From: Acidimicrobiia bacterium
GTDB lineage: Bacteria; Actinomycetota; Acidimicrobiia; UBA2766
Direction of reading: 5' to 3'
Length of the DNA: 48,987 nucleotides
NCBI GenBank assembly: GCA_020850945.1
Contig: JADZDR010000058.1
Span: forward strand, 1 to 48,987
Shown: piece by piece, positions 1 to 48,987 of the stretch
Layout of the letters: each line of letters opens with the position of its first letter
How positions within the stretch are numbered: position 1 is the stretch's first letter
Translations under genes and position numbers: made by a program
The notes under the pieces: generated by a model
Seen by the model: the letters and a program-made list of their open reading frames with translations, nothing else
Database searches by the model: none
Told to the model about the DNA's origin: nothing

Positions 1-1817
1 AAGCCGACGAGAGCGATGCTTCCTTCCTGCACCTGGGCGCAGCCGCGGCGATCGTCACGAACGTGGAGCCGGATCACCTCGAGCGGTACGGAGGGAGCGG
101 CGAGCGCCTGCTGGAGGCCTTCCATCGCTTTCTGGAGGGGGCGGGAGGGTCGCGTGTCGTCTGCGTGGACGATCCGGGCGCGCGCGAGGCAGCGGCGGGA
201 ATCGATGTCGTGGCGTATGGACTCGGGCCGGGATGCCGTTACCGGGCAGTCGACGTGCAACAGACGAGATGGGGAAGCCGCTTCAATGTCGTCAAGGACG
301 ATTCCGACCTCGGTGTGATGGAGGTGGCCCTGCCCGGGCTCCACAACGTGCGCAACGCACTCGGCGCGAGCGCGATGGCCTTCGAGCTCGGGGCGGATGC
401 CCACGGGGTGAGGCAGGGGCTCGCACGCTTTCGCGGTGTACGCCGCCGCTACGACTTCCGGGGGACACGGGCGGGCATCACCTTCGTGGACGACTACGCC
501 CACCTCGCGTCCGAGGTCGCAGCGACCCTCGACACCGCGGCGGAGGGGGGGTGGGACAGGGTGGTGGCCGTCTTCCAACCCCACCTCTACTCACGGACCC
601 GCCGTGACGCCGATGGTCTGGGACAGGCGCTGGCCCGAGCCGACCTCGCGTTCGTGACGGACGTCTTCGCCGCGCGCGAGGACCCGGTTCCGGGCGTGAC
701 GGGGAGACTCGTCGCCGACGCCGTGTCGCGAGCGGGGGGCGACGTGCGCTACGTCGAACATCGCCGCGATCTCGCCGCCCGCGTGGCGCCCGGACTCCGT
801 GCCGGGGATGTCTGCGTCTCCCTCGGTGCCGGGGACATCACGACACTCGCCGACGAGCTCGCCGAGCTCCTCGAGACGGGAGCGGCGTCGAGTCCGCTCG
901 AGGCATGTGCGCAGGACCTGGCGGATGAGCTTTCGGCCCCCCCGCAGCGTGACCTGCCCCTTGCCCCGATGACGACTTACAAGGTGGGGGGCGCGGCGGC
1001 GGTCTACGTCGAGCCCGAGTCGGAAGAAGAGCTCTTGATCGTGCGTGGCGTTGTGCAGCGCCATGACGTGCCGGTCCTCGTGATGGGTCGGGGATCCAAC
1101 ATGCTCGTGTCGGATGCGGGCTTTCCCGGGGTGGCGATGCGGCTCGGGTCGGGTTTCAACTGGATCGAGTACGACGGCGTGTCGGTACGGGCGGGTGGGG
1201 CCACACCCCTTCCCTTCCTCGCGCGAGCGGTCGCCCGTCACGGGCTGTCCCGGCTCGAGTTCGGCGTCGGGATACCTGCTTCGGTCGGAGGTGCCGTGCG
1301 CATGAACGCGGGGGGACATGGCGCAGTCATGCAAGAGGTCCTCACCCGGGTTGGGGTCGTGGGCCTGTCCGGCGTTTCGGGCGGTGTCGAAGAGCGACCT
1401 GCCTCCGACCTGGACATGGGATACCGCCGCACGAATCTCGCATCGGACGAGGTCGTGGTCTGGGCCGAATTCGCGCTCTCGCGTGGAGAGAGACCGGAGA
1501 TCGAGGCGGCGATGGCCGAGATCGTGCACTGGCGCAAGGACAACCAGCCGGCCGGCTCGAGCGCGGGCAGCATCTTCAAGAACCCGGAGGGGGACTCGGC
1601 GGGCCGCCTCATCGACACGGCAGGTTGCAAGGGCATCCGCGTGGGCGGTGCATACGTGTCCGACAAGCACGCGAACTTCGTCATCGCCGAGGGGTGGGCT
1701 CGTGCCCAGGACGTCTACGCGGTGATGCGTCTCGTACGCGAGCGTGTGCGGGAAGTGCACGGCGTCATCCTCGAACCGGAGGTGCGTCTTGTGGGGCACT
1801 TCGAGGAGCAGGGCTGA
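1..1817 (+). CDS. murC/murB: Fused MurC-MurB (UDP-MurNAc-L-Ala ligase / UDP-enolpyruvyl-GlcNAc reductase), 5' partial
   Basis: Two cytoplasmic peptidoglycan-precursor enzymes in one open frame. The reading frame is already open at base 3, so the N-terminal part of MurC, including its ATP-binding loop, lies outside the window. The visible MurC part starts with ADESDASFLHL and IVTNVEPDH, followed by the ligase C-terminal domain ending near LGAGDITTLADEL. About 30 residues later MurB begins: TYKVGGAA, the FAD-binding segment VLVMGRGSNMLVSD, YRRTN with the substrate arginine, GSIFKNP with the catalytic serine, and LEPEVRLVG with the proton-relay glutamate. No stop or frameshift separates the halves. 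MurB makes UDP-MurNAc and MurC adds L-Ala, so the fusion joins consecutive steps. ftsQ starts one base after the stop, indicating a shared operon. Confidence 0.95.
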   Translation, partial: ADESDASFLHLGAAAAIVTNVEPDHLERYGGSGERLLEAFHRFLEGAGGSRVVCVDDPGAREAAAGIDVVAYGLGPGCRYRAVDVQQTRWGSRFNVVKDDSDLGVMEVALPGLHNVRNALGASAMAFELGADAHGVRQGLARFRGVRRRYDFRGTRAGITFVDDYAHLASEVAATLDTAAEGGWDRVVAVFQPHLYSRTRRDADGLGQALARADLAFVTDVFAAREDPVPGVTGRLVADAVSRAGGDVRYVEHRRDLAARVAPGLRAGDVCVSLGAGDITTLADELAELLETGAASSPLEACAQDLADELSAPPQRDLPLAPMTTYKVGGAAAVYVEPESEEELLIVRGVVQRHDVPVLVMGRGSNMLVSDAGFPGVAMRLGSGFNWIEYDGVSVRAGGATPLPFLARAVARHGLSRLEFGVGIPASVGGAVRMNAGGHGAVMQEVLTRVGVVGLSGVSGGVEERPASDLDMGYRRTNLASDEVVVWAEFALSRGERPEIEAAMAEIVHWRKDNQPAGSSAGSIFKNPEGDSAGRLIDTAGCKGIRVGGAYVSDKHANFVIAEGWARAQDVYAVMRLVRERVREVHGVILEPEVRLVGHFEEQG

Positions 1818-1818
1818 C

Positions 1819-2733
1819 ATGAGCCCCTCTTCCCGCGTCGCCGTGAAGACCGGCCGGGGGACGCGCACCTCCCCGCGGCGCACAACCGTTCCCGGGGATG
1901 ACTCCGGCGTGGGGTCCGAGAACGAGCCGACTGATGAGGAGGCCCAGGATCGGGCGGCGGCGACGGTCCACCGGCGCATCCAGGAGCGTCGGGAGGGAAT
2001 CGAGTTCGAGACGCGCATGGCCTTCCGCCGGCTCGTGGTGTCCGCGATCGGTGGCATCATCGTCGGGGCTGCCCTCATCGGGATCGTGTTCTTCACACCT
2101 CTGCTCCGTGTGAGGTCGGTCGAGGTGGTGGGAGCCGTGCACGAGAGCAGTGCGACCGTGGAGGAGGCCGCCGGCGTTCCCCTCGACGGCACGCTTGCCG
2201 AGGTCGCGGTCGGCGAGATCGCTGCGAACGTCGAGATGCTTCCCTGGGTGCGGCGCGCCGAGGTGAGTCGACGCCTTCCCTGGACGGTGCGAATCGAGGT
2301 TGTCGAGAGACGTCCGGTGGCGCTGGCTGATGTGGGTGGCGGGCGGGCACTCGTCGACGAGGAGGGCGTCGTCCTCGAGCCGGTCACGCCGGATGCGCCG
2401 CCGCCGGCCGGGCTCCCGGTGGTGGTCGGCACGGAGCCGCTGCCCCGGGCGGGACAGCGGTGGGGGGATGAAGCAGGCCACAAGCTGGTCAGGACGGCGA
2501 GCCGCATCCCGGTCGAGTTCACGCCTCGCGTGGCGTCCATGTCGCTCGAGAACGAGAACCTCGTAATCGAGCTCGTCGACGGTGTCGTCGTGCGGTTTGG
2601 CCCGCCGGAAGGGATGGATCGGAAGGTGGAAGTCCTCGAGGCGGTGCTGGAGGACCTCGCCCGTCGTCAGGTCGCAGTCACGGCGGTAGACGTGTCGGCG
2701 GAGGGGTCGCCCGCTGTCGTGCCCGCGGCGTGA
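1819..2733 (+). CDS. ftsQ: Cell division protein FtsQ
   Basis: Bitopic divisome protein of 304 aa. A basic, disordered N-terminus (about 65 aa) precedes one membrane segment (around residues 68-92, LVVSAIGGIIVGAALIGIVFF). An extracytoplasmic POTRA domain follows (LLRVRSVEVVG through WTVRIEVVERRPVA), then the FtsQ/DivIB beta domain. I chose ATG 1819 because it sits one base after the murC-murB stop with AGGAG/CAGGG upstream; the frame is open further 5' but only inside murB. FtsQ bridges FtsB/FtsL to the septal synthase. Position between murB and ftsZ is the standard actinobacterial order. The sequence is diverged, as usual in this family, so the call rests on topology, POTRA motif and position together. 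Confidence 0.92.
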   Translation: MSPSSRVAVKTGRGTRTSPRRTTVPGDDSGVGSENEPTDEEAQDRAAATVHRRIQERREGIEFETRMAFRRLVVSAIGGIIVGAALIGIVFFTPLLRVRSVEVVGAVHESSATVEEAAGVPLDGTLAEVAVGEIAANVEMLPWVRRAEVSRRLPWTVRIEVVERRPVALADVGGGRALVDEEGVVLEPVTPDAPPPAGLPVVVGTEPLPRAGQRWGDEAGHKLVRTASRIPVEFTPRVASMSLENENLVIELVDGVVVRFGPPEGMDRKVEVLEAVLEDLARRQVAVTAVDVSAEGSPAVVPAA

Positions 2734-2791
2734 GGTTGGTGAAGGGATGATCCAGGTGTGCGTGTGCACGCGCGAAGAGGCAGGCCAATGC

Positions 2792-2820
2792 TTGACCTGC
2801 GCGGCGAAAACCCCTACTGT
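2792..2820 (+). promoter_or_regulatory. Predicted ftsZ promoter (TTGACC-17-TACTGT)
   Basis: TTGACC at 2792-2797 and TACTGT at 2815-2820 are 17 bases apart, close to housekeeping sigma-factor spacing, with a TAnnnT-type -10. Transcription would start near 2827, giving ftsZ a leader of about 250 nt. The leader contains complementary pieces that could fold, for example CTCAACC 2839-2845 with GGTTGAG 2909-2915, and CAGATCC 2874-2880 with GGATCTG 2931-2937. The promoter is predicted from sequence only. Confidence 0.5.
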
Positions 2821-2971
2821 GGTGAGCCAAGCTTCAGTCTCAACCACAAGCTGACGCTTAGATACCCTAACCTCAGATCCTTGGAAGGTCAAGTAACTCT
2901 CTAGTAGAGGTTGAGTTATTCCTCCGGATGGATCTGAATCTGCAGTGTAGAGCGCTGGAAGGGCGTGCACG

Positions 2972-3082
2972 ATGAACCCGACACGGATCGAGAGGCCAAG
3001 AGTGACAGGCCGGCTCTCAGGGTCTTCAGGGTCTTCAGGGTCTTCAGGATCTTCAGGGTCTTCAGGAAGGAAGGGGCCGTGA
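2972..3082 (+). CDS. Short leader ORF (36 aa, Gly-Ser-Ser repeats) overlapping the ftsZ start
   Basis: ATG 2972 is preceded by a strong ribosome-binding site, GGAAGGG at 2957-2963, with 8-base spacing. The peptide begins [15 protein letters not shown], continues as five Gly-Ser-Ser units ([10 protein letters not shown]...) and ends GRKGP. Its TGA (3080-3082) overlaps the ftsZ GTG (3079-3081) in a GTGA junction typical of translational coupling. The Gly-Ser-Ser stretch is the direct reading of a five-copy 9-base tandem repeat, so copy-number change would alter peptide length without shifting frame. I do not recognise the peptide. It may be a coupling leader, a small protein, or a chance ORF. 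The good SD, stop position and overlap favour real translation, but no homologue is known to me. Confidence 0.5.
3021..3065 (+). repeat. Five tandem 9-base units (GGTCTTCAG) just upstream of ftsZ
   Basis: Units at 3021, 3030, 3039, 3048 and 3057. Four are GGTCTTCAG and the fourth is GATCTTCAG. The array ends 13 bases before the ftsZ GTG and abuts its SD (GGAAGGAAGGGG, 3065-3076). The 9-base unit keeps every reading frame open: it reads Gly-Ser-Ser in the leader ORF and Arg-Val-Phe in the ftsZ frame. It is a candidate slippage-prone tract next to an essential division gene. Confidence 0.9.
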
Positions 3083-4236
3083 ACGGTACTCCGCAGAACT
3101 ACTTGGCCGTCATCAAGGTCGTCGGGATCGGTGGTGGCGGAACGAACGCCGTCAATCGCATGATCGACGAAGGGCTCAGGGGGGTGGAGTTCGTCGCCGT
3201 GAACACGGACGCGCAGGCGCTCCTGATGAGCGATGCGGACATCAAGCTCGACATCGGCCGTGAGCTCACGCGGGGCCTCGGTTCGGGTGCCGATCCGGAC
3301 GTCGGCCGACAGGCGACGGAGGAGCACCGCGAGGAGCTCGAAGAGGTCCTGCGGGGTTCGGACATGGTGTTCATCACGGCAGGTGAGGGTGGCGGCACCG
3401 GCACGGGTGGTGCCCCCGTGATCGCCGAGATCGCGCGGTCCATCGGTGCTCTCACGATCGGTGTGGTCACGAGACCGTTCGGGTTCGAGGGGCGACGACG
3501 CGCGCAGCAGGCCGACGAGGGGATCAACGCCCTGCGCGAGAAGGTCGACACGATCATCGTGATCCCGAATGATCGTCTGCTCGAAGTCTCGGATGCCAAG
3601 ACTTCGATGCTCGAGGCGTTCCACATGGCGGACGAGGTGCTGGCGCAAGGTGTGCAGGGCATCACAGATCTCATCACGACACCCGGCCTGATCAACACCG
3701 ACTTCGCCGACGTGAAGACCGTCATGCACGATGCCGGCTCCGCCCTCATGGGGATCGGGACGGCGCAGGGTGACGAGCGGTCGGCCAAGGCAGCGCGTGC
3801 CGCGATCAGCAGTCCTCTCCTCGAGAGCGCGATCAACGGTGCGAGGGGCATCCTCCTCACGATCGCGGGTGGATCCAATCTCACTCTGTTCGAGGTCAAC
3901 GAAGCGGCCGGGATCATCGGCGAGGCCGCGCACCGCGACGCGAACATCATCTTCGGCACGGTCATCGACGACAACCTGGGAGACCAGGTTCGGATCACGG
4001 TCATCGCGGCAGGCTTCGAGACGGACCGGCGTGTGCGCGGTGACGAGCTCGGGCTCGGTGGCGACGAAGCCGAGCTCTCCGACCTCTTCTCCTCGGACCT
4101 CGATCTCGGTGAGGACCTGGGCTTCACACCCCCGAAGAAGCCGGCGTCCCGGTCGATCTCCCTGTCGTCCCTGCGCGACGAGTCGCCGTCCGCGAGTGAA
4201 GACGACGACATGGACATCCCGCCCTTCCTCCGCTGA
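3079..4236 (+). CDS. ftsZ: Cell division protein FtsZ
   Basis: Tubulin-like GTPase of 385 aa that forms the cytokinetic Z-ring. It opens with [20 protein letters not shown], matching the actinobacterial FtsZ N-terminus. The GTP-binding signature [10 protein letters not shown] and the NTDAQAL segment are present. The C-terminal linker ends in [11 protein letters not shown], the conserved tail that binds SepF and other partners. GTG 3079 is preferred because of the SD GGAAGGAAGGGG and fit to family length; an in-frame GTG at 2965 would add 38 residues encoded by a tandem repeat and is unlikely. The start overlaps the stop of a short upstream ORF. sepF and divIVA lie downstream, so Z-ring, membrane-tether and pole/septum factors are clustered. 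Confidence 0.98.
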
Positions 4237-4301
4237 CTCTCACCCCGCTCCGTCCCGCCCCGGTGGGCGGCGGGCGTGCTGCGCGGCGTAACGTTCGGTG
4301 A

Positions 4302-5075
4302 GTGAACGCGGTGATGAGCGAGGTGAGGGGGGGAAGCCTGTTCCGACTTGGACGCGTCGTCGCTCTCGTCTCGGACAGGACGGGCCCGGGCGTACGCGAC
4401 ATGTCGTACGAGTCGGGTGAGCGGTCGCAGGTGACGTCGAACCGGGGCTGGGCGGCGGCGACTGTCGGCGCCCAGCCCGATCGGCAGGTGTGGTGCCGCC
4501 AGGTCCATGCGGCAACGGTGGCGCGTGTGCGAGAGGGTGACGTCGGACGGGCTGACGCCGTGCCGATACCGGGGACCGATGCCCTCGTCTGCGACATCCC
4601 GGGTGTCCTCTGCGGTGTCCTTGCCGCCGACTGCGCGCCTGTGCTCCTCGCCGCCGCTGAGGGCTACGCGGTCGTGCACGTGGGCTGGCGCGGTCTCGTG
4701 TCGGGTGTCATCGACGAGGCGATCGGGGTCCTGCTCGGTGTGTGCGGGCGGGATGCCTCCGAGGTGACCGCGCTCATCGGTCCCCACATCGGTCCGTGCT
4801 GTTTCGAGGTCGGAGAAGAGGTCGCCGAAGATCTCGCGGTGATCGCGGGTGACGCCGTGGGCCGGGGCCGAGGGCGCCCCCATGTCGACCTCGGACGGGT
4901 GATCGAGGTCCGCCTCGCTGCACTTGGGGTGACGGATGTCGTGGCACCGTTCGGATGCACGCGCTGCGAGCGCGGGCGTTGGTACTCCCACCGGCGCGGT
5001 GACTCTGCCCGCCATGCTCTCGTGGCATGTCTCGCGCCGCACGCGGGTGGTGGGGACAGATGGGGTGGGGCATGA
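4302..5075 (+). CDS. pgeF: PgeF/YfiH (laccase-domain) purine nucleoside phosphorylase/deaminase-like protein
   Basis: 257-aa DUF152/multicopper-polyphenol-oxidase-named family. Members act as purine nucleoside phosphorylases/deaminases, and E. coli PgeF corrects wrong muropeptide precursors. Family segments in order: WCRQVHAATV, LAADCAPVLL, VVHVGWRGLVSGV, IGPHIGPCCFEVG and YSHRRGDSARHA. Histidines and cysteines of the zinc site are in the QVH, ADC and HVGWRG segments. Start is uncertain: GTG 4302, GTG 4311 or ATG 4314 give nearly the same protein. The gene ends in an ATGA overlap with yggS. Location after ftsZ and before yggS-sepF is a common Gram-positive and actinobacterial arrangement. Confidence 0.9.
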   Translation: MNAVMSEVRGGSLFRLGRVVALVSDRTGPGVRDMSYESGERSQVTSNRGWAAATVGAQPDRQVWCRQVHAATVARVREGDVGRADAVPIPGTDALVCDIPGVLCGVLAADCAPVLLAAAEGYAVVHVGWRGLVSGVIDEAIGVLLGVCGRDASEVTALIGPHIGPCCFEVGEEVAEDLAVIAGDAVGRGRGRPHVDLGRVIEVRLAALGVTDVVAPFGCTRCERGRWYSHRRGDSARHALVACLAPHAGGGDRWGGA

Positions 5076-5761
5076 GAAGCCACCTCGATGCCGTCGAAGG
5101 CGTGCAGGCACGAATCGCCACGGCTTGCGCGGCCTGCGGTCGTGATCCCATGGGCGTCGGTGTCGTGGTCGTGACAAAGACGCGGACTCCCGAGGAGATC
5201 CGATCCGTCTGCGATGCCGCTCACACGGCCGGCCTCCGTGTCGTCGGGTTCGGAGAGAACAGGGTGCAGGAGGCGCTGGCCAAGCAGGCGGCCATGCATG
5301 ACATCCCCCTCCCGAGGTGGCAACTCGTCGGTCGCCTCCAGACCAACAAGGTGAAGTACGTGTCGGGCCGCTTCTCGCTCGTGCACGCCTTCGACCGGGT
5401 GGACCTGATCGAGCCGTACGCGGCCCGGGCCGCGTCGACACCCGTTCTCCTCCAGGTGAACCTGTCGGGTGAGGTGACGAAGGGGGGTGTATCCGCGTCC
5501 GAGGCCCCACGTCTCCTCGCGGCATGTGTGGGGGCCGGTCTCGAAGTCCGTGGCCTCATGACGATGGCGCCCGAAGGCGATCTCGATGCGGCCGGGCGTG
5601 TGTTCGCCGACCTCGCTCGGCTCCGCAACGAGTTGCGGGGGGAGTTCGGTCTCCCCCTGGGCGATCTGTCAATGGGGATGTCGGACGACTTCGACGTCGC
5701 GATTCACCACGGGGCGACCCTCGTGCGCCTCGGCCGCGTGCTCTTCGGAGAGCGAACCTGA
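5072..5761 (+). CDS. yggS: YggS/PLPBP pyridoxal-phosphate homeostasis protein
   Basis: 229-aa single-domain, PLP-binding TIM-barrel protein that buffers vitamin B6 and affects amino/keto-acid balance; no catalytic activity is established for the family. The PLP lysine lies in VVVVTKTRTPEEI. Other family blocks are GENRVQEAL, WQLVGRLQTNKVKY, GLMTMAP, and SMGMSDDFDVAIHHG followed by VRLGRVLFG. ATG 5072 is chosen because it overlaps the pgeF stop as ATGA and matches family length; an upstream in-frame ATG at 5027 lies within pgeF. The tight overlap indicates translational coupling. Confidence 0.95.
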   Translation: MRSHLDAVEGVQARIATACAACGRDPMGVGVVVVTKTRTPEEIRSVCDAAHTAGLRVVGFGENRVQEALAKQAAMHDIPLPRWQLVGRLQTNKVKYVSGRFSLVHAFDRVDLIEPYAARAASTPVLLQVNLSGEVTKGGVSASEAPRLLAACVGAGLEVRGLMTMAPEGDLDAAGRVFADLARLRNELRGEFGLPLGDLSMGMSDDFDVAIHHGATLVRLGRVLFGERT

Positions 5762-5841
5762 GGACACGGAGCGCGCGGATCGTTGACGAGGACCCAGGTG
5801 CGCTGGAAACATTACGGATACCAAGCCGTTGGAGGGAACTC

Positions 5842-6336
5842 TTGCCCGGTGCATGGCGCAAGTTCATGGTGTTCCTCGGACTCGGAGACGAGGAAGAGGG
5901 GCCGGAGTATGTGGACGACACAGCGTTCGCCGAAGAGCCGTCGTACGACTCGGGCATGAGCGCACCTTCGCTCCCGGACGTGCCGCCGCGCGTCAAGACC
6001 CTCGGCCCCGAGGAAGGGTTGCCGTCGGGCGCTGTCGTGCGCTCGATTCCCGAGCCGGCGGACCGGCTCCACCTCGTCGCACCCACCAACTTCAACGACG
6101 CCAAGGACATCGGCGACCAGTTGAAGAGGAACGTACCGGTGATCATCAATCTCGTGGACGTAGACCGTGATCTGCGGCGCCGTCTCATCGATTTCGCATC
6201 GGGGCTCGCATACGCCCTGTCCGGCAAGATGGAGCGGGTCGCCGAGAACGTGTTTCTGATCACACCCGTAAATGTGGAGGTCTCGGCCGAGGAGCGCCGC
6301 AAGATGCGCGAGCGTGGCCTCTTCAGCGGAGTTTGA
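5842..6336 (+). CDS. sepF: Cell division protein SepF
   Basis: 164-aa membrane-tethering partner of FtsZ. TTG 5842 is the likely start: GGAGGG (5831-5836) lies 5 bases upstream, and the protein then begins PGAWRKFMVFLGLG, the amphipathic membrane-binding helix typical of SepF. An in-frame ATG at 5866 would remove most of that helix. An acidic linker precedes the C-terminal SepF domain, recognisable from APTNFNDAKDIGDQLK, VPVIINL, RRRLIDFASGLAYALSGKME and VFLITPVNVEVS. It binds the FtsZ C-terminal peptide. An 80-base gap separates it from yggS; yggT follows 17 bases downstream. Confidence 0.95.
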   Translation: MPGAWRKFMVFLGLGDEEEGPEYVDDTAFAEEPSYDSGMSAPSLPDVPPRVKTLGPEEGLPSGAVVRSIPEPADRLHLVAPTNFNDAKDIGDQLKRNVPVIINLVDVDRDLRRRLIDFASGLAYALSGKMERVAENVFLITPVNVEVSAEERRKMRERGLFSGV

Positions 6337-6353
6337 GAGGCTGAGGTAGTCGC

Positions 6354-6617
6354 GTGGGCATCCGGTCTGTGATCTGCGGGATCTTGCTCGTCTATATGGT
6401 CGTGCTCCTCCTCACGGCGGTCCTCTCGTGGTTCCCCCTCACATACGACTCGCCGGTTCACAAGTTCAAGAAGGGGCTCGACGCGTTGAGTGAGCCGATA
6501 CTCGCTCCCCTCCGGCGTACGATCCGACCCGTCCAGTTCGGCCAGGTCGGCCTCGACCTCTCGTTCCTCATCCTGTTTCTCGCGGTGTTCCTCGCCCGCC
6601 AGTTGCTCTGCGGTTGA
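6354..6617 (+). CDS. yggT: YggT family membrane protein
   Basis: 87-aa protein with two hydrophobic segments, roughly residues 4-27 and 66-86, and the family core LSWFPLTYDSPV, LSEPILAPLRRTIRP and GLDLSFLILF. YggT proteins sit beside sepF in many Gram-positives and actinobacteria. Their role is not firmly established; links to osmotic tolerance and division-site function have been proposed. GTG 6354 is used. The stop codon lies inside a perfect inverted repeat (6611-6634). Confidence 0.9.
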   Translation: MGIRSVICGILLVYMVVLLLTAVLSWFPLTYDSPVHKFKKGLDALSEPILAPLRRTIRPVQFGQVGLDLSFLILFLAVFLARQLLCG

Positions 6618-6634
6618 ACCGCCCGGTTCAACCG
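6611..6634. repeat. Perfect 11-bp inverted repeat across the yggT stop
   Basis: CGGTTGAACCG (6611-6621), CC, then CGGTTCAACCG (6624-6634). The palindrome covers the yggT stop and lies about 15 bases before a predicted divIVA -10. There is no T-tract, so it is not a classical intrinsic terminator. It could be an operator, an mRNA-stabilising or processing hairpin, or a U-less terminator. Confidence 0.7.
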
Positions 6635-6655
6635 CGTCGTGACTGCAGATACACT
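6628..6655 (+). promoter_or_regulatory. Candidate divIVA promoter (TTCAAC-16-TACACT)
   Basis: TTCAAC at 6628-6633 and TACACT at 6650-6655 have 16-base spacing. The -35 overlaps the right arm of the 6611-6634 palindrome, so a protein bound there could regulate divIVA apart from the upstream division genes. The -35 is a weak match; prediction only. Confidence 0.3.
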
Positions 6656-6721
6656 GGCCCGCGGTACCCGTTCGATGCCGAGGCTTGGGACGGGGTCGTG
6701 CAGCCGAGCCAGGAGGACTAC

Positions 6722-8113
6722 ATGGAGCTGTCCGCCGCTGAGGTGAAGTCGGTGGTGTTCAGCGAGGCCCGCAAGGGCTACAGCCGCGGGGAGGTCGATG
6801 CTTTTCTCGACCGCGCGGCCAGATCACTGAGCCAGTACGAGGATCGAGTGCGCCAGCTCGACCAGCAGATCCGCCACTATGCCTCCCTCGAGCAGTCGAG
6901 CCAGGAGCGAGCCGGAGCCGCCGAAGAGCTCATCATGATGGCCCAGAACCGGGCCAAGGAGATCGTGACGCGCGCGGAGTCGGAGGGCCAGGCGCACATC
7001 CAGGAGGCCAACAACCGTGCCGTCGGCATTGAAGACGACATCCAGCAGCGCTTCCGGGACTTCGATCGGGAGATCGCGAGCGCACGGGAGACGGGGGAGG
7101 CCTACATCAAGGCTCTGCGGGGCTTCGAGAAGGAGTATCGGGACCGCATGCGCTCGGCTCTCGAAGCGCAGCTCCGCCTCCTCGACGAGATGAAGGTCGC
7201 ACCTCCTCAGCGTCCTCCCGAGCAGCCCTCGTTGCCGGCCCCACCGGAACGCAAGTATGAGCGCACGGGCGGGGCACAGCTCGTGCCCGTCGAGCGGGAC
7301 ACTGGTCGCCCCAAGGCACCGGACGAGGAGAGAGCGGCCGTACCGCTCCCTGCCGCGGGTGTGCCTGCCGGTGTGCCGCCGGCCGGACCTGCTCCGGGTG
7401 TGCCTGCCGGTGTGCCGCCGGCCGGACCTGTCGGTGTTCCGCCGGGTGTGCCTGCCGGGGTGCCGGCTGCGGGCGCGCCGCCGGGTGTCCCGCCGGCTGG
7501 GCCTGCACCGGGTCTTCCACCGGGTGGCTCCCCTTCGAGCCAACCCGGGCGCCCTTCTGTTCCCACGACCCCGCCCCAGCCCCAGGCAAGGCCGGGTGCG
7601 GCTCCGCCGGGTGCGGCTCCGCCAGGTGCGGCTCCGCCGGGTGCGGCTCCGCCAGGTGTCAAACTCCCCACACCCACCTCGGTCCCAACCTCACCGCCAC
7701 CCTCGGCTCCACCCGGACCCGCCCCGGGTGGTATGCCCGGAGTCCCCGCCGGCGCAGTCCCGGCACCGACTCAGGGGTCCCCCCGGTTCAGCCAAAGACC
7801 ACCTGTCCAGGCTGGTTCGCCGCCGCCTCCCGGTGCTCCCGTGTCCGGACCCCCACCTCGGGGTGGCTCGGAGCAGGGTGCCCCGCTCCCGGGTGACCGC
7901 CTCGGCTCCTTTCCCAAGCTCGACGAGTCCGTACCGCCCAAGGCAGTCGTGCACCTGGATCCCGACGACGCGGACCCGCACCGGTCCGCACCGCCCCCGG
8001 GGGCGACGCCGGCGCCACCGCCACCCGGAGCCGTCCCGGGGGGACCGGCGCCGTCTCCTCGGCCTACACAGGGCGACCCTGGGCAAGGCCAGGCTCCGGA
8101 CGGGACTTCCTGA
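6722..8113 (+). CDS. divIVA: DivIVA-domain protein (Wag31-like) with long Pro/Gly/Ala-rich tail
   Basis: 463-aa DivIVA family protein, which recognises curved membrane and recruits growth or division machinery. ATG 6722 has AGGAGG 5 bases upstream. The N-terminal domain (about 1-60) has LSAAEVKSVVFSEARKGYSR and GEVDAFLDRAA. A coiled coil rich in Glu, Gln and Arg runs to about residue 160. The last 300 residues are a proline/glycine/alanine-rich tail with degenerate PAGVPPAGP and GAAPPG repeats, far longer than the short C-terminus of typical family members. The tail is probably disordered and could bind partner domains or tune condensation; that is inference. DNA-level tandem repeats in the tail suggest variable length between strains. 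Confidence 0.92.
   Translation: MELSAAEVKSVVFSEARKGYSRGEVDAFLDRAARSLSQYEDRVRQLDQQIRHYASLEQSSQERAGAAEELIMMAQNRAKEIVTRAESEGQAHIQEANNRAVGIEDDIQQRFRDFDREIASARETGEAYIKALRGFEKEYRDRMRSALEAQLRLLDEMKVAPPQRPPEQPSLPAPPERKYERTGGAQLVPVERDTGRPKAPDEERAAVPLPAAGVPAGVPPAGPAPGVPAGVPPAGPVGVPPGVPAGVPAAGAPPGVPPAGPAPGLPPGGSPSSQPGRPSVPTTPPQPQARPGAAPPGAAPPGAAPPGAAPPGVKLPTPTSVPTSPPPSAPPGPAPGGMPGVPAGAVPAPTQGSPRFSQRPPVQAGSPPPPGAPVSGPPPRGGSEQGAPLPGDRLGSFPKLDESVPPKAVVHLDPDDADPHRSAPPPGATPAPPPPGAVPGGPAPSPRPTQGDPGQGQAPDGTS
7356..7430 (+). repeat. 36-base direct repeat (period 39) in the divIVA tail
   Basis: Two identical 36-base copies, 7356-7391 and 7395-7430, encode successive VPAGVPPAGP-type segments. The 39-base period equals 13 codons, so recombination between copies keeps the frame. 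Confidence 0.9.
7594..7653 (+). repeat. Four tandem 15-base units in the divIVA tail
   Basis: Units start at 7594, 7609, 7624 and 7639 and differ only at the first base (GGGTGCGGCTCCGCC or AGGTGCGGCTCCGCC). They encode GAAPP repeats. The period is in frame, so copy-number change would alter only tail length. Confidence 0.92.
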
Positions 8114-8149
8114 GAAGGGGTCACGCTGGAGGCAGAAGACCTGTTCGAG

Positions 8150-8449
8150 TTGACCCGGGACGTCTGTGTCCTGCGCGTCCACGTGCAACCCGGCGCCGGG
8201 CGCGACGCCATCGTCGGACGTCACGGCAACGCGCTCAAGCTCAAGATCAGGGCGCGGCCCGAAGGGGGTGCCGCCAATGCCGGGCTCCTCGTGTTCCTGG
8301 CGCAATGCCTCGGTGTGCGTCGTGGCGACCTCCACATCCTGAGCGGACACAAGTCCCGGTCCAAGCGGGTATCCGTTCCGCTCCCCTCGTCGGTTTTGTC
8401 CGTCCACCTGGACCGACTTCTCGCAGAGAGTCCTCAGGCATCGGCGTGA
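8150..8449 (+). CDS. DUF167/YggU family protein
   Basis: Small protein of 99 aa from TTG 8150, with the family core LRVHVQPGAGRDAIVGRHGN, LKIRARPEGGAANAGL and LSGHKSRSKRVSV. Structures of the family show a single alpha/beta fold; the biochemical role is unknown. The start is uncertain. A better-placed SD (AAGGGG, 8115-8120) lies 5 bases before a CTG at 8126 in the same frame, which would add MEAEDLFE at the N-terminus. The gene follows divIVA by a few bases and is often found at the end of yggS-yggT clusters. Confidence 0.85.
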   Translation: MTRDVCVLRVHVQPGAGRDAIVGRHGNALKLKIRARPEGGAANAGLLVFLAQCLGVRRGDLHILSGHKSRSKRVSVPLPSSVLSVHLDRLLAESPQASA

Positions 8450-8660
8450 CCAAGTCGAAACACACTGTTGGAATTCCGAGTAGAGTTGGGCCGCTGTCAC
8501 ACGTGCGATGGTCCTCGGCGTGGCCCACACCGAGCGGCCCACCACGTGTTGTGCTGATGAGAACGCTCAGAGCGGTTGCCCGGTCGGAGCGGGCGGGACG
8601 TAGCCACCCGGCCCGGCGGGACCCGTAACGATCCGACGAGTTTCTGTGAGGTGTGGCCCC

Positions 8661-9485
8661 GTGAAGAAGGCGGCGACCACCACGAAATCCAAGCAATCCA
8701 CCAAGGTGGGCACACAGCCCAAATCGGCTGGTGCGTCAGGGAAGGCGGCGACCTCGAGCCGTTCGGGGACAGCGAAGTCCGCCGGGACCAAGGCGGCGGA
8801 CGCCACGAAGTCGAAGGCGGGGGCGAAGGGGGGCGCGGCCAAGACCACGCGCACACAGGGGTCGGGGTCCGCATCCAGAGCCTCGGCCAAGGCCGCGTCG
8901 ACGGGGAGGACACGCGAGTCGACTTCGACCTCACGTTCAGGGTCTGCTACGACGAAGGCGAGGCGTGCCGCGCGCACACCCGAGAAGGCAGGTGAGCGGG
9001 CCACGACCCGGACGGCCTCGGAGCGCGCGAAGAGCCGGGGTGCAAAGGTCGATCAGCCGGCCGCCAAGATCGCGACGAAGACGTCAGCGCGGTCGAGGAC
9101 GGTGCGCAAGCACAAGCTCACCGCCTGGGAGGAGAAACTCCACAAGAGGCTCACGAGCGAGCGTGAGACGTTGCGGCAGCAGCTGGCTGCCTACGAGGCG
9201 GAGCGCCTCGCCTTGGCCGAGGATCCCGACGCGGCAGAGATTCTGACCGATCTCGAGTCGGGCGACATCGGTGCGAGCGTGGAGCGCGAGATGGATCTCC
9301 AGAAGTCCGCCAACGTGAAGCATCTCCTCGGCAAGGTCGAGCACGCGATCGATCGGATCGAGGCCGGGGTTTACACGGTGTGTGCTTCGTGCGGACGCCA
9401 AATCCCCAAGGCACGCATGGAAGCACTCCCGTACGCGGATCTCTGCGTTACATGCCAGGAGCGATTCGAACGCAGATACGCGTGA
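8661..9485 (+). CDS. DksA/TraR-type zinc-finger protein with long basic N-terminal tail
   Basis: 274-aa protein with two parts. Residues 1 to about 149 are low-complexity, rich in Lys, Ala, Thr, Ser and Arg with repeated AKSAGTKAA-like and TTRTASERAKSRG motifs, strongly basic and probably disordered and nucleic-acid binding. The last 125 residues are a DksA/TraR domain: a coiled coil (WEEKLHKRLTSERETLRQQL), an acidic stretch (EDPDAAEILTDLESGD), a second helix (KVEHAIDRIEAGVYTVC) and a C4 zinc finger CASC-x17-CVTC. Such proteins can act on RNA polymerase through the secondary channel; here that is inference. GTG 8661 fits with GTGAGG upstream. The stop overlaps the lspA start (GTGA). Confidence 0.85.
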   Translation: MKKAATTTKSKQSTKVGTQPKSAGASGKAATSSRSGTAKSAGTKAADATKSKAGAKGGAAKTTRTQGSGSASRASAKAASTGRTRESTSTSRSGSATTKARRAARTPEKAGERATTRTASERAKSRGAKVDQPAAKIATKTSARSRTVRKHKLTAWEEKLHKRLTSERETLRQQLAAYEAERLALAEDPDAAEILTDLESGDIGASVEREMDLQKSANVKHLLGKVEHAIDRIEAGVYTVCASCGRQIPKARMEALPYADLCVTCQERFERRYA

Positions 9486-9988
9486 ACACCGGCACGCGAT
9501 CAGAGACTCAGGCGCGGCTCCTCGTCGCGGCGGTGGCTGCAGGTGTGGTGCTCGTCGATGCCCTCTCCAAGCGCTGGGCGTTGGCCGTTCTCGGGCCTGA
9601 TCCGGTTCGCGTGATGGGTGATCTCCTCCAGTTCTGGCTGACCGAGAACTCCGGAGCCGCTTTCGGCCTGTTCCGAAACGGGGGGGTTCTGCTCGGCGTG
9701 ATTGCGATCGCGGCTCTCGTGTGGATCGTCTGGTATGCCGGTCGTGTGGAGCGGACCGCCCCGCTCGTCGGGCTTGGCCTCATCGCAGGTGGTGCACTCG
9801 GAAACCTGGCCGACCGGATCTTCCGCACGCCCGGTCTACTGCGTGGTGACGTCGTCGACTTCATCAAGCTGCCGAACTGGCCCACCTTCAACCTTGCAGA
9901 CGTCTTCGTGCTCTCGGGAGTCGTCCTCGTCGTGCTCACGCTCGCCCGCAGTCGATCCGAAGACGACGAACATGTCCGGGCCGAGTGA
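9482..9988 (+). CDS. lspA: Lipoprotein signal peptidase (signal peptidase II)
   Basis: 168-aa inner-membrane aspartyl protease that removes the signal peptide from diacylglyceryl prolipoproteins. Four membrane segments are visible. Family motifs: VDALSKRWA, TENSGAAFGLF, GGALGNLADRIF with the first catalytic Asp, GDVVDFI, and FNLADVFVLSG with the second catalytic Asp. GTG 9482 overlaps the upstream stop (GTGA), and the protein then has family length; earlier in-frame codons lie in the upstream gene. It overlaps rluD by 17 bases. lspA-rluD is a widely conserved pair. Lipoproteins elsewhere in the window (39586-40092, 45274-46299) would be its substrates. Confidence 0.96.
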   Translation: MNTGTRSETQARLLVAAVAAGVVLVDALSKRWALAVLGPDPVRVMGDLLQFWLTENSGAAFGLFRNGGVLLGVIAIAALVWIVWYAGRVERTAPLVGLGLIAGGALGNLADRIFRTPGLLRGDVVDFIKLPNWPTFNLADVFVLSGVVLVVLTLARSRSEDDEHVRAE

Positions 9989-10964
9989 CAACCTCCAGTT
10001 CGAGGTCACGCGAGACGAAGCCGACCTGCGCCTCGACCGTCTGCTCGCCCGGCACAGCGGTATCCCACGGGCACGACTCGAGGTCCTTGCGGTCCGCGTC
10101 GACGGGGTGGCGGCCCGCGGGAAGGACCGCGTCGACTGTGGCTGCCGTGTGGAAGCGGAGGTCAGGGACAGGGCGCGTGACGCCCCCCCGGCCGACGCGA
10201 CACTCGAGTTGGATGTGGTGCACGTCGATGCGGACGTGATCGTTGTCGACAAGGCCGCCGGGATGCCGGTGCACGCGCCGCGGGCCGCGCCGACTCGAGG
10301 CGGCACGCTCGTCAACGCCCTCCTCGCCCGCTACCCGGAGATCGCCGACCTCACGGCGACGGGTCCTGACATGGCAGCGGAGCGTCCCGGTGTCGTCCAC
10401 CGGATCGACCGGATGACGAGTGGACTCCTCGTCGTGGCCCGGTCTGCTCGGGCGCTGTCGAGCCTCGGAGACCAGGCCGCGAGCCACGCCTTCGACCGCG
10501 TCTACGCGGCCCTTTGTGGTGGCCATCTCACGACCGAGACGGGCATCATCGACGCTCCGATCGGCAGACGGGCCGGGGCGCGCCATCTCGGCGTCGAGGC
10601 AGGGGGACGGGCAGCCCGCAGTCGGTATGCCGTCGAGGCGGAATGGGACCGCCCCGCCGTCTCGGCCGTGACCGTGACACTCGAGACCGGGCGCACACAC
10701 CAGATCCGGGTGCACATGAGCGCGATCGGGCACCCGGTCCTCGGCGACACGGCATACGGTGGCCGCGAGACTGCCGGGGCTGAAAGACAGATGCTGCATG
10801 CATGTCATCTGGGCTTCACGCATCCGGGATCGGGGGCATGGGTGGAGTTCGACAGCGCGCTCCCAGACGACATGCGTGCTGTGGGCGAGACCCTCGGCCC
10901 GCCGTCCCGCGGCAGCGTTCCTAACGACTGGCTTGCGCCGTCCGTGCGTCCGGACAACCACTGA
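9972..10964 (+). CDS. rluD: RluA/RluD family pseudouridine synthase
   Basis: 330-aa RNA pseudouridine synthase acting on 23S rRNA in RluD-type members. An N-terminal S4 RNA-binding domain (LRLDRLLARHSGIPRARL) is followed by the catalytic domain: VIVVDKAAGMPVHA, then VVHRIDRMTSGLLVVAR with the catalytic Asp in HRID, and TGRTHQIRVHMSAIGHPVLGD cut here as two motifs, GRTHQIRVH and GHPVLGD. ATG 9972 overlaps the end of lspA. Exact uridine targets cannot be told from sequence; the symbol reflects family and lspA linkage. Confidence 0.92.
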   Translation: MSGPSDNLQFEVTRDEADLRLDRLLARHSGIPRARLEVLAVRVDGVAARGKDRVDCGCRVEAEVRDRARDAPPADATLELDVVHVDADVIVVDKAAGMPVHAPRAAPTRGGTLVNALLARYPEIADLTATGPDMAAERPGVVHRIDRMTSGLLVVARSARALSSLGDQAASHAFDRVYAALCGGHLTTETGIIDAPIGRRAGARHLGVEAGGRAARSRYAVEAEWDRPAVSAVTVTLETGRTHQIRVHMSAIGHPVLGDTAYGGRETAGAERQMLHACHLGFTHPGSGAWVEFDSALPDDMRAVGETLGPPSRGSVPNDWLAPSVRPDNH

Positions 10965-11073
10965 ACGCCGGCCGGGCTGGGGGTGCGCCACGGCGATCCA
11001 ACGACCATTCGCTTTCGACGCTACTGTCTGATGACTGAGTCACTGACTCCCAGACCGGCTGACAGGAGCGAGG

Positions 11074-11286
11074 TTGGCGTCTGACGCAAAGGGCCCGGCG
11101 TCGTACTTCCCGTCGATCGAACGCACTTACGGGAAACCGATCGACGTGTGGCTCGAGTTGGTGCGCGCCCGTCCGGACGAGAAGCACATGGAGACTGTCG
11201 CATGGCTGAAGGCTGAACACGGCCTCGGGCACGGACACGCCAACGCGATAGTGGCCTACGTGCGGGGTGGCGGGGCATCCGGGTGA
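11074..11286 (+). CDS. DUF4287 domain protein
   Basis: 70-aa soluble protein whose C-terminal half carries the DUF4287 signature WLKAEHGLGHGHANAIVAYV; the N-terminal half has YFPSIERTYGKPIDVWLELV. The family is widespread in actinobacteria and others with no assigned activity. TTG 11074 has AGGAG at 11064-11068, 5 bases upstream, which decides the start. A TACTGT at 11024-11029 may be the -10 of its own promoter, but I see no convincing -35. Confidence 0.8.
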   Translation: MASDAKGPASYFPSIERTYGKPIDVWLELVRARPDEKHMETVAWLKAEHGLGHGHANAIVAYVRGGGASG

Positions 11287-11480
11287 CCTGGTTCGAGCCG
11301 CAAGCCTGGACCCGCTCGGGGATCTCGTGCTCGTCACTCGAGTCGAACTGTCGAGCCACAAGGGGGACCGACAACCGCTCCGAGCTCGTCGACGCCGCCA
11401 TCGCCGGCTTCGACGACTGGCGAGGCACATGCCTGGGCGATTCGCGCGAGACCTACACCGACAAAGGCAGCCGCTCATTC

Positions 11481-12122
11481 CTAACTGTCCACGCGGCCGA
11501 ATTCGACAGTCGTGTCACCCGGCAACGGACCCGCGTCGTCGTACCTCCCTGCCTCGACCCGGGCGATCGTCGATGTGAGGGTGTAGTGGAACAGATCCGG
11601 CGTGGCGAGCCCCCGCAGTTCGATGGCGTCCTCCTGTCCGGCGGCGATCACCGTGACCGTCGCCCCGCCGAAGACGCGTTCGAGGAGGGTCTGGGAGTAG
11701 TGGACCTGGGCGATGCGTGAGAGCGGGATGGTCTGGAGGCGACGCGTCCAGACGCCCTTCACGAGGAGAAGCCGGGCCGTGGTGACGACGTACGTGGTGA
11801 GCCACCAGCGCAGGAGCTTCGTGATCATCTGGATCGCGGCGACCCCGATCACGAGCCATGCCGCCGCGGTGAGCTGGCCCTTGTCCGCGGGTGCGAGCGC
11901 GAGGAGTGCCGCGCCGAGGACCACGAGCACGATCTGGCGTGAGAGGAGGGACGGGATCTCCCGCCAGGAGTGCGTCTCGGTGTGGAGCACCCGCTCCGGG
12001 GGACGCACGATCCGATACGGGTCCCAGTGCCCACGTAGGCGAGGCGACCTCCACTGACGGCCCCGCCCGTATCCGGCGGGGGCATGCGGGTTCCGCACCC
12101 AGAAGATGCGCATCCCCCTCAT
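11481..12122 (-). CDS. PH-domain (bPH2/YdbS-like) membrane protein
   Basis: 213-aa protein with an N-terminal positively charged region (RIFWVRNPHAPAGYGRG), two membrane segments around residues 50-95 (QIVLVVLGAALLALAP and AAAWLVIGVAAIQMI), then a bacterial PH2 domain: TYVVTTARLLLVKGVW, LQTIPLSRIAQVHYSQTLL and GGATVTVIAAGQEDAIELRG. ATG 12122 overlaps the stop of the small upstream gene as ATGA. Role unknown; such proteins are membrane-associated and often linked to envelope stress or membrane fluidity, which is not shown here. Last gene of a minus-strand run beginning with PhoD. Confidence 0.85.
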   Translation of the reverse strand: MRGMRIFWVRNPHAPAGYGRGRQWRSPRLRGHWDPYRIVRPPERVLHTETHSWREIPSLLSRQIVLVVLGAALLALAPADKGQLTAAAWLVIGVAAIQMITKLLRWWLTTYVVTTARLLLVKGVWTRRLQTIPLSRIAQVHYSQTLLERVFGGATVTVIAAGQEDAIELRGLATPDLFHYTLTSTIARVEAGRYDDAGPLPGDTTVEFGRVDS

Positions 12123-12295
12123 CCTGTGAGGAGGCCGTCCAGGAGGCTCTTGAGCGCTTGGACGACCGTCTCGCCTACGGAGATCACCCATCCCGAGACC
12201 GTCTTGATGCCTTCGGACGCGAGCTGTGGTGATTGGATCACGTAGTACGCCGCGAACACGGCGATCGCGATCAGGAGGAGTTTCTTGCCGTTCAT
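12119..12295 (-). CDS. Small single-pass membrane protein, unknown
   Basis: 58 aa from ATG 12295 (MNGKKLLLIAIAVFAAYYV); an alternative GTG at 12319 would add 8 residues. One membrane segment at the N-terminus, then a hydrophobic, possibly amphipathic C-terminal part (VSGWVISVGETVVQALKSLL). Its stop overlaps the start of the PH-domain gene as ATGA, which supports translation and suggests the two products work together. I do not recognise a family. Confidence 0.65.
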   Translation of the reverse strand: MNGKKLLLIAIAVFAAYYVIQSPQLASEGIKTVSGWVISVGETVVQALKSLLDGLLTG

Positions 12296-12373
12296 CTCAG
12301 GTGAACCTGTCCCGCCCACGCAAGAGCGTGAACACGGTGACGGTGCAAGTACCCCTCTTCGCCCGTCCGGAGC

Positions 12374-13585
12374 CTAGCCGCTCCCTGCCCGAAAGACCGG
12401 GACCGTCCGGCCGGGGACGGGTAGCACGGTCGTGGGGTCGTCGGGACCCGGGTCCGTGCCGTGCGCGGGGCCGTACCGCTGCCGCACGCAGCCGAGCGAC
12501 GCAGCCCACGCGTACGCGCCCGGCACACCGGAGAGGTGCAGGCCCCGGAATGTGCCGACGGCCGTGTGGGGACCCGCGGGGACGAGGATCGGGATGTCGC
12601 GGCGAAAGGACCGCGGGTACTCGCCGCGTAGGACACGTGCGATGTTCACGGCGACGCGTGCTCCCTGGGTTCGTGCGAAGACACCGGCAGGCGGACAGTC
12701 ACCGCCCACGTCCAACCACGGGACCGAGGCGCAGTCGCCACATGCCCACACGTCAGCGAGGCCGCGCACGCGCAACATCGGATCGGTCACGAGTCGTCTC
12801 CCTGCGGTGAGCTCGGCGCCGGGGAATGCCGATTCGGCGGCTGGCGCGGAGCGATGGCCGGCCGTCCAGACGACGACGGAGGAGGGTAGTTCCGTGCCGT
12901 CCCGGAGGAGGAGGGAATCCGATCCGATCTCGGCGACGGCTGACCCCGGTCTCCACGTGACAGCCGACCCCGCGAGGGCTACCTCTGCCGCGGTGCCGAG
13001 ATCGCGTCCGAATGAAGGCAGCGGCCACGGCTTGCGATCGAGGAGGGTCACAGCAGTGTGGGGCTGCGCCCGCGAGAGCAGCGACGCGATGGAGATCCCG
13101 GCCAGTTCGGCACCGATGACGGCTACGGGCAGCCGGAGTCGGGCCGCGGCGGCCTCGGCCACGCGCCGCTGGAGGAGGAGCGCGTCCGCCACCGTGCGGA
13201 CGCATATTGCGTGCGGGATGATTCCGGGCACGCCGCTGTCGTGCGCGGCGCCCCCGAGCGCCACTACGAGCTGGTCGTAGGGGAGCTCCGACTCACCCCT
13301 CGTCAAGGGGTCGCGAACGGTGACGCGCTTCGCGGCCGTGTCGACGCGCACGGCCTCGGCACAGACGAGACGTGCATGCCGACCGATCCGCCTCAGGTCG
13401 ACTGCAGCCGCACCCGGGGCGAGGACACCTGCCGCGACGAAGGGAAGCAGCGGTCGGACGATCCCCACGCGTCGGGGATCCACGACCGTGACGTCGACAC
13501 CGAGGCGAGCGGCGCGACCTCGCGTGAGGTGCTCCACGACGCTTGCGCCGCCGATGCCGGCACCCAGGACGACGACGCGAGTCAT
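12374..13585 (-). CDS. FAD-dependent pyridine-nucleotide-disulfide-type oxidoreductase (NDH-2/SQR-like)
   Basis: 403-aa flavoprotein. N-terminal dinucleotide-binding motif VVVLGAGIGGASVVEHL, a second Rossmann motif VAVIGAELAGISIASLL, and the C-terminal FAD-binding block VWACGDCASVPW. Overall layout fits type II NADH dehydrogenase or sulfide:quinone reductase relatives. PYDQLVVALGG is the usual family segment. The paired redox cysteines of true SQR are not evident, so substrate is undecided. ATG 13585 overlaps the stop of the cyclase gene upstream (ATGA). Probably reduces a quinone or soluble acceptor at the membrane face; that is family inference. Confidence 0.82.
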   Translation of the reverse strand: MTRVVVLGAGIGGASVVEHLTRGRAARLGVDVTVVDPRRVGIVRPLLPFVAAGVLAPGAAAVDLRRIGRHARLVCAEAVRVDTAAKRVTVRDPLTRGESELPYDQLVVALGGAAHDSGVPGIIPHAICVRTVADALLLQRRVAEAAAARLRLPVAVIGAELAGISIASLLSRAQPHTAVTLLDRKPWPLPSFGRDLGTAAEVALAGSAVTWRPGSAVAEIGSDSLLLRDGTELPSSVVVWTAGHRSAPAAESAFPGAELTAGRRLVTDPMLRVRGLADVWACGDCASVPWLDVGGDCPPAGVFARTQGARVAVNIARVLRGEYPRSFRRDIPILVPAGPHTAVGTFRGLHLSGVPGAYAWAASLGCVRQRYGPAHGTDPGPDDPTTVLPVPGRTVPVFRAGSG

Positions 13586-14424
13586 CCCGACTCCGAGATC
13601 CGCGTTGCCTCCCAGACCTCCACTTTGTCGTCGAAGCCCTTGAGGCGCTTGCGTCCCCTCGAGCGGAAGGCGACCGCGGGCATGTCCTCGCTGCACAGTC
13701 GCACCACGTCGTCGGTCACGAGGAGCTGGCGTGTGCGCGCGGCGGCCGTCACGCGGGCCGCGAGGTTGACGTCGCTTCCGACGAGGTCCGTGCCGACCTC
13801 GAGGGGCCGTCCCGTGGTGAGGCCGGCCCGCATCCCGATGCGGTCCGAGTCGTCCACGTCCTCGCGGTCGAGATCGTCGAAGAGGTCGAGGATCCCCGAC
13901 ACCGCGGCGGGCGCGGTGGGGAAACGGAGCATCAGTCCGTCCCCGAGGCGTTTCACGATCGCGCCACCGCGAGCCCTGAGCACACGGGCCGCGATCGTCT
14001 CCTGGCGTTGCAGCATGTCGAGTGCAGCTTCGTCGCCCTTCGTCTCGGTGTAGGACGTGAAGTTGACGATGTCGGTGAAACCGACGCAGATCTCGTCCGC
14101 GACGGGCTCTCCTCCACCTTCCGCCTCGAGGACGGCGGCGAGAGCTTCGAGGCCGCCGACACCGGCCGTGCCGAGCGACGTGCGGTCCTTGTTCGCGATG
14201 GCTGTGATGGCTGACGCGAGCGCCCGGCGGGGTGTGGGCGCCTTCAAGGGGTTGGCCTCGGGGTCCGTCCGGATCCGGGGGTTGAGGATCCCGAGCCGGT
14301 CGAGCTGATCGCGTAGTTCGGGGTCGTCGAGGATCGTGCGGCGCACGACGCGGCGTCCGACCTCGGCAAGCGTCCGGAGTCTCTGCGGCCGTCCGCCCGG
14401 TTCGGCTGGGCGAGAAGGTGACAC
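13582..14424 (-). CDS. Class III adenylate/guanylate cyclase
   Basis: 280-aa protein with an N-terminal helical region (about 90 aa) and a C-terminal class III cyclase catalytic domain. Visible features: VGFTDIVNFTSYTE with the first metal Asp, IVKRLGDGLMLRFP with the second metal-binding Asp, and GSDVNLAARVTAAAR carrying the Asn and Arg used in transition-state stabilisation. It likely makes cAMP; the purine-specifying residues cannot be judged securely by eye. GTG 14424 lacks a strong SD. The stop overlaps the oxidoreductase start, so cyclase and flavoprotein should be co-translated. Confidence 0.88.
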   Translation of the reverse strand: MSPSRPAEPGGRPQRLRTLAEVGRRVVRRTILDDPELRDQLDRLGILNPRIRTDPEANPLKAPTPRRALASAITAIANKDRTSLGTAGVGGLEALAAVLEAEGGGEPVADEICVGFTDIVNFTSYTETKGDEAALDMLQRQETIAARVLRARGGAIVKRLGDGLMLRFPTAPAAVSGILDLFDDLDREDVDDSDRIGMRAGLTTGRPLEVGTDLVGSDVNLAARVTAAARTRQLLVTDDVVRLCSEDMPAVAFRSRGRKRLKGFDDKVEVWEATRISESG

Positions 14425-14464
14425 GGGACGTCACTCTACGAGGCCCGCGAGGTCACGGCGAATA

Positions 14465-16057
14465 TCAGAGGCGCTCGATCCGATCGGCACCGGCCCCCAC
14501 CCTGAACCGGGCCGAGGTCACGGCCGCGGCGTCGGGGTCGAACGTGTCGACCGTGCGGAACGTGACGAGGGTCTCCTCCGGTGTCACATCCACGACGACG
14601 TACCCCTGGTTGAGGAGGTCGGTGAAGGCCATGTACGGGTTCTGGGCGAGCGTCCAGTCCTCCGCCCAGTGGATGAGTCGCTCAGCCATGTCCCGCGGAA
14701 GCGGCTCGAGAAGCGTGCGTGGGTCGGGATCCGCGGTGAGCGAGCCTGTGCAGAAGTCGAAGGCGACGGTGGGTGACATGGGGGTGTCGTAGTCCTCGTG
14801 GAGGGTGCCGGCGAAGAAGAGGTGGAGGTCGCCGGACATGAAGACGACGTTCTCGACCCCCTCCTGCCCGAGGAACCCGAGGAGTCGCTTCCGGTCCGCC
14901 TGGTAGTCGTCCCAGTCCTCGGTCGGAGCGTAGATCCCGGCGTTGCGAGGCAACTTGGCGTTGAGTTTCCTGATCCAGGGCGCGTCGAGGTCGAGGAGTC
15001 GCCACGGCATGATCATGTACTGCTGGCCGATGAGGTGCCACGCCGCGCCCGACGTTCCGAGGCCATGGCGCAGCCAGTCCATCTGCGCGTCCCCGAGGAG
15101 CCGGCGGTCCGGAGCGTGCATCTGGGCGCCCGCCCGATGCAGGGACGACACGTTGTCGACGGCCCGGTCGCGGTAGCTGCGCAGGTCGAGGAGGAAGATG
15201 TCGGCGAGGTCGCCCCAGGGCAGTGTGCGGTGGATGCGGTCGGGTTCGGCCGGATCGCGCATCACGGGCATGTATTCGAACCACGCCTGTCGAGCAGCCG
15301 CGGTGCGGACCGCGTCGGCCGTGCGGTCGAAGCCGTTGTGGAACTCGCCGTCGTCCCACACGGTCACGCAGGGAAGCGCGGCATGGCAGTCCTGCAGGAG
15401 CGGGTTCGACTTGAAGGTGCGATGCACGTCCCGGTAGTCGTCGACGCCCAGCGTGCCCGTGTCGCTCACGTAGATGTAGTCGCCGAGATGGACGAGGAAG
15501 TCGGCCTCCTCGGCCACGATCGCCGTGTGTGACACGTAATGGGTGCCTCGTGTGCGCTGCTGGCACGAGGAGAAGACCAACCTGAGGTGATCGGGGGAGG
15601 AACCGGGTGCCGGAGCCGTGCGCAGGCAGCCGGTGCGGCTCGTCGAGCCGTCGGCGTGGAAGCGGTAGAAGAAGCGACCGTCGGCATTCAAGCCCGCCAC
15701 GCGGACGTGGGCGGTGTGATCCGACCCGGTGGTCGCCTCCACACTTCCGCCGGCCACGACGTGCTCGAACGTGGTGTCCTCGGCCACCTCCCACACGAGG
15801 GTCACGTCCTGGCTGCCCTCCACCGGCTGCACACGGGTCCAGATGACGGCTCCGTCGGGCGCGGGATCCCCGCACATGACTCCGTGCGTGAACGTCGCTG
15901 CCGCGTCCGGATCCGTGCTCAGACCCGAAACCCGTCGTGCGGATCCCGCCGCGATGCCGGCCACGCCGGCTCCGCCCGACGCGGCGAGGAGCCGCATGAA
16001 GTCCCGCCGCCCCACGCGTGTGCCCCCGGGCACGACCGATTCCGCTCCCATGCCCAC
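14465..16057 (-). CDS. phoD: PhoD-family alkaline phosphatase/phosphodiesterase, Tat-exported
   Basis: 530-aa secreted calcium/iron-type phosphatase. The N-terminus has a twin-arginine signal (GRRDFMRLLAASGG followed by a hydrophobic stretch). The PhoD N-terminal domain starts near FTHGVMCGDPAPDGAVIWTR. The catalytic domain contains VFSSCQQ, HLGDYIYVS and MSGDLHLFFAG, which carry expected metal ligands. The usual WDDHE motif reads WDDGEFHNGF here, with Gly for His, so specificity or metal use may differ from B. subtilis PhoD. ATG 16057 and ATG 16051 are both possible. First gene of the minus-strand run; a 7-bp palindrome lies just upstream. Confidence 0.9.
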   Translation of the reverse strand: MGMGAESVVPGGTRVGRRDFMRLLAASGGAGVAGIAAGSARRVSGLSTDPDAAATFTHGVMCGDPAPDGAVIWTRVQPVEGSQDVTLVWEVAEDTTFEHVVAGGSVEATTGSDHTAHVRVAGLNADGRFFYRFHADGSTSRTGCLRTAPAPGSSPDHLRLVFSSCQQRTRGTHYVSHTAIVAEEADFLVHLGDYIYVSDTGTLGVDDYRDVHRTFKSNPLLQDCHAALPCVTVWDDGEFHNGFDRTADAVRTAAARQAWFEYMPVMRDPAEPDRIHRTLPWGDLADIFLLDLRSYRDRAVDNVSSLHRAGAQMHAPDRRLLGDAQMDWLRHGLGTSGAAWHLIGQQYMIMPWRLLDLDAPWIRKLNAKLPRNAGIYAPTEDWDDYQADRKRLLGFLGQEGVENVVFMSGDLHLFFAGTLHEDYDTPMSPTVAFDFCTGSLTADPDPRTLLEPLPRDMAERLIHWAEDWTLAQNPYMAFTDLLNQGYVVVDVTPEETLVTFRTVDTFDPDAAAVTSARFRVGAGADRIERL

Positions 16058-16070
16058 TCTCTCGTCGTGT

Positions 16071-16087
16071 CATGGCAGGATGCCATG
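16071..16087. promoter_or_regulatory. 7-bp inverted repeat upstream of phoD
   Basis: CATGGCA (16071-16077), GGA, TGCCATG (16081-16087), starting 14 bases before the phoD ATG in the phoD/dnaE divergent region. It could be an operator or a leader hairpin for phoD. No regulator can be assigned; it does not resemble a clear PHO box. Confidence 0.3.
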
Positions 16088-16170
16088 CGATGTGGGGGTG
16101 GATCCAGTCGGGGCGGGGGCCGAGTTCACGCACGTGGGCGGGGGTCCGCCGCGGCGTGCGAGGGTGCCGA

Positions 16171-16176
16171 TAAGGT
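16171..16176 (+). promoter_or_regulatory. Putative -10 element of a leaderless dnaE transcript
   Basis: TAAGGT lies 7 bases before the dnaE ATG (16184) and there is no clear SD. In actinobacteria, a TAnnnT box at this distance usually means that transcription starts at or next to the start codon. No good -35 is seen. Confidence 0.4.
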
Positions 16177-16183
16177 AAGCCGG

Positions 16184-19100
16184 ATGGCGGATTCCTTCGT
16201 TCACCTGCACGTGCACTCGGAGTTCTCGATGCTCGACGGCGCGTCGCGCCTGTCCGAGCTCGTGACCTCGGTCGCCATGGACGGCCAGCCCGGCGTTGCC
16301 GTCACCGATCACGGGAACATGTACGGGGCCTTCGAGTTCTTCAAGGAGGCACGCGCGACGGGGGTGAAGCCGATCTTCGGGACCGAGGCGTACGTGGCCA
16401 CGACGGGGAGCCGCCACGACAAGGCGGTGTCGAGCGGCGACAACTACCACCTCACGGTCCTCGCCGAGACGAAGACCGGTTACCGCAACCTCATGTACAT
16501 CGCCTCGATGGCATTCATCGAGGGCTTCAGCTACAAGCCGCGTGTCGACCTCGAGTTGCTCGAGGAGCGCCGTGAAGGCCTCATCGTCACGACGGGTTGC
16601 CTCGGCTCCGAGGTGTGTCAGCACCTCCTCGCAGACGACTACGACGGCGCCCTGAAGACGGCCTCGACCTACCAGGATGTGTTCGGCAGGGAGAACTACT
16701 TCGTCGAGGTCCAGGACCACGGCCTGCCCGAGGACCGGATCGTGGTCCCCCAACTCGTCGACATCGCCCGTGCCATCGACGCCCCGCTCCTCGCCACGAA
16801 CGACAGCCACTACACGGACCACGACGACGCACAGGCACACGACGCGCTCCTGTGCGTGCAGACGGCGTCGCAGCTCGCCGATCCCGACCGCTTCAAGTTC
16901 AAGACAGACCAGTTCTGGGTGAAGTCGGCCGAGGAGATGCGCCACCTCTTCCGCGACCTGCCCGAGGCGTGCGACAACACGCTCCTCGTGTGCGAGCGGG
17001 CGAGCGTGGAGCTCGACAGCGGCCTCGACCTCCTCCCGGACTTCCCGGTGCCGGAGGGGTACACGCATGCGTCCTGGTTGCGGGAGCGAGTCTTCGAGGG
17101 TGCCCGCCGCAGGTGGGGCAACGAGCTCGGCGCAGATGTCGTGCAGCGGATCGAGTACGAGCTGGGCATCATCGAGGAGATGGGCTTCCCGGCCTACTTC
17201 CTGATCGTGGCCGACTACATCGACTGGGCACGCCGCAATGGCATCCGGGTCGGGCCGGGCCGGGGTTCGGCGGCGGGTTCGGCTGTTGCCTTCAGTCTCG
17301 AGATCACACAGATCGACCCCCTCGCCCAGGGTCTGATCTTCGAGCGCTTCCTGAATCCCGGCCGCAAGTCGTTGCCCGACATCGACGTCGACTTCGACGA
17401 CCGGGAGCGGGGGCGGGTCATCGATTACGTGGCCGAGAAGTACGGGCGCGAGAACGTCGCCCAGATCGTCACGTTCGGCCGCATTCTCGCCAAGCAGGCC
17501 GTGAAGGACGCCGCCCGTGTCCTCGGCTATCCGTACAAGATGGGCGACGACATCACGAAGCTGATGCCGCCGCCGGAGTTCGGGCGCCCCCCCGACCTCG
17601 CTCAGTCCCTCGAGAAGTCGAAGGATCTGGCCGAGCTCGTCGCCACGGACCCAGACGTCTCCCGCGTGTACGAGCTCGCCCGCGATCTCGAGGGCCTCGT
17701 GCGCCAGGAGGGGGTGCATGCGGCGGCAGTCGTCATGTCCCGGGATCCGCTCCTCGAGCACGTGCCGCTCGCCGTGACCAAGAACGAGGCGCGGGATGTC
17801 ATCACCCAGTTCGAGATGGCGGGCTGTGAGGAGATCGGCCTCCTCAAGATGGACTTCCTCGGCTTGCGCAACCTCTCGGTGATCGAGGATGCGCTGAGGC
17901 TCATCGAGCGCCGGGGCGGGTCGTGCGACATCGACCATGTTCCGCTCGATGACGCCGCCACGTTCGATCTCCTGTGCCGTGCCGACACGATCGGGGTCTT
18001 CCAGCTCGAAGGGGCGCCGATGCGTGCCCTCATCCGCCAGCTCCAGCCGACCGACTTCGACGACGTCGTCGCCCTCGTGTCCCTCTACCGACCGGGGCCG
18101 ATGGGAATGGGCATGCACACCGAATACGCCGAACGCAAGAACGGACGGCGTCCCGTCACGTACCCGCACGCCGATCTCGAAGAGGCCCTGGCGGGGACAT
18201 ACGGGGTCATCTGCTACCAGGAGCAGGTGATGGAGGTGGCGCGCACGATCGCCGGGTACTCCCTTCCCGAGGCGGACGACTTCCGCAAGGCGATGGGCAA
18301 GAAGAAGCGGGAGATCGTGGCGCGCCACGAGGAGAAGTTCGTGAACGGCGCCATCGACCGCGGCTACGGCGAGGAGCTCGGCCATGAGCTCTTCGAGACG
18401 ATCCGGCCCTTCGCCGACTACGCGTTCAACAAGAGCCACGCGGCCTGCTACGGCTACATCGCCTACCAGACGGCCTACCTGAAGGCGAACTATCCGGCGG
18501 AGTACATGTCGGCACTGCTCACGTCGGTGCGCGACGACAAGGACAAGCCCGCCGTATATCTGGCCGAGACACGTGACATGGGCATCAAGGTCCTCCCTCC
18601 CGACGTGAACCGATCGGACACCGACTTCTCCGTCGTGGAGGACGGGGTCATCAGCTACGGTCTCTCGGCCGTGCGCAACGTGGGGCGGGGCGTCGTCGAG
18701 TCCATCTTGGCCGAGCGCGACGAGAACGGTCCCTTCGCCGACTTCTTCGACTTCGCGAGACGTGTCGATGCGCAGTGCCTCAACAAGCGCACGGTCGAGT
18801 CACTGGTGCTCGGTGGCGCGTTCGACGCGATGCATCACAGCCGCAAGGGGCTCGTCGAGGTGCACGAGGCCGTGATCGACCTCACGCTCGAGAAGCGACG
18901 TCGTGAGGACGCCGGCCAGTTCTCGCTCTTCGATGCGGTGCCTGCCGGGGTTGGGGCCGTGACAGTAGAGCTTCCCCCGATCCGGGAAGACGAGTTCGAC
19001 CGCACGACCAAGCTGCGCTTCGAGAAGGAGATGCTCGGTCTGTACGTCTCGGACCACCCGCTGCGGGGCCTCGAGCGCGCCCTGCGGGCGAGCGTGGAAG

Positions 19101-19624
19101 CGACGATCGCCGAGGTGCTCGAGGCGAAGCCGGCAGGTGAGGTGAAATGGCTTGGTGGCGTCGTCGTGTCCGCCGACACGCGATTCACCAAGAACGGTGA
19201 CCGCATGATGATCCTCCAAGTCGAGGACTACACGGCATCCGCCGAGGTCATCGTGTTCGCGTCGACGCTGGCCAAGGCGCAGGTCAGGATCGAGGAGGAT
19301 CAGCCGTACCTGATCAAGTGCCGGATCGACACGCGAGACGAGGACGTGCGTCTCGCAGCGCTCGAGCTCGCCCGCCCCGACCTCTCGGCCGAGGCCAAGG
19401 CTGTGCGTGTGAGGATCAACTCGGCGCGGGTGACCGACGTGTGGGTCGCACGGGCGCGCCAGATCCTGTCGTCGCACCCGGGGAACTCACCTGTCTACCT
19501 CCACCTTCGCAACGCCGCTTCCGAGACCGTGGTCAGATTGCCCGATGACATCAAGGTGGAGGCGCGAAGTGGGCTCTTCGCCGAGCTCAAGGCCGAGCTC
19601 GGCTGCGAAGCCCTCCTCTCGTGA
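16184..19624 (+). CDS. dnaE: DNA polymerase III alpha subunit, DnaE type
   Basis: 1146-aa replicative polymerase. N-terminal PHP domain starts FVHLHVHSEFSMLDGA, with the metal-binding His residues retained. The polymerase core has GPGRGSAAGSAVAF, then SLPDIDVDFDD with two catalytic aspartates, and LKMDFLGLRNLSVIEDAL. Next come the tau/beta-interaction and HhH regions (YRPGPMGMG, ADYAFNKSHAACYGYIAYQT) and a C-terminal OB fold (EVKWLGGVVVSADTRFTKNG). Length fits DnaE1. ATG 16184 is required for the MADSFVHLHVHSEF start; the frame is open far upstream but is antisense to phoD. Its stop overlaps the next start (GTGA). Confidence 0.98.
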   Translation: MADSFVHLHVHSEFSMLDGASRLSELVTSVAMDGQPGVAVTDHGNMYGAFEFFKEARATGVKPIFGTEAYVATTGSRHDKAVSSGDNYHLTVLAETKTGYRNLMYIASMAFIEGFSYKPRVDLELLEERREGLIVTTGCLGSEVCQHLLADDYDGALKTASTYQDVFGRENYFVEVQDHGLPEDRIVVPQLVDIARAIDAPLLATNDSHYTDHDDAQAHDALLCVQTASQLADPDRFKFKTDQFWVKSAEEMRHLFRDLPEACDNTLLVCERASVELDSGLDLLPDFPVPEGYTHASWLRERVFEGARRRWGNELGADVVQRIEYELGIIEEMGFPAYFLIVADYIDWARRNGIRVGPGRGSAAGSAVAFSLEITQIDPLAQGLIFERFLNPGRKSLPDIDVDFDDRERGRVIDYVAEKYGRENVAQIVTFGRILAKQAVKDAARVLGYPYKMGDDITKLMPPPEFGRPPDLAQSLEKSKDLAELVATDPDVSRVYELARDLEGLVRQEGVHAAAVVMSRDPLLEHVPLAVTKNEARDVITQFEMAGCEEIGLLKMDFLGLRNLSVIEDALRLIERRGGSCDIDHVPLDDAATFDLLCRADTIGVFQLEGAPMRALIRQLQPTDFDDVVALVSLYRPGPMGMGMHTEYAERKNGRRPVTYPHADLEEALAGTYGVICYQEQVMEVARTIAGYSLPEADDFRKAMGKKKREIVARHEEKFVNGAIDRGYGEELGHELFETIRPFADYAFNKSHAACYGYIAYQTAYLKANYPAEYMSALLTSVRDDKDKPAVYLAETRDMGIKVLPPDVNRSDTDFSVVEDGVISYGLSAVRNVGRGVVESILAERDENGPFADFFDFARRVDAQCLNKRTVESLVLGGAFDAMHHSRKGLVEVHEAVIDLTLEKRRREDAGQFSLFDAVPAGVGAVTVELPPIREDEFDRTTKLRFEKEMLGLYVSDHPLRGLERALRASVEATIAEVLEAKPAGEVKWLGGVVVSADTRFTKNGDRMMILQVEDYTASAEVIVFASTLAKAQVRIEEDQPYLIKCRIDTRDEDVRLAALELARPDLSAEAKAVRVRINSARVTDVWVARARQILSSHPGNSPVYLHLRNAASETVVRLPDDIKVEARSGLFAELKAELGCEALLS

Positions 19625-20823
19625 GACGCGATCGGAAAGCGAGTCGGACTTCCCCCATGAGCGACGTTTCGACCGGGGTCCTCGGCGCAGAGAGCTCTGA
19701 GCGCGACCCCTATGTGGACCTGATCCGGGCGTTCAGTCTGCTCGTCGTCGTGCTCTGGCACTGGGTGTTCACGATCCTCGCCTTCACGCCCGGCGGGCCG
19801 AGGGCGACGAGTCCGCTGCAGTGGACGTATGCGCTGTGGCCGCTCACGTGGGTCTTCCAGGTCATGCCGCTCTTCTTCTTCGTGGGGGGATTCGCGCATC
19901 TCATGGTCTGGCGCAAGACACGTGCGCGTGGCGGCAGCTGGGCGGGTTTCGTGTGGGGCCGGCTGAGGCGTCTGCTGCCACCGGCACTCATCCTGATCGG
20001 GTTCTGGCTTGCAGTGGGCCTCGCGGCGATCCTCCTCGCCCACAACACGTGGGTGATACACGCGGCGTTGCTCATCATCAGCCCCCTCTGGTTCCTGGGT
20101 ATCTACCTGATCCTGGTCCTCATCGCCCCCATGATGATCTGGCTGCATGAGAGGTGGGGGGCCCTCATCCTCGTCTTCCTCGTCGGGCTCGCGGCCCAGA
20201 TGGACATCCTCCGGTTTGCGCGCGACACGACATGGGCAGGGCTCGTCAACCTCGTCTGCATCTGGGCCTTCTGCCACCAGCTCGGCTTCTTCTACCGCAC
20301 CATGGTCGACGCCTATCGCAGGCTCGGGTGGATGATGCTCTTCTCGGGGATGTTCACACTGCTCGCGCTCACCGGCACCGGGTTGTACCCGCGGTCGATG
20401 GTGGGTGTGCCGGGTGACAACATCTCGAACATGGGGCCGCCCACACTCGCCATGGTCGGACTCGTCATGCTCCAGGCCGGCCTCGCCCTGCTCCTCCGCC
20501 CGCCCGTGCTCCGCCGTCTCGAGTCCTCGCGTCGCTGGCAGTGGTTCAACACAGTGGCCAACAACTTCGCCCTGCCCGTCTATCTCTTCCACACGACCGG
20601 TATGGCGATCGCGATCGGGCTGCTCTACCTGCTCTTCGGATACCTGCCGCCGTCGACTCCCGATCTCGTGTGGTGGCTCACACGTCCACTCTGGCTCCTG
20701 CTGCCCCTCCTGTGCACGCTGCCGATCATCTACCTGTTCAGCGGGCGTGTCACGCGCAAGCAGCGCTCCCGCCCCGTGGCACCGGCCGGTGAGGATGCCG
20801 CGAACCCGGAGCACGCGTGGTAG
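19621..20823 (+). CDS. Acyltransferase 3 family membrane protein
   Basis: 400 aa from GTG 19621, which overlaps the dnaE stop (GTGA); ATG 19657 (MSDVSTGVLG) is an equally plausible start giving 388 aa. About ten membrane segments. The N-terminal family signature is YVDLIRAFSLLVVVLWHWVF, followed by VMPLFFFVGGFAHLMVWRK. Members O-acylate glycans, lipids or antibiotics at the membrane; substrate cannot be read here. Ends 9 bases before the converging stop of the flavoprotein gene, with no visible terminator. Confidence 0.88.
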   Translation: MRRDRKASRTSPMSDVSTGVLGAESSERDPYVDLIRAFSLLVVVLWHWVFTILAFTPGGPRATSPLQWTYALWPLTWVFQVMPLFFFVGGFAHLMVWRKTRARGGSWAGFVWGRLRRLLPPALILIGFWLAVGLAAILLAHNTWVIHAALLIISPLWFLGIYLILVLIAPMMIWLHERWGALILVFLVGLAAQMDILRFARDTTWAGLVNLVCIWAFCHQLGFFYRTMVDAYRRLGWMMLFSGMFTLLALTGTGLYPRSMVGVPGDNISNMGPPTLAMVGLVMLQAGLALLLRPPVLRRLESSRRWQWFNTVANNFALPVYLFHTTGMAIAIGLLYLLFGYLPPSTPDLVWWLTRPLWLLLPLLCTLPIIYLFSGRVTRKQRSRPVAPAGEDAANPEHAW

Positions 20824-20832
20824 AGACGCCCT

Positions 20833-22092
20833 TCAGTAGGCGCCGCGTCCCCGCATCGAGAACCGCCCCCACCTGTCGGGTGTGAACACATAGGCACGCG
20901 GGTAGTCCTCGTACATCCAGCGTGCCACGTTGCGGCGCGTCCACGCCGTGGAGCCGGCTATTCCGAAACCCCATTCGACGGCCCGCCGGTGCTTCATGAC
21001 GCCGAGCATGAACCGGGCGAAGCGCAGATCGCGTCCCACGTGGAGGTCGAGCCTGCGACGGTACGCCGTGACGGCGGCCGGTCCATCTGTGACATGGGCC
21101 GCCGCGATCGATTCCGCGGCGAGCCGTGCCGACACGAGCGCCTGGCCGATGCCTTCGCCCGTCATCGGATCGACCACACGGGCGGCATCGCCGACGAGGA
21201 GGGCCCGACCCGCACCGACGCACCCGAGATCGGGGTCGGAGGGGATCGGCCATGCCCATGCCCGCACGGCGCGATCGTCGGGGTCGACGTCGCCGATGCG
21301 TTCAACGACGTCGGGGCGGTGCAGGAAGTCCCGGTAGAGGCGGCCGAGCCCGCTGAGTGTGAACTTCCCGCGGGCGCTGGAGAGAGCCTCGCGGCACACG
21401 ACCCCGCAGTCTGCCGCGCGGCGCTGCACGCCGACCCCGATGTTCACACCGCCCCCGGGCATGGGGAAGATCCAGCCGTACCCGGGCAGGAGCTCCGCAG
21501 GGAAGTAGACGGACAGGACGTCACTCGCAGGCGCGTCGAGGTACTGGCGGATCGCGTGCATCCCGGGCAGCCGCCCGTCGGCTCGGCCGGCCACGGCGCG
21601 ACGCACCGTCGAGTAGGCACCGTCGGCTCCGATCACCCAGCGGGCTCGGATCGTCTCCCGTGCCCGGCCGGACCCGAGGGTCACCTCCACGCTGTCCCGT
21701 CCGGGCGTGAGCGCCGTCACGGCGCACCCGTCACGGACCTTGGCGCCCCCGGCGGCCGCCGCCTCGAGGAGCATGCGGTCGAGCTCTGCCCGCGCCATGA
21801 CGGCGCACATGACGGAAGGAGTTGCGGTCCCCCCGACCAAGGGGAGCTCGATCCGCTTTCCGTAGGGTCCGGTGAGGACAGTGCGGCGCACCGGCTGCAC
21901 GTGGGGGCGTACGTCGATGCCCAGCGTCTCGATCTCTCGCAGGGCGGTCGCCGTGAGACCGTCGCCGCAGGTCTTGTCGCGGGGGAAGGACGCCTTGTCG
22001 GTGATCACGCACTCGAGACCGAGGCGCATCGCCCAGAGCGCAGCGGCGGATCCGGCGGGTCCGCCACCTACGACCACGACGTCTGTGTGCAT
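20833..22092 (-). CDS. Geranylgeranyl-reductase family FAD-dependent oxidoreductase
   Basis: 419-aa flavoprotein. N-terminal VVVVGGGPAGSAAALWAM binds FAD; PRDKTCGDGLTATAL is the family PxxKxCGDG segment; RWVIGADGAYSTVRR and LLVGDAARVVDPMTGEGIG are the DG and GD FAD motifs. Family members reduce isoprenoid chains such as menaquinone or polyprenyl lipids, or act as related monooxygenases. In actinobacteria many lie near respiratory genes; here there is no such neighbour, so menaquinone reductase (MenJ-like) is only a possibility. ATG 22092; 116 bases separate it from the next minus-strand gene. Confidence 0.88.
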   Translation of the reverse strand: MHTDVVVVGGGPAGSAAALWAMRLGLECVITDKASFPRDKTCGDGLTATALREIETLGIDVRPHVQPVRRTVLTGPYGKRIELPLVGGTATPSVMCAVMARAELDRMLLEAAAAGGAKVRDGCAVTALTPGRDSVEVTLGSGRARETIRARWVIGADGAYSTVRRAVAGRADGRLPGMHAIRQYLDAPASDVLSVYFPAELLPGYGWIFPMPGGGVNIGVGVQRRAADCGVVCREALSSARGKFTLSGLGRLYRDFLHRPDVVERIGDVDPDDRAVRAWAWPIPSDPDLGCVGAGRALLVGDAARVVDPMTGEGIGQALVSARLAAESIAAAHVTDGPAAVTAYRRRLDLHVGRDLRFARFMLGVMKHRRAVEWGFGIAGSTAWTRRNVARWMYEDYPRAYVFTPDRWGRFSMRGRGAY

Positions 22093-22208
22093 GTCAGCAG
22101 CGTACAGGCTGTATCACCGCGGCCCCGTGGTGCGTACGTGCGGAGTGGGGCCTGTGCGTTGCGGTCGCTGTGCGAGGCGGTGAGGGCCTCCAGCGCCCCG
22201 CACCTCTC

Positions 22209-25073
22209 TCAGCGCCATGTGGGATCGAGCAGACAACGTTCGAGCTCGGCCGGTTCGAGAGGCATCGAGATGAGATACCCCTGCGCGAAATCGCATCCGA
22301 GCTTGCGGAGCTCGGCGAGCTGGCTGTCGGTCTCGACACCTTCGGCGACGACGCCGAGGCCGAGGGCATGTGACATCGACACGATTGCCGTGACGATCGC
22401 CGAGTCCTCCGACTCCCTGCCGAGGCCGTCGACGAAGGACTGGTCGATCTTGACGAGGTCCACGGGAAAGCGGCGCAGGTAGCTGAGTGATGAGTATCCG
22501 GTGCCGAAGTCGTCGATCACCACGCGCGCACCCGTCTCGCGGAGAGCGCTCAGGGTCGTCGTGGTCGTGTCCACGTCGTCCATGATCACGCTCTCCGTTA
22601 TCTCGAGAGAGAGGGCATCGGGCGCGAGGCCGGACAGGGCGAGCGCCTCCTCGATCGTGTCGGTGAGGCCGGGGTCGTTGAACTGGCGTGCCGACAGGTT
22701 GACGGCAACCGAGAGATCCCGTGCCTGCGGGATCGTCTCGCGCCAGCGGGCGATCTGCATGCAGGCCTTGGCGAGCACCCACTGTCCGAGCGGCACGATG
22801 AGGCCGGTCTCCTCGGCTTCGGGTACGAACTCGGACGGGAGGACGAGCCCACGTTCGGGGTGGTCCCACCTGAGGAGCGCCTCGACGGCAATGACCTTGC
22901 CCTCGTCGGCTTCGGACGTACCCGTGAGGCGTATCTCGGGCTGGTAGTGCAGCCGCAGTTCCTCGCGTTCGAGGGCGCGGCGCAGGGCGTTCTGCGTTTC
23001 GAGCCGCGACTTCGATTGGCGACGCAACGTCTCGTCGAAGAGCTCGTAGCGTGCCCGACCCAGGGCCTTCGCACGGTACATGGCGGCATCGGCATCGGCG
23101 AGGACGGTCTCGGGAGTCGCGTCGCCGTGGGCGAGGGAGATCCCGATACTCGATGTCGCGAAGACCTCGCGGCCCTCGAGCAGGAACGGCTCACCGACAG
23201 CGGCGGAGATGCGATCGGCGATCTGGCGGGCATCGACGTCACCTGCCACGTCTTCGCAGAGGACGACGAACTCGTCGCCCCCGAAGCGCGCGACCGTGTC
23301 CCCCGGTCTCAGAACCTGCGTGAGGCGGCTCGCCACGTGGACGAGGAGTTGATCGCCGATCGTGTGTCCGAGGCCGTCGTTGATCATCTTGAAGTTGTCG
23401 AGATCGAGGAAGAAGACCGCGACGTTGCCGTCCCGACGGCGGCTGCGAGCCAGGGCCCACTCGATTCGGTCGAGGAGCAGCGTCCGGTTCGGGAGCCCGG
23501 TCAAGGCGTCGTGCAGAGCGCGGTGCAGGATCTCCTCATCCGTCCGCTTGCGTCCGATCGCGGTCGCGAGGATGTGGCCGATCGATTGGAGGAAGTGGAT
23601 GTGATCAGGGGAGAAGCGGTGGGACGCCTGTCCGCAGAGGATCCCGAACGGCCGCTCGGCGTCACCGATGAGTACGGACGCCACGTGTGCCGGCCCCACC
23701 TCGTCCTCGGCCGAGAGCCGCCTCACCTCTGGCCGGCCGGTCTCGAGCGTGCGGAAGGCCTGGAGGCGCAGTTCCGGACTCTCGAGTGGCATGCCCACCT
23801 TGCTCGCGTGATGTCCGCTCCCCGCCCGGATGACGAGGCCTCCGTCGGGTTCACCACACGGTTCGAGGATGCACGTTGCCGCCATCCCCAACGCTTCGTC
23901 CACCGCCGTGACCACCTCCTCCACGAGGTAGTCGACCTCGGCACCGCCGAGGGCCTGACGGCCGAGGTTCGCGACCGTCGCCTGCTGAGTCGCCCGCCTC
24001 TCGAGCTCGGACTCGAGTCGTTTGCGCTCACTGATGTCGCGGCACACGGTGGAGACGTACTCGATCTGACCCTGGGTGTCGGTGTGCCCGATCGTCACCT
24101 GTGAGACCGGGATCGTCACGCCGTCCATGCGCATGAGCTCGAGCTCACCGCTCCAGATGCCGTCACGCTCGGTCGCGGGAATCAGCTCCTCCTGCAGGAG
24201 GCGGACGGAGGCAGGCGTGTAGAAGCGGAAGGAGTGGATGTTGTCGACGGGGGAGTGGGGGGCGATGCCGAGCATGCGCCGTCCTGCCCGGTTCATATAG
24301 CTCGGCCAGCCCCGCGCGTCGGTGATGGCGACGAGGTCGGTCGTGGCCTCGAGGATGGCGGTGAGCCTGTTGCGTTCGGCTTCAGCCGACACCTGCGACG
24401 TGACATCGGCCAGCGACCCCACGTAGCCGTAGAACGTCCCGTCGTCGGTGTAGAGGGGTGCCGTGCGGACGTGGACCCACCGGACCTCGTCGTCGGGCCG
24501 CATGAGCCGGTAGCGCATGAAGAACTCGTCGCGGCTGTCCATGGTGCGACGAGCCGCGTCGAGCACGTGATCGGCGTCGTCGGCATGAATGACGGTCTCC
24601 CAGCCCCGCCCTTCGGCCTCGTCGTATGTGAGTCCCGTGATCTCGAGCCAGCGCGGGTTCGCGTAGACGATGCGGCCGGCTATGTCCGCCTGGAATATGC
24701 CGATCGGGGAGGACGCGGCCAAGAGCCGGAAGCGTTCGTCCGTGACGCGGTTGGGCGTGGAGGGGGGGCGGGGTGGGCTCGGGTTCAGCTCGCACTTCAG
24801 GCGGCTGCAGGTCCCGTCCGATTCGAATACAGGTGTGGCCGACAGGCAGAGGGGGGCCGCCTCACCGTTGTGGCGGGCGGGGGGTGGGACGTCCGCCGTC
24901 ATCGTGTCGAGTGTGAGCAGGGCACCGCGGCACACGGCCTCGAGCAGGGCTGCCCTCTCCGGACTCAACGCCTGTTGGAGCGTGAGTGGGCGGCTGTCAC
25001 CGAGGTCGAGCGCGAACTGCCCGGAGCCGTCCACCTCCACGACGAAGTTGGAGGGGCTCCTCATGTCGATCAC
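22209..25073 (-). CDS. PAS-PAS-GAF-GGDEF-EAL cyclic-di-GMP signalling protein
   Basis: 954 aa from GTG 25073 (GAGG 6-7 bases upstream); ATG 25064 gives 951 aa. A short N-terminal region is followed by PAS 1 (about 110-235, FRLLAASSPIGIFQADIAG), PAS 2 (about 240-365), GAF (about 390-520), GGDEF (about 540-700) and EAL (about 710-950). The cyclase has RFGGDEFVVL and an RPGD inhibitory site five residues before GGDEF. The phosphodiesterase has EALLRW, NLSARQF, DDFGTGYSSL, VKIDQSF and EGVET. Both catalytic domains look intact, so net output cannot be predicted. No membrane segment is seen; it probably senses an internal ligand or redox signal. Confidence 0.95.
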   Translation of the reverse strand: MIDMRSPSNFVVEVDGSGQFALDLGDSRPLTLQQALSPERAALLEAVCRGALLTLDTMTADVPPPARHNGEAAPLCLSATPVFESDGTCSRLKCELNPSPPRPPSTPNRVTDERFRLLAASSPIGIFQADIAGRIVYANPRWLEITGLTYDEAEGRGWETVIHADDADHVLDAARRTMDSRDEFFMRYRLMRPDDEVRWVHVRTAPLYTDDGTFYGYVGSLADVTSQVSAEAERNRLTAILEATTDLVAITDARGWPSYMNRAGRRMLGIAPHSPVDNIHSFRFYTPASVRLLQEELIPATERDGIWSGELELMRMDGVTIPVSQVTIGHTDTQGQIEYVSTVCRDISERKRLESELERRATQQATVANLGRQALGGAEVDYLVEEVVTAVDEALGMAATCILEPCGEPDGGLVIRAGSGHHASKVGMPLESPELRLQAFRTLETGRPEVRRLSAEDEVGPAHVASVLIGDAERPFGILCGQASHRFSPDHIHFLQSIGHILATAIGRKRTDEEILHRALHDALTGLPNRTLLLDRIEWALARSRRRDGNVAVFFLDLDNFKMINDGLGHTIGDQLLVHVASRLTQVLRPGDTVARFGGDEFVVLCEDVAGDVDARQIADRISAAVGEPFLLEGREVFATSSIGISLAHGDATPETVLADADAAMYRAKALGRARYELFDETLRRQSKSRLETQNALRRALEREELRLHYQPEIRLTGTSEADEGKVIAVEALLRWDHPERGLVLPSEFVPEAEETGLIVPLGQWVLAKACMQIARWRETIPQARDLSVAVNLSARQFNDPGLTDTIEEALALSGLAPDALSLEITESVIMDDVDTTTTTLSALRETGARVVIDDFGTGYSSLSYLRRFPVDLVKIDQSFVDGLGRESEDSAIVTAIVSMSHALGLGVVAEGVETDSQLAELRKLGCDFAQGYLISMPLEPAELERCLLDPTWR

Positions 25074-25215
25074 GAGAGACCTCGTTCTGCGCGACGGTCG
25101 ACGTTCTGGACCGGTGTGGGAGCTGGATGGTCGACACTGACGGACGCACCCCAACTGCTGGACTCGCCCAGGATAGCCCGCAGACGGACCAGTCCGGTCC
25201 CACGACCGCGGCGAG

Positions 25216-25244
25216 TTTGTGCACATGGATGTGGCACGTAGGAT
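25216..25244 (+). promoter_or_regulatory. Predicted promoter (TTTGTG-17-TAGGAT), leaderless
   Basis: TTTGTG at 25216-25221 and TAGGAT at 25239-25244 with 17-base spacing. The -10 ends 7 bases before ATG 25252, consistent with a leaderless mRNA and supporting that start. Confidence 0.4.
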
Positions 25245-25251
25245 GCCCGTC

Positions 25252-25782
25252 ATGGCGACACGACCATTCGTCCCTCCCGCACCCGACAATGCCTACGTCG
25301 AGATGCCGATGCCGCCGGCGCGACCTTGGTACGGCCACAGGCCGGCTGAGGTCGCCGGTGATCCGGCCGCACCCATGTTCGGTGCTGTCGGCCCCGACAC
25401 GGGCTACGTAGGCAGGCTCGCCCGGATCTTCCGGCCGCGTCTCGTCGCGGGCCGTATCCACGGTGACGACGCCGTCGCGGCCGGCGTCGCAGTGGCCGGC
25501 CGCCGCGCCGCGAACGCGGGTCGGGCCCCGACAGCCGAGGACCTGGAAGTCGCCTTCCTGCTTCTCGGTGTCCTCGACGGGGTACCGGGGGACTGGTCCC
25601 GGGTGGGTGACCGCATCGTCTGTCTCGTGCGGGGGTCGCGCCGCAACCCGGCTCGTCCCCGCTCCCTCGCGGCACAGATGCCCGAGGAATGGGTCTCCCT
25701 CAGACCGCGTGAGGTGCGCGAACGACTCGGCCGTGTCGGTCCCGAGGGTATCTGGGCCGACATCCACCCTGGTTCCCACTGA
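25252..25782 (+). CDS. Hypothetical soluble protein, unknown
   Basis: 176-aa protein with no recognised domain. A proline-rich N-terminus (FVPPAPDNAYVEMPMPP) leads into a basic segment (YVGRLARIFRPRLVAGRI) and a probable helical region (TAEDLEVAFLLLGVLDGV). The C-terminus ends PEGIWADIHPGSH. ATG 25252 is supported by a -10 box 7 bases upstream; ATG 25243 is possible. Divergent from the GGDEF/EAL gene, with 178 bases between the starts. Base composition and codon third positions match the neighbours. Confidence 0.65.
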   Translation: MATRPFVPPAPDNAYVEMPMPPARPWYGHRPAEVAGDPAAPMFGAVGPDTGYVGRLARIFRPRLVAGRIHGDDAVAAGVAVAGRRAANAGRAPTAEDLEVAFLLLGVLDGVPGDWSRVGDRIVCLVRGSRRNPARPRSLAAQMPEEWVSLRPREVRERLGRVGPEGIWADIHPGSH

Positions 25783-25811
25783 CCGTGTAACGGGGGTGGT
25801 GGCAAGGTGCC

Positions 25812-26555
25812 TCAGGCCGGCTTGTGGGCGACGAGCACGAGTCGCGCACCGATGCTCGCCGGCTCTCGGGACCAGCCGGCATAGGCTTCGATCTCTCCAA
25901 ATCCGACCTCTCCCACGAGGTGGGTGAGCTCCGTGAGCGCGTACACACGAGGGTGCATACGCGTGACGGTGCGTTCGCCTGAATCGTCGACCGTCGTGAT
26001 GCTGGTCGTGAGCCGTCCCGCGACGGGATCGAAGGCCTGGTGCTGCAGGATCAAGGTGCCGTCGCGCTCCTCCCACTGTCGCGGCTCGAGGTGGGCGACG
26101 ACTTGGTCGCGATGCATCGTCTCGATGAGCATGACACCTCCCGGGGTGAGCACACGGTGCGCTTCCGTGAGGACGGCGAGGTTGTCGGCATCGCTGTCGA
26201 ACATGCCGACAGAGCCGGCAAGGTTCAGGACCGCGTCGGCCCAGGCGTCGGGAACGGGGAGGTCGCGGATGTCGCCTTCCGTGAGCTCGAGCTCCACGCC
26301 GGATTCCTCCTTGCGGCGCTCGGCCTCGGCGAGGAGGTGCGGATCGAGGTCGATGCCCCACACGTCGCACCCCCACGCGGCGAGGCGCACGGCATGACGC
26401 CCGAATCCACACGGCGCGTCGAGGATGCGTGCCCCCGGTGGGAGACCGAGGAGCTTCCAGGCCGACTCGGCTTCGGATTCAGCCGCGGCGTCGAGCGCCT
26501 CCGTCTCGTGGGCACGTAGGTAGAGCTCACCGAATCTGCGCCACCACTCTTCCAC
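25812..26555 (-). CDS. Class I SAM-dependent methyltransferase
   Basis: 247 aa from GTG 26555 (a TTG at 26582 is also in frame but inside the upstream gene). Rossmann-type SAM-binding motif I ARILDAPCGFGRHAVRLA, acidic motif II VWGIDLD, and motif EGDIRDLPVP with LNLAGSVGMFDSD. HRVLTPGGVMLIET is the post-motif beta strand. Substrate unknown; small-molecule methylation is most likely. Its start lies 10 bases after the antiporter stop, so the two genes are probably co-transcribed. Confidence 0.88.
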   Translation of the reverse strand: MEEWWRRFGELYLRAHETEALDAAAESEAESAWKLLGLPPGARILDAPCGFGRHAVRLAAWGCDVWGIDLDPHLLAEAERRKEESGVELELTEGDIRDLPVPDAWADAVLNLAGSVGMFDSDADNLAVLTEAHRVLTPGGVMLIETMHRDQVVAHLEPRQWEERDGTLILQHQAFDPVAGRLTTSITTVDDSGERTVTRMHPRVYALTELTHLVGEVGFGEIEAYAGWSREPASIGARLVLVAHKPA

Positions 26556-26565
26556 GCATGAGAGC

Positions 26566-27786
26566 CTATTCCCCGGAGTCAAGGGATCCGGCGCGCCGCC
26601 GATCCGCTCGCGCGATCAGCACCGACAGCAGGGGTGGGGCCACGAGGGTCGTGACGACCGACATCGTCACCACCACACCGAAGAGCGTCTCGGAGAACTC
26701 GCCCGAGGCGAGCGCGATCGAGGCGACGACGATCCCGACCTCGCCGCGGGGCACCATGCCGACGCCGATGATCACCGAATCGGTGGGGGTGACGCCTGCG
26801 AGTCGCGACGCCGCGCCGGCCCCGGCGAACTTGGATGCGATTGCCAGGCCCACGATCAGCACCACGAGGAGAACGCCCTGTGCCGTCCCGAGGGACCCGA
26901 GGTCGACGGCGGCTCCGACCCCGACGAAGAACACGGGCGTGAGGAAGCTGCCCAGGACCTCGGTCTGGTGCACGAGATCGAAATCGTCCACTTCCTCGGC
27001 GATGATGACACCGGCGAGGAAGGCACCCACGATCGCGGCGAGGCCGATGTACGAGGCAGCCGCGGCGAGCCCGAGGAGCAGGAGGAGGGACAGGAGGAAG
27101 AGCCGGCTCGGCTCCACGGCCTGAAGGCGCGGTTTGGCGCGCCGCACGGCCCTGGGGCCGAGCGTGAGCAGCACTCCCACGAAGACGGCAGTGAGTCCCA
27201 GGGTCAGGCCGAGCTCACCGAAGTTCACGCCGGATTCGGCTATGCCCTTGACGACCGTGAGCACGAGGAGACCGAGCACGTCGTCGATGACGGCGGCGCC
27301 GAGGATGATCCGGGAGAACTCGCGGTCGATCATCCCGAGCTCGCCGAGGACGCGGGCTGTGACACCGACCGACGTTGCGACCATCGCCGTGCCCACGAAC
27401 AGGGCTTCGACGGATGAGTGGTCGAGGAGGACCATCGCGAGCCAGCCGCAGACGAAGGGGAGGATGACACCACCCACGGCGACTGTGAACGCGCGGCCCC
27501 CGACGCGTGCGATCGACTTGACCGGCGTCTCGAGCCCCACGAGGAACATGAGGACGATCACGCCGAGCTCGGCGAGCGCCACGAGCGGTTGCGAGAGCTC
27601 ACCCCCGGAGGTGTCGACCCAGCCGAGGACCGACGGTCCGAGAAGAACGCCTGCGAGGATCTCGCCCACGACCACGGGCTGACGCAAGCGCCGGAACAGG
27701 AGAGCGGCGAGCTGGGCGCCGGCGAGGATGACGAAGAGCTGGAGGAGGACGTCTTGCGATACAGACGAGGACTCGGCGACGACCAC
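26566..27786 (-). CDS. CPA2-family cation/proton antiporter
   Basis: 406-aa polytopic membrane protein with about 12 segments. GTG 27786 has GGAGG 5 bases upstream. Family motifs: RQPVVVGEILAGVLLGPS, LGVIVLMFLVGLET, SVGVTARVLGELG and GAAVIDDVLGLLVL; the Asp pair in IDD is the ion-binding site of electrogenic CPA2 exchangers. No C-terminal TrkA-N or RCK domain follows, unlike KefB/KefC. Likely Na+(K+)/H+ exchange for pH or salt balance; ion preference cannot be determined. Confidence 0.9.
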   Translation of the reverse strand: MVVAESSSVSQDVLLQLFVILAGAQLAALLFRRLRQPVVVGEILAGVLLGPSVLGWVDTSGGELSQPLVALAELGVIVLMFLVGLETPVKSIARVGGRAFTVAVGGVILPFVCGWLAMVLLDHSSVEALFVGTAMVATSVGVTARVLGELGMIDREFSRIILGAAVIDDVLGLLVLTVVKGIAESGVNFGELGLTLGLTAVFVGVLLTLGPRAVRRAKPRLQAVEPSRLFLLSLLLLLGLAAAASYIGLAAIVGAFLAGVIIAEEVDDFDLVHQTEVLGSFLTPVFFVGVGAAVDLGSLGTAQGVLLVVLIVGLAIASKFAGAGAASRLAGVTPTDSVIIGVGMVPRGEVGIVVASIALASGEFSETLFGVVVTMSVVTTLVAPPLLSVLIARADRRRAGSLDSGE

Positions 27787-27944
27787 GGGTCCTCCATCGG
27801 GTCGGTTCCGGTGGAATCCGGGAAGGTACCAGACGTCCGGTTGGGGTCCGGAGCAGAATGGTTGGCGCGTATTGTGGCGGGCCGGCGGCGTGATCCAGCC
27901 GTTGGACCACATGGGAGCTCGAAGGGGACCTGGAGGTCAGGACA

Positions 27945-28520
27945 GTGCCAGAGGATGCCGGAGACCGACGAGCCGGGGCTGAGGTGGACTGGGACGAGGC
28001 CCAGGCATGGGGATACGTCCCCGACGAGGAGGGTGTCTACCCGCCCCACCGGGAGGTCTGCTTCGGATGTGGACCGGACAACCCGACCGGGCTCGGCATC
28101 CAGGTGCGTGACGGAGGCGACGGGACCATCCTCTGCACCTACCGGTTCCCGGAACGATTCATGGGCGGGCCTGGTGTCGTGCACGGCGGAGCGATCGCCG
28201 CGGTCATGGATGACGTCCTCGGGACGGTACCCCTCGCGAAGCGGCGTCCCGCTGTCACGGGGCAGCTCACCGTCAACTACCGCCGGCCCGTGATCGTCGG
28301 TCACGAGGTGACCGTGCGGGCGTGGGAGGAGGATTCGGACGGTCGCAAGATGACGGTGCGGGGGACGATGGAGGACAGCCTCGGGCGGATCCTTGCCGAG
28401 GCGACAGGTCTCATGGTGGAGGTGACGGCGCGTCACTTCCACGCCGTTGCCACCGACCTCCCGCCCGAGGAGATCCCAGACGACTTCAAGCCCTTCCTGC
28501 CCGGTGAGAACTATCCGTGA
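27945..28520 (+). CDS. PaaI-like hotdog-fold thioesterase
   Basis: 191-aa acyl-CoA thioesterase-like protein. CFGCGPDNPTGLGIQV marks the actinobacterial PaaI/UPF subgroup; GVVHGGAIAAVMDDVLG is the hotdog active-site helix with the Asp nucleophile/base candidate; GQLTVNYRRPVIVG is the following strand. GTG 27945 with AGGTCAGGA upstream. Likely hydrolyses acyl- or aryl-CoA; substrate unknown. Divergent from the antiporter gene with a 158-base gap. Confidence 0.88.
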   Translation: MPEDAGDRRAGAEVDWDEAQAWGYVPDEEGVYPPHREVCFGCGPDNPTGLGIQVRDGGDGTILCTYRFPERFMGGPGVVHGGAIAAVMDDVLGTVPLAKRRPAVTGQLTVNYRRPVIVGHEVTVRAWEEDSDGRKMTVRGTMEDSLGRILAEATGLMVEVTARHFHAVATDLPPEEIPDDFKPFLPGENYP

Positions 28521-28567
28521 CGGACGCCGCGCGCACGCGTGTCTGCGCGCAGCCGCGCTTCGAAACG

Positions 28568-28597
28568 TTGGTGCGGTCTTTGTACCGTCACTATGAT
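28568..28597 (+). promoter_or_regulatory. Predicted tRNA operon promoter (TTGGTG-18-TATGAT)
   Basis: TTGGTG at 28568-28573 and TATGAT at 28592-28597 with 18-base spacing. The -10 is the best TATAAT match in this region and ends 10 bases before the mature 5' end of the first tRNA, a normal distance for a short tRNA leader. Confidence 0.55.
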
Positions 28598-28607
28598 GGG
28601 CGGGCAT

Positions 28608-28682
28608 TCGGGGGTGGTGTAATTGGCAACACGCAAGGTTCTGGCCCTTGTATTAGGGGTTCGAGTCCTCTCCCCCGAGCCA
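28608..28682 (+). tRNA. tRNA-Gln (anticodon CTG)
   Basis: Full cloverleaf by eye: acceptor TCGGGGG/CCCCCGA, D-stem GTGT/ACAC, anticodon stem CAAGG/CCTTG around loop TTCTGGC giving CTG, T-stem AGGGG/CCTCT with one G-T pair around TTCGAGT, discriminator G and encoded CCA (28680-28682). It reads CAG, the dominant glutamine codon in this GC-rich genome. Confidence 0.95.
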
Positions 28683-28683
28683 A

Positions 28684-28760
28684 GCCCCCTTGGTCTAGCG
28701 GCCTAGGACGCCGCCCTCTCAAGGCGGATGCCGCGGGTTCAAATCCCGCAGGGGGCGCCA
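28684..28760 (+). tRNA. tRNA-Glu (anticodon CTC)
   Basis: Acceptor GCCCCCT/AGGGGGC, D-stem GTCT/GGAC, anticodon stem CCGCC/GGCGG around loop CTCTCAA giving CTC, T-stem GCGGG/CCCGC around TTCAAAT, discriminator G and encoded CCA (28758-28760). Only one base separates it from tRNA-Gln, so both come from one precursor. Confidence 0.95.
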
Positions 28761-28770
28761 CCGCGCCAGG

Positions 28771-28801
28771 CGAGTCCACATGGTGAACCCATGTGGACTC
28801 G
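28771..28801 (+). terminator. Hairpin terminator candidate after the tRNA pair
   Basis: Perfect 13-bp stem, CGAGTCCACATGG (28771-28783) and CCATGTGGACTCG (28789-28801), loop TGAAC. It begins 10 bases after the tRNA-Glu CCA. No T-tract follows, as is common for actinobacterial terminators. It may also mark the 3' processing end or act in the leader of the next gene. Confidence 0.6.
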
Positions 28802-28842
28802 GCGCGTGCAAACCCGATCGATGAACGGGGGGCGGGGGGACC

Positions 28843-30153
28843 GTGACGACCGAAGATGCGTTCGACTCAGCGGCCGACGGTGCTGCGAGCCCGGCGCATC
28901 CCATGGAGGCGGGAGCCGAGCGGCCACGCGCACGTGGGTTCTCCTCGCGCACGTTCGGTGCGCTGCGCCACCGTGGATATGCGGTCCTCCTCGCCGGCAC
29001 GTTCGTCTCCCAGAGTGGCAACTGGCTGCACAGCGCTGCGATCGGGATCCTCGTTGCGACCCGCACCGAGAACCCGTTCCTCGTGAGCCTCGTCGGCCTC
29101 TTCCAGTTCTTCCCTTCCCTGATCCTCGGTCTCGTGGGCGGGGTGATCGCCGACCGCTTCGACCGGGTCCGGGTCATCCGCATGATGCAGCTCGTGGAGC
29201 TCGTCCTCACCGGCTTCCTCGCGCTCATGTTCTTCCTCGATCGCGGGTCGCTTCCCGTGATATACGCCGTCACGTTCGGAATGGGCCTCGCCACTGCCCT
29301 CGTCGGCCCGGCCTGGTTCGCGTTCTATCCGCGTCTCGTCCCCGTCGAGGACGTGCCGAGCGCGGTGTCGTTGAACGCGATCCAGTTCAACCTCGCCCGG
29401 ATCTTCGGCCCCGCCCTCGGTGGCTTCATGGTCGCGACCGTTGGTCCCGCCTTGGCGATCGGGCTCAACTCCCTCTCGTTCCTGGCACTCGTCATCCCCC
29501 TGTACGTCATGCGGTTCCCGGTCGTGCAGGAGAAGTCGGCCGAAGGCGGCTTCCGCGCGATCGTCGACGGTTTCCGGTACGTGGGGGCGCACAGGTGGCT
29601 ACAGGTCCTCCTCGTTACGGTCGTCGTCCAGGCGGTCTTCGCAGCCCAGGTCATCACCCTGATGCCGGCGCTGGGCCGGATCGACCACGGCTTCGACGAG
29701 AGCCAGATCGGGTTCATGCTCGCCGCGTTCGGAGTGGGAGGCCTCGTGGGGGCGCTCGCCGCCTCCAACCTGGTTCATCTCGTCTCGCGTCGTACGCTCA
29801 TCCCCGCGCTCATCTCGGCGATCGGCGCGTGTCTCGTCCTCGTGTCCACCCAGACTGGGTTCAGGGCCATCCTCGTCTCCCTCGCTGTCACGGGTGTCTT
29901 CTACATCGGCGCCATGTCGTCGATGAACGCTCTCGTCCAACTCGGGGTCGAGGACTCCGTGCGGGGCCGGGTCATGGCCATGTGGTTCACGATCTTCGTC
30001 GGGGTGTTCCCTCTCGCCGCGATCGTGTGGGGGGAGGTGGCGCGTCGCACGTCCACCGCCTTCACCCTCCTCGTGGGCGGTGTTGTCTGCATCGCCTACG
30101 GGATGGTGCTCGCGTGGGTGGGGCGGCGAGCGGCGACGGCAGATCTCTCGTGA
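28843..30153 (+). CDS. MFS transporter (MFS_3/EntS-like)
   Basis: 436-aa, about 12-TM major facilitator. Typical of the EntS/MFS_3 group: TFGALRHRGYAVLLAGTFVS at the start, LVGGVIADRFDRVRVIRMMQ between TM2 and TM3, ARIFGPALGGFMV, and MSSMNALVQLGVEDSVRGRV late in the protein. GTG 28843 follows a G-rich stretch. Members export siderophores, drugs or metabolites; no siderophore biosynthesis gene is nearby, so substrate is open. Confidence 0.88.
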   Translation: MTTEDAFDSAADGAASPAHPMEAGAERPRARGFSSRTFGALRHRGYAVLLAGTFVSQSGNWLHSAAIGILVATRTENPFLVSLVGLFQFFPSLILGLVGGVIADRFDRVRVIRMMQLVELVLTGFLALMFFLDRGSLPVIYAVTFGMGLATALVGPAWFAFYPRLVPVEDVPSAVSLNAIQFNLARIFGPALGGFMVATVGPALAIGLNSLSFLALVIPLYVMRFPVVQEKSAEGGFRAIVDGFRYVGAHRWLQVLLVTVVVQAVFAAQVITLMPALGRIDHGFDESQIGFMLAAFGVGGLVGALAASNLVHLVSRRTLIPALISAIGACLVLVSTQTGFRAILVSLAVTGVFYIGAMSSMNALVQLGVEDSVRGRVMAMWFTIFVGVFPLAAIVWGEVARRTSTAFTLLVGGVVCIAYGMVLAWVGRRAATADLS

Positions 30154-30163
30154 CCGCGTGGGC

Positions 30164-30508
30164 TCAGGGTGGGGCGAGCGCGACCCCGGTGCCGCGCGTG
30201 CAGTCTCGGACGGCGACCAGGGTGCAGGGCATGGCGAGGACGGCGATGCAGACCTCGGGATCGCCGGCGTCCCGGGACGGTTCGACCCCGCACGCCTGCA
30301 GGGCGGCATCGAGGGCAGCCGAGCCGCCTGCGAAGCGAGCGTCGACGACGGCGCCCTTCGCCTCACCCGACGTGATCGTGAGCGACAGGGCAAGGGCGAC
30401 CGATCCACCCGCGTCGATCACCCACTCGGCCTCGACGACCATCGCGTCGTGCGGTCCTTCGGGCAGTCCTGTTTCCGCCGGTTCGGCTGCCGCGTCGCTC
30501 GGTGTCAC
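30164..30508 (-). CDS. Hypothetical protein, unknown
   Basis: 114-aa frame from GTG 30508 with no recognised family. It reads as an alternating beta-type protein (DAMVVEAEWVIDAGGSVAL, LSLTITSGEAKGAVVDARFA) with a C-terminal half containing three cysteines. It ends 10 bases from the converging MFS stop and is the only good frame in this interval. Codon third positions are GC-rich as in neighbours. Could be a chance frame. Confidence 0.45.
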   Translation of the reverse strand: MTPSDAAAEPAETGLPEGPHDAMVVEAEWVIDAGGSVALALSLTITSGEAKGAVVDARFAGGSAALDAALQACGVEPSRDAGDPEVCIAVLAMPCTLVAVRDCTRGTGVALAPP

Positions 30509-30540
30509 GCCCGTCCCCCGGCCAGATCTCTTGGAAAACG

Positions 30541-30569
30541 TTGACAGACAAGGCTTTCGGCAGTTTACT
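30541..30569 (+). promoter_or_regulatory. Predicted hup promoter (TTGACA-17-TTTACT)
   Basis: Consensus -35 TTGACA (30541-30546) and TTTACT (30564-30569) with 17-base spacing, the strongest housekeeping-type promoter in the window. It implies a 5' leader of about 165 nt before the HU GTG (30741). Strong expression fits an abundant nucleoid protein. Confidence 0.65.
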
Positions 30570-30740
30570 AACGGACGCTTGTGGTCGAGGGCTCACTGCC
30601 CGAGGCCGTCGGCAGCGCCGTCGTGACGGTGTCCTGCAGGCAGAACCGAGCAATACCAAGGGTTACGGCGGGACCAACGCCTAGCTCGAAGCGACTCCAC
30701 ATCGACAACACCAGACAGACGCAAACGTCAGGAGACACCG

Positions 30741-31196
30741 GTGAACAAGTCCCAACTCGTTGAGGCCGTTGCCGCAGGAGCCGACATCAGCAAAGCCGAT
30801 GCCGCGCGCGCCGTCGATGCGTTGATCGCGAGCATCCAGTCGGAGGTCAAGAAGGGCCAGCGCGTGACGTTGCCCGGTTTCGGGACGTTCGAGCGCCGTG
30901 CGCGGCGAGCCCGCACCGGCCGCAACCCCCGCACAGGCGCGACGATCCGCGTGGCGGCGACGAAGGTGCCCGCGTTCCGACCCGGCCAGACGTTCAAGGA
31001 TGTCGTTTCGGGCAAGGCGCCTGCTCCGTCCGCTCCGAAGAAGGCCGCACCCAAGAAGGCCGCGGCCAAGCCCGCAGCCCGCAAGGCCAAGCCTGCAGCC
31101 AAGAAGGCGGCTCCGAAGAAGGCCGCACCCAAGAAGAAGGCCCCTGCCCGCAAGCCGGCCGCCGCCAAGAAGAAGGCCCCTGCCCGCAAGCGTTGA
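30741..31196 (+). CDS. hupB: HU-family nucleoid protein with Lys/Ala-rich tail (HupB-like)
   Basis: 151-aa DNA-binding protein. Residues 1-90 are a full HU domain: MNKSQLVEAVAAGADISKAD, LPGFGTFERRARRARTGRNP and the arm/base region ending FRPGQTFKDVV. The C-terminal 60 residues are AAPKK and KKAPARK repeats, like the PAKK tail of mycobacterial HupB/Hlp, which aids DNA compaction and RNA binding. GTG 30741 has AGGAG 6 bases upstream. In mycobacteria HupB is linked to iron regulation; no metal box is seen at this promoter. Confidence 0.95.
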   Translation: MNKSQLVEAVAAGADISKADAARAVDALIASIQSEVKKGQRVTLPGFGTFERRARRARTGRNPRTGATIRVAATKVPAFRPGQTFKDVVSGKAPAPSAPKKAAPKKAAAKPAARKAKPAAKKAAPKKAAPKKKAPARKPAAAKKKAPARKR

Positions 31197-31207
31197 TCCC
31201 GGCGCCG

Positions 31208-31969
31208 TCACACGTCGATTCGTCTGAACGACTCGGCTGCGGCGAGGCCGGCCGGAGCGCCGTTGCGATGTGCCCAGGCACGCATGCGCTCCGCGAACTC
31301 CACCCTGCCTGCCGCATCCGAGTCGTCGTTGATCCCGAGCGTCGTCACCCATTGGCTGCGGTGCTCGAGCAGTGCCGCGATCTTGAGTTCGAGCGTGGCC
31401 GACACGTCCTCGAACTGGTCGGGTGACTCGGTCTCGAAGAGCCAGAGTCCCTCCGGTCGGTGTGGCCCAGCTCCGGTGTCGGGCCACGCGAGCGCTTCGC
31501 GTGCCGTGGCGACGGCGTCACAGGCGGCGAAGCCGCACTCCCTGTGATCGGGGTGGAGGCGCCATCGCTTCCACGGATCGTGAGTCATGACGATCTGCGG
31601 ACGGTGCTCGCGTAAGAGCGCAACGAGATCTCGGCGCAGGCCGAGCGAGTTGACGAGGAACCCGTCGGGCCGGTCGAGGAAGACCACGTCGGCGACACCC
31701 GTCACGGCTGCCGCTGCCACCTGCTCCTCACGGCGCTGTGCCGTGAGCTCCGGTCGCGCCTCCGGCTCCCACGCTCCGAGGGAGCCGTCTGTGCAGACGG
31801 CGTACACGCACTCTGTCCCCGCACTCGCCCACTTGGCGAACGTGCCGGCAGCGAAGAAGTCGGGGTCGTCGGGATGCGCGCATATCGCGAGCGCAGTCCG
31901 CGGTGGGTCGTGGTCGATCGCCTGCTCGCGTGGTGCGGCCAGCCCGTCGGGTCCGACAGCGCGATTCAT
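31208..31969 (-). CDS. PIG-L family N-acetylglucosaminyl deacetylase-like protein
   Basis: 253-aa zinc hydrolase. AICAHPDDPDFFAAGTFAKW carries the first metal His and catalytic Asp (AHPDD), and RLHPDHRECG the later metal His pair (HPDH). Family includes MshB and Mca of mycothiol metabolism and other GlcNAc deacetylases; the sequence does not decide between them. ATG 31969 overlaps the cofC stop as ATGA. It converges on hup with only 11 bases between stops. Confidence 0.9.
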   Translation of the reverse strand: MNRAVGPDGLAAPREQAIDHDPPRTALAICAHPDDPDFFAAGTFAKWASAGTECVYAVCTDGSLGAWEPEARPELTAQRREEQVAAAAVTGVADVVFLDRPDGFLVNSLGLRRDLVALLREHRPQIVMTHDPWKRWRLHPDHRECGFAACDAVATAREALAWPDTGAGPHRPEGLWLFETESPDQFEDVSATLELKIAALLEHRSQWVTTLGINDDSDAAGRVEFAERMRAWAHRNGAPAGLAAAESFRRIDV

Positions 31970-32640
31970 CCGGTCCGGGTCCGGGTGTCCCCGTTCGCGA
32001 TCCCACCTGCGCCCATGAAGGCGAGATCCTCCGGCGTGTCGACGTCGAGCTCGAGACCGGCGCGGCGCAGGATGCGGACGGGAAGGCCGGCGCGGTAGGC
32101 CATGAGCCGATGCTGGACGAGCGACTCGACGCCGAACCGGAAGTGCATGGCCGCGGGTGGCGCCACCGCGAGGGCGTTCGTGCCCACGCCGTGCTTGTCG
32201 ACAGCGAGCGTGACGCCGGGGCGGGCGGGGAGACGGAGGAGGGCGTCCACGTCATCGTGTGTGACGAGGGGGAGGTCGCCGGCGATGACGGCCAGGGTCC
32301 GCGCGCCCGCGTCGGAGGCGAAGGAGGCAGCCACTGTGACGGCGGCGTTCAGGTTCTCGTCGAGGAGGCGTTCCTCGACGTGCCGGCGCACGTGGGGGGC
32401 GAGAGCGGGTTCCGGCTCCTGGTAGAGGGCATCGGCACCTGCCGCCTGCGCCCACGTGAGCACTTCGGCGTCACTCGACACGACGACGACGGGCATGAGG
32501 TCGCGCACGACACCGATCACGTGCCCCGCCATGCGGCGCACGAGGAGGTTGCGCTCCGTGGCGGGGAGAGCTCCCCGCAGCCGCTCCTTGGCTGCGGAGA
32601 ACGAGCGAAGGGGGACGACGGCGATGTGGGGGACCGTCAT
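31966..32640 (-). CDS. cofC: CofC/FbiD-type guanylyltransferase for F420 biosynthesis
   Basis: 224-aa nucleotidyltransferase that activates phospholactate or phosphoenolpyruvate with GTP, the first step in building the F420 side chain. Motifs: AVVPLRSFSAAKERLRG at the nucleotide-binding N-terminus, VIAGDLPLVTHDDVD with metal-binding Asp, DKHGVGTNALA, and LELDVDTPEDLAFM. Start ATG 32640. The stop overlaps the PIG-L gene start, so the two are co-translated. The rest of the F420 pathway is not in the window, but an F420-type oxidoreductase at 46749 is a likely user. Confidence 0.9.
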   Translation of the reverse strand: MTVPHIAVVPLRSFSAAKERLRGALPATERNLLVRRMAGHVIGVVRDLMPVVVVSSDAEVLTWAQAAGADALYQEPEPALAPHVRRHVEERLLDENLNAAVTVAASFASDAGARTLAVIAGDLPLVTHDDVDALLRLPARPGVTLAVDKHGVGTNALAVAPPAAMHFRFGVESLVQHRLMAYRAGLPVRILRRAGLELDVDTPEDLAFMGAGGIANGDTRTRTG

Positions 32641-32686
32641 GCGGGGCGTCCCCTGCGAGCACCGGCCGCTCTCGGAACCACCCGGG

Positions 32687-32692
32687 TATCGT
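32687..32692 (+). promoter_or_regulatory. Putative -10 of leaderless acyltransferase mRNA
   Basis: TATCGT ends 6 bases before ATG 32699 with no SD in between, the TAnnnT arrangement seen at other leaderless candidates in this window. No strong -35 is visible. Confidence 0.35.
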
Positions 32693-32698
32693 AGCGAG

Positions 32699-33475
32699 AT
32701 GAGCGTCTTCTACTCGATGATGGGTCCCTTCGTCTCCGCGGTCTGGGAGCGCTATTTCGACGAGAGCGTGTCGGGGCTCGAGCACATCCCGGCGGACGGT
32801 CCCCTCATCGTCGCCTCCAACCACATCTCGCATCTCGATCCCCTCACCCTGTGCCAGGTCTTCTGGAAGAACCGACCGCGACGCCAGCTCAGCTTCCTCG
32901 CCAAGCAGGAGCTGTTCGAGAGACAGCCCCTCGCGTCCGTCATGCGCATGGGTGGGCAGATTCCCGTCGCGCGGGGCACGACCGCGGCCAAGGACTCGCT
33001 CAGCTTCGCGCGTGCGGCCCTCGCCGCGGGGCGCACGGTCGTCGTCTTCCCCGAGGGGACCGTTTCCGTGCTGTTCGTGCCCATGCGGCCGCACTCAGGA
33101 GTGGGTCGCCTCGCCCTCGAGACAGGCGTCGGGGTCCTGCCGATGGGTGTATGGGGGACGCACCGATCCATGGCGAAATACCGGGGGCGGGACATCGAGC
33201 CGCATCGGGCGGTCACGATCGACATCGGGGCGGTGCGGCGGTACGCGCCGGGTGACGCCTCGGCGTCGGAGGTGGCGGCGGACATCATGCAGGCAGTGAT
33301 CGAGCTCGTCGTGAGCGCGCGGGCTCGCTACCCCGAGGCGGCCGCCCCCGGTGAGTGGTGGGGCCCACCCGAGTGGCCCGCGGCGAGGGCGGGACGGTGG
33401 CGCCCCAAGCTCGACAAGTCGCTCTCCCCGGAGGAAGCGCTCTCCGTGGCGCAACGCGCTCTCGACGAGGCCTGA
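32699..33475 (+). CDS. plsC: 1-acyl-sn-glycerol-3-phosphate acyltransferase (PlsC-like)
   Basis: 258-aa acyltransferase of phospholipid synthesis. NHISHLD is the catalytic HX4D motif, VFPEGTVS the substrate-binding FPEGT motif, and ARGTTAAKDSLSFA the intermediate block. VLPMGVWGTHRS is motif IV. ATG 32699 gives MSVFYSMMGP; it has no SD but a -10-like TATCGT upstream. Divergent from cofC with 58 bases between starts. Confidence 0.88.
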   Translation: MSVFYSMMGPFVSAVWERYFDESVSGLEHIPADGPLIVASNHISHLDPLTLCQVFWKNRPRRQLSFLAKQELFERQPLASVMRMGGQIPVARGTTAAKDSLSFARAALAAGRTVVVFPEGTVSVLFVPMRPHSGVGRLALETGVGVLPMGVWGTHRSMAKYRGRDIEPHRAVTIDIGAVRRYAPGDASASEVAADIMQAVIELVVSARARYPEAAAPGEWWGPPEWPAARAGRWRPKLDKSLSPEEALSVAQRALDEA

Positions 33476-33483
33476 GGCGGGCG

Positions 33484-34320
33484 TCAGACCGGGTCTGAGG
33501 GGGGGAGCGGCGGGGTGGGGGTGGCCGCGGCCGCGGTGATCTGTTGTACCTGGGCGAGCTCGAGGTCCCGGAAGGACTGCACTGCCTCGAGGATCTCCAT
33601 CGGGATGGGGAAGATGATCGTCGAGTTGTTCTCGGCGGAGATCTCCACCATCGTCTGGAGCTGGCGGAGCTGGAGCGCACCCGGTGACTGGCGGATGATG
33701 GCCGCGGCCTGTGAGATCTTCTCGGAGGCCTGGAGCTCTCCTTCGGCCGCGACGATCTTCGCGCGGCGTTCACGTTCTGCCTCGGCCTGTCGCGCCATCG
33801 CCCGCTGCATCTGGTCGGGGAGGACGACGTCGCGGATCTCCACACGCTGCACCTTCACGCCCCAATGCTCCGTCTGCTCGTCGAGGGCGGACGCCAATTC
33901 GGCGTTGAGGCGCTCGCGTTCGGCAAGCATCTGGTCGAGCTCATGGCGGCCGACGATCGAACGCAGGGTCGTCTGCGCGACGAGCTGCGAGGCGGAGAAC
34001 CAGTCCCGCACGCGGACGACGGAAGCAGCCGCATCGACGACCTGCATGTAGGCGACGGCGTCGACCGTGACGGTGACGTTGTCGCGTGTGATCACCTGCT
34101 GCGGGGCGACGGAGACGGCGTTGATCTGCAGGTTCGTCTTCACGATCTTGTCGAGGATCGGCACGATGAGGAAGATGCCGGGACCCTTCGCGCCGACGCA
34201 GCGACCGAGCCGGAAGATCACGCCACGCTCGTACTCCTGCACGACACGCAACGAGCTCGCCATGAGGATGATGGCGAGGATGGCGACGAGGATCACGACG
34301 CCGATCACTGAGCTGCTCAT
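33484..34320 (-). CDS. SPFH/stomatin-like (band 7) membrane protein
   Basis: 278-aa protein with one N-terminal membrane segment (residues 4-24), then the SPFH domain: VVQEYERGVIFRLGR, GPGIFLIVPILDKIVK, QQVITRDNVTVTVDAVAYMQ and TTLRSIVGRHELDQML. A charged coiled coil (QAEAERERRAKIVAAEGELQ) mediates oligomerisation. It forms large membrane rings or microdomains with NfeD partners. ATG 34320 overlaps the NfeD stop (ATGA). Converges with plsC at 8 bases. Confidence 0.93.
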   Translation of the reverse strand: MSSSVIGVVILVAILAIILMASSLRVVQEYERGVIFRLGRCVGAKGPGIFLIVPILDKIVKTNLQINAVSVAPQQVITRDNVTVTVDAVAYMQVVDAAASVVRVRDWFSASQLVAQTTLRSIVGRHELDQMLAERERLNAELASALDEQTEHWGVKVQRVEIRDVVLPDQMQRAMARQAEAERERRAKIVAAEGELQASEKISQAAAIIRQSPGALQLRQLQTMVEISAENNSTIIFPIPMEILEAVQSFRDLELAQVQQITAAAATPTPPLPPSDPV

Positions 34321-34970
34321 GTGTTGGTCCCTTCTTCCCTCGCGCTCGGGGCGGGCGAGCCCGACCGGTCCTCTTCCGGCTCGGCGCCACGGACGTGAAG
34401 CGACATGCCTGCGAACGCATCCACCTCGACGCGGTCACCCGGTTCGAGGTGGTCGTCCGCCACCGCATTCCAGTAGGCGCCGTCGAGCATCACCATGCCC
34501 TTCGATCCACTCCAGCGTGTGACCTCGGCGGTACGGCCCACCAGTGACTCCATGCCGACGTCGGAGGGGCGTTCCATGAGCTCACGTGCCTGCTTCTGGA
34601 GAAACGGGAACACGGCCGGGAGGACGATCGAGCCCGTGATGCCGGCGATGACCGCTGGGACGTCGTCGGCGAGCACACAGAACACGAGGGATCCGGCCGT
34701 GAAGAAGGCGGCTGCCGACACCTGGGCGGGAACCGACGGTCTGCGCGTGACGAGGAGCACGGTCCAGATCGCGACACCCGCGGCGGCGAGGAGGAGCGGC
34801 CACCACACGAGATCCTGGCGGGTGATCCCGTACACGGCGAGGGCGAATAGGAGAAGGGCGAGTCCCCCCGCCACGCCCAGAGTAGGGAGGGCGACCTCGA
34901 CGAGGAGGAGCGCGGTCGCGAGGACCAGGGCGATGTAGGTGACGGCAGGCTCCTCGAGGAAGCTCTCCAT
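34317..34970 (-). CDS. NfeD-family membrane protein
   Basis: 217 aa from ATG 34970. Four or so membrane segments (YIALVLATALLLVEVALPTL, GLALLLFALAVYGIT and others) precede a C-terminal OB-fold NfeD domain: SLVGRTAEVTRWSGSKGMVM, GAYWNAVADDHLEPGDRVEV. NfeD and SPFH proteins are encoded as a pair and function in membrane microdomain organisation or quality control. The frame is open upstream of 34970, but that stretch is antisense to the rpiB-like gene. Confidence 0.9.
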   Translation of the reverse strand: MESFLEEPAVTYIALVLATALLLVEVALPTLGVAGGLALLLFALAVYGITRQDLVWWPLLLAAAGVAIWTVLLVTRRPSVPAQVSAAAFFTAGSLVFCVLADDVPAVIAGITGSIVLPAVFPFLQKQARELMERPSDVGMESLVGRTAEVTRWSGSKGMVMLDGAYWNAVADDHLEPGDRVEVDAFAGMSLHVRGAEPEEDRSGSPAPSAREEGTNT

Positions 34971-35018
34971 ACGGCCAGAACATACATCCGGCCGGGCTTC
35001 GTATGGGATCATGCGGAC

Positions 35019-35450
35019 ATGAGGTTGATAGCCGGATCGGACGAGGACACCGCGCTCGCGAGGGAGGTCGTGGCGGACCTGCGCCGGCGTGGCCACGAGG
35101 TCGTCGTCGTCGGCCCGGTCGCCGGTGAGGTGGCGGAGTGGGCCGAGGTCGGACGGCGTGTGGGGGAGGCGGTGGCGGAAGGCTCCGCCGACGCGGGCGT
35201 GTGCATGTGCTGGACGGGCACGGGTGTGTCGATTGCGGCGAACCGTGTTCGCGGCGTGCGCGCGGCCCTCTGCGCGGACGCCGAGACCGCGCGGGGTGCG
35301 CGTCGCTGGAACGACGCCAACGTCCTCGTGCTCAGCAACCGGTCGACGAGTTTCCCCGTCGCCTCGGAGATGCTCGACGCCTGGTTCGGGACGCAGGCAG
35401 ACGAGTCCGAGCGCCACAACATCGCCCGCCTCGACCCACCTCACGCCTGA
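35019..35450 (+). CDS. RpiB/LacA-LacB family sugar-phosphate isomerase
   Basis: 143-aa protein with family layout: MRLIAGSDEDTALAREVVA, HEVVVVGP, then the active-site loop GVCMCWTGTGVSIAANRVRG and RWNDANVLVLSNR. The catalytic cysteine position is kept but the usual CGTG is CWTG, as in a subgroup of RpiB-like enzymes. It may be ribose-5-phosphate isomerase B or act on another sugar phosphate. ATG 35019; divergent from nfeD by 48 bases. Confidence 0.85.
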   Translation: MRLIAGSDEDTALAREVVADLRRRGHEVVVVGPVAGEVAEWAEVGRRVGEAVAEGSADAGVCMCWTGTGVSIAANRVRGVRAALCADAETARGARRWNDANVLVLSNRSTSFPVASEMLDAWFGTQADESERHNIARLDPPHA

Positions 35451-35535
35451 ACCGCAGCGGCGAGCGACGCGAGCGAAGACTGTTCCGGCCGAAGCCGTCT
35501 AGAGTTCCGCACGGCATGAACACGAGGAGGAACGC

Positions 35536-35835
35536 GTGTCGACTTTCGTGATGCTCTCGACCCTGGGTCCGGACGGGATGGCCACGCTCGTGTCCAACCC
35601 GGACCGCATCAAGGCCGTCAACGAGGAGGTCGAGGCGATGGGGGCCCGCGTCATCTCCCAGTACGCACTCCTCGGCGACTACGACTTCATCACCGTCCTC
35701 GAAGCACCGGACGAGAAGACGATGGCCAAGGTCGCCGTTGCCCTCGGCGCGCGGGGAACGCTCAAGACACGGACCCTGACAGCGCTACCCGTGGACGAGT
35801 TCATCGAGACCGTGCGCCACCAGATCGAGATCTGA
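35536..35835 (+). CDS. GYD-domain protein
   Basis: 99-aa single-domain protein. TFVMLSTLGPDGMATL, VEAMGARVISQYALLGDYDF and FITVLEAPDEKTMAKVAVAL match the GYD family (ferredoxin-like alpha/beta fold), here with GDYD. No activity is established. GTG 35536 has AGGAGG 6 bases upstream. TAGAGT at 35500-35505 may be the -10 of its promoter. Confidence 0.85.
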   Translation: MSTFVMLSTLGPDGMATLVSNPDRIKAVNEEVEAMGARVISQYALLGDYDFITVLEAPDEKTMAKVAVALGARGTLKTRTLTALPVDEFIETVRHQIEI

Positions 35836-35846
35836 CGGCGACCGTC

Positions 35847-36053
35847 TCAGCCCGCCCACCACATGCCACCCTTGCGCTCGCGGCGGACCTCCTCACGTGG
35901 GAACTCGCGAGGCAGCACCATGCCGTCGGAGAGGCGGCGCACCCTGTAGGCGACGACCGCCTCGCCCTCGCCGATCGTCTCCTCGACGACGAAACCCGAG
36001 GCCCAGGCGTGGTCGAACTGGCTGCGTACCTCGACCTTCGTTCCCGCCTTCAC
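35847..36053 (-). CDS. Small SH3/Tudor-like hypothetical protein
   Basis: 68 aa from GTG 36053 with GGGAGAAGG upstream. KVEVRSQFDHAWASGFVVEE and YRVRRLSDGMVLPREFPREE suggest a small beta barrel, similar in pattern to Tudor/SH3-like RNA or protein binding domains. No family name is certain. Divergent from the glycosyltransferase gene, and its promoter region borders the metal box at 36111. Confidence 0.7.
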   Translation of the reverse strand: MKAGTKVEVRSQFDHAWASGFVVEETIGEGEAVVAYRVRRLSDGMVLPREFPREEVRRERKGGMWWAG

Positions 36054-36110
36054 AGCCTTCTCCCTCTTGCCGTGCGGCGGAGGATACTAAGCGGCTCTCC
36101 CCAAACAGAG

Positions 36111-36124
36111 TTAGGTTGCCCTAA
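36111..36124. promoter_or_regulatory. DtxR/IdeR-like metal box 1 (TTAGGTTGCCCTAA)
   Basis: Matches TTAGGnnnnCCTAA exactly. The classic 19-bp DtxR/IdeR box can be read as two such 14-bp palindromes offset by 5 bp. Here it overlaps the predicted -35 (TTGCCC) of the glycosyltransferase promoter, a position suited to repression when metal is plentiful. The regulator gene is not in the window. Confidence 0.55.
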
Positions 36125-36145
36125 AGCTGACTAGAAGGGTACCTT
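36116..36145 (+). promoter_or_regulatory. Predicted promoter (TTGCCC-18-TACCTT), leaderless
   Basis: TTGCCC at 36116-36121 and TACCTT at 36140-36145, 18-base spacing. The -10 ends 5 bases before GTG 36151, so translation may begin at the transcript 5' end. The -35 lies in metal box 1. Confidence 0.45.
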
Positions 36146-36150
36146 GCAGC

Positions 36151-38262
36151 GTGGCCCCGATGTCCACCCCACATGCAAGGCGACCCGGACGTCGCGTCTG
36201 GTACCTCGTGTTCCTCGTCCTCGCCGCCGCCAACATCGCCGCCGTGCCTGTGTGGGGCGCCACGAACCGGCTCACGGGCGACGAGCCGCACTACCTCATG
36301 ACGGCGGAATCGATCCTCTCGGACGGGGATCTCGATCTCGCCGACGAGTACGCGACCCGCGCGCACGCCCCCTACCACCACGAAGCGCTCCGTCCCCAGG
36401 AGGTGCCGCGGCCGGACGGGGCGCGTCTCAGCCCACACGGACCGGGCCTCGCGCTCGTCCTCCTGCCCGGCTACGCCGTCGGTGGCTGGGTGGGGGCGCG
36501 AGTCGAGCTCGCGCTCGTCGCGGCTGCCGTGCTCACGGGAGCCGGATACCTCGCCGCCCGCTTCGTGCGCCGTCCCGCCTGGGTGGCACCGGCGGCCACA
36601 CTGGCAGCCGGCCTGTCGGTGCCGCTCTGGGTGTACAGCACGCAGGTCTATCCCGAGATGCCCGCAGCGGCGATCCTCGTCGGTGCCGCTCTCGTCTGGA
36701 CAGGTGGATCGGACCGGCGCCGGCCCGAGATCGCCGCGGTCGGGCTGGGACTCATGGTGGGGGTCCTCCTGCTCCTCGGCCTCAAGTACGCGCCCGTGGC
36801 CGTCACCGTGGCTGCGGTCTCGGCGTGGCGTCTCCGCCGGAACCGGCGGGCACTCGCTCTTCTCGTAGGCGTCGGAGGCATCGCCTGTCTCGGCCAGGCC
36901 GCCTTCAACGTGGCGACCTACGGGGGCATCTCCCCCTATTCCACGAATGTCGTCTACGCCGGCAGATCGAACGCCTTCCTCGTCGCCGACAACGCGGGCG
37001 GCCTTGCCCGCACCTACAGGCTGCACGGCCTCGTGCTCGACCGGCACTTCGGGATCGGCCGGTATGCACCCGTCTGGTTCGCGGCCCTCGCGGCCGTACC
37101 CGTCATGCTCGTGCGCCGGGACACGCGGGCGGCGTGGACCCCGCTCGCGGCTCTCGTTGCCGTGCAGTGGGCGACGGCGACCTGGCTTGCCCTCACGATG
37201 CGCGGCTACTGGTTCCCGGGTCGCCAGGTCGTGGCCATCCTGCCTCTCCTCGTGCCCGCCCTTGCCTTTGCCCTCGCCCGCGTGCCCGCTCTCGTCGCCG
37301 CGCTCGGTGCCGTCTCGGTCGGAGTCGGGGCTTGGATGGTTTACGCCCTGGACACGGCGCAGGTGGGTGCGGGACGGAATCCGTTCTGGCTGCCCCTGCC
37401 GGGATTCGTGCCGGCGGGAGCGGCATTCCCGGACTACCGCACGGTGACGGTCCCGACTGTCGTCCTGCCCGTGGCCTGGTGCGTGCTCTTCGTAGCTCTC
37501 GTCACCGTCCTCTACCGGCGTGCCCTGCCCGGTGTGGGCCGTCGCCCTGTGACCGCCGGTGATGACCTCGGCGGGATCCGGCTCCTCGTCGGCTTCCCGG
37601 CCCGGAACGAGGCCCCGACCGTCGCCGACCTGGTGCGCCGCGCCCGCGCGCTCGATACCCGTGTCGCCCACGTCGACGTCGTGGTCGTGGACGACGCGTC
37701 TGCGGACGAGACGGCATCCGAGGCGACCGCCGCCGGCGCGCGTGTCCTCCCGGTCGCAGACGGGAGGACGGGGCTCGGTGCCGGCGTGAGGACGATACTG
37801 GCGGAGGCGACGCGCACGGGATCCGACTGGGTGGCCTTCATGGATGCAGACGGTGAGTACGCGCCGGAGGACATACCAGGCATGATCGCGACTGCGCGGT
37901 CCGCCCGTCTCGACTACGTGACCGGGGACCGCCTTGCCCAGGGCCGACCTCTGCGCATGCCCGTGTGGCGGTGGCTCGGGAACCGGGCAGGATCGTTCGT
38001 GGTCTCGTGCCTGGCAGGCCTGCGCATCCGCGACAGCCAGTCCGGTATCCGGGTCCTGTCGGCGCGGGCGGCCCGACGGGCGGAGATCCCCCACGACTAC
38101 AACTACGCCCAGGTCCTCACACTCGCCCTCGCCCGGGTGGATTGCCGCATGGGCGAGGTCCCTGTCTCCTACACGCGACGCGCGCACGGGCGGACCTTCG
38201 TGCGGCTGCCTGTGTATCTGTGGAGGGTGGTGCCCGCCATGTGGGAGGTGATGACGCCTTGA
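36151..38262 (+). CDS. Membrane glycosyltransferase (GT-C-like) fused to GT2 polyprenyl-phosphate glycosyltransferase
   Basis: 703-aa protein. Residues 1 to about 475 form a polytopic GT-C-like region: a TM near residues 15-35, then LTGDEPHYLMTAESIL, the acidic loop typical of ArnT/PMT-type enzymes that take sugar from a polyprenyl phosphate, and about 10 further TMs. Residues about 480-690 are a cytoplasmic GT2 domain like DPM1: LVGFPARNEAPTVADLV, VVVVDDASADETASEA, FMDADGEYAPEDIPGM with the DxD, and RIRDSQSGIRVLSAR. One protein may thus both make the lipid-linked sugar and use it. GTG 36151 looks leaderless; ATG 36160 is an alternative. The stop overlaps the gtrA start (TTGA). Confidence 0.82.
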   Translation: MAPMSTPHARRPGRRVWYLVFLVLAAANIAAVPVWGATNRLTGDEPHYLMTAESILSDGDLDLADEYATRAHAPYHHEALRPQEVPRPDGARLSPHGPGLALVLLPGYAVGGWVGARVELALVAAAVLTGAGYLAARFVRRPAWVAPAATLAAGLSVPLWVYSTQVYPEMPAAAILVGAALVWTGGSDRRRPEIAAVGLGLMVGVLLLLGLKYAPVAVTVAAVSAWRLRRNRRALALLVGVGGIACLGQAAFNVATYGGISPYSTNVVYAGRSNAFLVADNAGGLARTYRLHGLVLDRHFGIGRYAPVWFAALAAVPVMLVRRDTRAAWTPLAALVAVQWATATWLALTMRGYWFPGRQVVAILPLLVPALAFALARVPALVAALGAVSVGVGAWMVYALDTAQVGAGRNPFWLPLPGFVPAGAAFPDYRTVTVPTVVLPVAWCVLFVALVTVLYRRALPGVGRRPVTAGDDLGGIRLLVGFPARNEAPTVADLVRRARALDTRVAHVDVVVVDDASADETASEATAAGARVLPVADGRTGLGAGVRTILAEATRTGSDWVAFMDADGEYAPEDIPGMIATARSARLDYVTGDRLAQGRPLRMPVWRWLGNRAGSFVVSCLAGLRIRDSQSGIRVLSARAARRAEIPHDYNYAQVLTLALARVDCRMGEVPVSYTRRAHGRTFVRLPVYLWRVVPAMWEVMTP

Positions 38263-38654
38263 GAGTCGGCGAGCTCGGACGATTCGGTGCTGCGGGTCTT
38301 GTCGCGACTGTCGTCGACGTGGCCGCCTTCTACGCACTCGTCGAGGCGGGTGTCCCGGCCCTCGTCGCGAATCCCGTCTCGATGGCCGTGCGCCTCGGTG
38401 TCGCGTTCTGGGTCACGCGCGCCTGGGTGTTCCGGGACCGAGATGCGCGGGGGGCGGGTGTGGAGCTCCCGCTCTTCCTGCTCGTCGCGACAGCGAACGT
38501 CCTCGTCGTCGAGGCGGTGCTCGGCGGGGCACACCTCCTGGCGGGCGGTGAGCCGGCCAGCCTCGTGGCGACAGGACTCAAGGTGGGGGCCGTCGTTCTC
38601 ACCTTCTTCGCGCGTTACGCCGTCTCGCGACGCTGGGTGTTCAGGGCGAACTGA
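38259..38654 (+). CDS. GtrA-like membrane protein
   Basis: 131-aa, four-TM protein: GRFGAAGLVATVVDVAAFYA, NPVSMAVRLGVAFWVTRAWVF, LLVATANVLVVEAVLG, and FARYAVSRRWVF at the end. GtrA proteins are proposed to flip polyprenyl-phosphate sugars. TTG 38259 overlaps the upstream stop (TTGA) and has GGAGG about 11 bases upstream. With the fused glycosyltransferase it completes a make-flip-transfer set. The 3' end overlaps the converging epimerase gene by 40 bases. Confidence 0.88.
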   Translation: MRVGELGRFGAAGLVATVVDVAAFYALVEAGVPALVANPVSMAVRLGVAFWVTRAWVFRDRDARGAGVELPLFLLVATANVLVVEAVLGGAHLLAGGEPASLVATGLKVGAVVLTFFARYAVSRRWVFRAN

Positions 38655-39589
38655 GCCGCGACCTGCCGGTCGAGGCCGTCGTCGAGAGAGACGCGTGCGG
38701 ACCAGCCGAGCTCACGTGCGGCCCGTGTCACGTCGGCATGCGTGCCCGGCGGATCGCCGGCCGCCGGCTCTTCGTGCACGACGTGGAGACGCCGCCCCGT
38801 CATCTGCTCGAGGCGTCGCAGGACATCGATGAGGCGCGTCGGCTGACCGTGGCCGAGGTTGTAGACGCCCCCTATCCGGCCGCGTGTCGCCGCGGCCAGG
38901 GTGCCGGCCACGGCATCGTCGACGAACGTGAAGTCGCGCCGCTGCCGCCCGGAGCCGAACACGCGCACCGGCGCCCCGCGGTGGATGGCGTCGACGAAGC
39001 GGGCGATGGCCATGTCGGGTCGTTGACCGGGGCCGTAGACGGTGAAGTAGCGGACGACGACTGTGTCGAGGTCGCCGCGGGTCGCCGCGTGGCGCACGAG
39101 GAGCTCACCGCCGAGCTTCGTGCGGCCGTAGGGAGAGACGGGGCACGTGCGGGTGGCCTCGGACATGAGTCCCGGCGCGTTGCCGTACACGGATGAGGAT
39201 GATGCGTAGACGAGGCGACGGGCGCCTGCCCGGCGCGCGGCGGCTGTGACGGTCCGTGTGATGGCGACATTGCTCTCGAGGTAACCGGGGCGGAGCTCCC
39301 CCCAGCTCGGGCGCACGCCGGGCAGGGCTGCGAGATGCACGACGACGGAGCCGCGGGGGATGAGACCGGCGAGGTCGTCCGTACCGACACGCCGCAAGTC
39401 GAGCTCCGTGAAGCGGGCTCCCCGGTTCGAGAGCTCCGCAACCCTCGCTCGTTGCACAACCCGGAGGTTCGGTCCCGTGCAGGCATCGACTGCCAGCACG
39501 CGGTGACCGGCCCGGAGCAGCGCCGCCGTGAGCCGCGAGCCCACGAAGCCCGCGGCCCCGGTCACGACGAACGTCCCGTCCGCCGTCAC
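38615..39589 (-). CDS. NAD-dependent epimerase/dehydratase (extended SDR)
   Basis: 324-aa nucleotide-sugar enzyme. FVVTGAAGFVGSRLTAALL is the NAD-binding motif, VVHLAALPGVRPSW follows, YASSSSVYG precedes the catalytic SPYGRTKLGGE (YxxxK), and VVRYFTVYGPGQRPDMAI is the family substrate segment. Probably UDP-glucose or UDP-glucuronate 4-epimerase-like. GTG 39589 overlaps the stop of the cupredoxin lipoprotein gene (GTGA), so it shares that gene's metal-box promoter. It overlaps gtrA tail-to-tail. Confidence 0.9.
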   Translation of the reverse strand: MTADGTFVVTGAAGFVGSRLTAALLRAGHRVLAVDACTGPNLRVVQRARVAELSNRGARFTELDLRRVGTDDLAGLIPRGSVVVHLAALPGVRPSWGELRPGYLESNVAITRTVTAAARRAGARRLVYASSSSVYGNAPGLMSEATRTCPVSPYGRTKLGGELLVRHAATRGDLDTVVVRYFTVYGPGQRPDMAIARFVDAIHRGAPVRVFGSGRQRRDFTFVDDAVAGTLAAATRGRIGGVYNLGHGQPTRLIDVLRRLEQMTGRRLHVVHEEPAAGDPPGTHADVTRAARELGWSARVSLDDGLDRQVAAQFALNTQRRETA

Positions 39590-40092
39590 TGCACCTCGAT
39601 CTCCATCTTCATTCCTTCGGCGAAGTGGTCCTCATGCTCTCCGTTCGCCTCTTCCTCGACGATGAAGCAGGCGAGTTGATAGGTGCCCGGGTGGAGCTCG
39701 AGGGCGAGTGGCTTCATGGCGCCGGGGCCGATGTTCACGACCTCGCCGAAGGCCCCCTCCTCGTCGGTCGCCCCGGCCTTCGTGACCGCGAGCTCGTGCA
39801 CCTCGCTGCCTTCGTTCTTGACCTCGAAGTAGACCTTGGGACCCTTCACGACTACGGGCTCGGCCGCGATGGACCACTCCTTCACAGTCACCTGCACGAT
39901 CCCGTCCGCGTCTCCTGCGGTGAACGACGGAGCGATGTCTCCTGTCTCGCCGGATGCCGTTGCGCTGCCGCTCGCCGAGCCGGATCCGTCTGTGATCTCC
40001 GTGACCGCGGGCTGTTCTTCCCCGCCACAGGCGGAGAAGAGGAGAACGCCCGCGAGGGCAGCCGTGCCGAGGAGTCGTAGGGGCCGTCTCAT
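39586..40092 (-). CDS. Cupredoxin-like lipoprotein
   Basis: 168-aa exported lipoprotein. Signal peptide LLGTAALAGVLLFSAC ends in a lipobox with Cys about 22. A Ser/Gly/Thr linker follows, then a cupredoxin-type domain (VTVKEWSIAAEPVVVKGPKV, EVHELAVTKAG, YQLACFIVEEEANGE, HFAEGMKMEIEV). His (VHEL), Cys (LACF), His (DHF) and Met (EGM) are in type-1 copper-site order, but with a long Cys-His loop. Related domains occur in EfeO-like iron proteins and small periplasmic cupredoxins. ATG 40092 has GGAAGG 6 bases upstream. Its promoter carries metal box 2, tying it to iron or metal supply. Confidence 0.8.
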   Translation of the reverse strand: MRRPLRLLGTAALAGVLLFSACGGEEQPAVTEITDGSGSASGSATASGETGDIAPSFTAGDADGIVQVTVKEWSIAAEPVVVKGPKVYFEVKNEGSEVHELAVTKAGATDEEGAFGEVVNIGPGAMKPLALELHPGTYQLACFIVEEEANGEHEDHFAEGMKMEIEVQ

Positions 40093-40150
40093 CTCGATCC
40101 TTCCCGGCCGGCCACCTTTCCGGCCATCAAGTTCGGGTGACTGACCTGAG

Positions 40151-40179
40151 AGGTTAGGGTACCCTAAAATACCAGTCAA
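40151..40179 (-). promoter_or_regulatory. Predicted promoter (TTGACT-17-TAACCT) of the cupredoxin-epimerase operon
   Basis: On the minus strand, TTGACT is at 40179-40174 and TAACCT at 40156-40151, 17 bases apart. Transcription would start near 40144, about 52 nt before the ATG. Metal box 2 fills most of the spacer and the start of the -10. Confidence 0.55.
40154..40167. promoter_or_regulatory. DtxR/IdeR-like metal box 2 (TTAGGGTACCCTAA)
   Basis: Perfect 14-bp palindrome, the best of the three boxes. It overlaps the -10 and the spacer of the promoter at 40151-40179, so a bound repressor would block polymerase. Assignment to a DtxR-family regulator is by sequence similarity only. Confidence 0.62.
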
Positions 40180-40198
40180 GTGCATGACCGCTGGGACC

Positions 40199-41566
40199 TC
40201 AATCCTCCACGGTGTTCGACTCCCATGCACGGCAGGCCTCGGCCCAGCGTTCGTGGTCGAACCCGTGCGGACCGGCACAGGCGGCTGCCGCGTAGCCCAT
40301 CGCCAGGGCATGGTGCGAGTTGTCGTGCACGAAGAGGCCCTGGCGGCCGAGTGTCCGCACGCGGTGCAGCCTCCCCGCCCACGCAAGCAGGTCACGGCGC
40401 CGCGCGAGCGTGGCGGGTGTGTAGACGGGGTACACGTCGGTGACGCGGCGTACCGTGGTCTCGACCGGATCCCCCGGGACCGGCAGTGCGAGGTCGACGA
40501 GCTCTGCGAGCGCCCGTGAGGTGACGACCGCGTCACGCGCCTTCCAGAGCGGCTCGTGCGGAGATGCGGGGATCTCGACGCAGAGGACGGTGCGGCCGCG
40601 GGGCACATCACTCCCGGAGTAGAGCTTCGGTTCGGACACGCGGCTCGTCACGAACGCGTCGGAGGCGACGTAGTGGGCATCCCACTCCGAGAACGTGCCG
40701 ACGTCGAACGCGAGGTACACGAGGAGCATGCCGCGTGCGGGCAGTGCCGCTTCGGCCGGGCCGGCCGGAGCGGTCGTGATCTCCCGCAGCGTGGAGAGCG
40801 GCAGGGTCGAAAGGAGGAGATCGCCTTCGACGGAGTCGTTCCCGTAGGCAGCACAGACCCCCGTCGCTGTGTCGGTGACGGCCGAGATCCGGGACGAGAA
40901 GCGGATGTCGGCACCCGCGGCGGCGGCGTCGTCGCAGAGCACCTCGCTGATGCGTCCGAAACCACCGCGGGGGTATGCGAAGTGGCTCGGCCCCGCGAAC
41001 ATTCCACGCGCAGCGCGTGCTGCGACTGCGGCGAGGGACGTGGCCGACACACGCCGCCGCGCCTGCTCGCCGTCCAACGTGCTCGGTTCCGTGCCCCAGA
41101 GCTTGCGGGCATACGGAAAGTAGAACTCCTCGCAGAGCGTGGGGCCGAAGCGCTGCCGGAGGACGTCGGCGTAGGAGGTCGCGCCAGGGTGTGGAGGCCG
41201 GAGCGGGTTGGTGAGCAGATCTCGCGCGAATGCCGCTGAGGTGCGCAAGGGCAGGGTGCGGAGCATCGACCCCGGTCGGAGCGGATACGCGATCCACCGG
41301 TCCCGGAGGCGGATGCGGCCGTGACGCGGGCGCCGTACTAGGTCGGGTCCGAGGAGCCGGCGCAGGTCCCCCATCACCCGCGTGTCGCACGTGGGATGCA
41401 GGCGATGGCTGCCGTAGTCCACCCGCATGCCTGCGAAATCGAAGCTCGCCGCGAGTCCTCCCACCCGGTCGGTGGCCTCGAGGAGTACGACGTCGTGACC
41501 TCGCATCGCGAGGCAGCGGGCCGCGGCGACGCCGGCCGGCCCGGCACCGGCGACGATCACGCGCAC
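40199..41566 (-). CDS. NAD(P)/FAD-dependent amine-oxidase-like oxidoreductase (protoporphyrinogen oxidase/UDP-galactopyranose mutase type)
   Basis: 455-aa flavoprotein. RVIVAGAGPAGVAAARCLA and LLEATDRVGGLAASFDFAG are the ADP-binding and GG motifs; VDYGSHRLHPTCDTRVMGDL is the next family block; FPYARKLWGTEPSTLDGEQA lies midway; FVHDNSHHALAMGYAAA closes the FAD site. The layout matches flavoproteins often found in polysaccharide or lipid-sugar clusters, and also protoporphyrinogen/phytoene-type oxidases; substrate undecided. GTG 41566. It ends 31 bases before metal box 2 but is read away from it. Confidence 0.8.
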   Translation of the reverse strand: MRVIVAGAGPAGVAAARCLAMRGHDVVLLEATDRVGGLAASFDFAGMRVDYGSHRLHPTCDTRVMGDLRRLLGPDLVRRPRHGRIRLRDRWIAYPLRPGSMLRTLPLRTSAAFARDLLTNPLRPPHPGATSYADVLRQRFGPTLCEEFYFPYARKLWGTEPSTLDGEQARRRVSATSLAAVAARAARGMFAGPSHFAYPRGGFGRISEVLCDDAAAAGADIRFSSRISAVTDTATGVCAAYGNDSVEGDLLLSTLPLSTLREITTAPAGPAEAALPARGMLLVYLAFDVGTFSEWDAHYVASDAFVTSRVSEPKLYSGSDVPRGRTVLCVEIPASPHEPLWKARDAVVTSRALAELVDLALPVPGDPVETTVRRVTDVYPVYTPATLARRRDLLAWAGRLHRVRTLGRQGLFVHDNSHHALAMGYAAAACAGPHGFDHERWAEACRAWESNTVED

Positions 41567-41628
41567 GGATCCGCCTCCCTGTCGGTGCCCTGCTGTTCCC
41601 GCACCTTCGCGGGTACCCTAGCCGCGCA

Positions 41629-42327
41629 ATGCCTGCAGCCCTGTCCCGGCGCACACGTCCCGGCCGCCACGTCGAGGCCGAGCTCACCGACCTCGGTTAC
41701 ATCGGGATCGTCGGTGTCGACGAGGTGGGTCGCGGGGCGTGGGCAGGGCCGGTCAGTGCGGGCGTCGCCCTCTGGACACCTCAGGACCGCACGCAGGGGG
41801 TCAGGGACTCCAAGCTCCTCCCCCCCGAGGCGAGGGCTGCGGTTGCGACCCGCCTTGCCGCCCGCGTACCGCACGGGGTCGGCCACGCCTGGCCGGCGGA
41901 GATCGACCAGCTCGGTATGACATCCGCTCTGCGCCTCGCCGTGATGCGGGCACTTGCCGCGCTCGAACGGGACCACGGAGCGGTCCCGGACGCCGCGGTG
42001 ATGGACGGCAGCTACGACTTCCTCGCCGGCGTTTGCCCGGCACGCTGCCTGCCCAAGGCGGATCTGCGCTGCCGGTCGGTGGCGACGGCGAGTGTCCTCG
42101 CCAAGGTGGTGCGGGATCGCATGATGGTCGAGCTCGCCGCGTCCCATCCCGCATACGACTTCGCATCGAACAAGGGGTACCCGAGCCCGCAGCACCGGCA
42201 CGCGCTGGCCTTGCACGGCCCGACGGAGATCCACCGGAGGTCGTGGGCGCCGATGCGTGCTCTCCTCGGCCGGGGCGAGTACCCGCGGGGGGCGCTCGTG
42301 GACGATCGGCAGCCCTCGCTCTTCTGA
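41629..42327 (+). CDS. rnhB: Ribonuclease HII
   Basis: 232-aa endonuclease removing RNA from RNA-DNA hybrids and misincorporated ribonucleotides. Active-site motif GVDEVGRGAWAGPVSAG supplies Asp and Glu; DSKLLPPEAR, VATASVLAKVVRDRMM and FASNKGYPSPQH are conserved type 2 RNase H segments, with a further catalytic Asp in VMDGSYDFL. ATG 41629 has no SD; TACCCT at 41614-41619 may be the -10 of a near-leaderless mRNA. Divergent from the FAD enzyme by 62 bases. Confidence 0.95.
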   Translation: MPAALSRRTRPGRHVEAELTDLGYIGIVGVDEVGRGAWAGPVSAGVALWTPQDRTQGVRDSKLLPPEARAAVATRLAARVPHGVGHAWPAEIDQLGMTSALRLAVMRALAALERDHGAVPDAAVMDGSYDFLAGVCPARCLPKADLRCRSVATASVLAKVVRDRMMVELAASHPAYDFASNKGYPSPQHRHALALHGPTEIHRRSWAPMRALLGRGEYPRGALVDDRQPSLF

Positions 42328-42385
42328 AGGTGCGAGGCACGGCCGTGTCGAAACTCCACTGTGGCGACCACGGGGAGGAAGCGGT

Positions 42386-42559
42386 ATGAGGCAGTTCATG
42401 AGGACTCGCAGGCTCGAAGCCGAGCTCGAGAACGTCGCGCCCCGCATCCGGCCGAGCGATCTGCCCCGTCTCCGTCCCCTCCCGCAGGCACAGGTGCCGC
42501 CGTCGGGATCTTCGCTCTCGTCGGCCGCGGCGACCGGTCCGTCCGTCACGGGGAGCTGA
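42386..42559 (+). CDS. Small basic protein of 57 aa, unknown
   Basis: ATG 42386 has a strong SD, GGGAGGAA at 42372-42379, 6 bases upstream. Sequence begins MRQFMRTRRLEAELENVAPR, then a proline-rich region (SDLPRLRPLPQAQVPP) and a Ser/Ala/Thr tail. No family recognised. It lies 58 bases after rnhB in the same direction and its end is 5 bases from the converging ABC ATPase stop. The SD and its place in an otherwise empty gap are the main support. Confidence 0.55.
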   Translation: MRQFMRTRRLEAELENVAPRIRPSDLPRLRPLPQAQVPPSGSSLSSAAATGPSVTGS

Positions 42560-42564
42560 GGCAT

Positions 42565-43647
42565 CTAGCCCTCACGCGCGAACACGTCTTCCGGATCCAC
42601 CTCGAACTCGACGCTGACGCGTGCGCCGGGGGTGATCGTGCGGTCGACTCCGAGACGGGCGCGCAGGACGGGGGTTGACCCGTCGTCGGACACAGCGCCG
42701 GCGCGGATGCTCACCACCTCGTCGTGCCCGTAGAACTCGCGGTCGACGACGACCAGGTCGCTCCCCTCGTCGTGGGCCACGCGCACGGCTTCGGGCCGTA
42801 GGGCGACGATGACGTCTCCCTCCGCCACCTGGCCGCGCAGGTGTGTGACGCCGAACGGGGTCTTCACGACCGTGTCCTCGACGACACCTTCGACAAGGGT
42901 TGCCTCGGCGATGAAAGACGCCACGAACGGATCGACGGGCTTCTCGTACAGGTTCTCCGGCGTGCCGACCTGGACGACGCGGCCCTCCCGCATGACAGCC
43001 ACTCGATCCGCGATCGAGAGCGCCTCGTCCTGCGAGTGCGTGACAAAGATCGCCGTCGCCTCGGCTGCACGCAGGATCTGCTGCACGTCAGCGCGCACCC
43101 GCTGACGCAGCGTGGAGTCGAGGTTCGAGAACGGTTCGTCGAGGAGGATCACGTCCGGGTCGGGCGCGAGAGCGCGGGCGAGGGCGACTCGCTGCTGCTG
43201 GCCTCCGGAGAGCTCCCGCGGACGTCGCCGTTCGAGACCGGTGAGGCCGACGAGCTCAGCGAGTGCCCCGACGCGTTCATCACGCGCGCGCCGCTCGAGC
43301 CCGAATCCGATGTTGCCCGCCACGTCGAGGTGCGGGAAGAGTGCGTAGTCCTGGAACACCATGCCGACCCGGCGCTTCTCGGGGGGGACATGGACCTGTG
43401 CCGTCTCGACGGTCCGCCCGGCAAGGGCGATGTGGCCCGTGTCGACCCTCTCGAAACCCGCGACGAGACGCAACGTGGTTGTCTTGCCGCAGCCGCTCGG
43501 GCCGAGCAGGGCGAGGATCTCGCCGGCCTTCACGGCGAGTGTGATGTCGTCGACGGCGGCGTGAAGGGACGCGTGGGCGGTGGAGGAGCCGCGGGGGAAC
43601 CGCTTCGTCACGCTCTCCACCTCGACCTGCAGCACGTCATCTCGCAC
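42565..43647 (-). CDS. fbpC: Fe3+ ABC transporter ATP-binding protein (FbpC-like)
   Basis: 360-aa ATPase of a type I importer. Walker [18 protein letters not shown]-loop [11 protein letters not shown], signature [16 protein letters not shown], Walker [13 protein letters not shown], and H-loop [10 protein letters not shown]. The C-terminal TOBE-like domain ([15 protein letters not shown]) fits the FbpC/PotA/CysA group. Start overlaps the permease gene by 11 bases. Powers import of Fe3+ by the two genes upstream. Confidence 0.92.
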
Positions 43648-45274
43648 GGTGCCACTCCGGAATCGCCACCACCGCCATGGGCAGGGATGCGACGAGGATC
43701 AGGACGAGCCCGGCGATTCCCGCCTTCGTGTAGAAGCCGTCGACCGCCGGTTCCCATACGCGGATCGCGAGCGTGTCGAAGCCGATCGGCCGCAAGAGCA
43801 GCGTCACCGGCAGTTCCTTCATGACGTTCAGGAACACGAGGGCGGCTCCGGCGACGAGCCCGCGCAGGAGGAGGGGCAGAGTTACCGTGAAGAGGGTCTT
43901 CGACCACGTGCGGCCGAGCCCGCGCGATGCCTCTTCGAGGTGCGGGTTCATCCGGCCGAGAGCCGCCTGGGTCGCACCCAGCGCCTGCGGGAGGAAATGG
44001 AGGCAGAGCGCCACCACGAGGACGTAGATCGTCTGGTACATGGCAGGCAGCCACGCGATCGTGACGGCGACGAAGGCGAGGGCGATGACGAGGCCGGGAA
44101 GACCGTGCGAAGCCCACGTGAGGTTCTCGAGGGTCGAGGCGAACCTGCCGGGGTGTCGCACGACGACGATCGCGACGGGAAGGACCGCGGCGACGGCGAG
44201 TACGGCCACGACGAGGGAGAGGCCGAGCGAGCTCGTGGTGGCACCGAGAAGCTCGGTGCCGAAGCCGGAGCCGAGCGGGTTGCCGCGGGCGAGGCCCGTG
44301 GCCGTCCACCAGAGGAGGACGAACGCCGTCACGCCGACGGATGCGAGCATGACGAGCGCGGCCGCTCCCGCCGCGGGCCAGCGCCAGATCCCGATGCGGG
44401 TCGGGTCGCGGTGGCGGCGCGCGCCCGGGGCCGTGGACTCGAGGCGGAGAGGACCGCGGACGCGGATCTGGACGGCGACGACCACGAGCGTGATGAGGAC
44501 GAGGACGAGCGCGAGGGCGGCCGCGGTCGATCTGTCACCGAACTCGTACTGGTCGTAGATCACACGCGTGAACGTGTCGAAGCGCATGATCGACGGTACG
44601 CCGAAGTCCGAGAGCGTGTAGAGGCTCACCATGAGGGCTCCGGCTGTGATCGCGGGCTTCGCCTGGGGGAGGGCAACCCGGCGCCAGAGCCGGGTCGGGG
44701 ACACACCGAGGCTGCGGGCGGCATCTTCCACGGACGGGTCCTGGTCGCGGAGCGCGGCGAGCGTCGGGAGAAGGACGTAGGGGTAGGTGAACAGGCTGAG
44801 GGCGGCCCACGATCCCACGAAGCCGGTCAGGTCGGGGATGCGGTCGGCGCCGAGGAGGTCCCGCAGCATGCCCGTGGGGCCGAACGCGGACAGGAAGGCG
44901 AAGGCGCCGACGAAGGACGGGATGACGAGGGGGAGGTTGAGGCCGACGGTGAGGAACCCGCGGCCGGGCACGTCCGTGCGGGTGAGGACCAAGGCGAGCG
45001 GGATCGCGATGACGAGAGTCGTGGCGGTGACAGCAGCCGCGAGCCCCACGCTGCGCGCTGTCAGCTCGAGTGTGCGTGTGGACACCAGCGTCGACCACGC
45101 GTTCCTGTCGCCGGAGAGGGCGGTGATCGCGAGGACGGCTGCGGGGAGGACGGAGCCGACAGCCACGGCTGTGGCCGGGAGCCAGACGGCAACGGGGATG
45201 CGCGTCCCGGCCGGCAGGATCCGTCCCATGCCACGTCGCCGGCCGGGAAGGGCAATGGCGACCGGCTCCACCAT
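43637..45274 (-). CDS. fbpB: Fe3+ ABC transporter permease, two fused halves (FbpB-like)
   Basis: 545-aa inner-membrane permease with about 12 TMs in two homologous halves. Each half has an EAA loop that docks the ATPase: EDAARSLGVSPTRLWRRVAL in the first and EEASRGLGRTWSKTLFTVTL in the second. SLYTLSDFGVPSIMRFDTFT is typical of FbpB. ATG 45274 overlaps the stop of the binding-protein gene in a TGATG junction. The double-length form is the usual one for FbpB. Confidence 0.93.
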   Translation of the reverse strand: MVEPVAIALPGRRRGMGRILPAGTRIPVAVWLPATAVAVGSVLPAAVLAITALSGDRNAWSTLVSTRTLELTARSVGLAAAVTATTLVIAIPLALVLTRTDVPGRGFLTVGLNLPLVIPSFVGAFAFLSAFGPTGMLRDLLGADRIPDLTGFVGSWAALSLFTYPYVLLPTLAALRDQDPSVEDAARSLGVSPTRLWRRVALPQAKPAITAGALMVSLYTLSDFGVPSIMRFDTFTRVIYDQYEFGDRSTAAALALVLVLITLVVVAVQIRVRGPLRLESTAPGARRHRDPTRIGIWRWPAAGAAALVMLASVGVTAFVLLWWTATGLARGNPLGSGFGTELLGATTSSLGLSLVVAVLAVAAVLPVAIVVVRHPGRFASTLENLTWASHGLPGLVIALAFVAVTIAWLPAMYQTIYVLVVALCLHFLPQALGATQAALGRMNPHLEEASRGLGRTWSKTLFTVTLPLLLRGLVAGAALVFLNVMKELPVTLLLRPIGFDTLAIRVWEPAVDGFYTKAGIAGLVLILVASLPMAVVAIPEWHRAR

Positions 45275-46299
45275 CAGAGCAGCCCGACGCTCTCGAGGAG
45301 GGCGACCGTGTCGGGCAGTTCGGCACCGAGCGCGGAGAGGTCCGGCTGTTCGCCGGTCACGTCCGCCAGGGGTGGGCTGTCCTCCGGGGGCGAGATCCCG
45401 GAGACGAGGGCATACTCGCCTGTCTCCTCGACGAAGTACTCCTGCGACGCGTCCGACAGGAGGAACTCCACGAAGCGCAGGGCGTCCTCCGAGGCCTTGC
45501 CCTCGGCGACCACGCCGACTCCCGACGCGTTGACGAGGGCTCCCGGATCCCCCTTGGTGAGGAAGTGGTTCTCGACGGGGACCTCACCCTGCTCGCGTCG
45601 CACCGTGTGGAGGTAATAGTTGTTGACGAGGCCGAGCTCGACCTCGTTGCGGGCGACCGCCTCGACGATCGTGAGATTGTTGGGATAGGACTGGACGTCG
45701 TTGGCGACCATGCCCTCGAGCCATTGCCGTGTCGCCTCCTCGCCCTCCTCCAGGGTCATCGCTGATACGAACGCCTGGAACGAGGCGTTGCGCGGTGCGA
45801 TGGCGACCTTGCCCTGCCAGCGAGGTGCCGTGAGGTCGAACACGCTCGAGGGAACCTCACCCGCGGGCACGGAATCCGTGTTGAACGCGACGACGCGGGC
45901 CCGTCCCGACGTGCCCACCCAGCCGCCGTCGTCCGCGCGGAACTCCGCCGGCACCCTGTCGAGGGCCGTGTCGGGTAGGGCGGTGAGCATACCGGCGGCG
46001 TCGACGATGCCGAGGGTACCGGCATCCTGAGAAAAGAAGACCTCGGCCTGCGTCCGGTCACCCTCCTCGACGAGGGCGTTCGCGAGAGCGGTCGAGTCCC
46101 CGTACCTGACCTGGATCCTTATCCCGGTCTCGGTGTGGAAACGCTCGAGCAGTGGTCCGACGAGCTCCCGGTTGCGGCCCGAGTACACGACGAGCGTGTC
46201 GGTGGACCCGCCGCACGCCGCGATTGCCGTCCCGACGAGGACGAGGCAGACCAGGGTGGCCAGCCGCGTGCGCCCCTGTCCGTGCGGCCGCTCATGCAT
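45274..46299 (-). CDS. fbpA: Fe3+ ABC transporter substrate-binding lipoprotein (FbpA/FutA-like)
   Basis: 341-aa lipoprotein. Signal peptide LATLVCLVLVGTAIAAC ends in a lipobox Cys. TLVVYSGRNRELVGPLLERF is the first domain strand-loop of Fe3+ binding proteins; VQSYPNNLTIVEAVARNEVE is the hinge region; LGLVNNYYLHTVRREQG carries the Tyr-Tyr pair used to bind Fe3+. ATG 46299 has GGGAG about 9 bases upstream. The promoter holds metal box 3, consistent with iron-starvation induction. Confidence 0.93.
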   Translation of the reverse strand: MHERPHGQGRTRLATLVCLVLVGTAIAACGGSTDTLVVYSGRNRELVGPLLERFHTETGIRIQVRYGDSTALANALVEEGDRTQAEVFFSQDAGTLGIVDAAGMLTALPDTALDRVPAEFRADDGGWVGTSGRARVVAFNTDSVPAGEVPSSVFDLTAPRWQGKVAIAPRNASFQAFVSAMTLEEGEEATRQWLEGMVANDVQSYPNNLTIVEAVARNEVELGLVNNYYLHTVRREQGEVPVENHFLTKGDPGALVNASGVGVVAEGKASEDALRFVEFLLSDASQEYFVEETGEYALVSGISPPEDSPPLADVTGEQPDLSALGAELPDTVALLESVGLL

Positions 46300-46339
46300 G
46301 TGGGCAACTCCCTCTCGGCATCGGGTATCCGTCAGTCGC

Positions 46340-46370
46340 ATATTAGGGCACCCTAACCCTAGCTTGCCAA
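46340..46370 (-). promoter_or_regulatory. Predicted fbp operon promoter (TTGGCA-19-TAATAT)
   Basis: On the minus strand, TTGGCA at 46370-46365 and TAATAT at 46345-46340. The 19-base spacing is long, but the -10 is a near-consensus match. The -10 starts inside the end of metal box 3. Confidence 0.45.
46343..46356. promoter_or_regulatory. DtxR/IdeR-like metal box 3 (TTAGGGCACCCTAA)
   Basis: Thirteen-base-perfect palindrome of the TTAGGnnnnCCTAA type followed directly by CCCTAG, which extends it toward the 19-bp DtxR/IdeR box. Overlaps the fbp promoter. Because it precedes an Fe3+ importer, this site anchors the interpretation of boxes 1 and 2. Confidence 0.65.
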
Positions 46371-46437
46371 GGTGATCACGGACCGACTGGGGGACAGGGC
46401 TTTGGGTGTGGAGCGACCGCCTGGCACACTTCCCGGC

Positions 46438-46746
46438 ATGGGTCAGATCATCAACGCCGAAACACGCGCAGTCGACAACGACGACGTGCGGCAGTTCTTC
46501 ATGGACCGCGGCCTGACCGGCCAAGGGCTCGTCGCGTATCGCAGCGTCGCAGACGCCACGTCGTCGCGGCCCGCGGATCGACTCGCCCGCGATCTCTTCG
46601 GGATCGACGGCGTGAGAGCCGTGTTCCTCTACGGCAACGTCCTGTCCGTCACGAAGGCGGACACGGCTCGATGGGACGATATCGTCCCCCGGATCGAGAG
46701 CCTCGTCCGCAACCTCTTCATCTCCTACGACGTGAACAGGGTGTAA
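46438..46746 (+). CDS. Standalone Nfu/NifU N-terminal-domain protein
   Basis: 102-aa protein whose second half matches the Nfu_N domain: ADRLARDLFGIDGVRAVFL, GNVLSVTKADTARWDDIVPR. The C-terminal CxxC scaffold domain of full Nfu is absent, so it cannot assemble an Fe-S cluster by itself and may act as a partner or adaptor. ATG 46438 is probably leaderless: CACACT (46425-46430) ends 7 bases upstream, with TTGGGT 17 bases before. Divergent from fbpA, sharing the region with metal box 3. Two bases separate its stop from the next start. Confidence 0.78.
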   Translation: MGQIINAETRAVDNDDVRQFFMDRGLTGQGLVAYRSVADATSSRPADRLARDLFGIDGVRAVFLYGNVLSVTKADTARWDDIVPRIESLVRNLFISYDVNRV

Positions 46747-46748
46747 CC

Positions 46749-47780
46749 GTGGCGAGGCTGGGTCTGACCCTGCCCCTCGTTCCCCGCGGAGCGCCCGAGA
46801 GCGTCGCGTTCGCCCGCGAGGCGTTCGATCTCGGCTACGAGGAGATCTGGACCGCCGAGGTGGGTGGTCTCGACTCGTATGCGCTCGCTGCTGCCGCCGC
46901 CTGCACCATCCCGGGTGTACGCATCGGCACGGCAGTCGTGCCTGCCCAGACGCGCACGCCGATGGTGCATGCGATGGCGGCGACGACGCTCTCGCAGCTC
47001 ACGCACGGCAACTTCGTGCTCGGCCTCGGGATCTCGTCGGAGAACATCGTGGCGGACTGGGCAGGCCAACCCTTCGACCGGCCCCTGGCCCGCATGCGGG
47101 AGATCGTCACGGTCCTGCGCGAGGTGCTCTCGGGCGAGAAGGTGACGTTCGAGGGGAGCACTCTCGCCATGCGCAGGTTCAGACTGCAGAGCCGACCGCA
47201 AGGTGAGGTTCCGATCTTCATGGCCGCACTCAACCGTGGCATGCTCCGCCTCGCCGGGGAGATCGCCGACGGCGTGATCCTCAACATGGTTCCGGAACGG
47301 GCCCTGCCCCAGGTGTTGGGCGAGGTGCGGGCGGGAGCGGAGGCGGCCGGGCGCGACCCGGGCTCGCTCGAGGTCGTGGCCCGCCTCCATGTGGTCCTGA
47401 CGGACGACGCCGCCCGCGACCGTGACATCGTGCGCATGGGTTTCGGTGCCTACGCCGCGACCTCGGTGTACAACCGGTTCTTCCGCTGGATCGGCTTCGA
47501 GGCCGAGGCGGAGGCGGTCGCCGCCGCCTTCGCGGCCGGCGACCGGGCGGCCGTGGCGGGGGCGATGTCGGACGACATGTGCGACGCGATCGCGATCTGC
47601 GGTGACGAGGAGCACGTCGCGGGACGCGTCGAGGCGTACGCCGCAGCCGGTATCGACGTGTGCGTCCTCAACCCGCTCCTGCCCGAGAGTGCCGGGCAAC
47701 GCCGCCTCCTCGAGTCGATGGCGGGTGTCCTCGACGGGACACCGGAGGGGTCGGGCGGCGTCGTGCGCGGCACTGCTTGA
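46749..47780 (+). CDS. LLM-class F420-dependent oxidoreductase
   Basis: 343-aa bacterial-luciferase-like TIM barrel. RLGLTLPLVPRGAPESVAFA, LGYEEIWTAEVGGLDSYALA, IGTAVVPAQTRTPMVHAMAA and GNFVLGLGISS fit the F420-dependent branch (Mer/FGD-like), as does PVRIFMA-type VPIFMAALNRGMLRLAGEIA. Substrate unknown. GTG 46749 lies 2 bases after the Nfu_N stop, so the two genes are probably co-transcribed. The cofC gene at 31966 shows that the host makes F420. Confidence 0.88.
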   Translation: MARLGLTLPLVPRGAPESVAFAREAFDLGYEEIWTAEVGGLDSYALAAAAACTIPGVRIGTAVVPAQTRTPMVHAMAATTLSQLTHGNFVLGLGISSENIVADWAGQPFDRPLARMREIVTVLREVLSGEKVTFEGSTLAMRRFRLQSRPQGEVPIFMAALNRGMLRLAGEIADGVILNMVPERALPQVLGEVRAGAEAAGRDPGSLEVVARLHVVLTDDAARDRDIVRMGFGAYAATSVYNRFFRWIGFEAEAEAVAAAFAAGDRAAVAGAMSDDMCDAIAICGDEEHVAGRVEAYAAAGIDVCVLNPLLPESAGQRRLLESMAGVLDGTPEGSGGVVRGTA

Positions 47781-47869
47781 ACTTCGTGTCGAGGGTGGTT
47801 CCCAGAGACGCCTGTCTGGACTACCTTCATGCGCGCAATGACGATGCGTGATTGTGCCGTTTGGCCGTT

Positions 47870-47889
47870 TGTGATCGGGAGCGATCACA
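47870..47889. promoter_or_regulatory. 8-bp inverted repeat upstream of the membrane protein gene
   Basis: TGTGATCG (47870-47877), GGAG, CGATCACA (47882-47889), 34 bases before ATG 47924. Could be an operator or leader hairpin. The arms resemble CRP half-sites but the 10-base centre is too long for a CRP site. Confidence 0.35.
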
Positions 47890-47923
47890 TCGGGACGGGA
47901 TCGCCGGGCCGCAGGAGCAGCCG

Positions 47924-48886
47924 ATGAGCTACCAGCCTTTGTCCGTGGGTGAGGCCATCAACAGGGGGTGGGCCGCCTTCCAGGCCCGCATCAAGGAGTT
48001 CCTGATAATCGGGATCGCCATCGGCTTGGTCTTCGGCATCATCATGGCGCTCGTCCTCTTCTTCTGGCTCGGGGCGGCCGACGACACCGTGATCAGCGTC
48101 GATCCCGAGACGGGCGCCCTCACCGACGCGAGCACAGGCTTCTTCGCCGGTTTCTTCGGCTCGATGATCGTCGTCGGGCTCCTCTTCGCCATCGGCAGCG
48201 TGATTGCGGCCGTGATCATGACGCGCATCTCCCTCGCCGCCGTCGACGGCGAGTCCCAACTCGAGTTCGGCGACCTCGCCCGCCAGGCGATGAAGAAGTT
48301 CTGGCCCTTCGTCGGTTGGAGCATCGTCGCCTACCTCATCATCATGGTCGGGTTCTTCCTGTGCGTGCTGCCGGGAATCGTCCTCGCCTTCTTCCTCGCC
48401 TTCGTACCGTTCATCGTCATGGACCGGGACCGCCTCCCGGGCACGAATCCGATATCCGGGTCCTTCAACGCCGTGAAGGACCAGGCCGGGAACCTCATCC
48501 TCATCTTCCTCATAGTCCTCGTCATCGGCTTCGGGGTGGGGCTCGTCGGCTATCTCGTGGCCTTGATCCCCTTCGTGGGCCCCGTCGTGCAGTACGTCAT
48601 CCAGTTGCTCTTCGCCGGATTCGCCCTCTGCACGTACGCCACCGTCTACCGGGCCTCGCCCCTCGGCGGTGCCGTCGGCGGCGGAGGTGTCGCGGGCACG
48701 GCGATCCCTCCCTATCAGCAGGGCTACCCCCAGCAGGGCTACCAGCAGCAGCCGCCCCAGCCCGGCTACGGTGCCCCGCAGGCCGACCCGGGATATCCGC
48801 CTCAGCAGCAGCCGCCCCAGCCGGGATATCCGCCTCAGCAGCAGCCGCCCCAGCCCGGCCTTCCGGATAGTTGCCGCAGCCGATGA
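47924..48886 (+). CDS. DUF4013-like membrane protein with Pro/Gln repeat tail; 3' end suspect
   Basis: 320-aa frame. ATG 47924 has AGGAG 6 bases upstream. Residues 1-245 hold about six TMs in an arrangement like DUF4013/glycerophosphodiester-phosphodiesterase membrane domains (FLIIGIAIGLVFGIIMALVL, VGWSIVAYLIIMVGFFLCVL, LIPFVGPVVQYVIQLLFAGF). The rest is a Pro/Gln/Gly/Tyr tail with YQQGYPQQG and GYPPQQQPPQP repeats, like many actinobacterial membrane proteins. The last residues (GLPDSCRSR) are encoded by DNA that reads as a topoisomerase fragment on the other strand, so the true C-terminus is probably missing. Confidence 0.75.
   Translation: MSYQPLSVGEAINRGWAAFQARIKEFLIIGIAIGLVFGIIMALVLFFWLGAADDTVISVDPETGALTDASTGFFAGFFGSMIVVGLLFAIGSVIAAVIMTRISLAAVDGESQLEFGDLARQAMKKFWPFVGWSIVAYLIIMVGFFLCVLPGIVLAFFLAFVPFIVMDRDRLPGTNPISGSFNAVKDQAGNLILIFLIVLVIGFGVGLVGYLVALIPFVGPVVQYVIQLLFAGFALCTYATVYRASPLGGAVGGGGVAGTAIPPYQQGYPQQGYQQQPPQPGYGAPQADPGYPPQQQPPQPGYPPQQQPPQPGLPDSCRSR
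48788..48853 (+). repeat. Two tandem 33-base repeats in the membrane protein tail
   Basis: Identical units at 48788-48820 and 48821-48853 encode PGYPPQQQPPQ. A third, partial unit (CCCGG) starts at 48854 and breaks off where topoisomerase-like sequence begins. Such repeats favour slippage and assembly errors. Confidence 0.9.
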
Positions 48887-48987
48887 AAGCCCCGCCCGAC
48901 CGCGCCGTCTTCAGATGCAGCCGCCCGGTGCCACAGGTCGGGCAGACACGGGGGTCGCTGCCATCGGCACGCGCCGGGTAGAGATGC
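48861..48987 (-). other. topA: Fragment of DNA topoisomerase I zinc-finger domain at the contig edge
   Basis: Read on the minus strand from 48986, the frame gives HLYPARADGSDPRVCPTCG, then TGRLHLKTARSGGAFIGC and GNYPE. This matches the topoisomerase I C4 zinc finger (CPxCGxGxLxLKxxRxGxFIGCxNYPxC), but homology stops at NYPE, where CRYT would follow, and the frame runs into the repeat tail of the plus-strand gene. The DGSDPR lead-in is, from memory, typical of proteobacterial TopA. Most likely a chimeric join rather than a gene. Confidence 0.7.

Follow-up and report, generated by a model that had tools for sequence, protein, structure and literature searches.

A Candidate Iron-Starvation Glycosylation Operon and Its Predicted Lipoprotein Stalk Acceptor in an Acidimicrobiia Bacterium

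The genes at 36151-38262 and 38259-38654 of the window (the whole 48,987-nucleotide stretch of DNA that was analyzed), whose predicted coordinates are correct, probably form the glycosylation arm of an iron-starvation regulon. By this reading, which is built from sequence and predicted structure, an iron-repressed enzyme set would carry out a dedicated O-glycosylation of the stalk of an iron-gathering lipoprotein. Our analysis supports it with the boxes, the gene set, its conservation, the predicted folds and the co-occurrence of the GT-C glycosyltransferase with one lipoprotein stalk module.

The metal-type box in the window and in relatives

The following elements lie upstream of the three gene units of interest.

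36111-36124, + strand: box TTAGGTTGCCCTAA, an inverted repeat TTAGG-N4-CCTAA, ahead of the GT-C/GT2-GtrA operon
36116-36145, + strand: candidate promoter TTGCCC-18-TACCTT, overlapping the box, with the GTG start at 36151
36134-36147, + strand: weak second half-box GAAGGGTACCTTGC, 23 bases past the first, differing at 5/10 fixed positions
40154-40167, - strand: box TTAGGGTACCCTAA, covering the spacer and -10 of candidate promoter TTGACT-17-TAACCT of the cupredoxin lipoprotein gene
46343-46356, - strand: box TTAGGGTGCCCTAA, running into the candidate -10 TAATAT of fbpA

The box that the original prediction placed at 36111-36124 is real, and three of its four exact genome copies are in the window. 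A search of the window with TTAGGTTGCCCTAA at up to three mismatches gave six matches (four places, two counted on both strands) against 0.31 expected. The exact pattern TTAGGNNNNCCTAA occurs at four places in the 3.9 Mb genome, and the three in the window fall within 10.2 kb, where they precede the GT-C/GT2 and GtrA genes, the cupredoxin lipoprotein gene and the genes of a ferric-iron FbpABC transporter. The fourth exact site is at a contig end, ahead of a methyltransferase-like frame. That extra site, and the fact that the box is short and palindromic, could be taken to indicate a chance match; such a match is very improbable given the counts in the window, the genome, the congener and 80 loci, as the box is scarce in the genome, kept in the congener and a second genus, and enriched in the 80 loci.

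Conservation in close relatives, on which the original prediction had staked its refutation, came out in its favour in two of the genera considered. The one congener searched (G001/L064) has exactly three copies, ahead of the same three orthologous units, and at its glycosyltransferase promoter the box is identical, as is its spacing to TACCTT and to the GTG start, which is kept. With one mismatch allowed, that genome still had only 3 sites, against 28 for a reversed control pattern. The second genus of the family (SSF4/G003) keeps 9 of the 10 fixed positions. No site with up to two mismatches was found in 10 kb around the operon of a third genus (G002), whose genome has four exact sites elsewhere and five of the reversed control. 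Across the 80 named loci the exact pattern occurred 23 times, where 29 permuted half-sites averaged 0.5, and 94 times with up to one mismatch (permuted mean 18.4, largest 43), an enrichment that was restricted to the 4-base spacer. Within the cluster spans, 80 of the 83 sites with up to one mismatch lay outside the cluster-gene matches, which cover 74.4% of the span; in 34 of the 80 loci the span had no such site.

The commonest distance between boxes in relatives was 23 bases. That the window has a clear second box in tandem was considered and rejected, as the +23 positions carry 5/10 mismatches at all three window sites, a level reached by chance at ~4% of positions; GAAGGGTACCTTGC as a second operator at 36134-36147 is suggestive only.

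The original prediction also had the -35 hexamer inside the box and a leaderless mRNA. The positions agree: TTGCCC (36116-36121) is inside the box, TACCTT is at 36140-36145 after an 18-base spacer, and with transcription starting 6-7 bases past TACCTT and a GTG at 36151 the mRNA would be leaderless. However, both hexamers are poor matches to the -35/-10 consensus and a scan of 35400-36300 for sigma-70 promoters and terminators found none, so that the candidate promoter and leaderless start rest on position and on conservation in one congener.

The TTAGG half-sites, arranged as an inverted repeat, are those of DtxR/IdeR boxes. The canonical DtxR box in its 19-bp form is TTAGGTTAGSCTAACCTAA. This longer form was looked for in the window and rejected (36111-36129 agrees at ~12/19 by eye). 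In the 80 loci, TTAGG-N9-CCTAA occurred 0 times exactly and 21 times with one mismatch, and 22 stretches were within four mismatches of the 19-bp box, loose versions thus being present in some relatives. The box of C. glutamicum is an overlapping 18-19 bp TAGGTTAG(G/C)CTAACCTAA (PMC12327846), unlike the 14-bp TTAGG-N4-CCTAA palindrome found here, which in relatives is sometimes paired at 23 bp.

The glycosyltransferase pair and its gene cluster

36151-38262, + strand: GT-C membrane glycosyltransferase fused to a DPM1-like GT2 polyprenyl-phosphate sugar synthase (703 aa, GTG start)
38259-38654, + strand: GtrA/DPMS transmembrane protein (PF04138, 63.2 bits)
38615-39589, - strand: NAD-dependent sugar epimerase/dehydratase (PF01370, 180.6 bits), overlapping the same-strand lipoprotein gene
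40199-41566, - strand: FAD-dependent amine-oxidase-like oxidoreductase, a conserved-cluster member
42565-43647, - strand: FbpC-like ABC ATPase (PF00005)
43637-45274, - strand: FbpB-like permease (PF00528)
45274-46299, - strand: FbpA-like ferric-iron-binding lipoprotein (best solved relative 7w3w, E 3.1e-74)

The 703-residue protein combines two enzymes, a GT-C part at residues ~1-460 and a GT2 part at ~475-690. The GT-C domain (AlphaFold pTM 0.91) has the GT-C membrane fold, with ALG12 (Z 21.6), ArnT (Z 20.2) and Pmt4 (Z 19.4) among its nearest solved folds; as many GT-C enzymes fell at Z ~12-22, its substrate is not readable from the fold comparison. The acidic motif D44-E45-P46 was invariant in 30/30 GT-C sequences and is presumably located in the first outer loop, as in the GT-C family. 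A Pfam search of the window GT-C and one relative at E up to 1, in which HMMER filters drop weak matches, found no family, PMT included; another relative had one weak DUF match. The GT2 domain (PF00535, residues 482-598, 60.7 bits) matched dolichol-phosphate mannose synthase 5mlz at E 5.7e-7, and its matches to NCBIfam models were all under cut-off. GtrA is proposed to be a flippase or a partner of the GT2; relatives have an LPG-synthase-TM (flippase-like) domain in its place.

The arrangement resembles actinobacterial O-mannosylation by PMT/GT39 enzymes working with a polyprenol-phosphate mannose synthase. In that system, too, a GT2 loads polyprenyl phosphate, and outside the cell a GT-C passes the sugar on to secreted proteins, whose modified Ser/Thr are often located in low-complexity linkers (PMC12757957). 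The Pmt4 fold match is a further likeness. Unlike PMT/GT39, the window GT-C has no PMT profile match and is tied to one lipoprotein module and a metal box, and the word "iron" does not appear in the main text of the review of that system (PMC12757957).

In Acidimicrobiia and other actinobacteria, the GT-C gene is often found in a cluster that also includes FbpABC, a DtxR-family repressor, a DPM-like GT2 and a flippase-like domain, the epimerase and FAD enzyme being further frequent partners. An Fbp gene was found in 64/80 loci, a GT2 in 65/80, the FAD enzyme in 63/80, a DtxR in 45/80 and the epimerase in 44/80, where single tblastn matches may be paralogues, given the large size of the GT2, FAD, epimerase and ATPase families. 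The Fbp gene was absent from the available DNA in 16/80 loci, several of whose contigs are short. The closest solved relatives of the window FbpA are ferric iron binders, and its matches to NCBIfam aminophosphonate-binding models were under cut-off. A tyrosine pair takes part in ferric-iron binding in FbpA-type proteins, and the window protein reads LVNNYYLH.

These enzymes might instead build or decorate a wall polysaccharide or glycolipid, so that iron starvation alters the whole envelope and the lipoprotein is merely co-regulated, which we consider possible though rather unlikely. The nearby GT-C folds include the arabinosyltransferases AftB and EmbC as well as ArnT, all of which act on glycans or lipids, and the epimerase and FAD enzyme could be of use for any kind of glycan. 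Among the targets of DtxR in C. glutamicum is a putative membrane protein named wzy, which hints at an envelope link (PMC12327846). The distribution of the GT-C across genomes, described below, argues against such a role.

The lipoprotein stalk and its co-occurrence with the GT-C

39586-40092, - strand: cupredoxin lipoprotein (168 residues; ligands H99, C142, H156, M161), the proposed glycosylated substrate
39943-39987, - strand: its Ser/Gly/Ala/Thr stalk (residues 36-50; short, about 15-18 residues), the proposed site of the acceptors

The lipoproteins share an N-terminal module of a lipobox Cys, then "DDGxxVRxI", then a Ser/Gly/Ala stalk, and the cargo that it carries is a cupredoxin, an FEA1 (low-iron) domain or nothing. 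In the cupredoxin type, H99, C142, H156 and M161, a type-1-copper-like His/Cys/His/Met set, were invariant in 19/19. The domain resembles the N-terminal domain of EfeO of the EfeUOB system (Foldseek 7wgu, E 1.8e-6). Unlike EfeO, the protein scored 39.1 bits with NF041757 (family cut-off 270), is only 168 residues long, has the invariant H, C, H and M, and is without the second domain that EfeO has beyond its N-terminal cupredoxin.

No FEA1-family match was found in the window's genome at E up to 0.001, and the L039 protein matched the FEA1-related lipoprotein model NF038033 at 541.9 bits. FEA1 is a low-iron-inducible protein of the periplasm that has been proposed to raise the iron concentration close to transporters; in Chlamydomonas it is N-glycosylated (PMC8098128). 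The NF038033 lipoproteins, as an alternative cargo in relatives, are a likeness to algal FEA1/phytotransferrin-related assimilation. Unlike those of the algal system, the bacterial FEA1 proteins are stalked (Ser/Gly) lipoproteins, and they are linked to a dedicated GT-C as well as to FbpABC; the window's genome has the cupredoxin type.

In 19 of the 21 stalks examined, at GC 0.42-0.75, serine codons of both the AGY and the TCN type were present, so that serine itself seems to be kept. Six lipoproteins consist of the stalk only and are encoded beside the GT-C or elsewhere in a GT-C genome (L091, L092, L133, L140, L142 and G386/L152), although in draft genomes frame errors in the repeats are possible. 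Thermoactinospora rubra YIM 77501 and Acidimicrobiia bacterium EGI L10123 both encode stalk-only lipoproteins; the stalk peptide of T. rubra, encoded between GT-C and FbpA, is short, with 21 residues counted from its cysteine. As regular-expression matches to stalks include spurious frames (e.g., L105, L117, L122), only CxDDGxxVR-like starts were used. A control of 76.8 kb of other loci gave one match, L007, itself in the cluster of G041.

Low-complexity linkers behind lipoboxes are common and the window's own stalk is short, and the stalk could accordingly be an unmodified flexible spacer, the glycosyltransferases being present for another reason. We regard this as unlikely, since the six stalk-only lipoproteins have no domain to space, and the FEA1 lipoproteins of two GT-C-less genomes, the two that were readable, lack the stalk module.

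The presence of the GT-C coincided with that of the module, also in two GT-C genomes where the module lipoprotein is 41-73 kb from the GT-C. Among 395 genomes of the class, a full match was found in 21/26 GT-C genomes and 3/369 others (24 genomes in total), a full match being one that reached at least model position 31 among the matches listed (down to E ~5.6e-6), a near-full-length cut chosen after viewing the list, with further full matches possible. Among 346 genomes of the phylum, the module was matched in 14/22 GT-C genomes and 1/324 others, where a genome counted as GT-C-positive at E up to 1e-50, as did 22 of the 38 listed at 1e-20 (cut chosen after viewing the list), and a module match, seen in 15 of the 22 genomes listed, meant reaching at least position 32 with an E of 1e-6 or less. 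The module model was built partly from genomes later counted positive, and it is unspecific in its signal-peptide part, where most of the matches listed at E up to 0.01, in 303/395 class genomes, were found. The class searches for GT-C, FEA1 and module covered 395 genomes each and were treated as one sample, the genome labels being the same among the rows listed.

Exceptions were found in both directions. Among GT-C-negative class genomes, G338 and G312 had no Ser/Gly stalk on reading and were still counted as having a module match, and G153 has the module and FbpABC, with no GT-C found. Of the GT-C genomes without a listed full match, G002, G003 and G078 have stalk lipoproteins with divergent starts, G039 had no module or stalk lipoprotein in the parts read, and G094 has a weak GT-C; the matches of G094 and G126, both within the 26, were weak or piecewise. 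In the phylum, 8/22 GT-C genomes were without a module match at that sample's cut of E 1e-6. Separately, eight GT-C genomes among 22 hand-picked from 33 loci without a detected cupredoxin/FEA1 domain had no FEA1-family match and module matches that were absent or of signal-peptide length only (among them M. hubeiense, Aquihabitans G128, T. rubra and P. bannensis), and these fit a wall-glycan role. Against that role, the GT-C tracks one lipoprotein N-terminal module in the 395 class and 346 phylum genomes, and this module is common to unrelated domains and absent from the two FEA1 proteins of GT-C-less genomes. The envelope glycan change of the original prediction is better understood as lipoprotein glycosylation; a general envelope change is less likely than a dedicated lipoprotein-stalk modification, because the GT-C follows the stalk across genomes.

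The candidate regulator and the proposed mechanism

The four genomes G000-G003 have one PF02742 (DtxR-domain) gene each, and that of the window's genome (G000) is on another contig. A box at its promoter was ruled out, no site with up to two mismatches being present near the gene in 3.2 kb of L034. The nearest solved relative of its product is IdeR (123 bits, against ≤42 for MntR chains); the L039 DtxR protein scored 141.7 bits with the NCBIfam DtxR model (cut-off 290). The site-2 ligands of DtxR/IdeR are Met10, Cys102, Glu105 and His106. Cluster DtxRs keep Glu105 (45/45) and His106 (44/45), and have Glu10 in 43/43 readable cases and Cys102 in 0/45; the window organism's protein has Asp10 and His102. 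Given Glu10 and no Cys102, the metal sensed by the cluster DtxRs could be manganese.

A repressor of the manganese or another metal (DtxR/MntR-like), or a Fur-family protein, a gene for which is present in the window's genome, might thus read the box, leaving the genes unresponsive to iron. We find this doubtful, as the FbpA is of the ferric type, FEA1 is a low-iron family, the TTAGG half-site fits DtxR, the window organism's own DtxR is nearest IdeR, and DtxR genes are in the cluster in so many of the loci. DtxR/IdeR regulons of Corynebacterium and Mycobacterium target iron-uptake genes. The locus is like them in its candidate DtxR-family repressor, half-sites and iron-uptake targets, and unlike them in metal site 2; "glycosyl" and "mannosyl" do not appear in the main text of the C. 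glutamicum DtxR paper (PMC12327846). Iron control of the glycosylation genes, as originally predicted, is supported by comparison, through the company that the genes keep (the cupredoxin lipoprotein, FbpABC and clustered DtxR genes).

We infer that the metal is iron, that the control is by repression, that the donor is a polyprenyl-phosphate sugar, that the stalk is the acceptor and that delivery goes to FbpABC. With ample iron, a metal-loaded DtxR-family repressor would bind the palindromes overlapping the three promoters, and none of the three units (GT-C/GT2 plus GtrA, cupredoxin lipoprotein plus epimerase, FbpABC) would be expressed; under iron shortage, all three would be made. In the cytoplasm, the GT2 would load a sugar onto polyprenyl phosphate; GtrA, or the LPG-synthase-TM domain in relatives, would help the polyprenyl-linked sugar to cross the membrane, and the GT-C would move the sugar, outside, to serines of the low-complexity stalk past the lipid-anchored cysteine. 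The decorated stalk would then hold a domain with iron or redox activity, which would be the EfeO-like cupredoxin here and FEA1 elsewhere, in the wall beside FbpABC.

As several genomes encode a lipoprotein with nothing beyond a signal peptide, the lipid-anchored cysteine and a Ser/Gly chain, the glycosylated stalk might itself be the iron collector, a lipid-anchored mini-mucin produced in iron starvation whose glycan binds ferric iron and passes it to FbpABC. We hold this for a speculative variant; if true, it would be a siderophore-free iron harvest to which cupredoxin and FEA1 domains were later additions.

Judged by titles, the open-licence literature gave no description of an iron-regulated lipoprotein glycosylation system or of an actinobacterial FEA1 lipoprotein, which is weak as evidence of absence. 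A recent review has the word "enigmatic" for actinobacterial protein mannosylation in its title (PMC12757957). In a class of which few members have been cultured, the locus offers a set of enzymes predicted to be under metal control, together with a single predicted acceptor module and iron shortage as the physiological reason. FEA1-related lipoproteins, which are related to an algal low-iron protein of obscure mechanism (PMC8098128), also gain a context from it. Overall, the locus makes a concrete question possible, namely whether iron starvation switches on the glycosylation of a named peptide.

Inverted repeat upstream of the glycosyltransferase gene

In the window, the GTG start of the glycosyltransferase gene is preceded by an inverted repeat (TTAGG-N4-CCTAA; hereafter the box), and the same repeat was found twice more, at 40154 and 46343.

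Box and promoter features in the window
36111-36124: TTAGGTTGCCCTAA box (from sequence), upstream of the glycosyltransferase GTG 36151
36140-36145: TACCTT, between the box and GTG 36151
40092-39586: cupredoxin lipoprotein gene, downstream of the 40154 box, overlapping the epimerase gene
46299-45274: fbpA, downstream of the 46343 box, followed by fbpB and fbpC

The original prediction placed the candidate -35 element TTGCCC within this box, and the window sequence confirmed that it lies in 36111-36124. The leaderless mRNA also proposed is plausible because of the positions of TACCTT and the GTG, a prediction made from sequence alone.

Within the whole 3.9 Mb genome, TTAGGNNNNCCTAA occurred at four places, three of them in the window, and one mismatch raised this to six places versus 25 for the reversed pattern. 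The fourth exact box is at the end of another contig, C25 (L022 46-59), where a methyltransferase-like frame has its ATG 21 bases further on; we kept this site apart from the proposed regulon. Absence of the box from close relatives had been named as grounds for rejecting iron control. The sole congener searched (G001) had exactly three box places, each before an orthologue of one of the window's three units, and still three with one mismatch versus 28 for the reversed pattern. At its glycosyltransferase promoter the 14-base box, the 15-base distance between it and TACCTT, and the position of the GTG were identical to those in the window, while the flanking bases diverged. SSF4 (G003), of another genus in the family, had TTAGGGCACCCTAT at the start of its glycosyltransferase orthologue and one other exact site elsewhere. 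In UBA2766 (G002), from a further genus, the cupredoxin, GT-C, GT2 and GtrA genes stand in one row, with no box of up to two mismatches in the 10 kb examined around it; its four exact sites were all elsewhere and not above the five of the reversed control.

The 80 named GT-C loci (50 groups at 70% GT-C identity) contained 23 exact copies of TTAGGNNNNCCTAA and 94 with up to one mismatch, against means of 0.5 and 18.4 (largest 43) for 29 permuted half-sites; no other spacer of 0-11 gave above one exact site. The exact box occurred in 13 groups versus at most two for any other permutation, and a box with at most one mismatch was present within the cluster span in 46/80 loci and 30/50 groups. Of the 83 box sites in cluster spans, 80 were outside gene matches, though these matches cover 74.4% of the span. 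Boxes were paired 23 bp apart 17 times in these loci (L064-L143) and at most three times at any other distance; in the window the 23-bp partner is weak. Such pairs are compatible with cooperative dimers like those described for MntR (excerpt of PMC11275975).

Gene island and candidate regulator

The GT-C half was present in 26/395 class genomes, and 80 of 102 loci found in the named collection were analyzed, including those of Mycobacterium hubeiense, Thermoactinospora rubra, Pseudonocardia bannensis and Aquihabitans sp. G128. The neighbour counts indicate that all genes of the window's island recur.

Neighbours of GT-C in 80 loci (tblastn, E up to 1e-4)
GT2: 65/80
Fbp transporter gene: 64/80
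FAD oxidoreductase: 63/80
LPG-synthase-TM domain: 49/80
DtxR-family gene: 45/80
Epimerase: 44/80
FEA1 lipoprotein: 26/80
Cupredoxin lipoprotein: 21/80
GtrA: 3/80, those of the window's family

GT2 and GT-C form one fused protein in the window. In the relatives read, the LPG-synthase-TM domain is fused to GT2, and it seems to stand in for GtrA outside the window's family. A GYD-domain gene and a small, presumably isomerase-like gene, both within 35019-35835, lie upstream of the glycosyltransferase, in the order seen in SSF4 (L003 20-788). Between the FAD gene and fbpC the island is interrupted by a + strand gene (41630-42327) that we take to resemble RNase HII. Farther upstream are an ftsZ-like gene (2965-4236), a gene with a DivIVA domain (6614-8113) and one for DNA polymerase III alpha (15539-19624). 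One locus titled 'Euryarchaeota archaeon isolate IN1222' (L082) carries an acidimicrobial cluster arranged nearly as in L074 and L080, and the record is probably mislabelled or mis-binned.

One DtxR-family gene was found in each of the four genomes of the family (G000-G003). That of the window's genome is on a different contig, and its product is closest to IdeR among solved structures (123 bits); a Fur-family gene is also present. The DtxR proteins of the clusters retain the ancillary ligands, with Ser37 or Thr37 in the recognition helix wherever readable and Glu at position 10 in 43/43 readable cases. Cys102 occurred in 0/45, replaced by Gly (or Asp, His, Ala, Glu). Iron as the sensed metal is suggested by the neighbour genes, not by these ligands, and manganese is a live alternative.

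Enzymes and lipoprotein stalks

The GT-C half (AlphaFold pTM 0.91) superposes, as a predicted model, on ALG12, ArnT and Pmt4, and its DEP motif is invariant among aligned homologues; a Pfam search with this half matched no family. The GT2 half is DPM-like. Based on these folds and on knowledge of polyprenyl-phosphate glycosylation, sugar would pass from GT2 via a flippase to GT-C.

The window's lipoprotein carries a lipobox, Cys22, GGEEQPAVTEI and a short Ser/Gly/Ala/Thr stretch, followed by a cupredoxin domain (pLDDT mostly 94-98) with H99, C142, H156 and M161 invariant in 19/19; auracyanin and EfeO were the solved folds listed first. Lipoproteins of relatives have a similar start (C-G-x-D-D-G-x-x-V-R-x-I) and a stalk of up to 98 residues, and this module is followed by a cupredoxin in some and by the unrelated FEA1 domain in others. 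In six lipoproteins, mostly from the GT-C cluster, no domain follows the Ser/Gly chain that comes after the signal peptide and lipobox cysteine, although frame errors in these draft genomes may account for the missing domain.

Stalk-only lipoproteins
L091 2309-2530
L092 2847-3035
L133 11180-11315: Thermoactinospora rubra, between GT-C and fbpA; short
L140 1840-2190
L142 5528-5710
L152 4475-4762: genome G386

It seems that serine itself, rather than a DNA repeat, is kept in the stalks, since both AGY and TCN codons are used in 19/21 of them (loci of 42-75% GC).

Co-occurrence of GT-C and the stalk module

Full module matches were found in 21/26 GT-C genomes of the class sample versus 3/369 others (Fisher p 3e-27, uncorrected for kinship and cut-off choice). 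One of the three GT-C-negative genomes (G153) has a true module together with FbpABC; the other two matches are stalk-less. The phylum sample gave 14/22 versus 1/324 (Fisher p 1.5e-18); in the other 8/22 GT-C genomes the module gave no match with E of 1e-6 or lower. The positives are partly circular, as some rows of the model were drawn from counted genomes, and its signal-peptide part is unspecific (303/395 genomes of the class sample match with E of 0.01 or lower); the scarcity of full matches in GT-C negatives is free of circularity. The FEA1 lipoproteins of two GT-C-less genomes (G198, G253) have different linkers and no stalk, and the start of that in a third (G204) was unreadable.

We also searched genome-wide 22 GT-C genomes picked from loci without a detected cupredoxin or FEA1 domain. 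An FEA1-family match beyond the GT-C locus stretch was found in 14 (10 above the cut-off) and none in eight, where the module search gave matches of signal-peptide length only in five and nothing in three. T. rubra, among these eight, nonetheless has the short stalk peptide. In G126 (L158) the GT-C frame is broken, the lipoprotein stalk is almost gone and GT2 was not found within the 20 kb examined, which may reflect sequencing error or decay.

Overall, the predicted iron control of the glycosyltransferase gained support from the comparison of boxes and neighbours, with the metal itself read from the neighbours; iron-type control of the enzyme is well supported by this comparison and appears highly probable. 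It is moderately likely that the glycosyltransferase glycosylates the stalk of the co-regulated lipoprotein. An open-access literature search returned no report of an iron-regulated lipoprotein glycosylation system like this. The nearest hint found is the putative membrane protein wzy among the DtxR targets of C. glutamicum, as given in an excerpt of PMC12327846. According to an excerpt of PMC8098128, FEA1 is a periplasmic protein of low-iron conditions whose proposed role is to concentrate iron close to transporters, which would suit lipoprotein glycosylation as modelled here.
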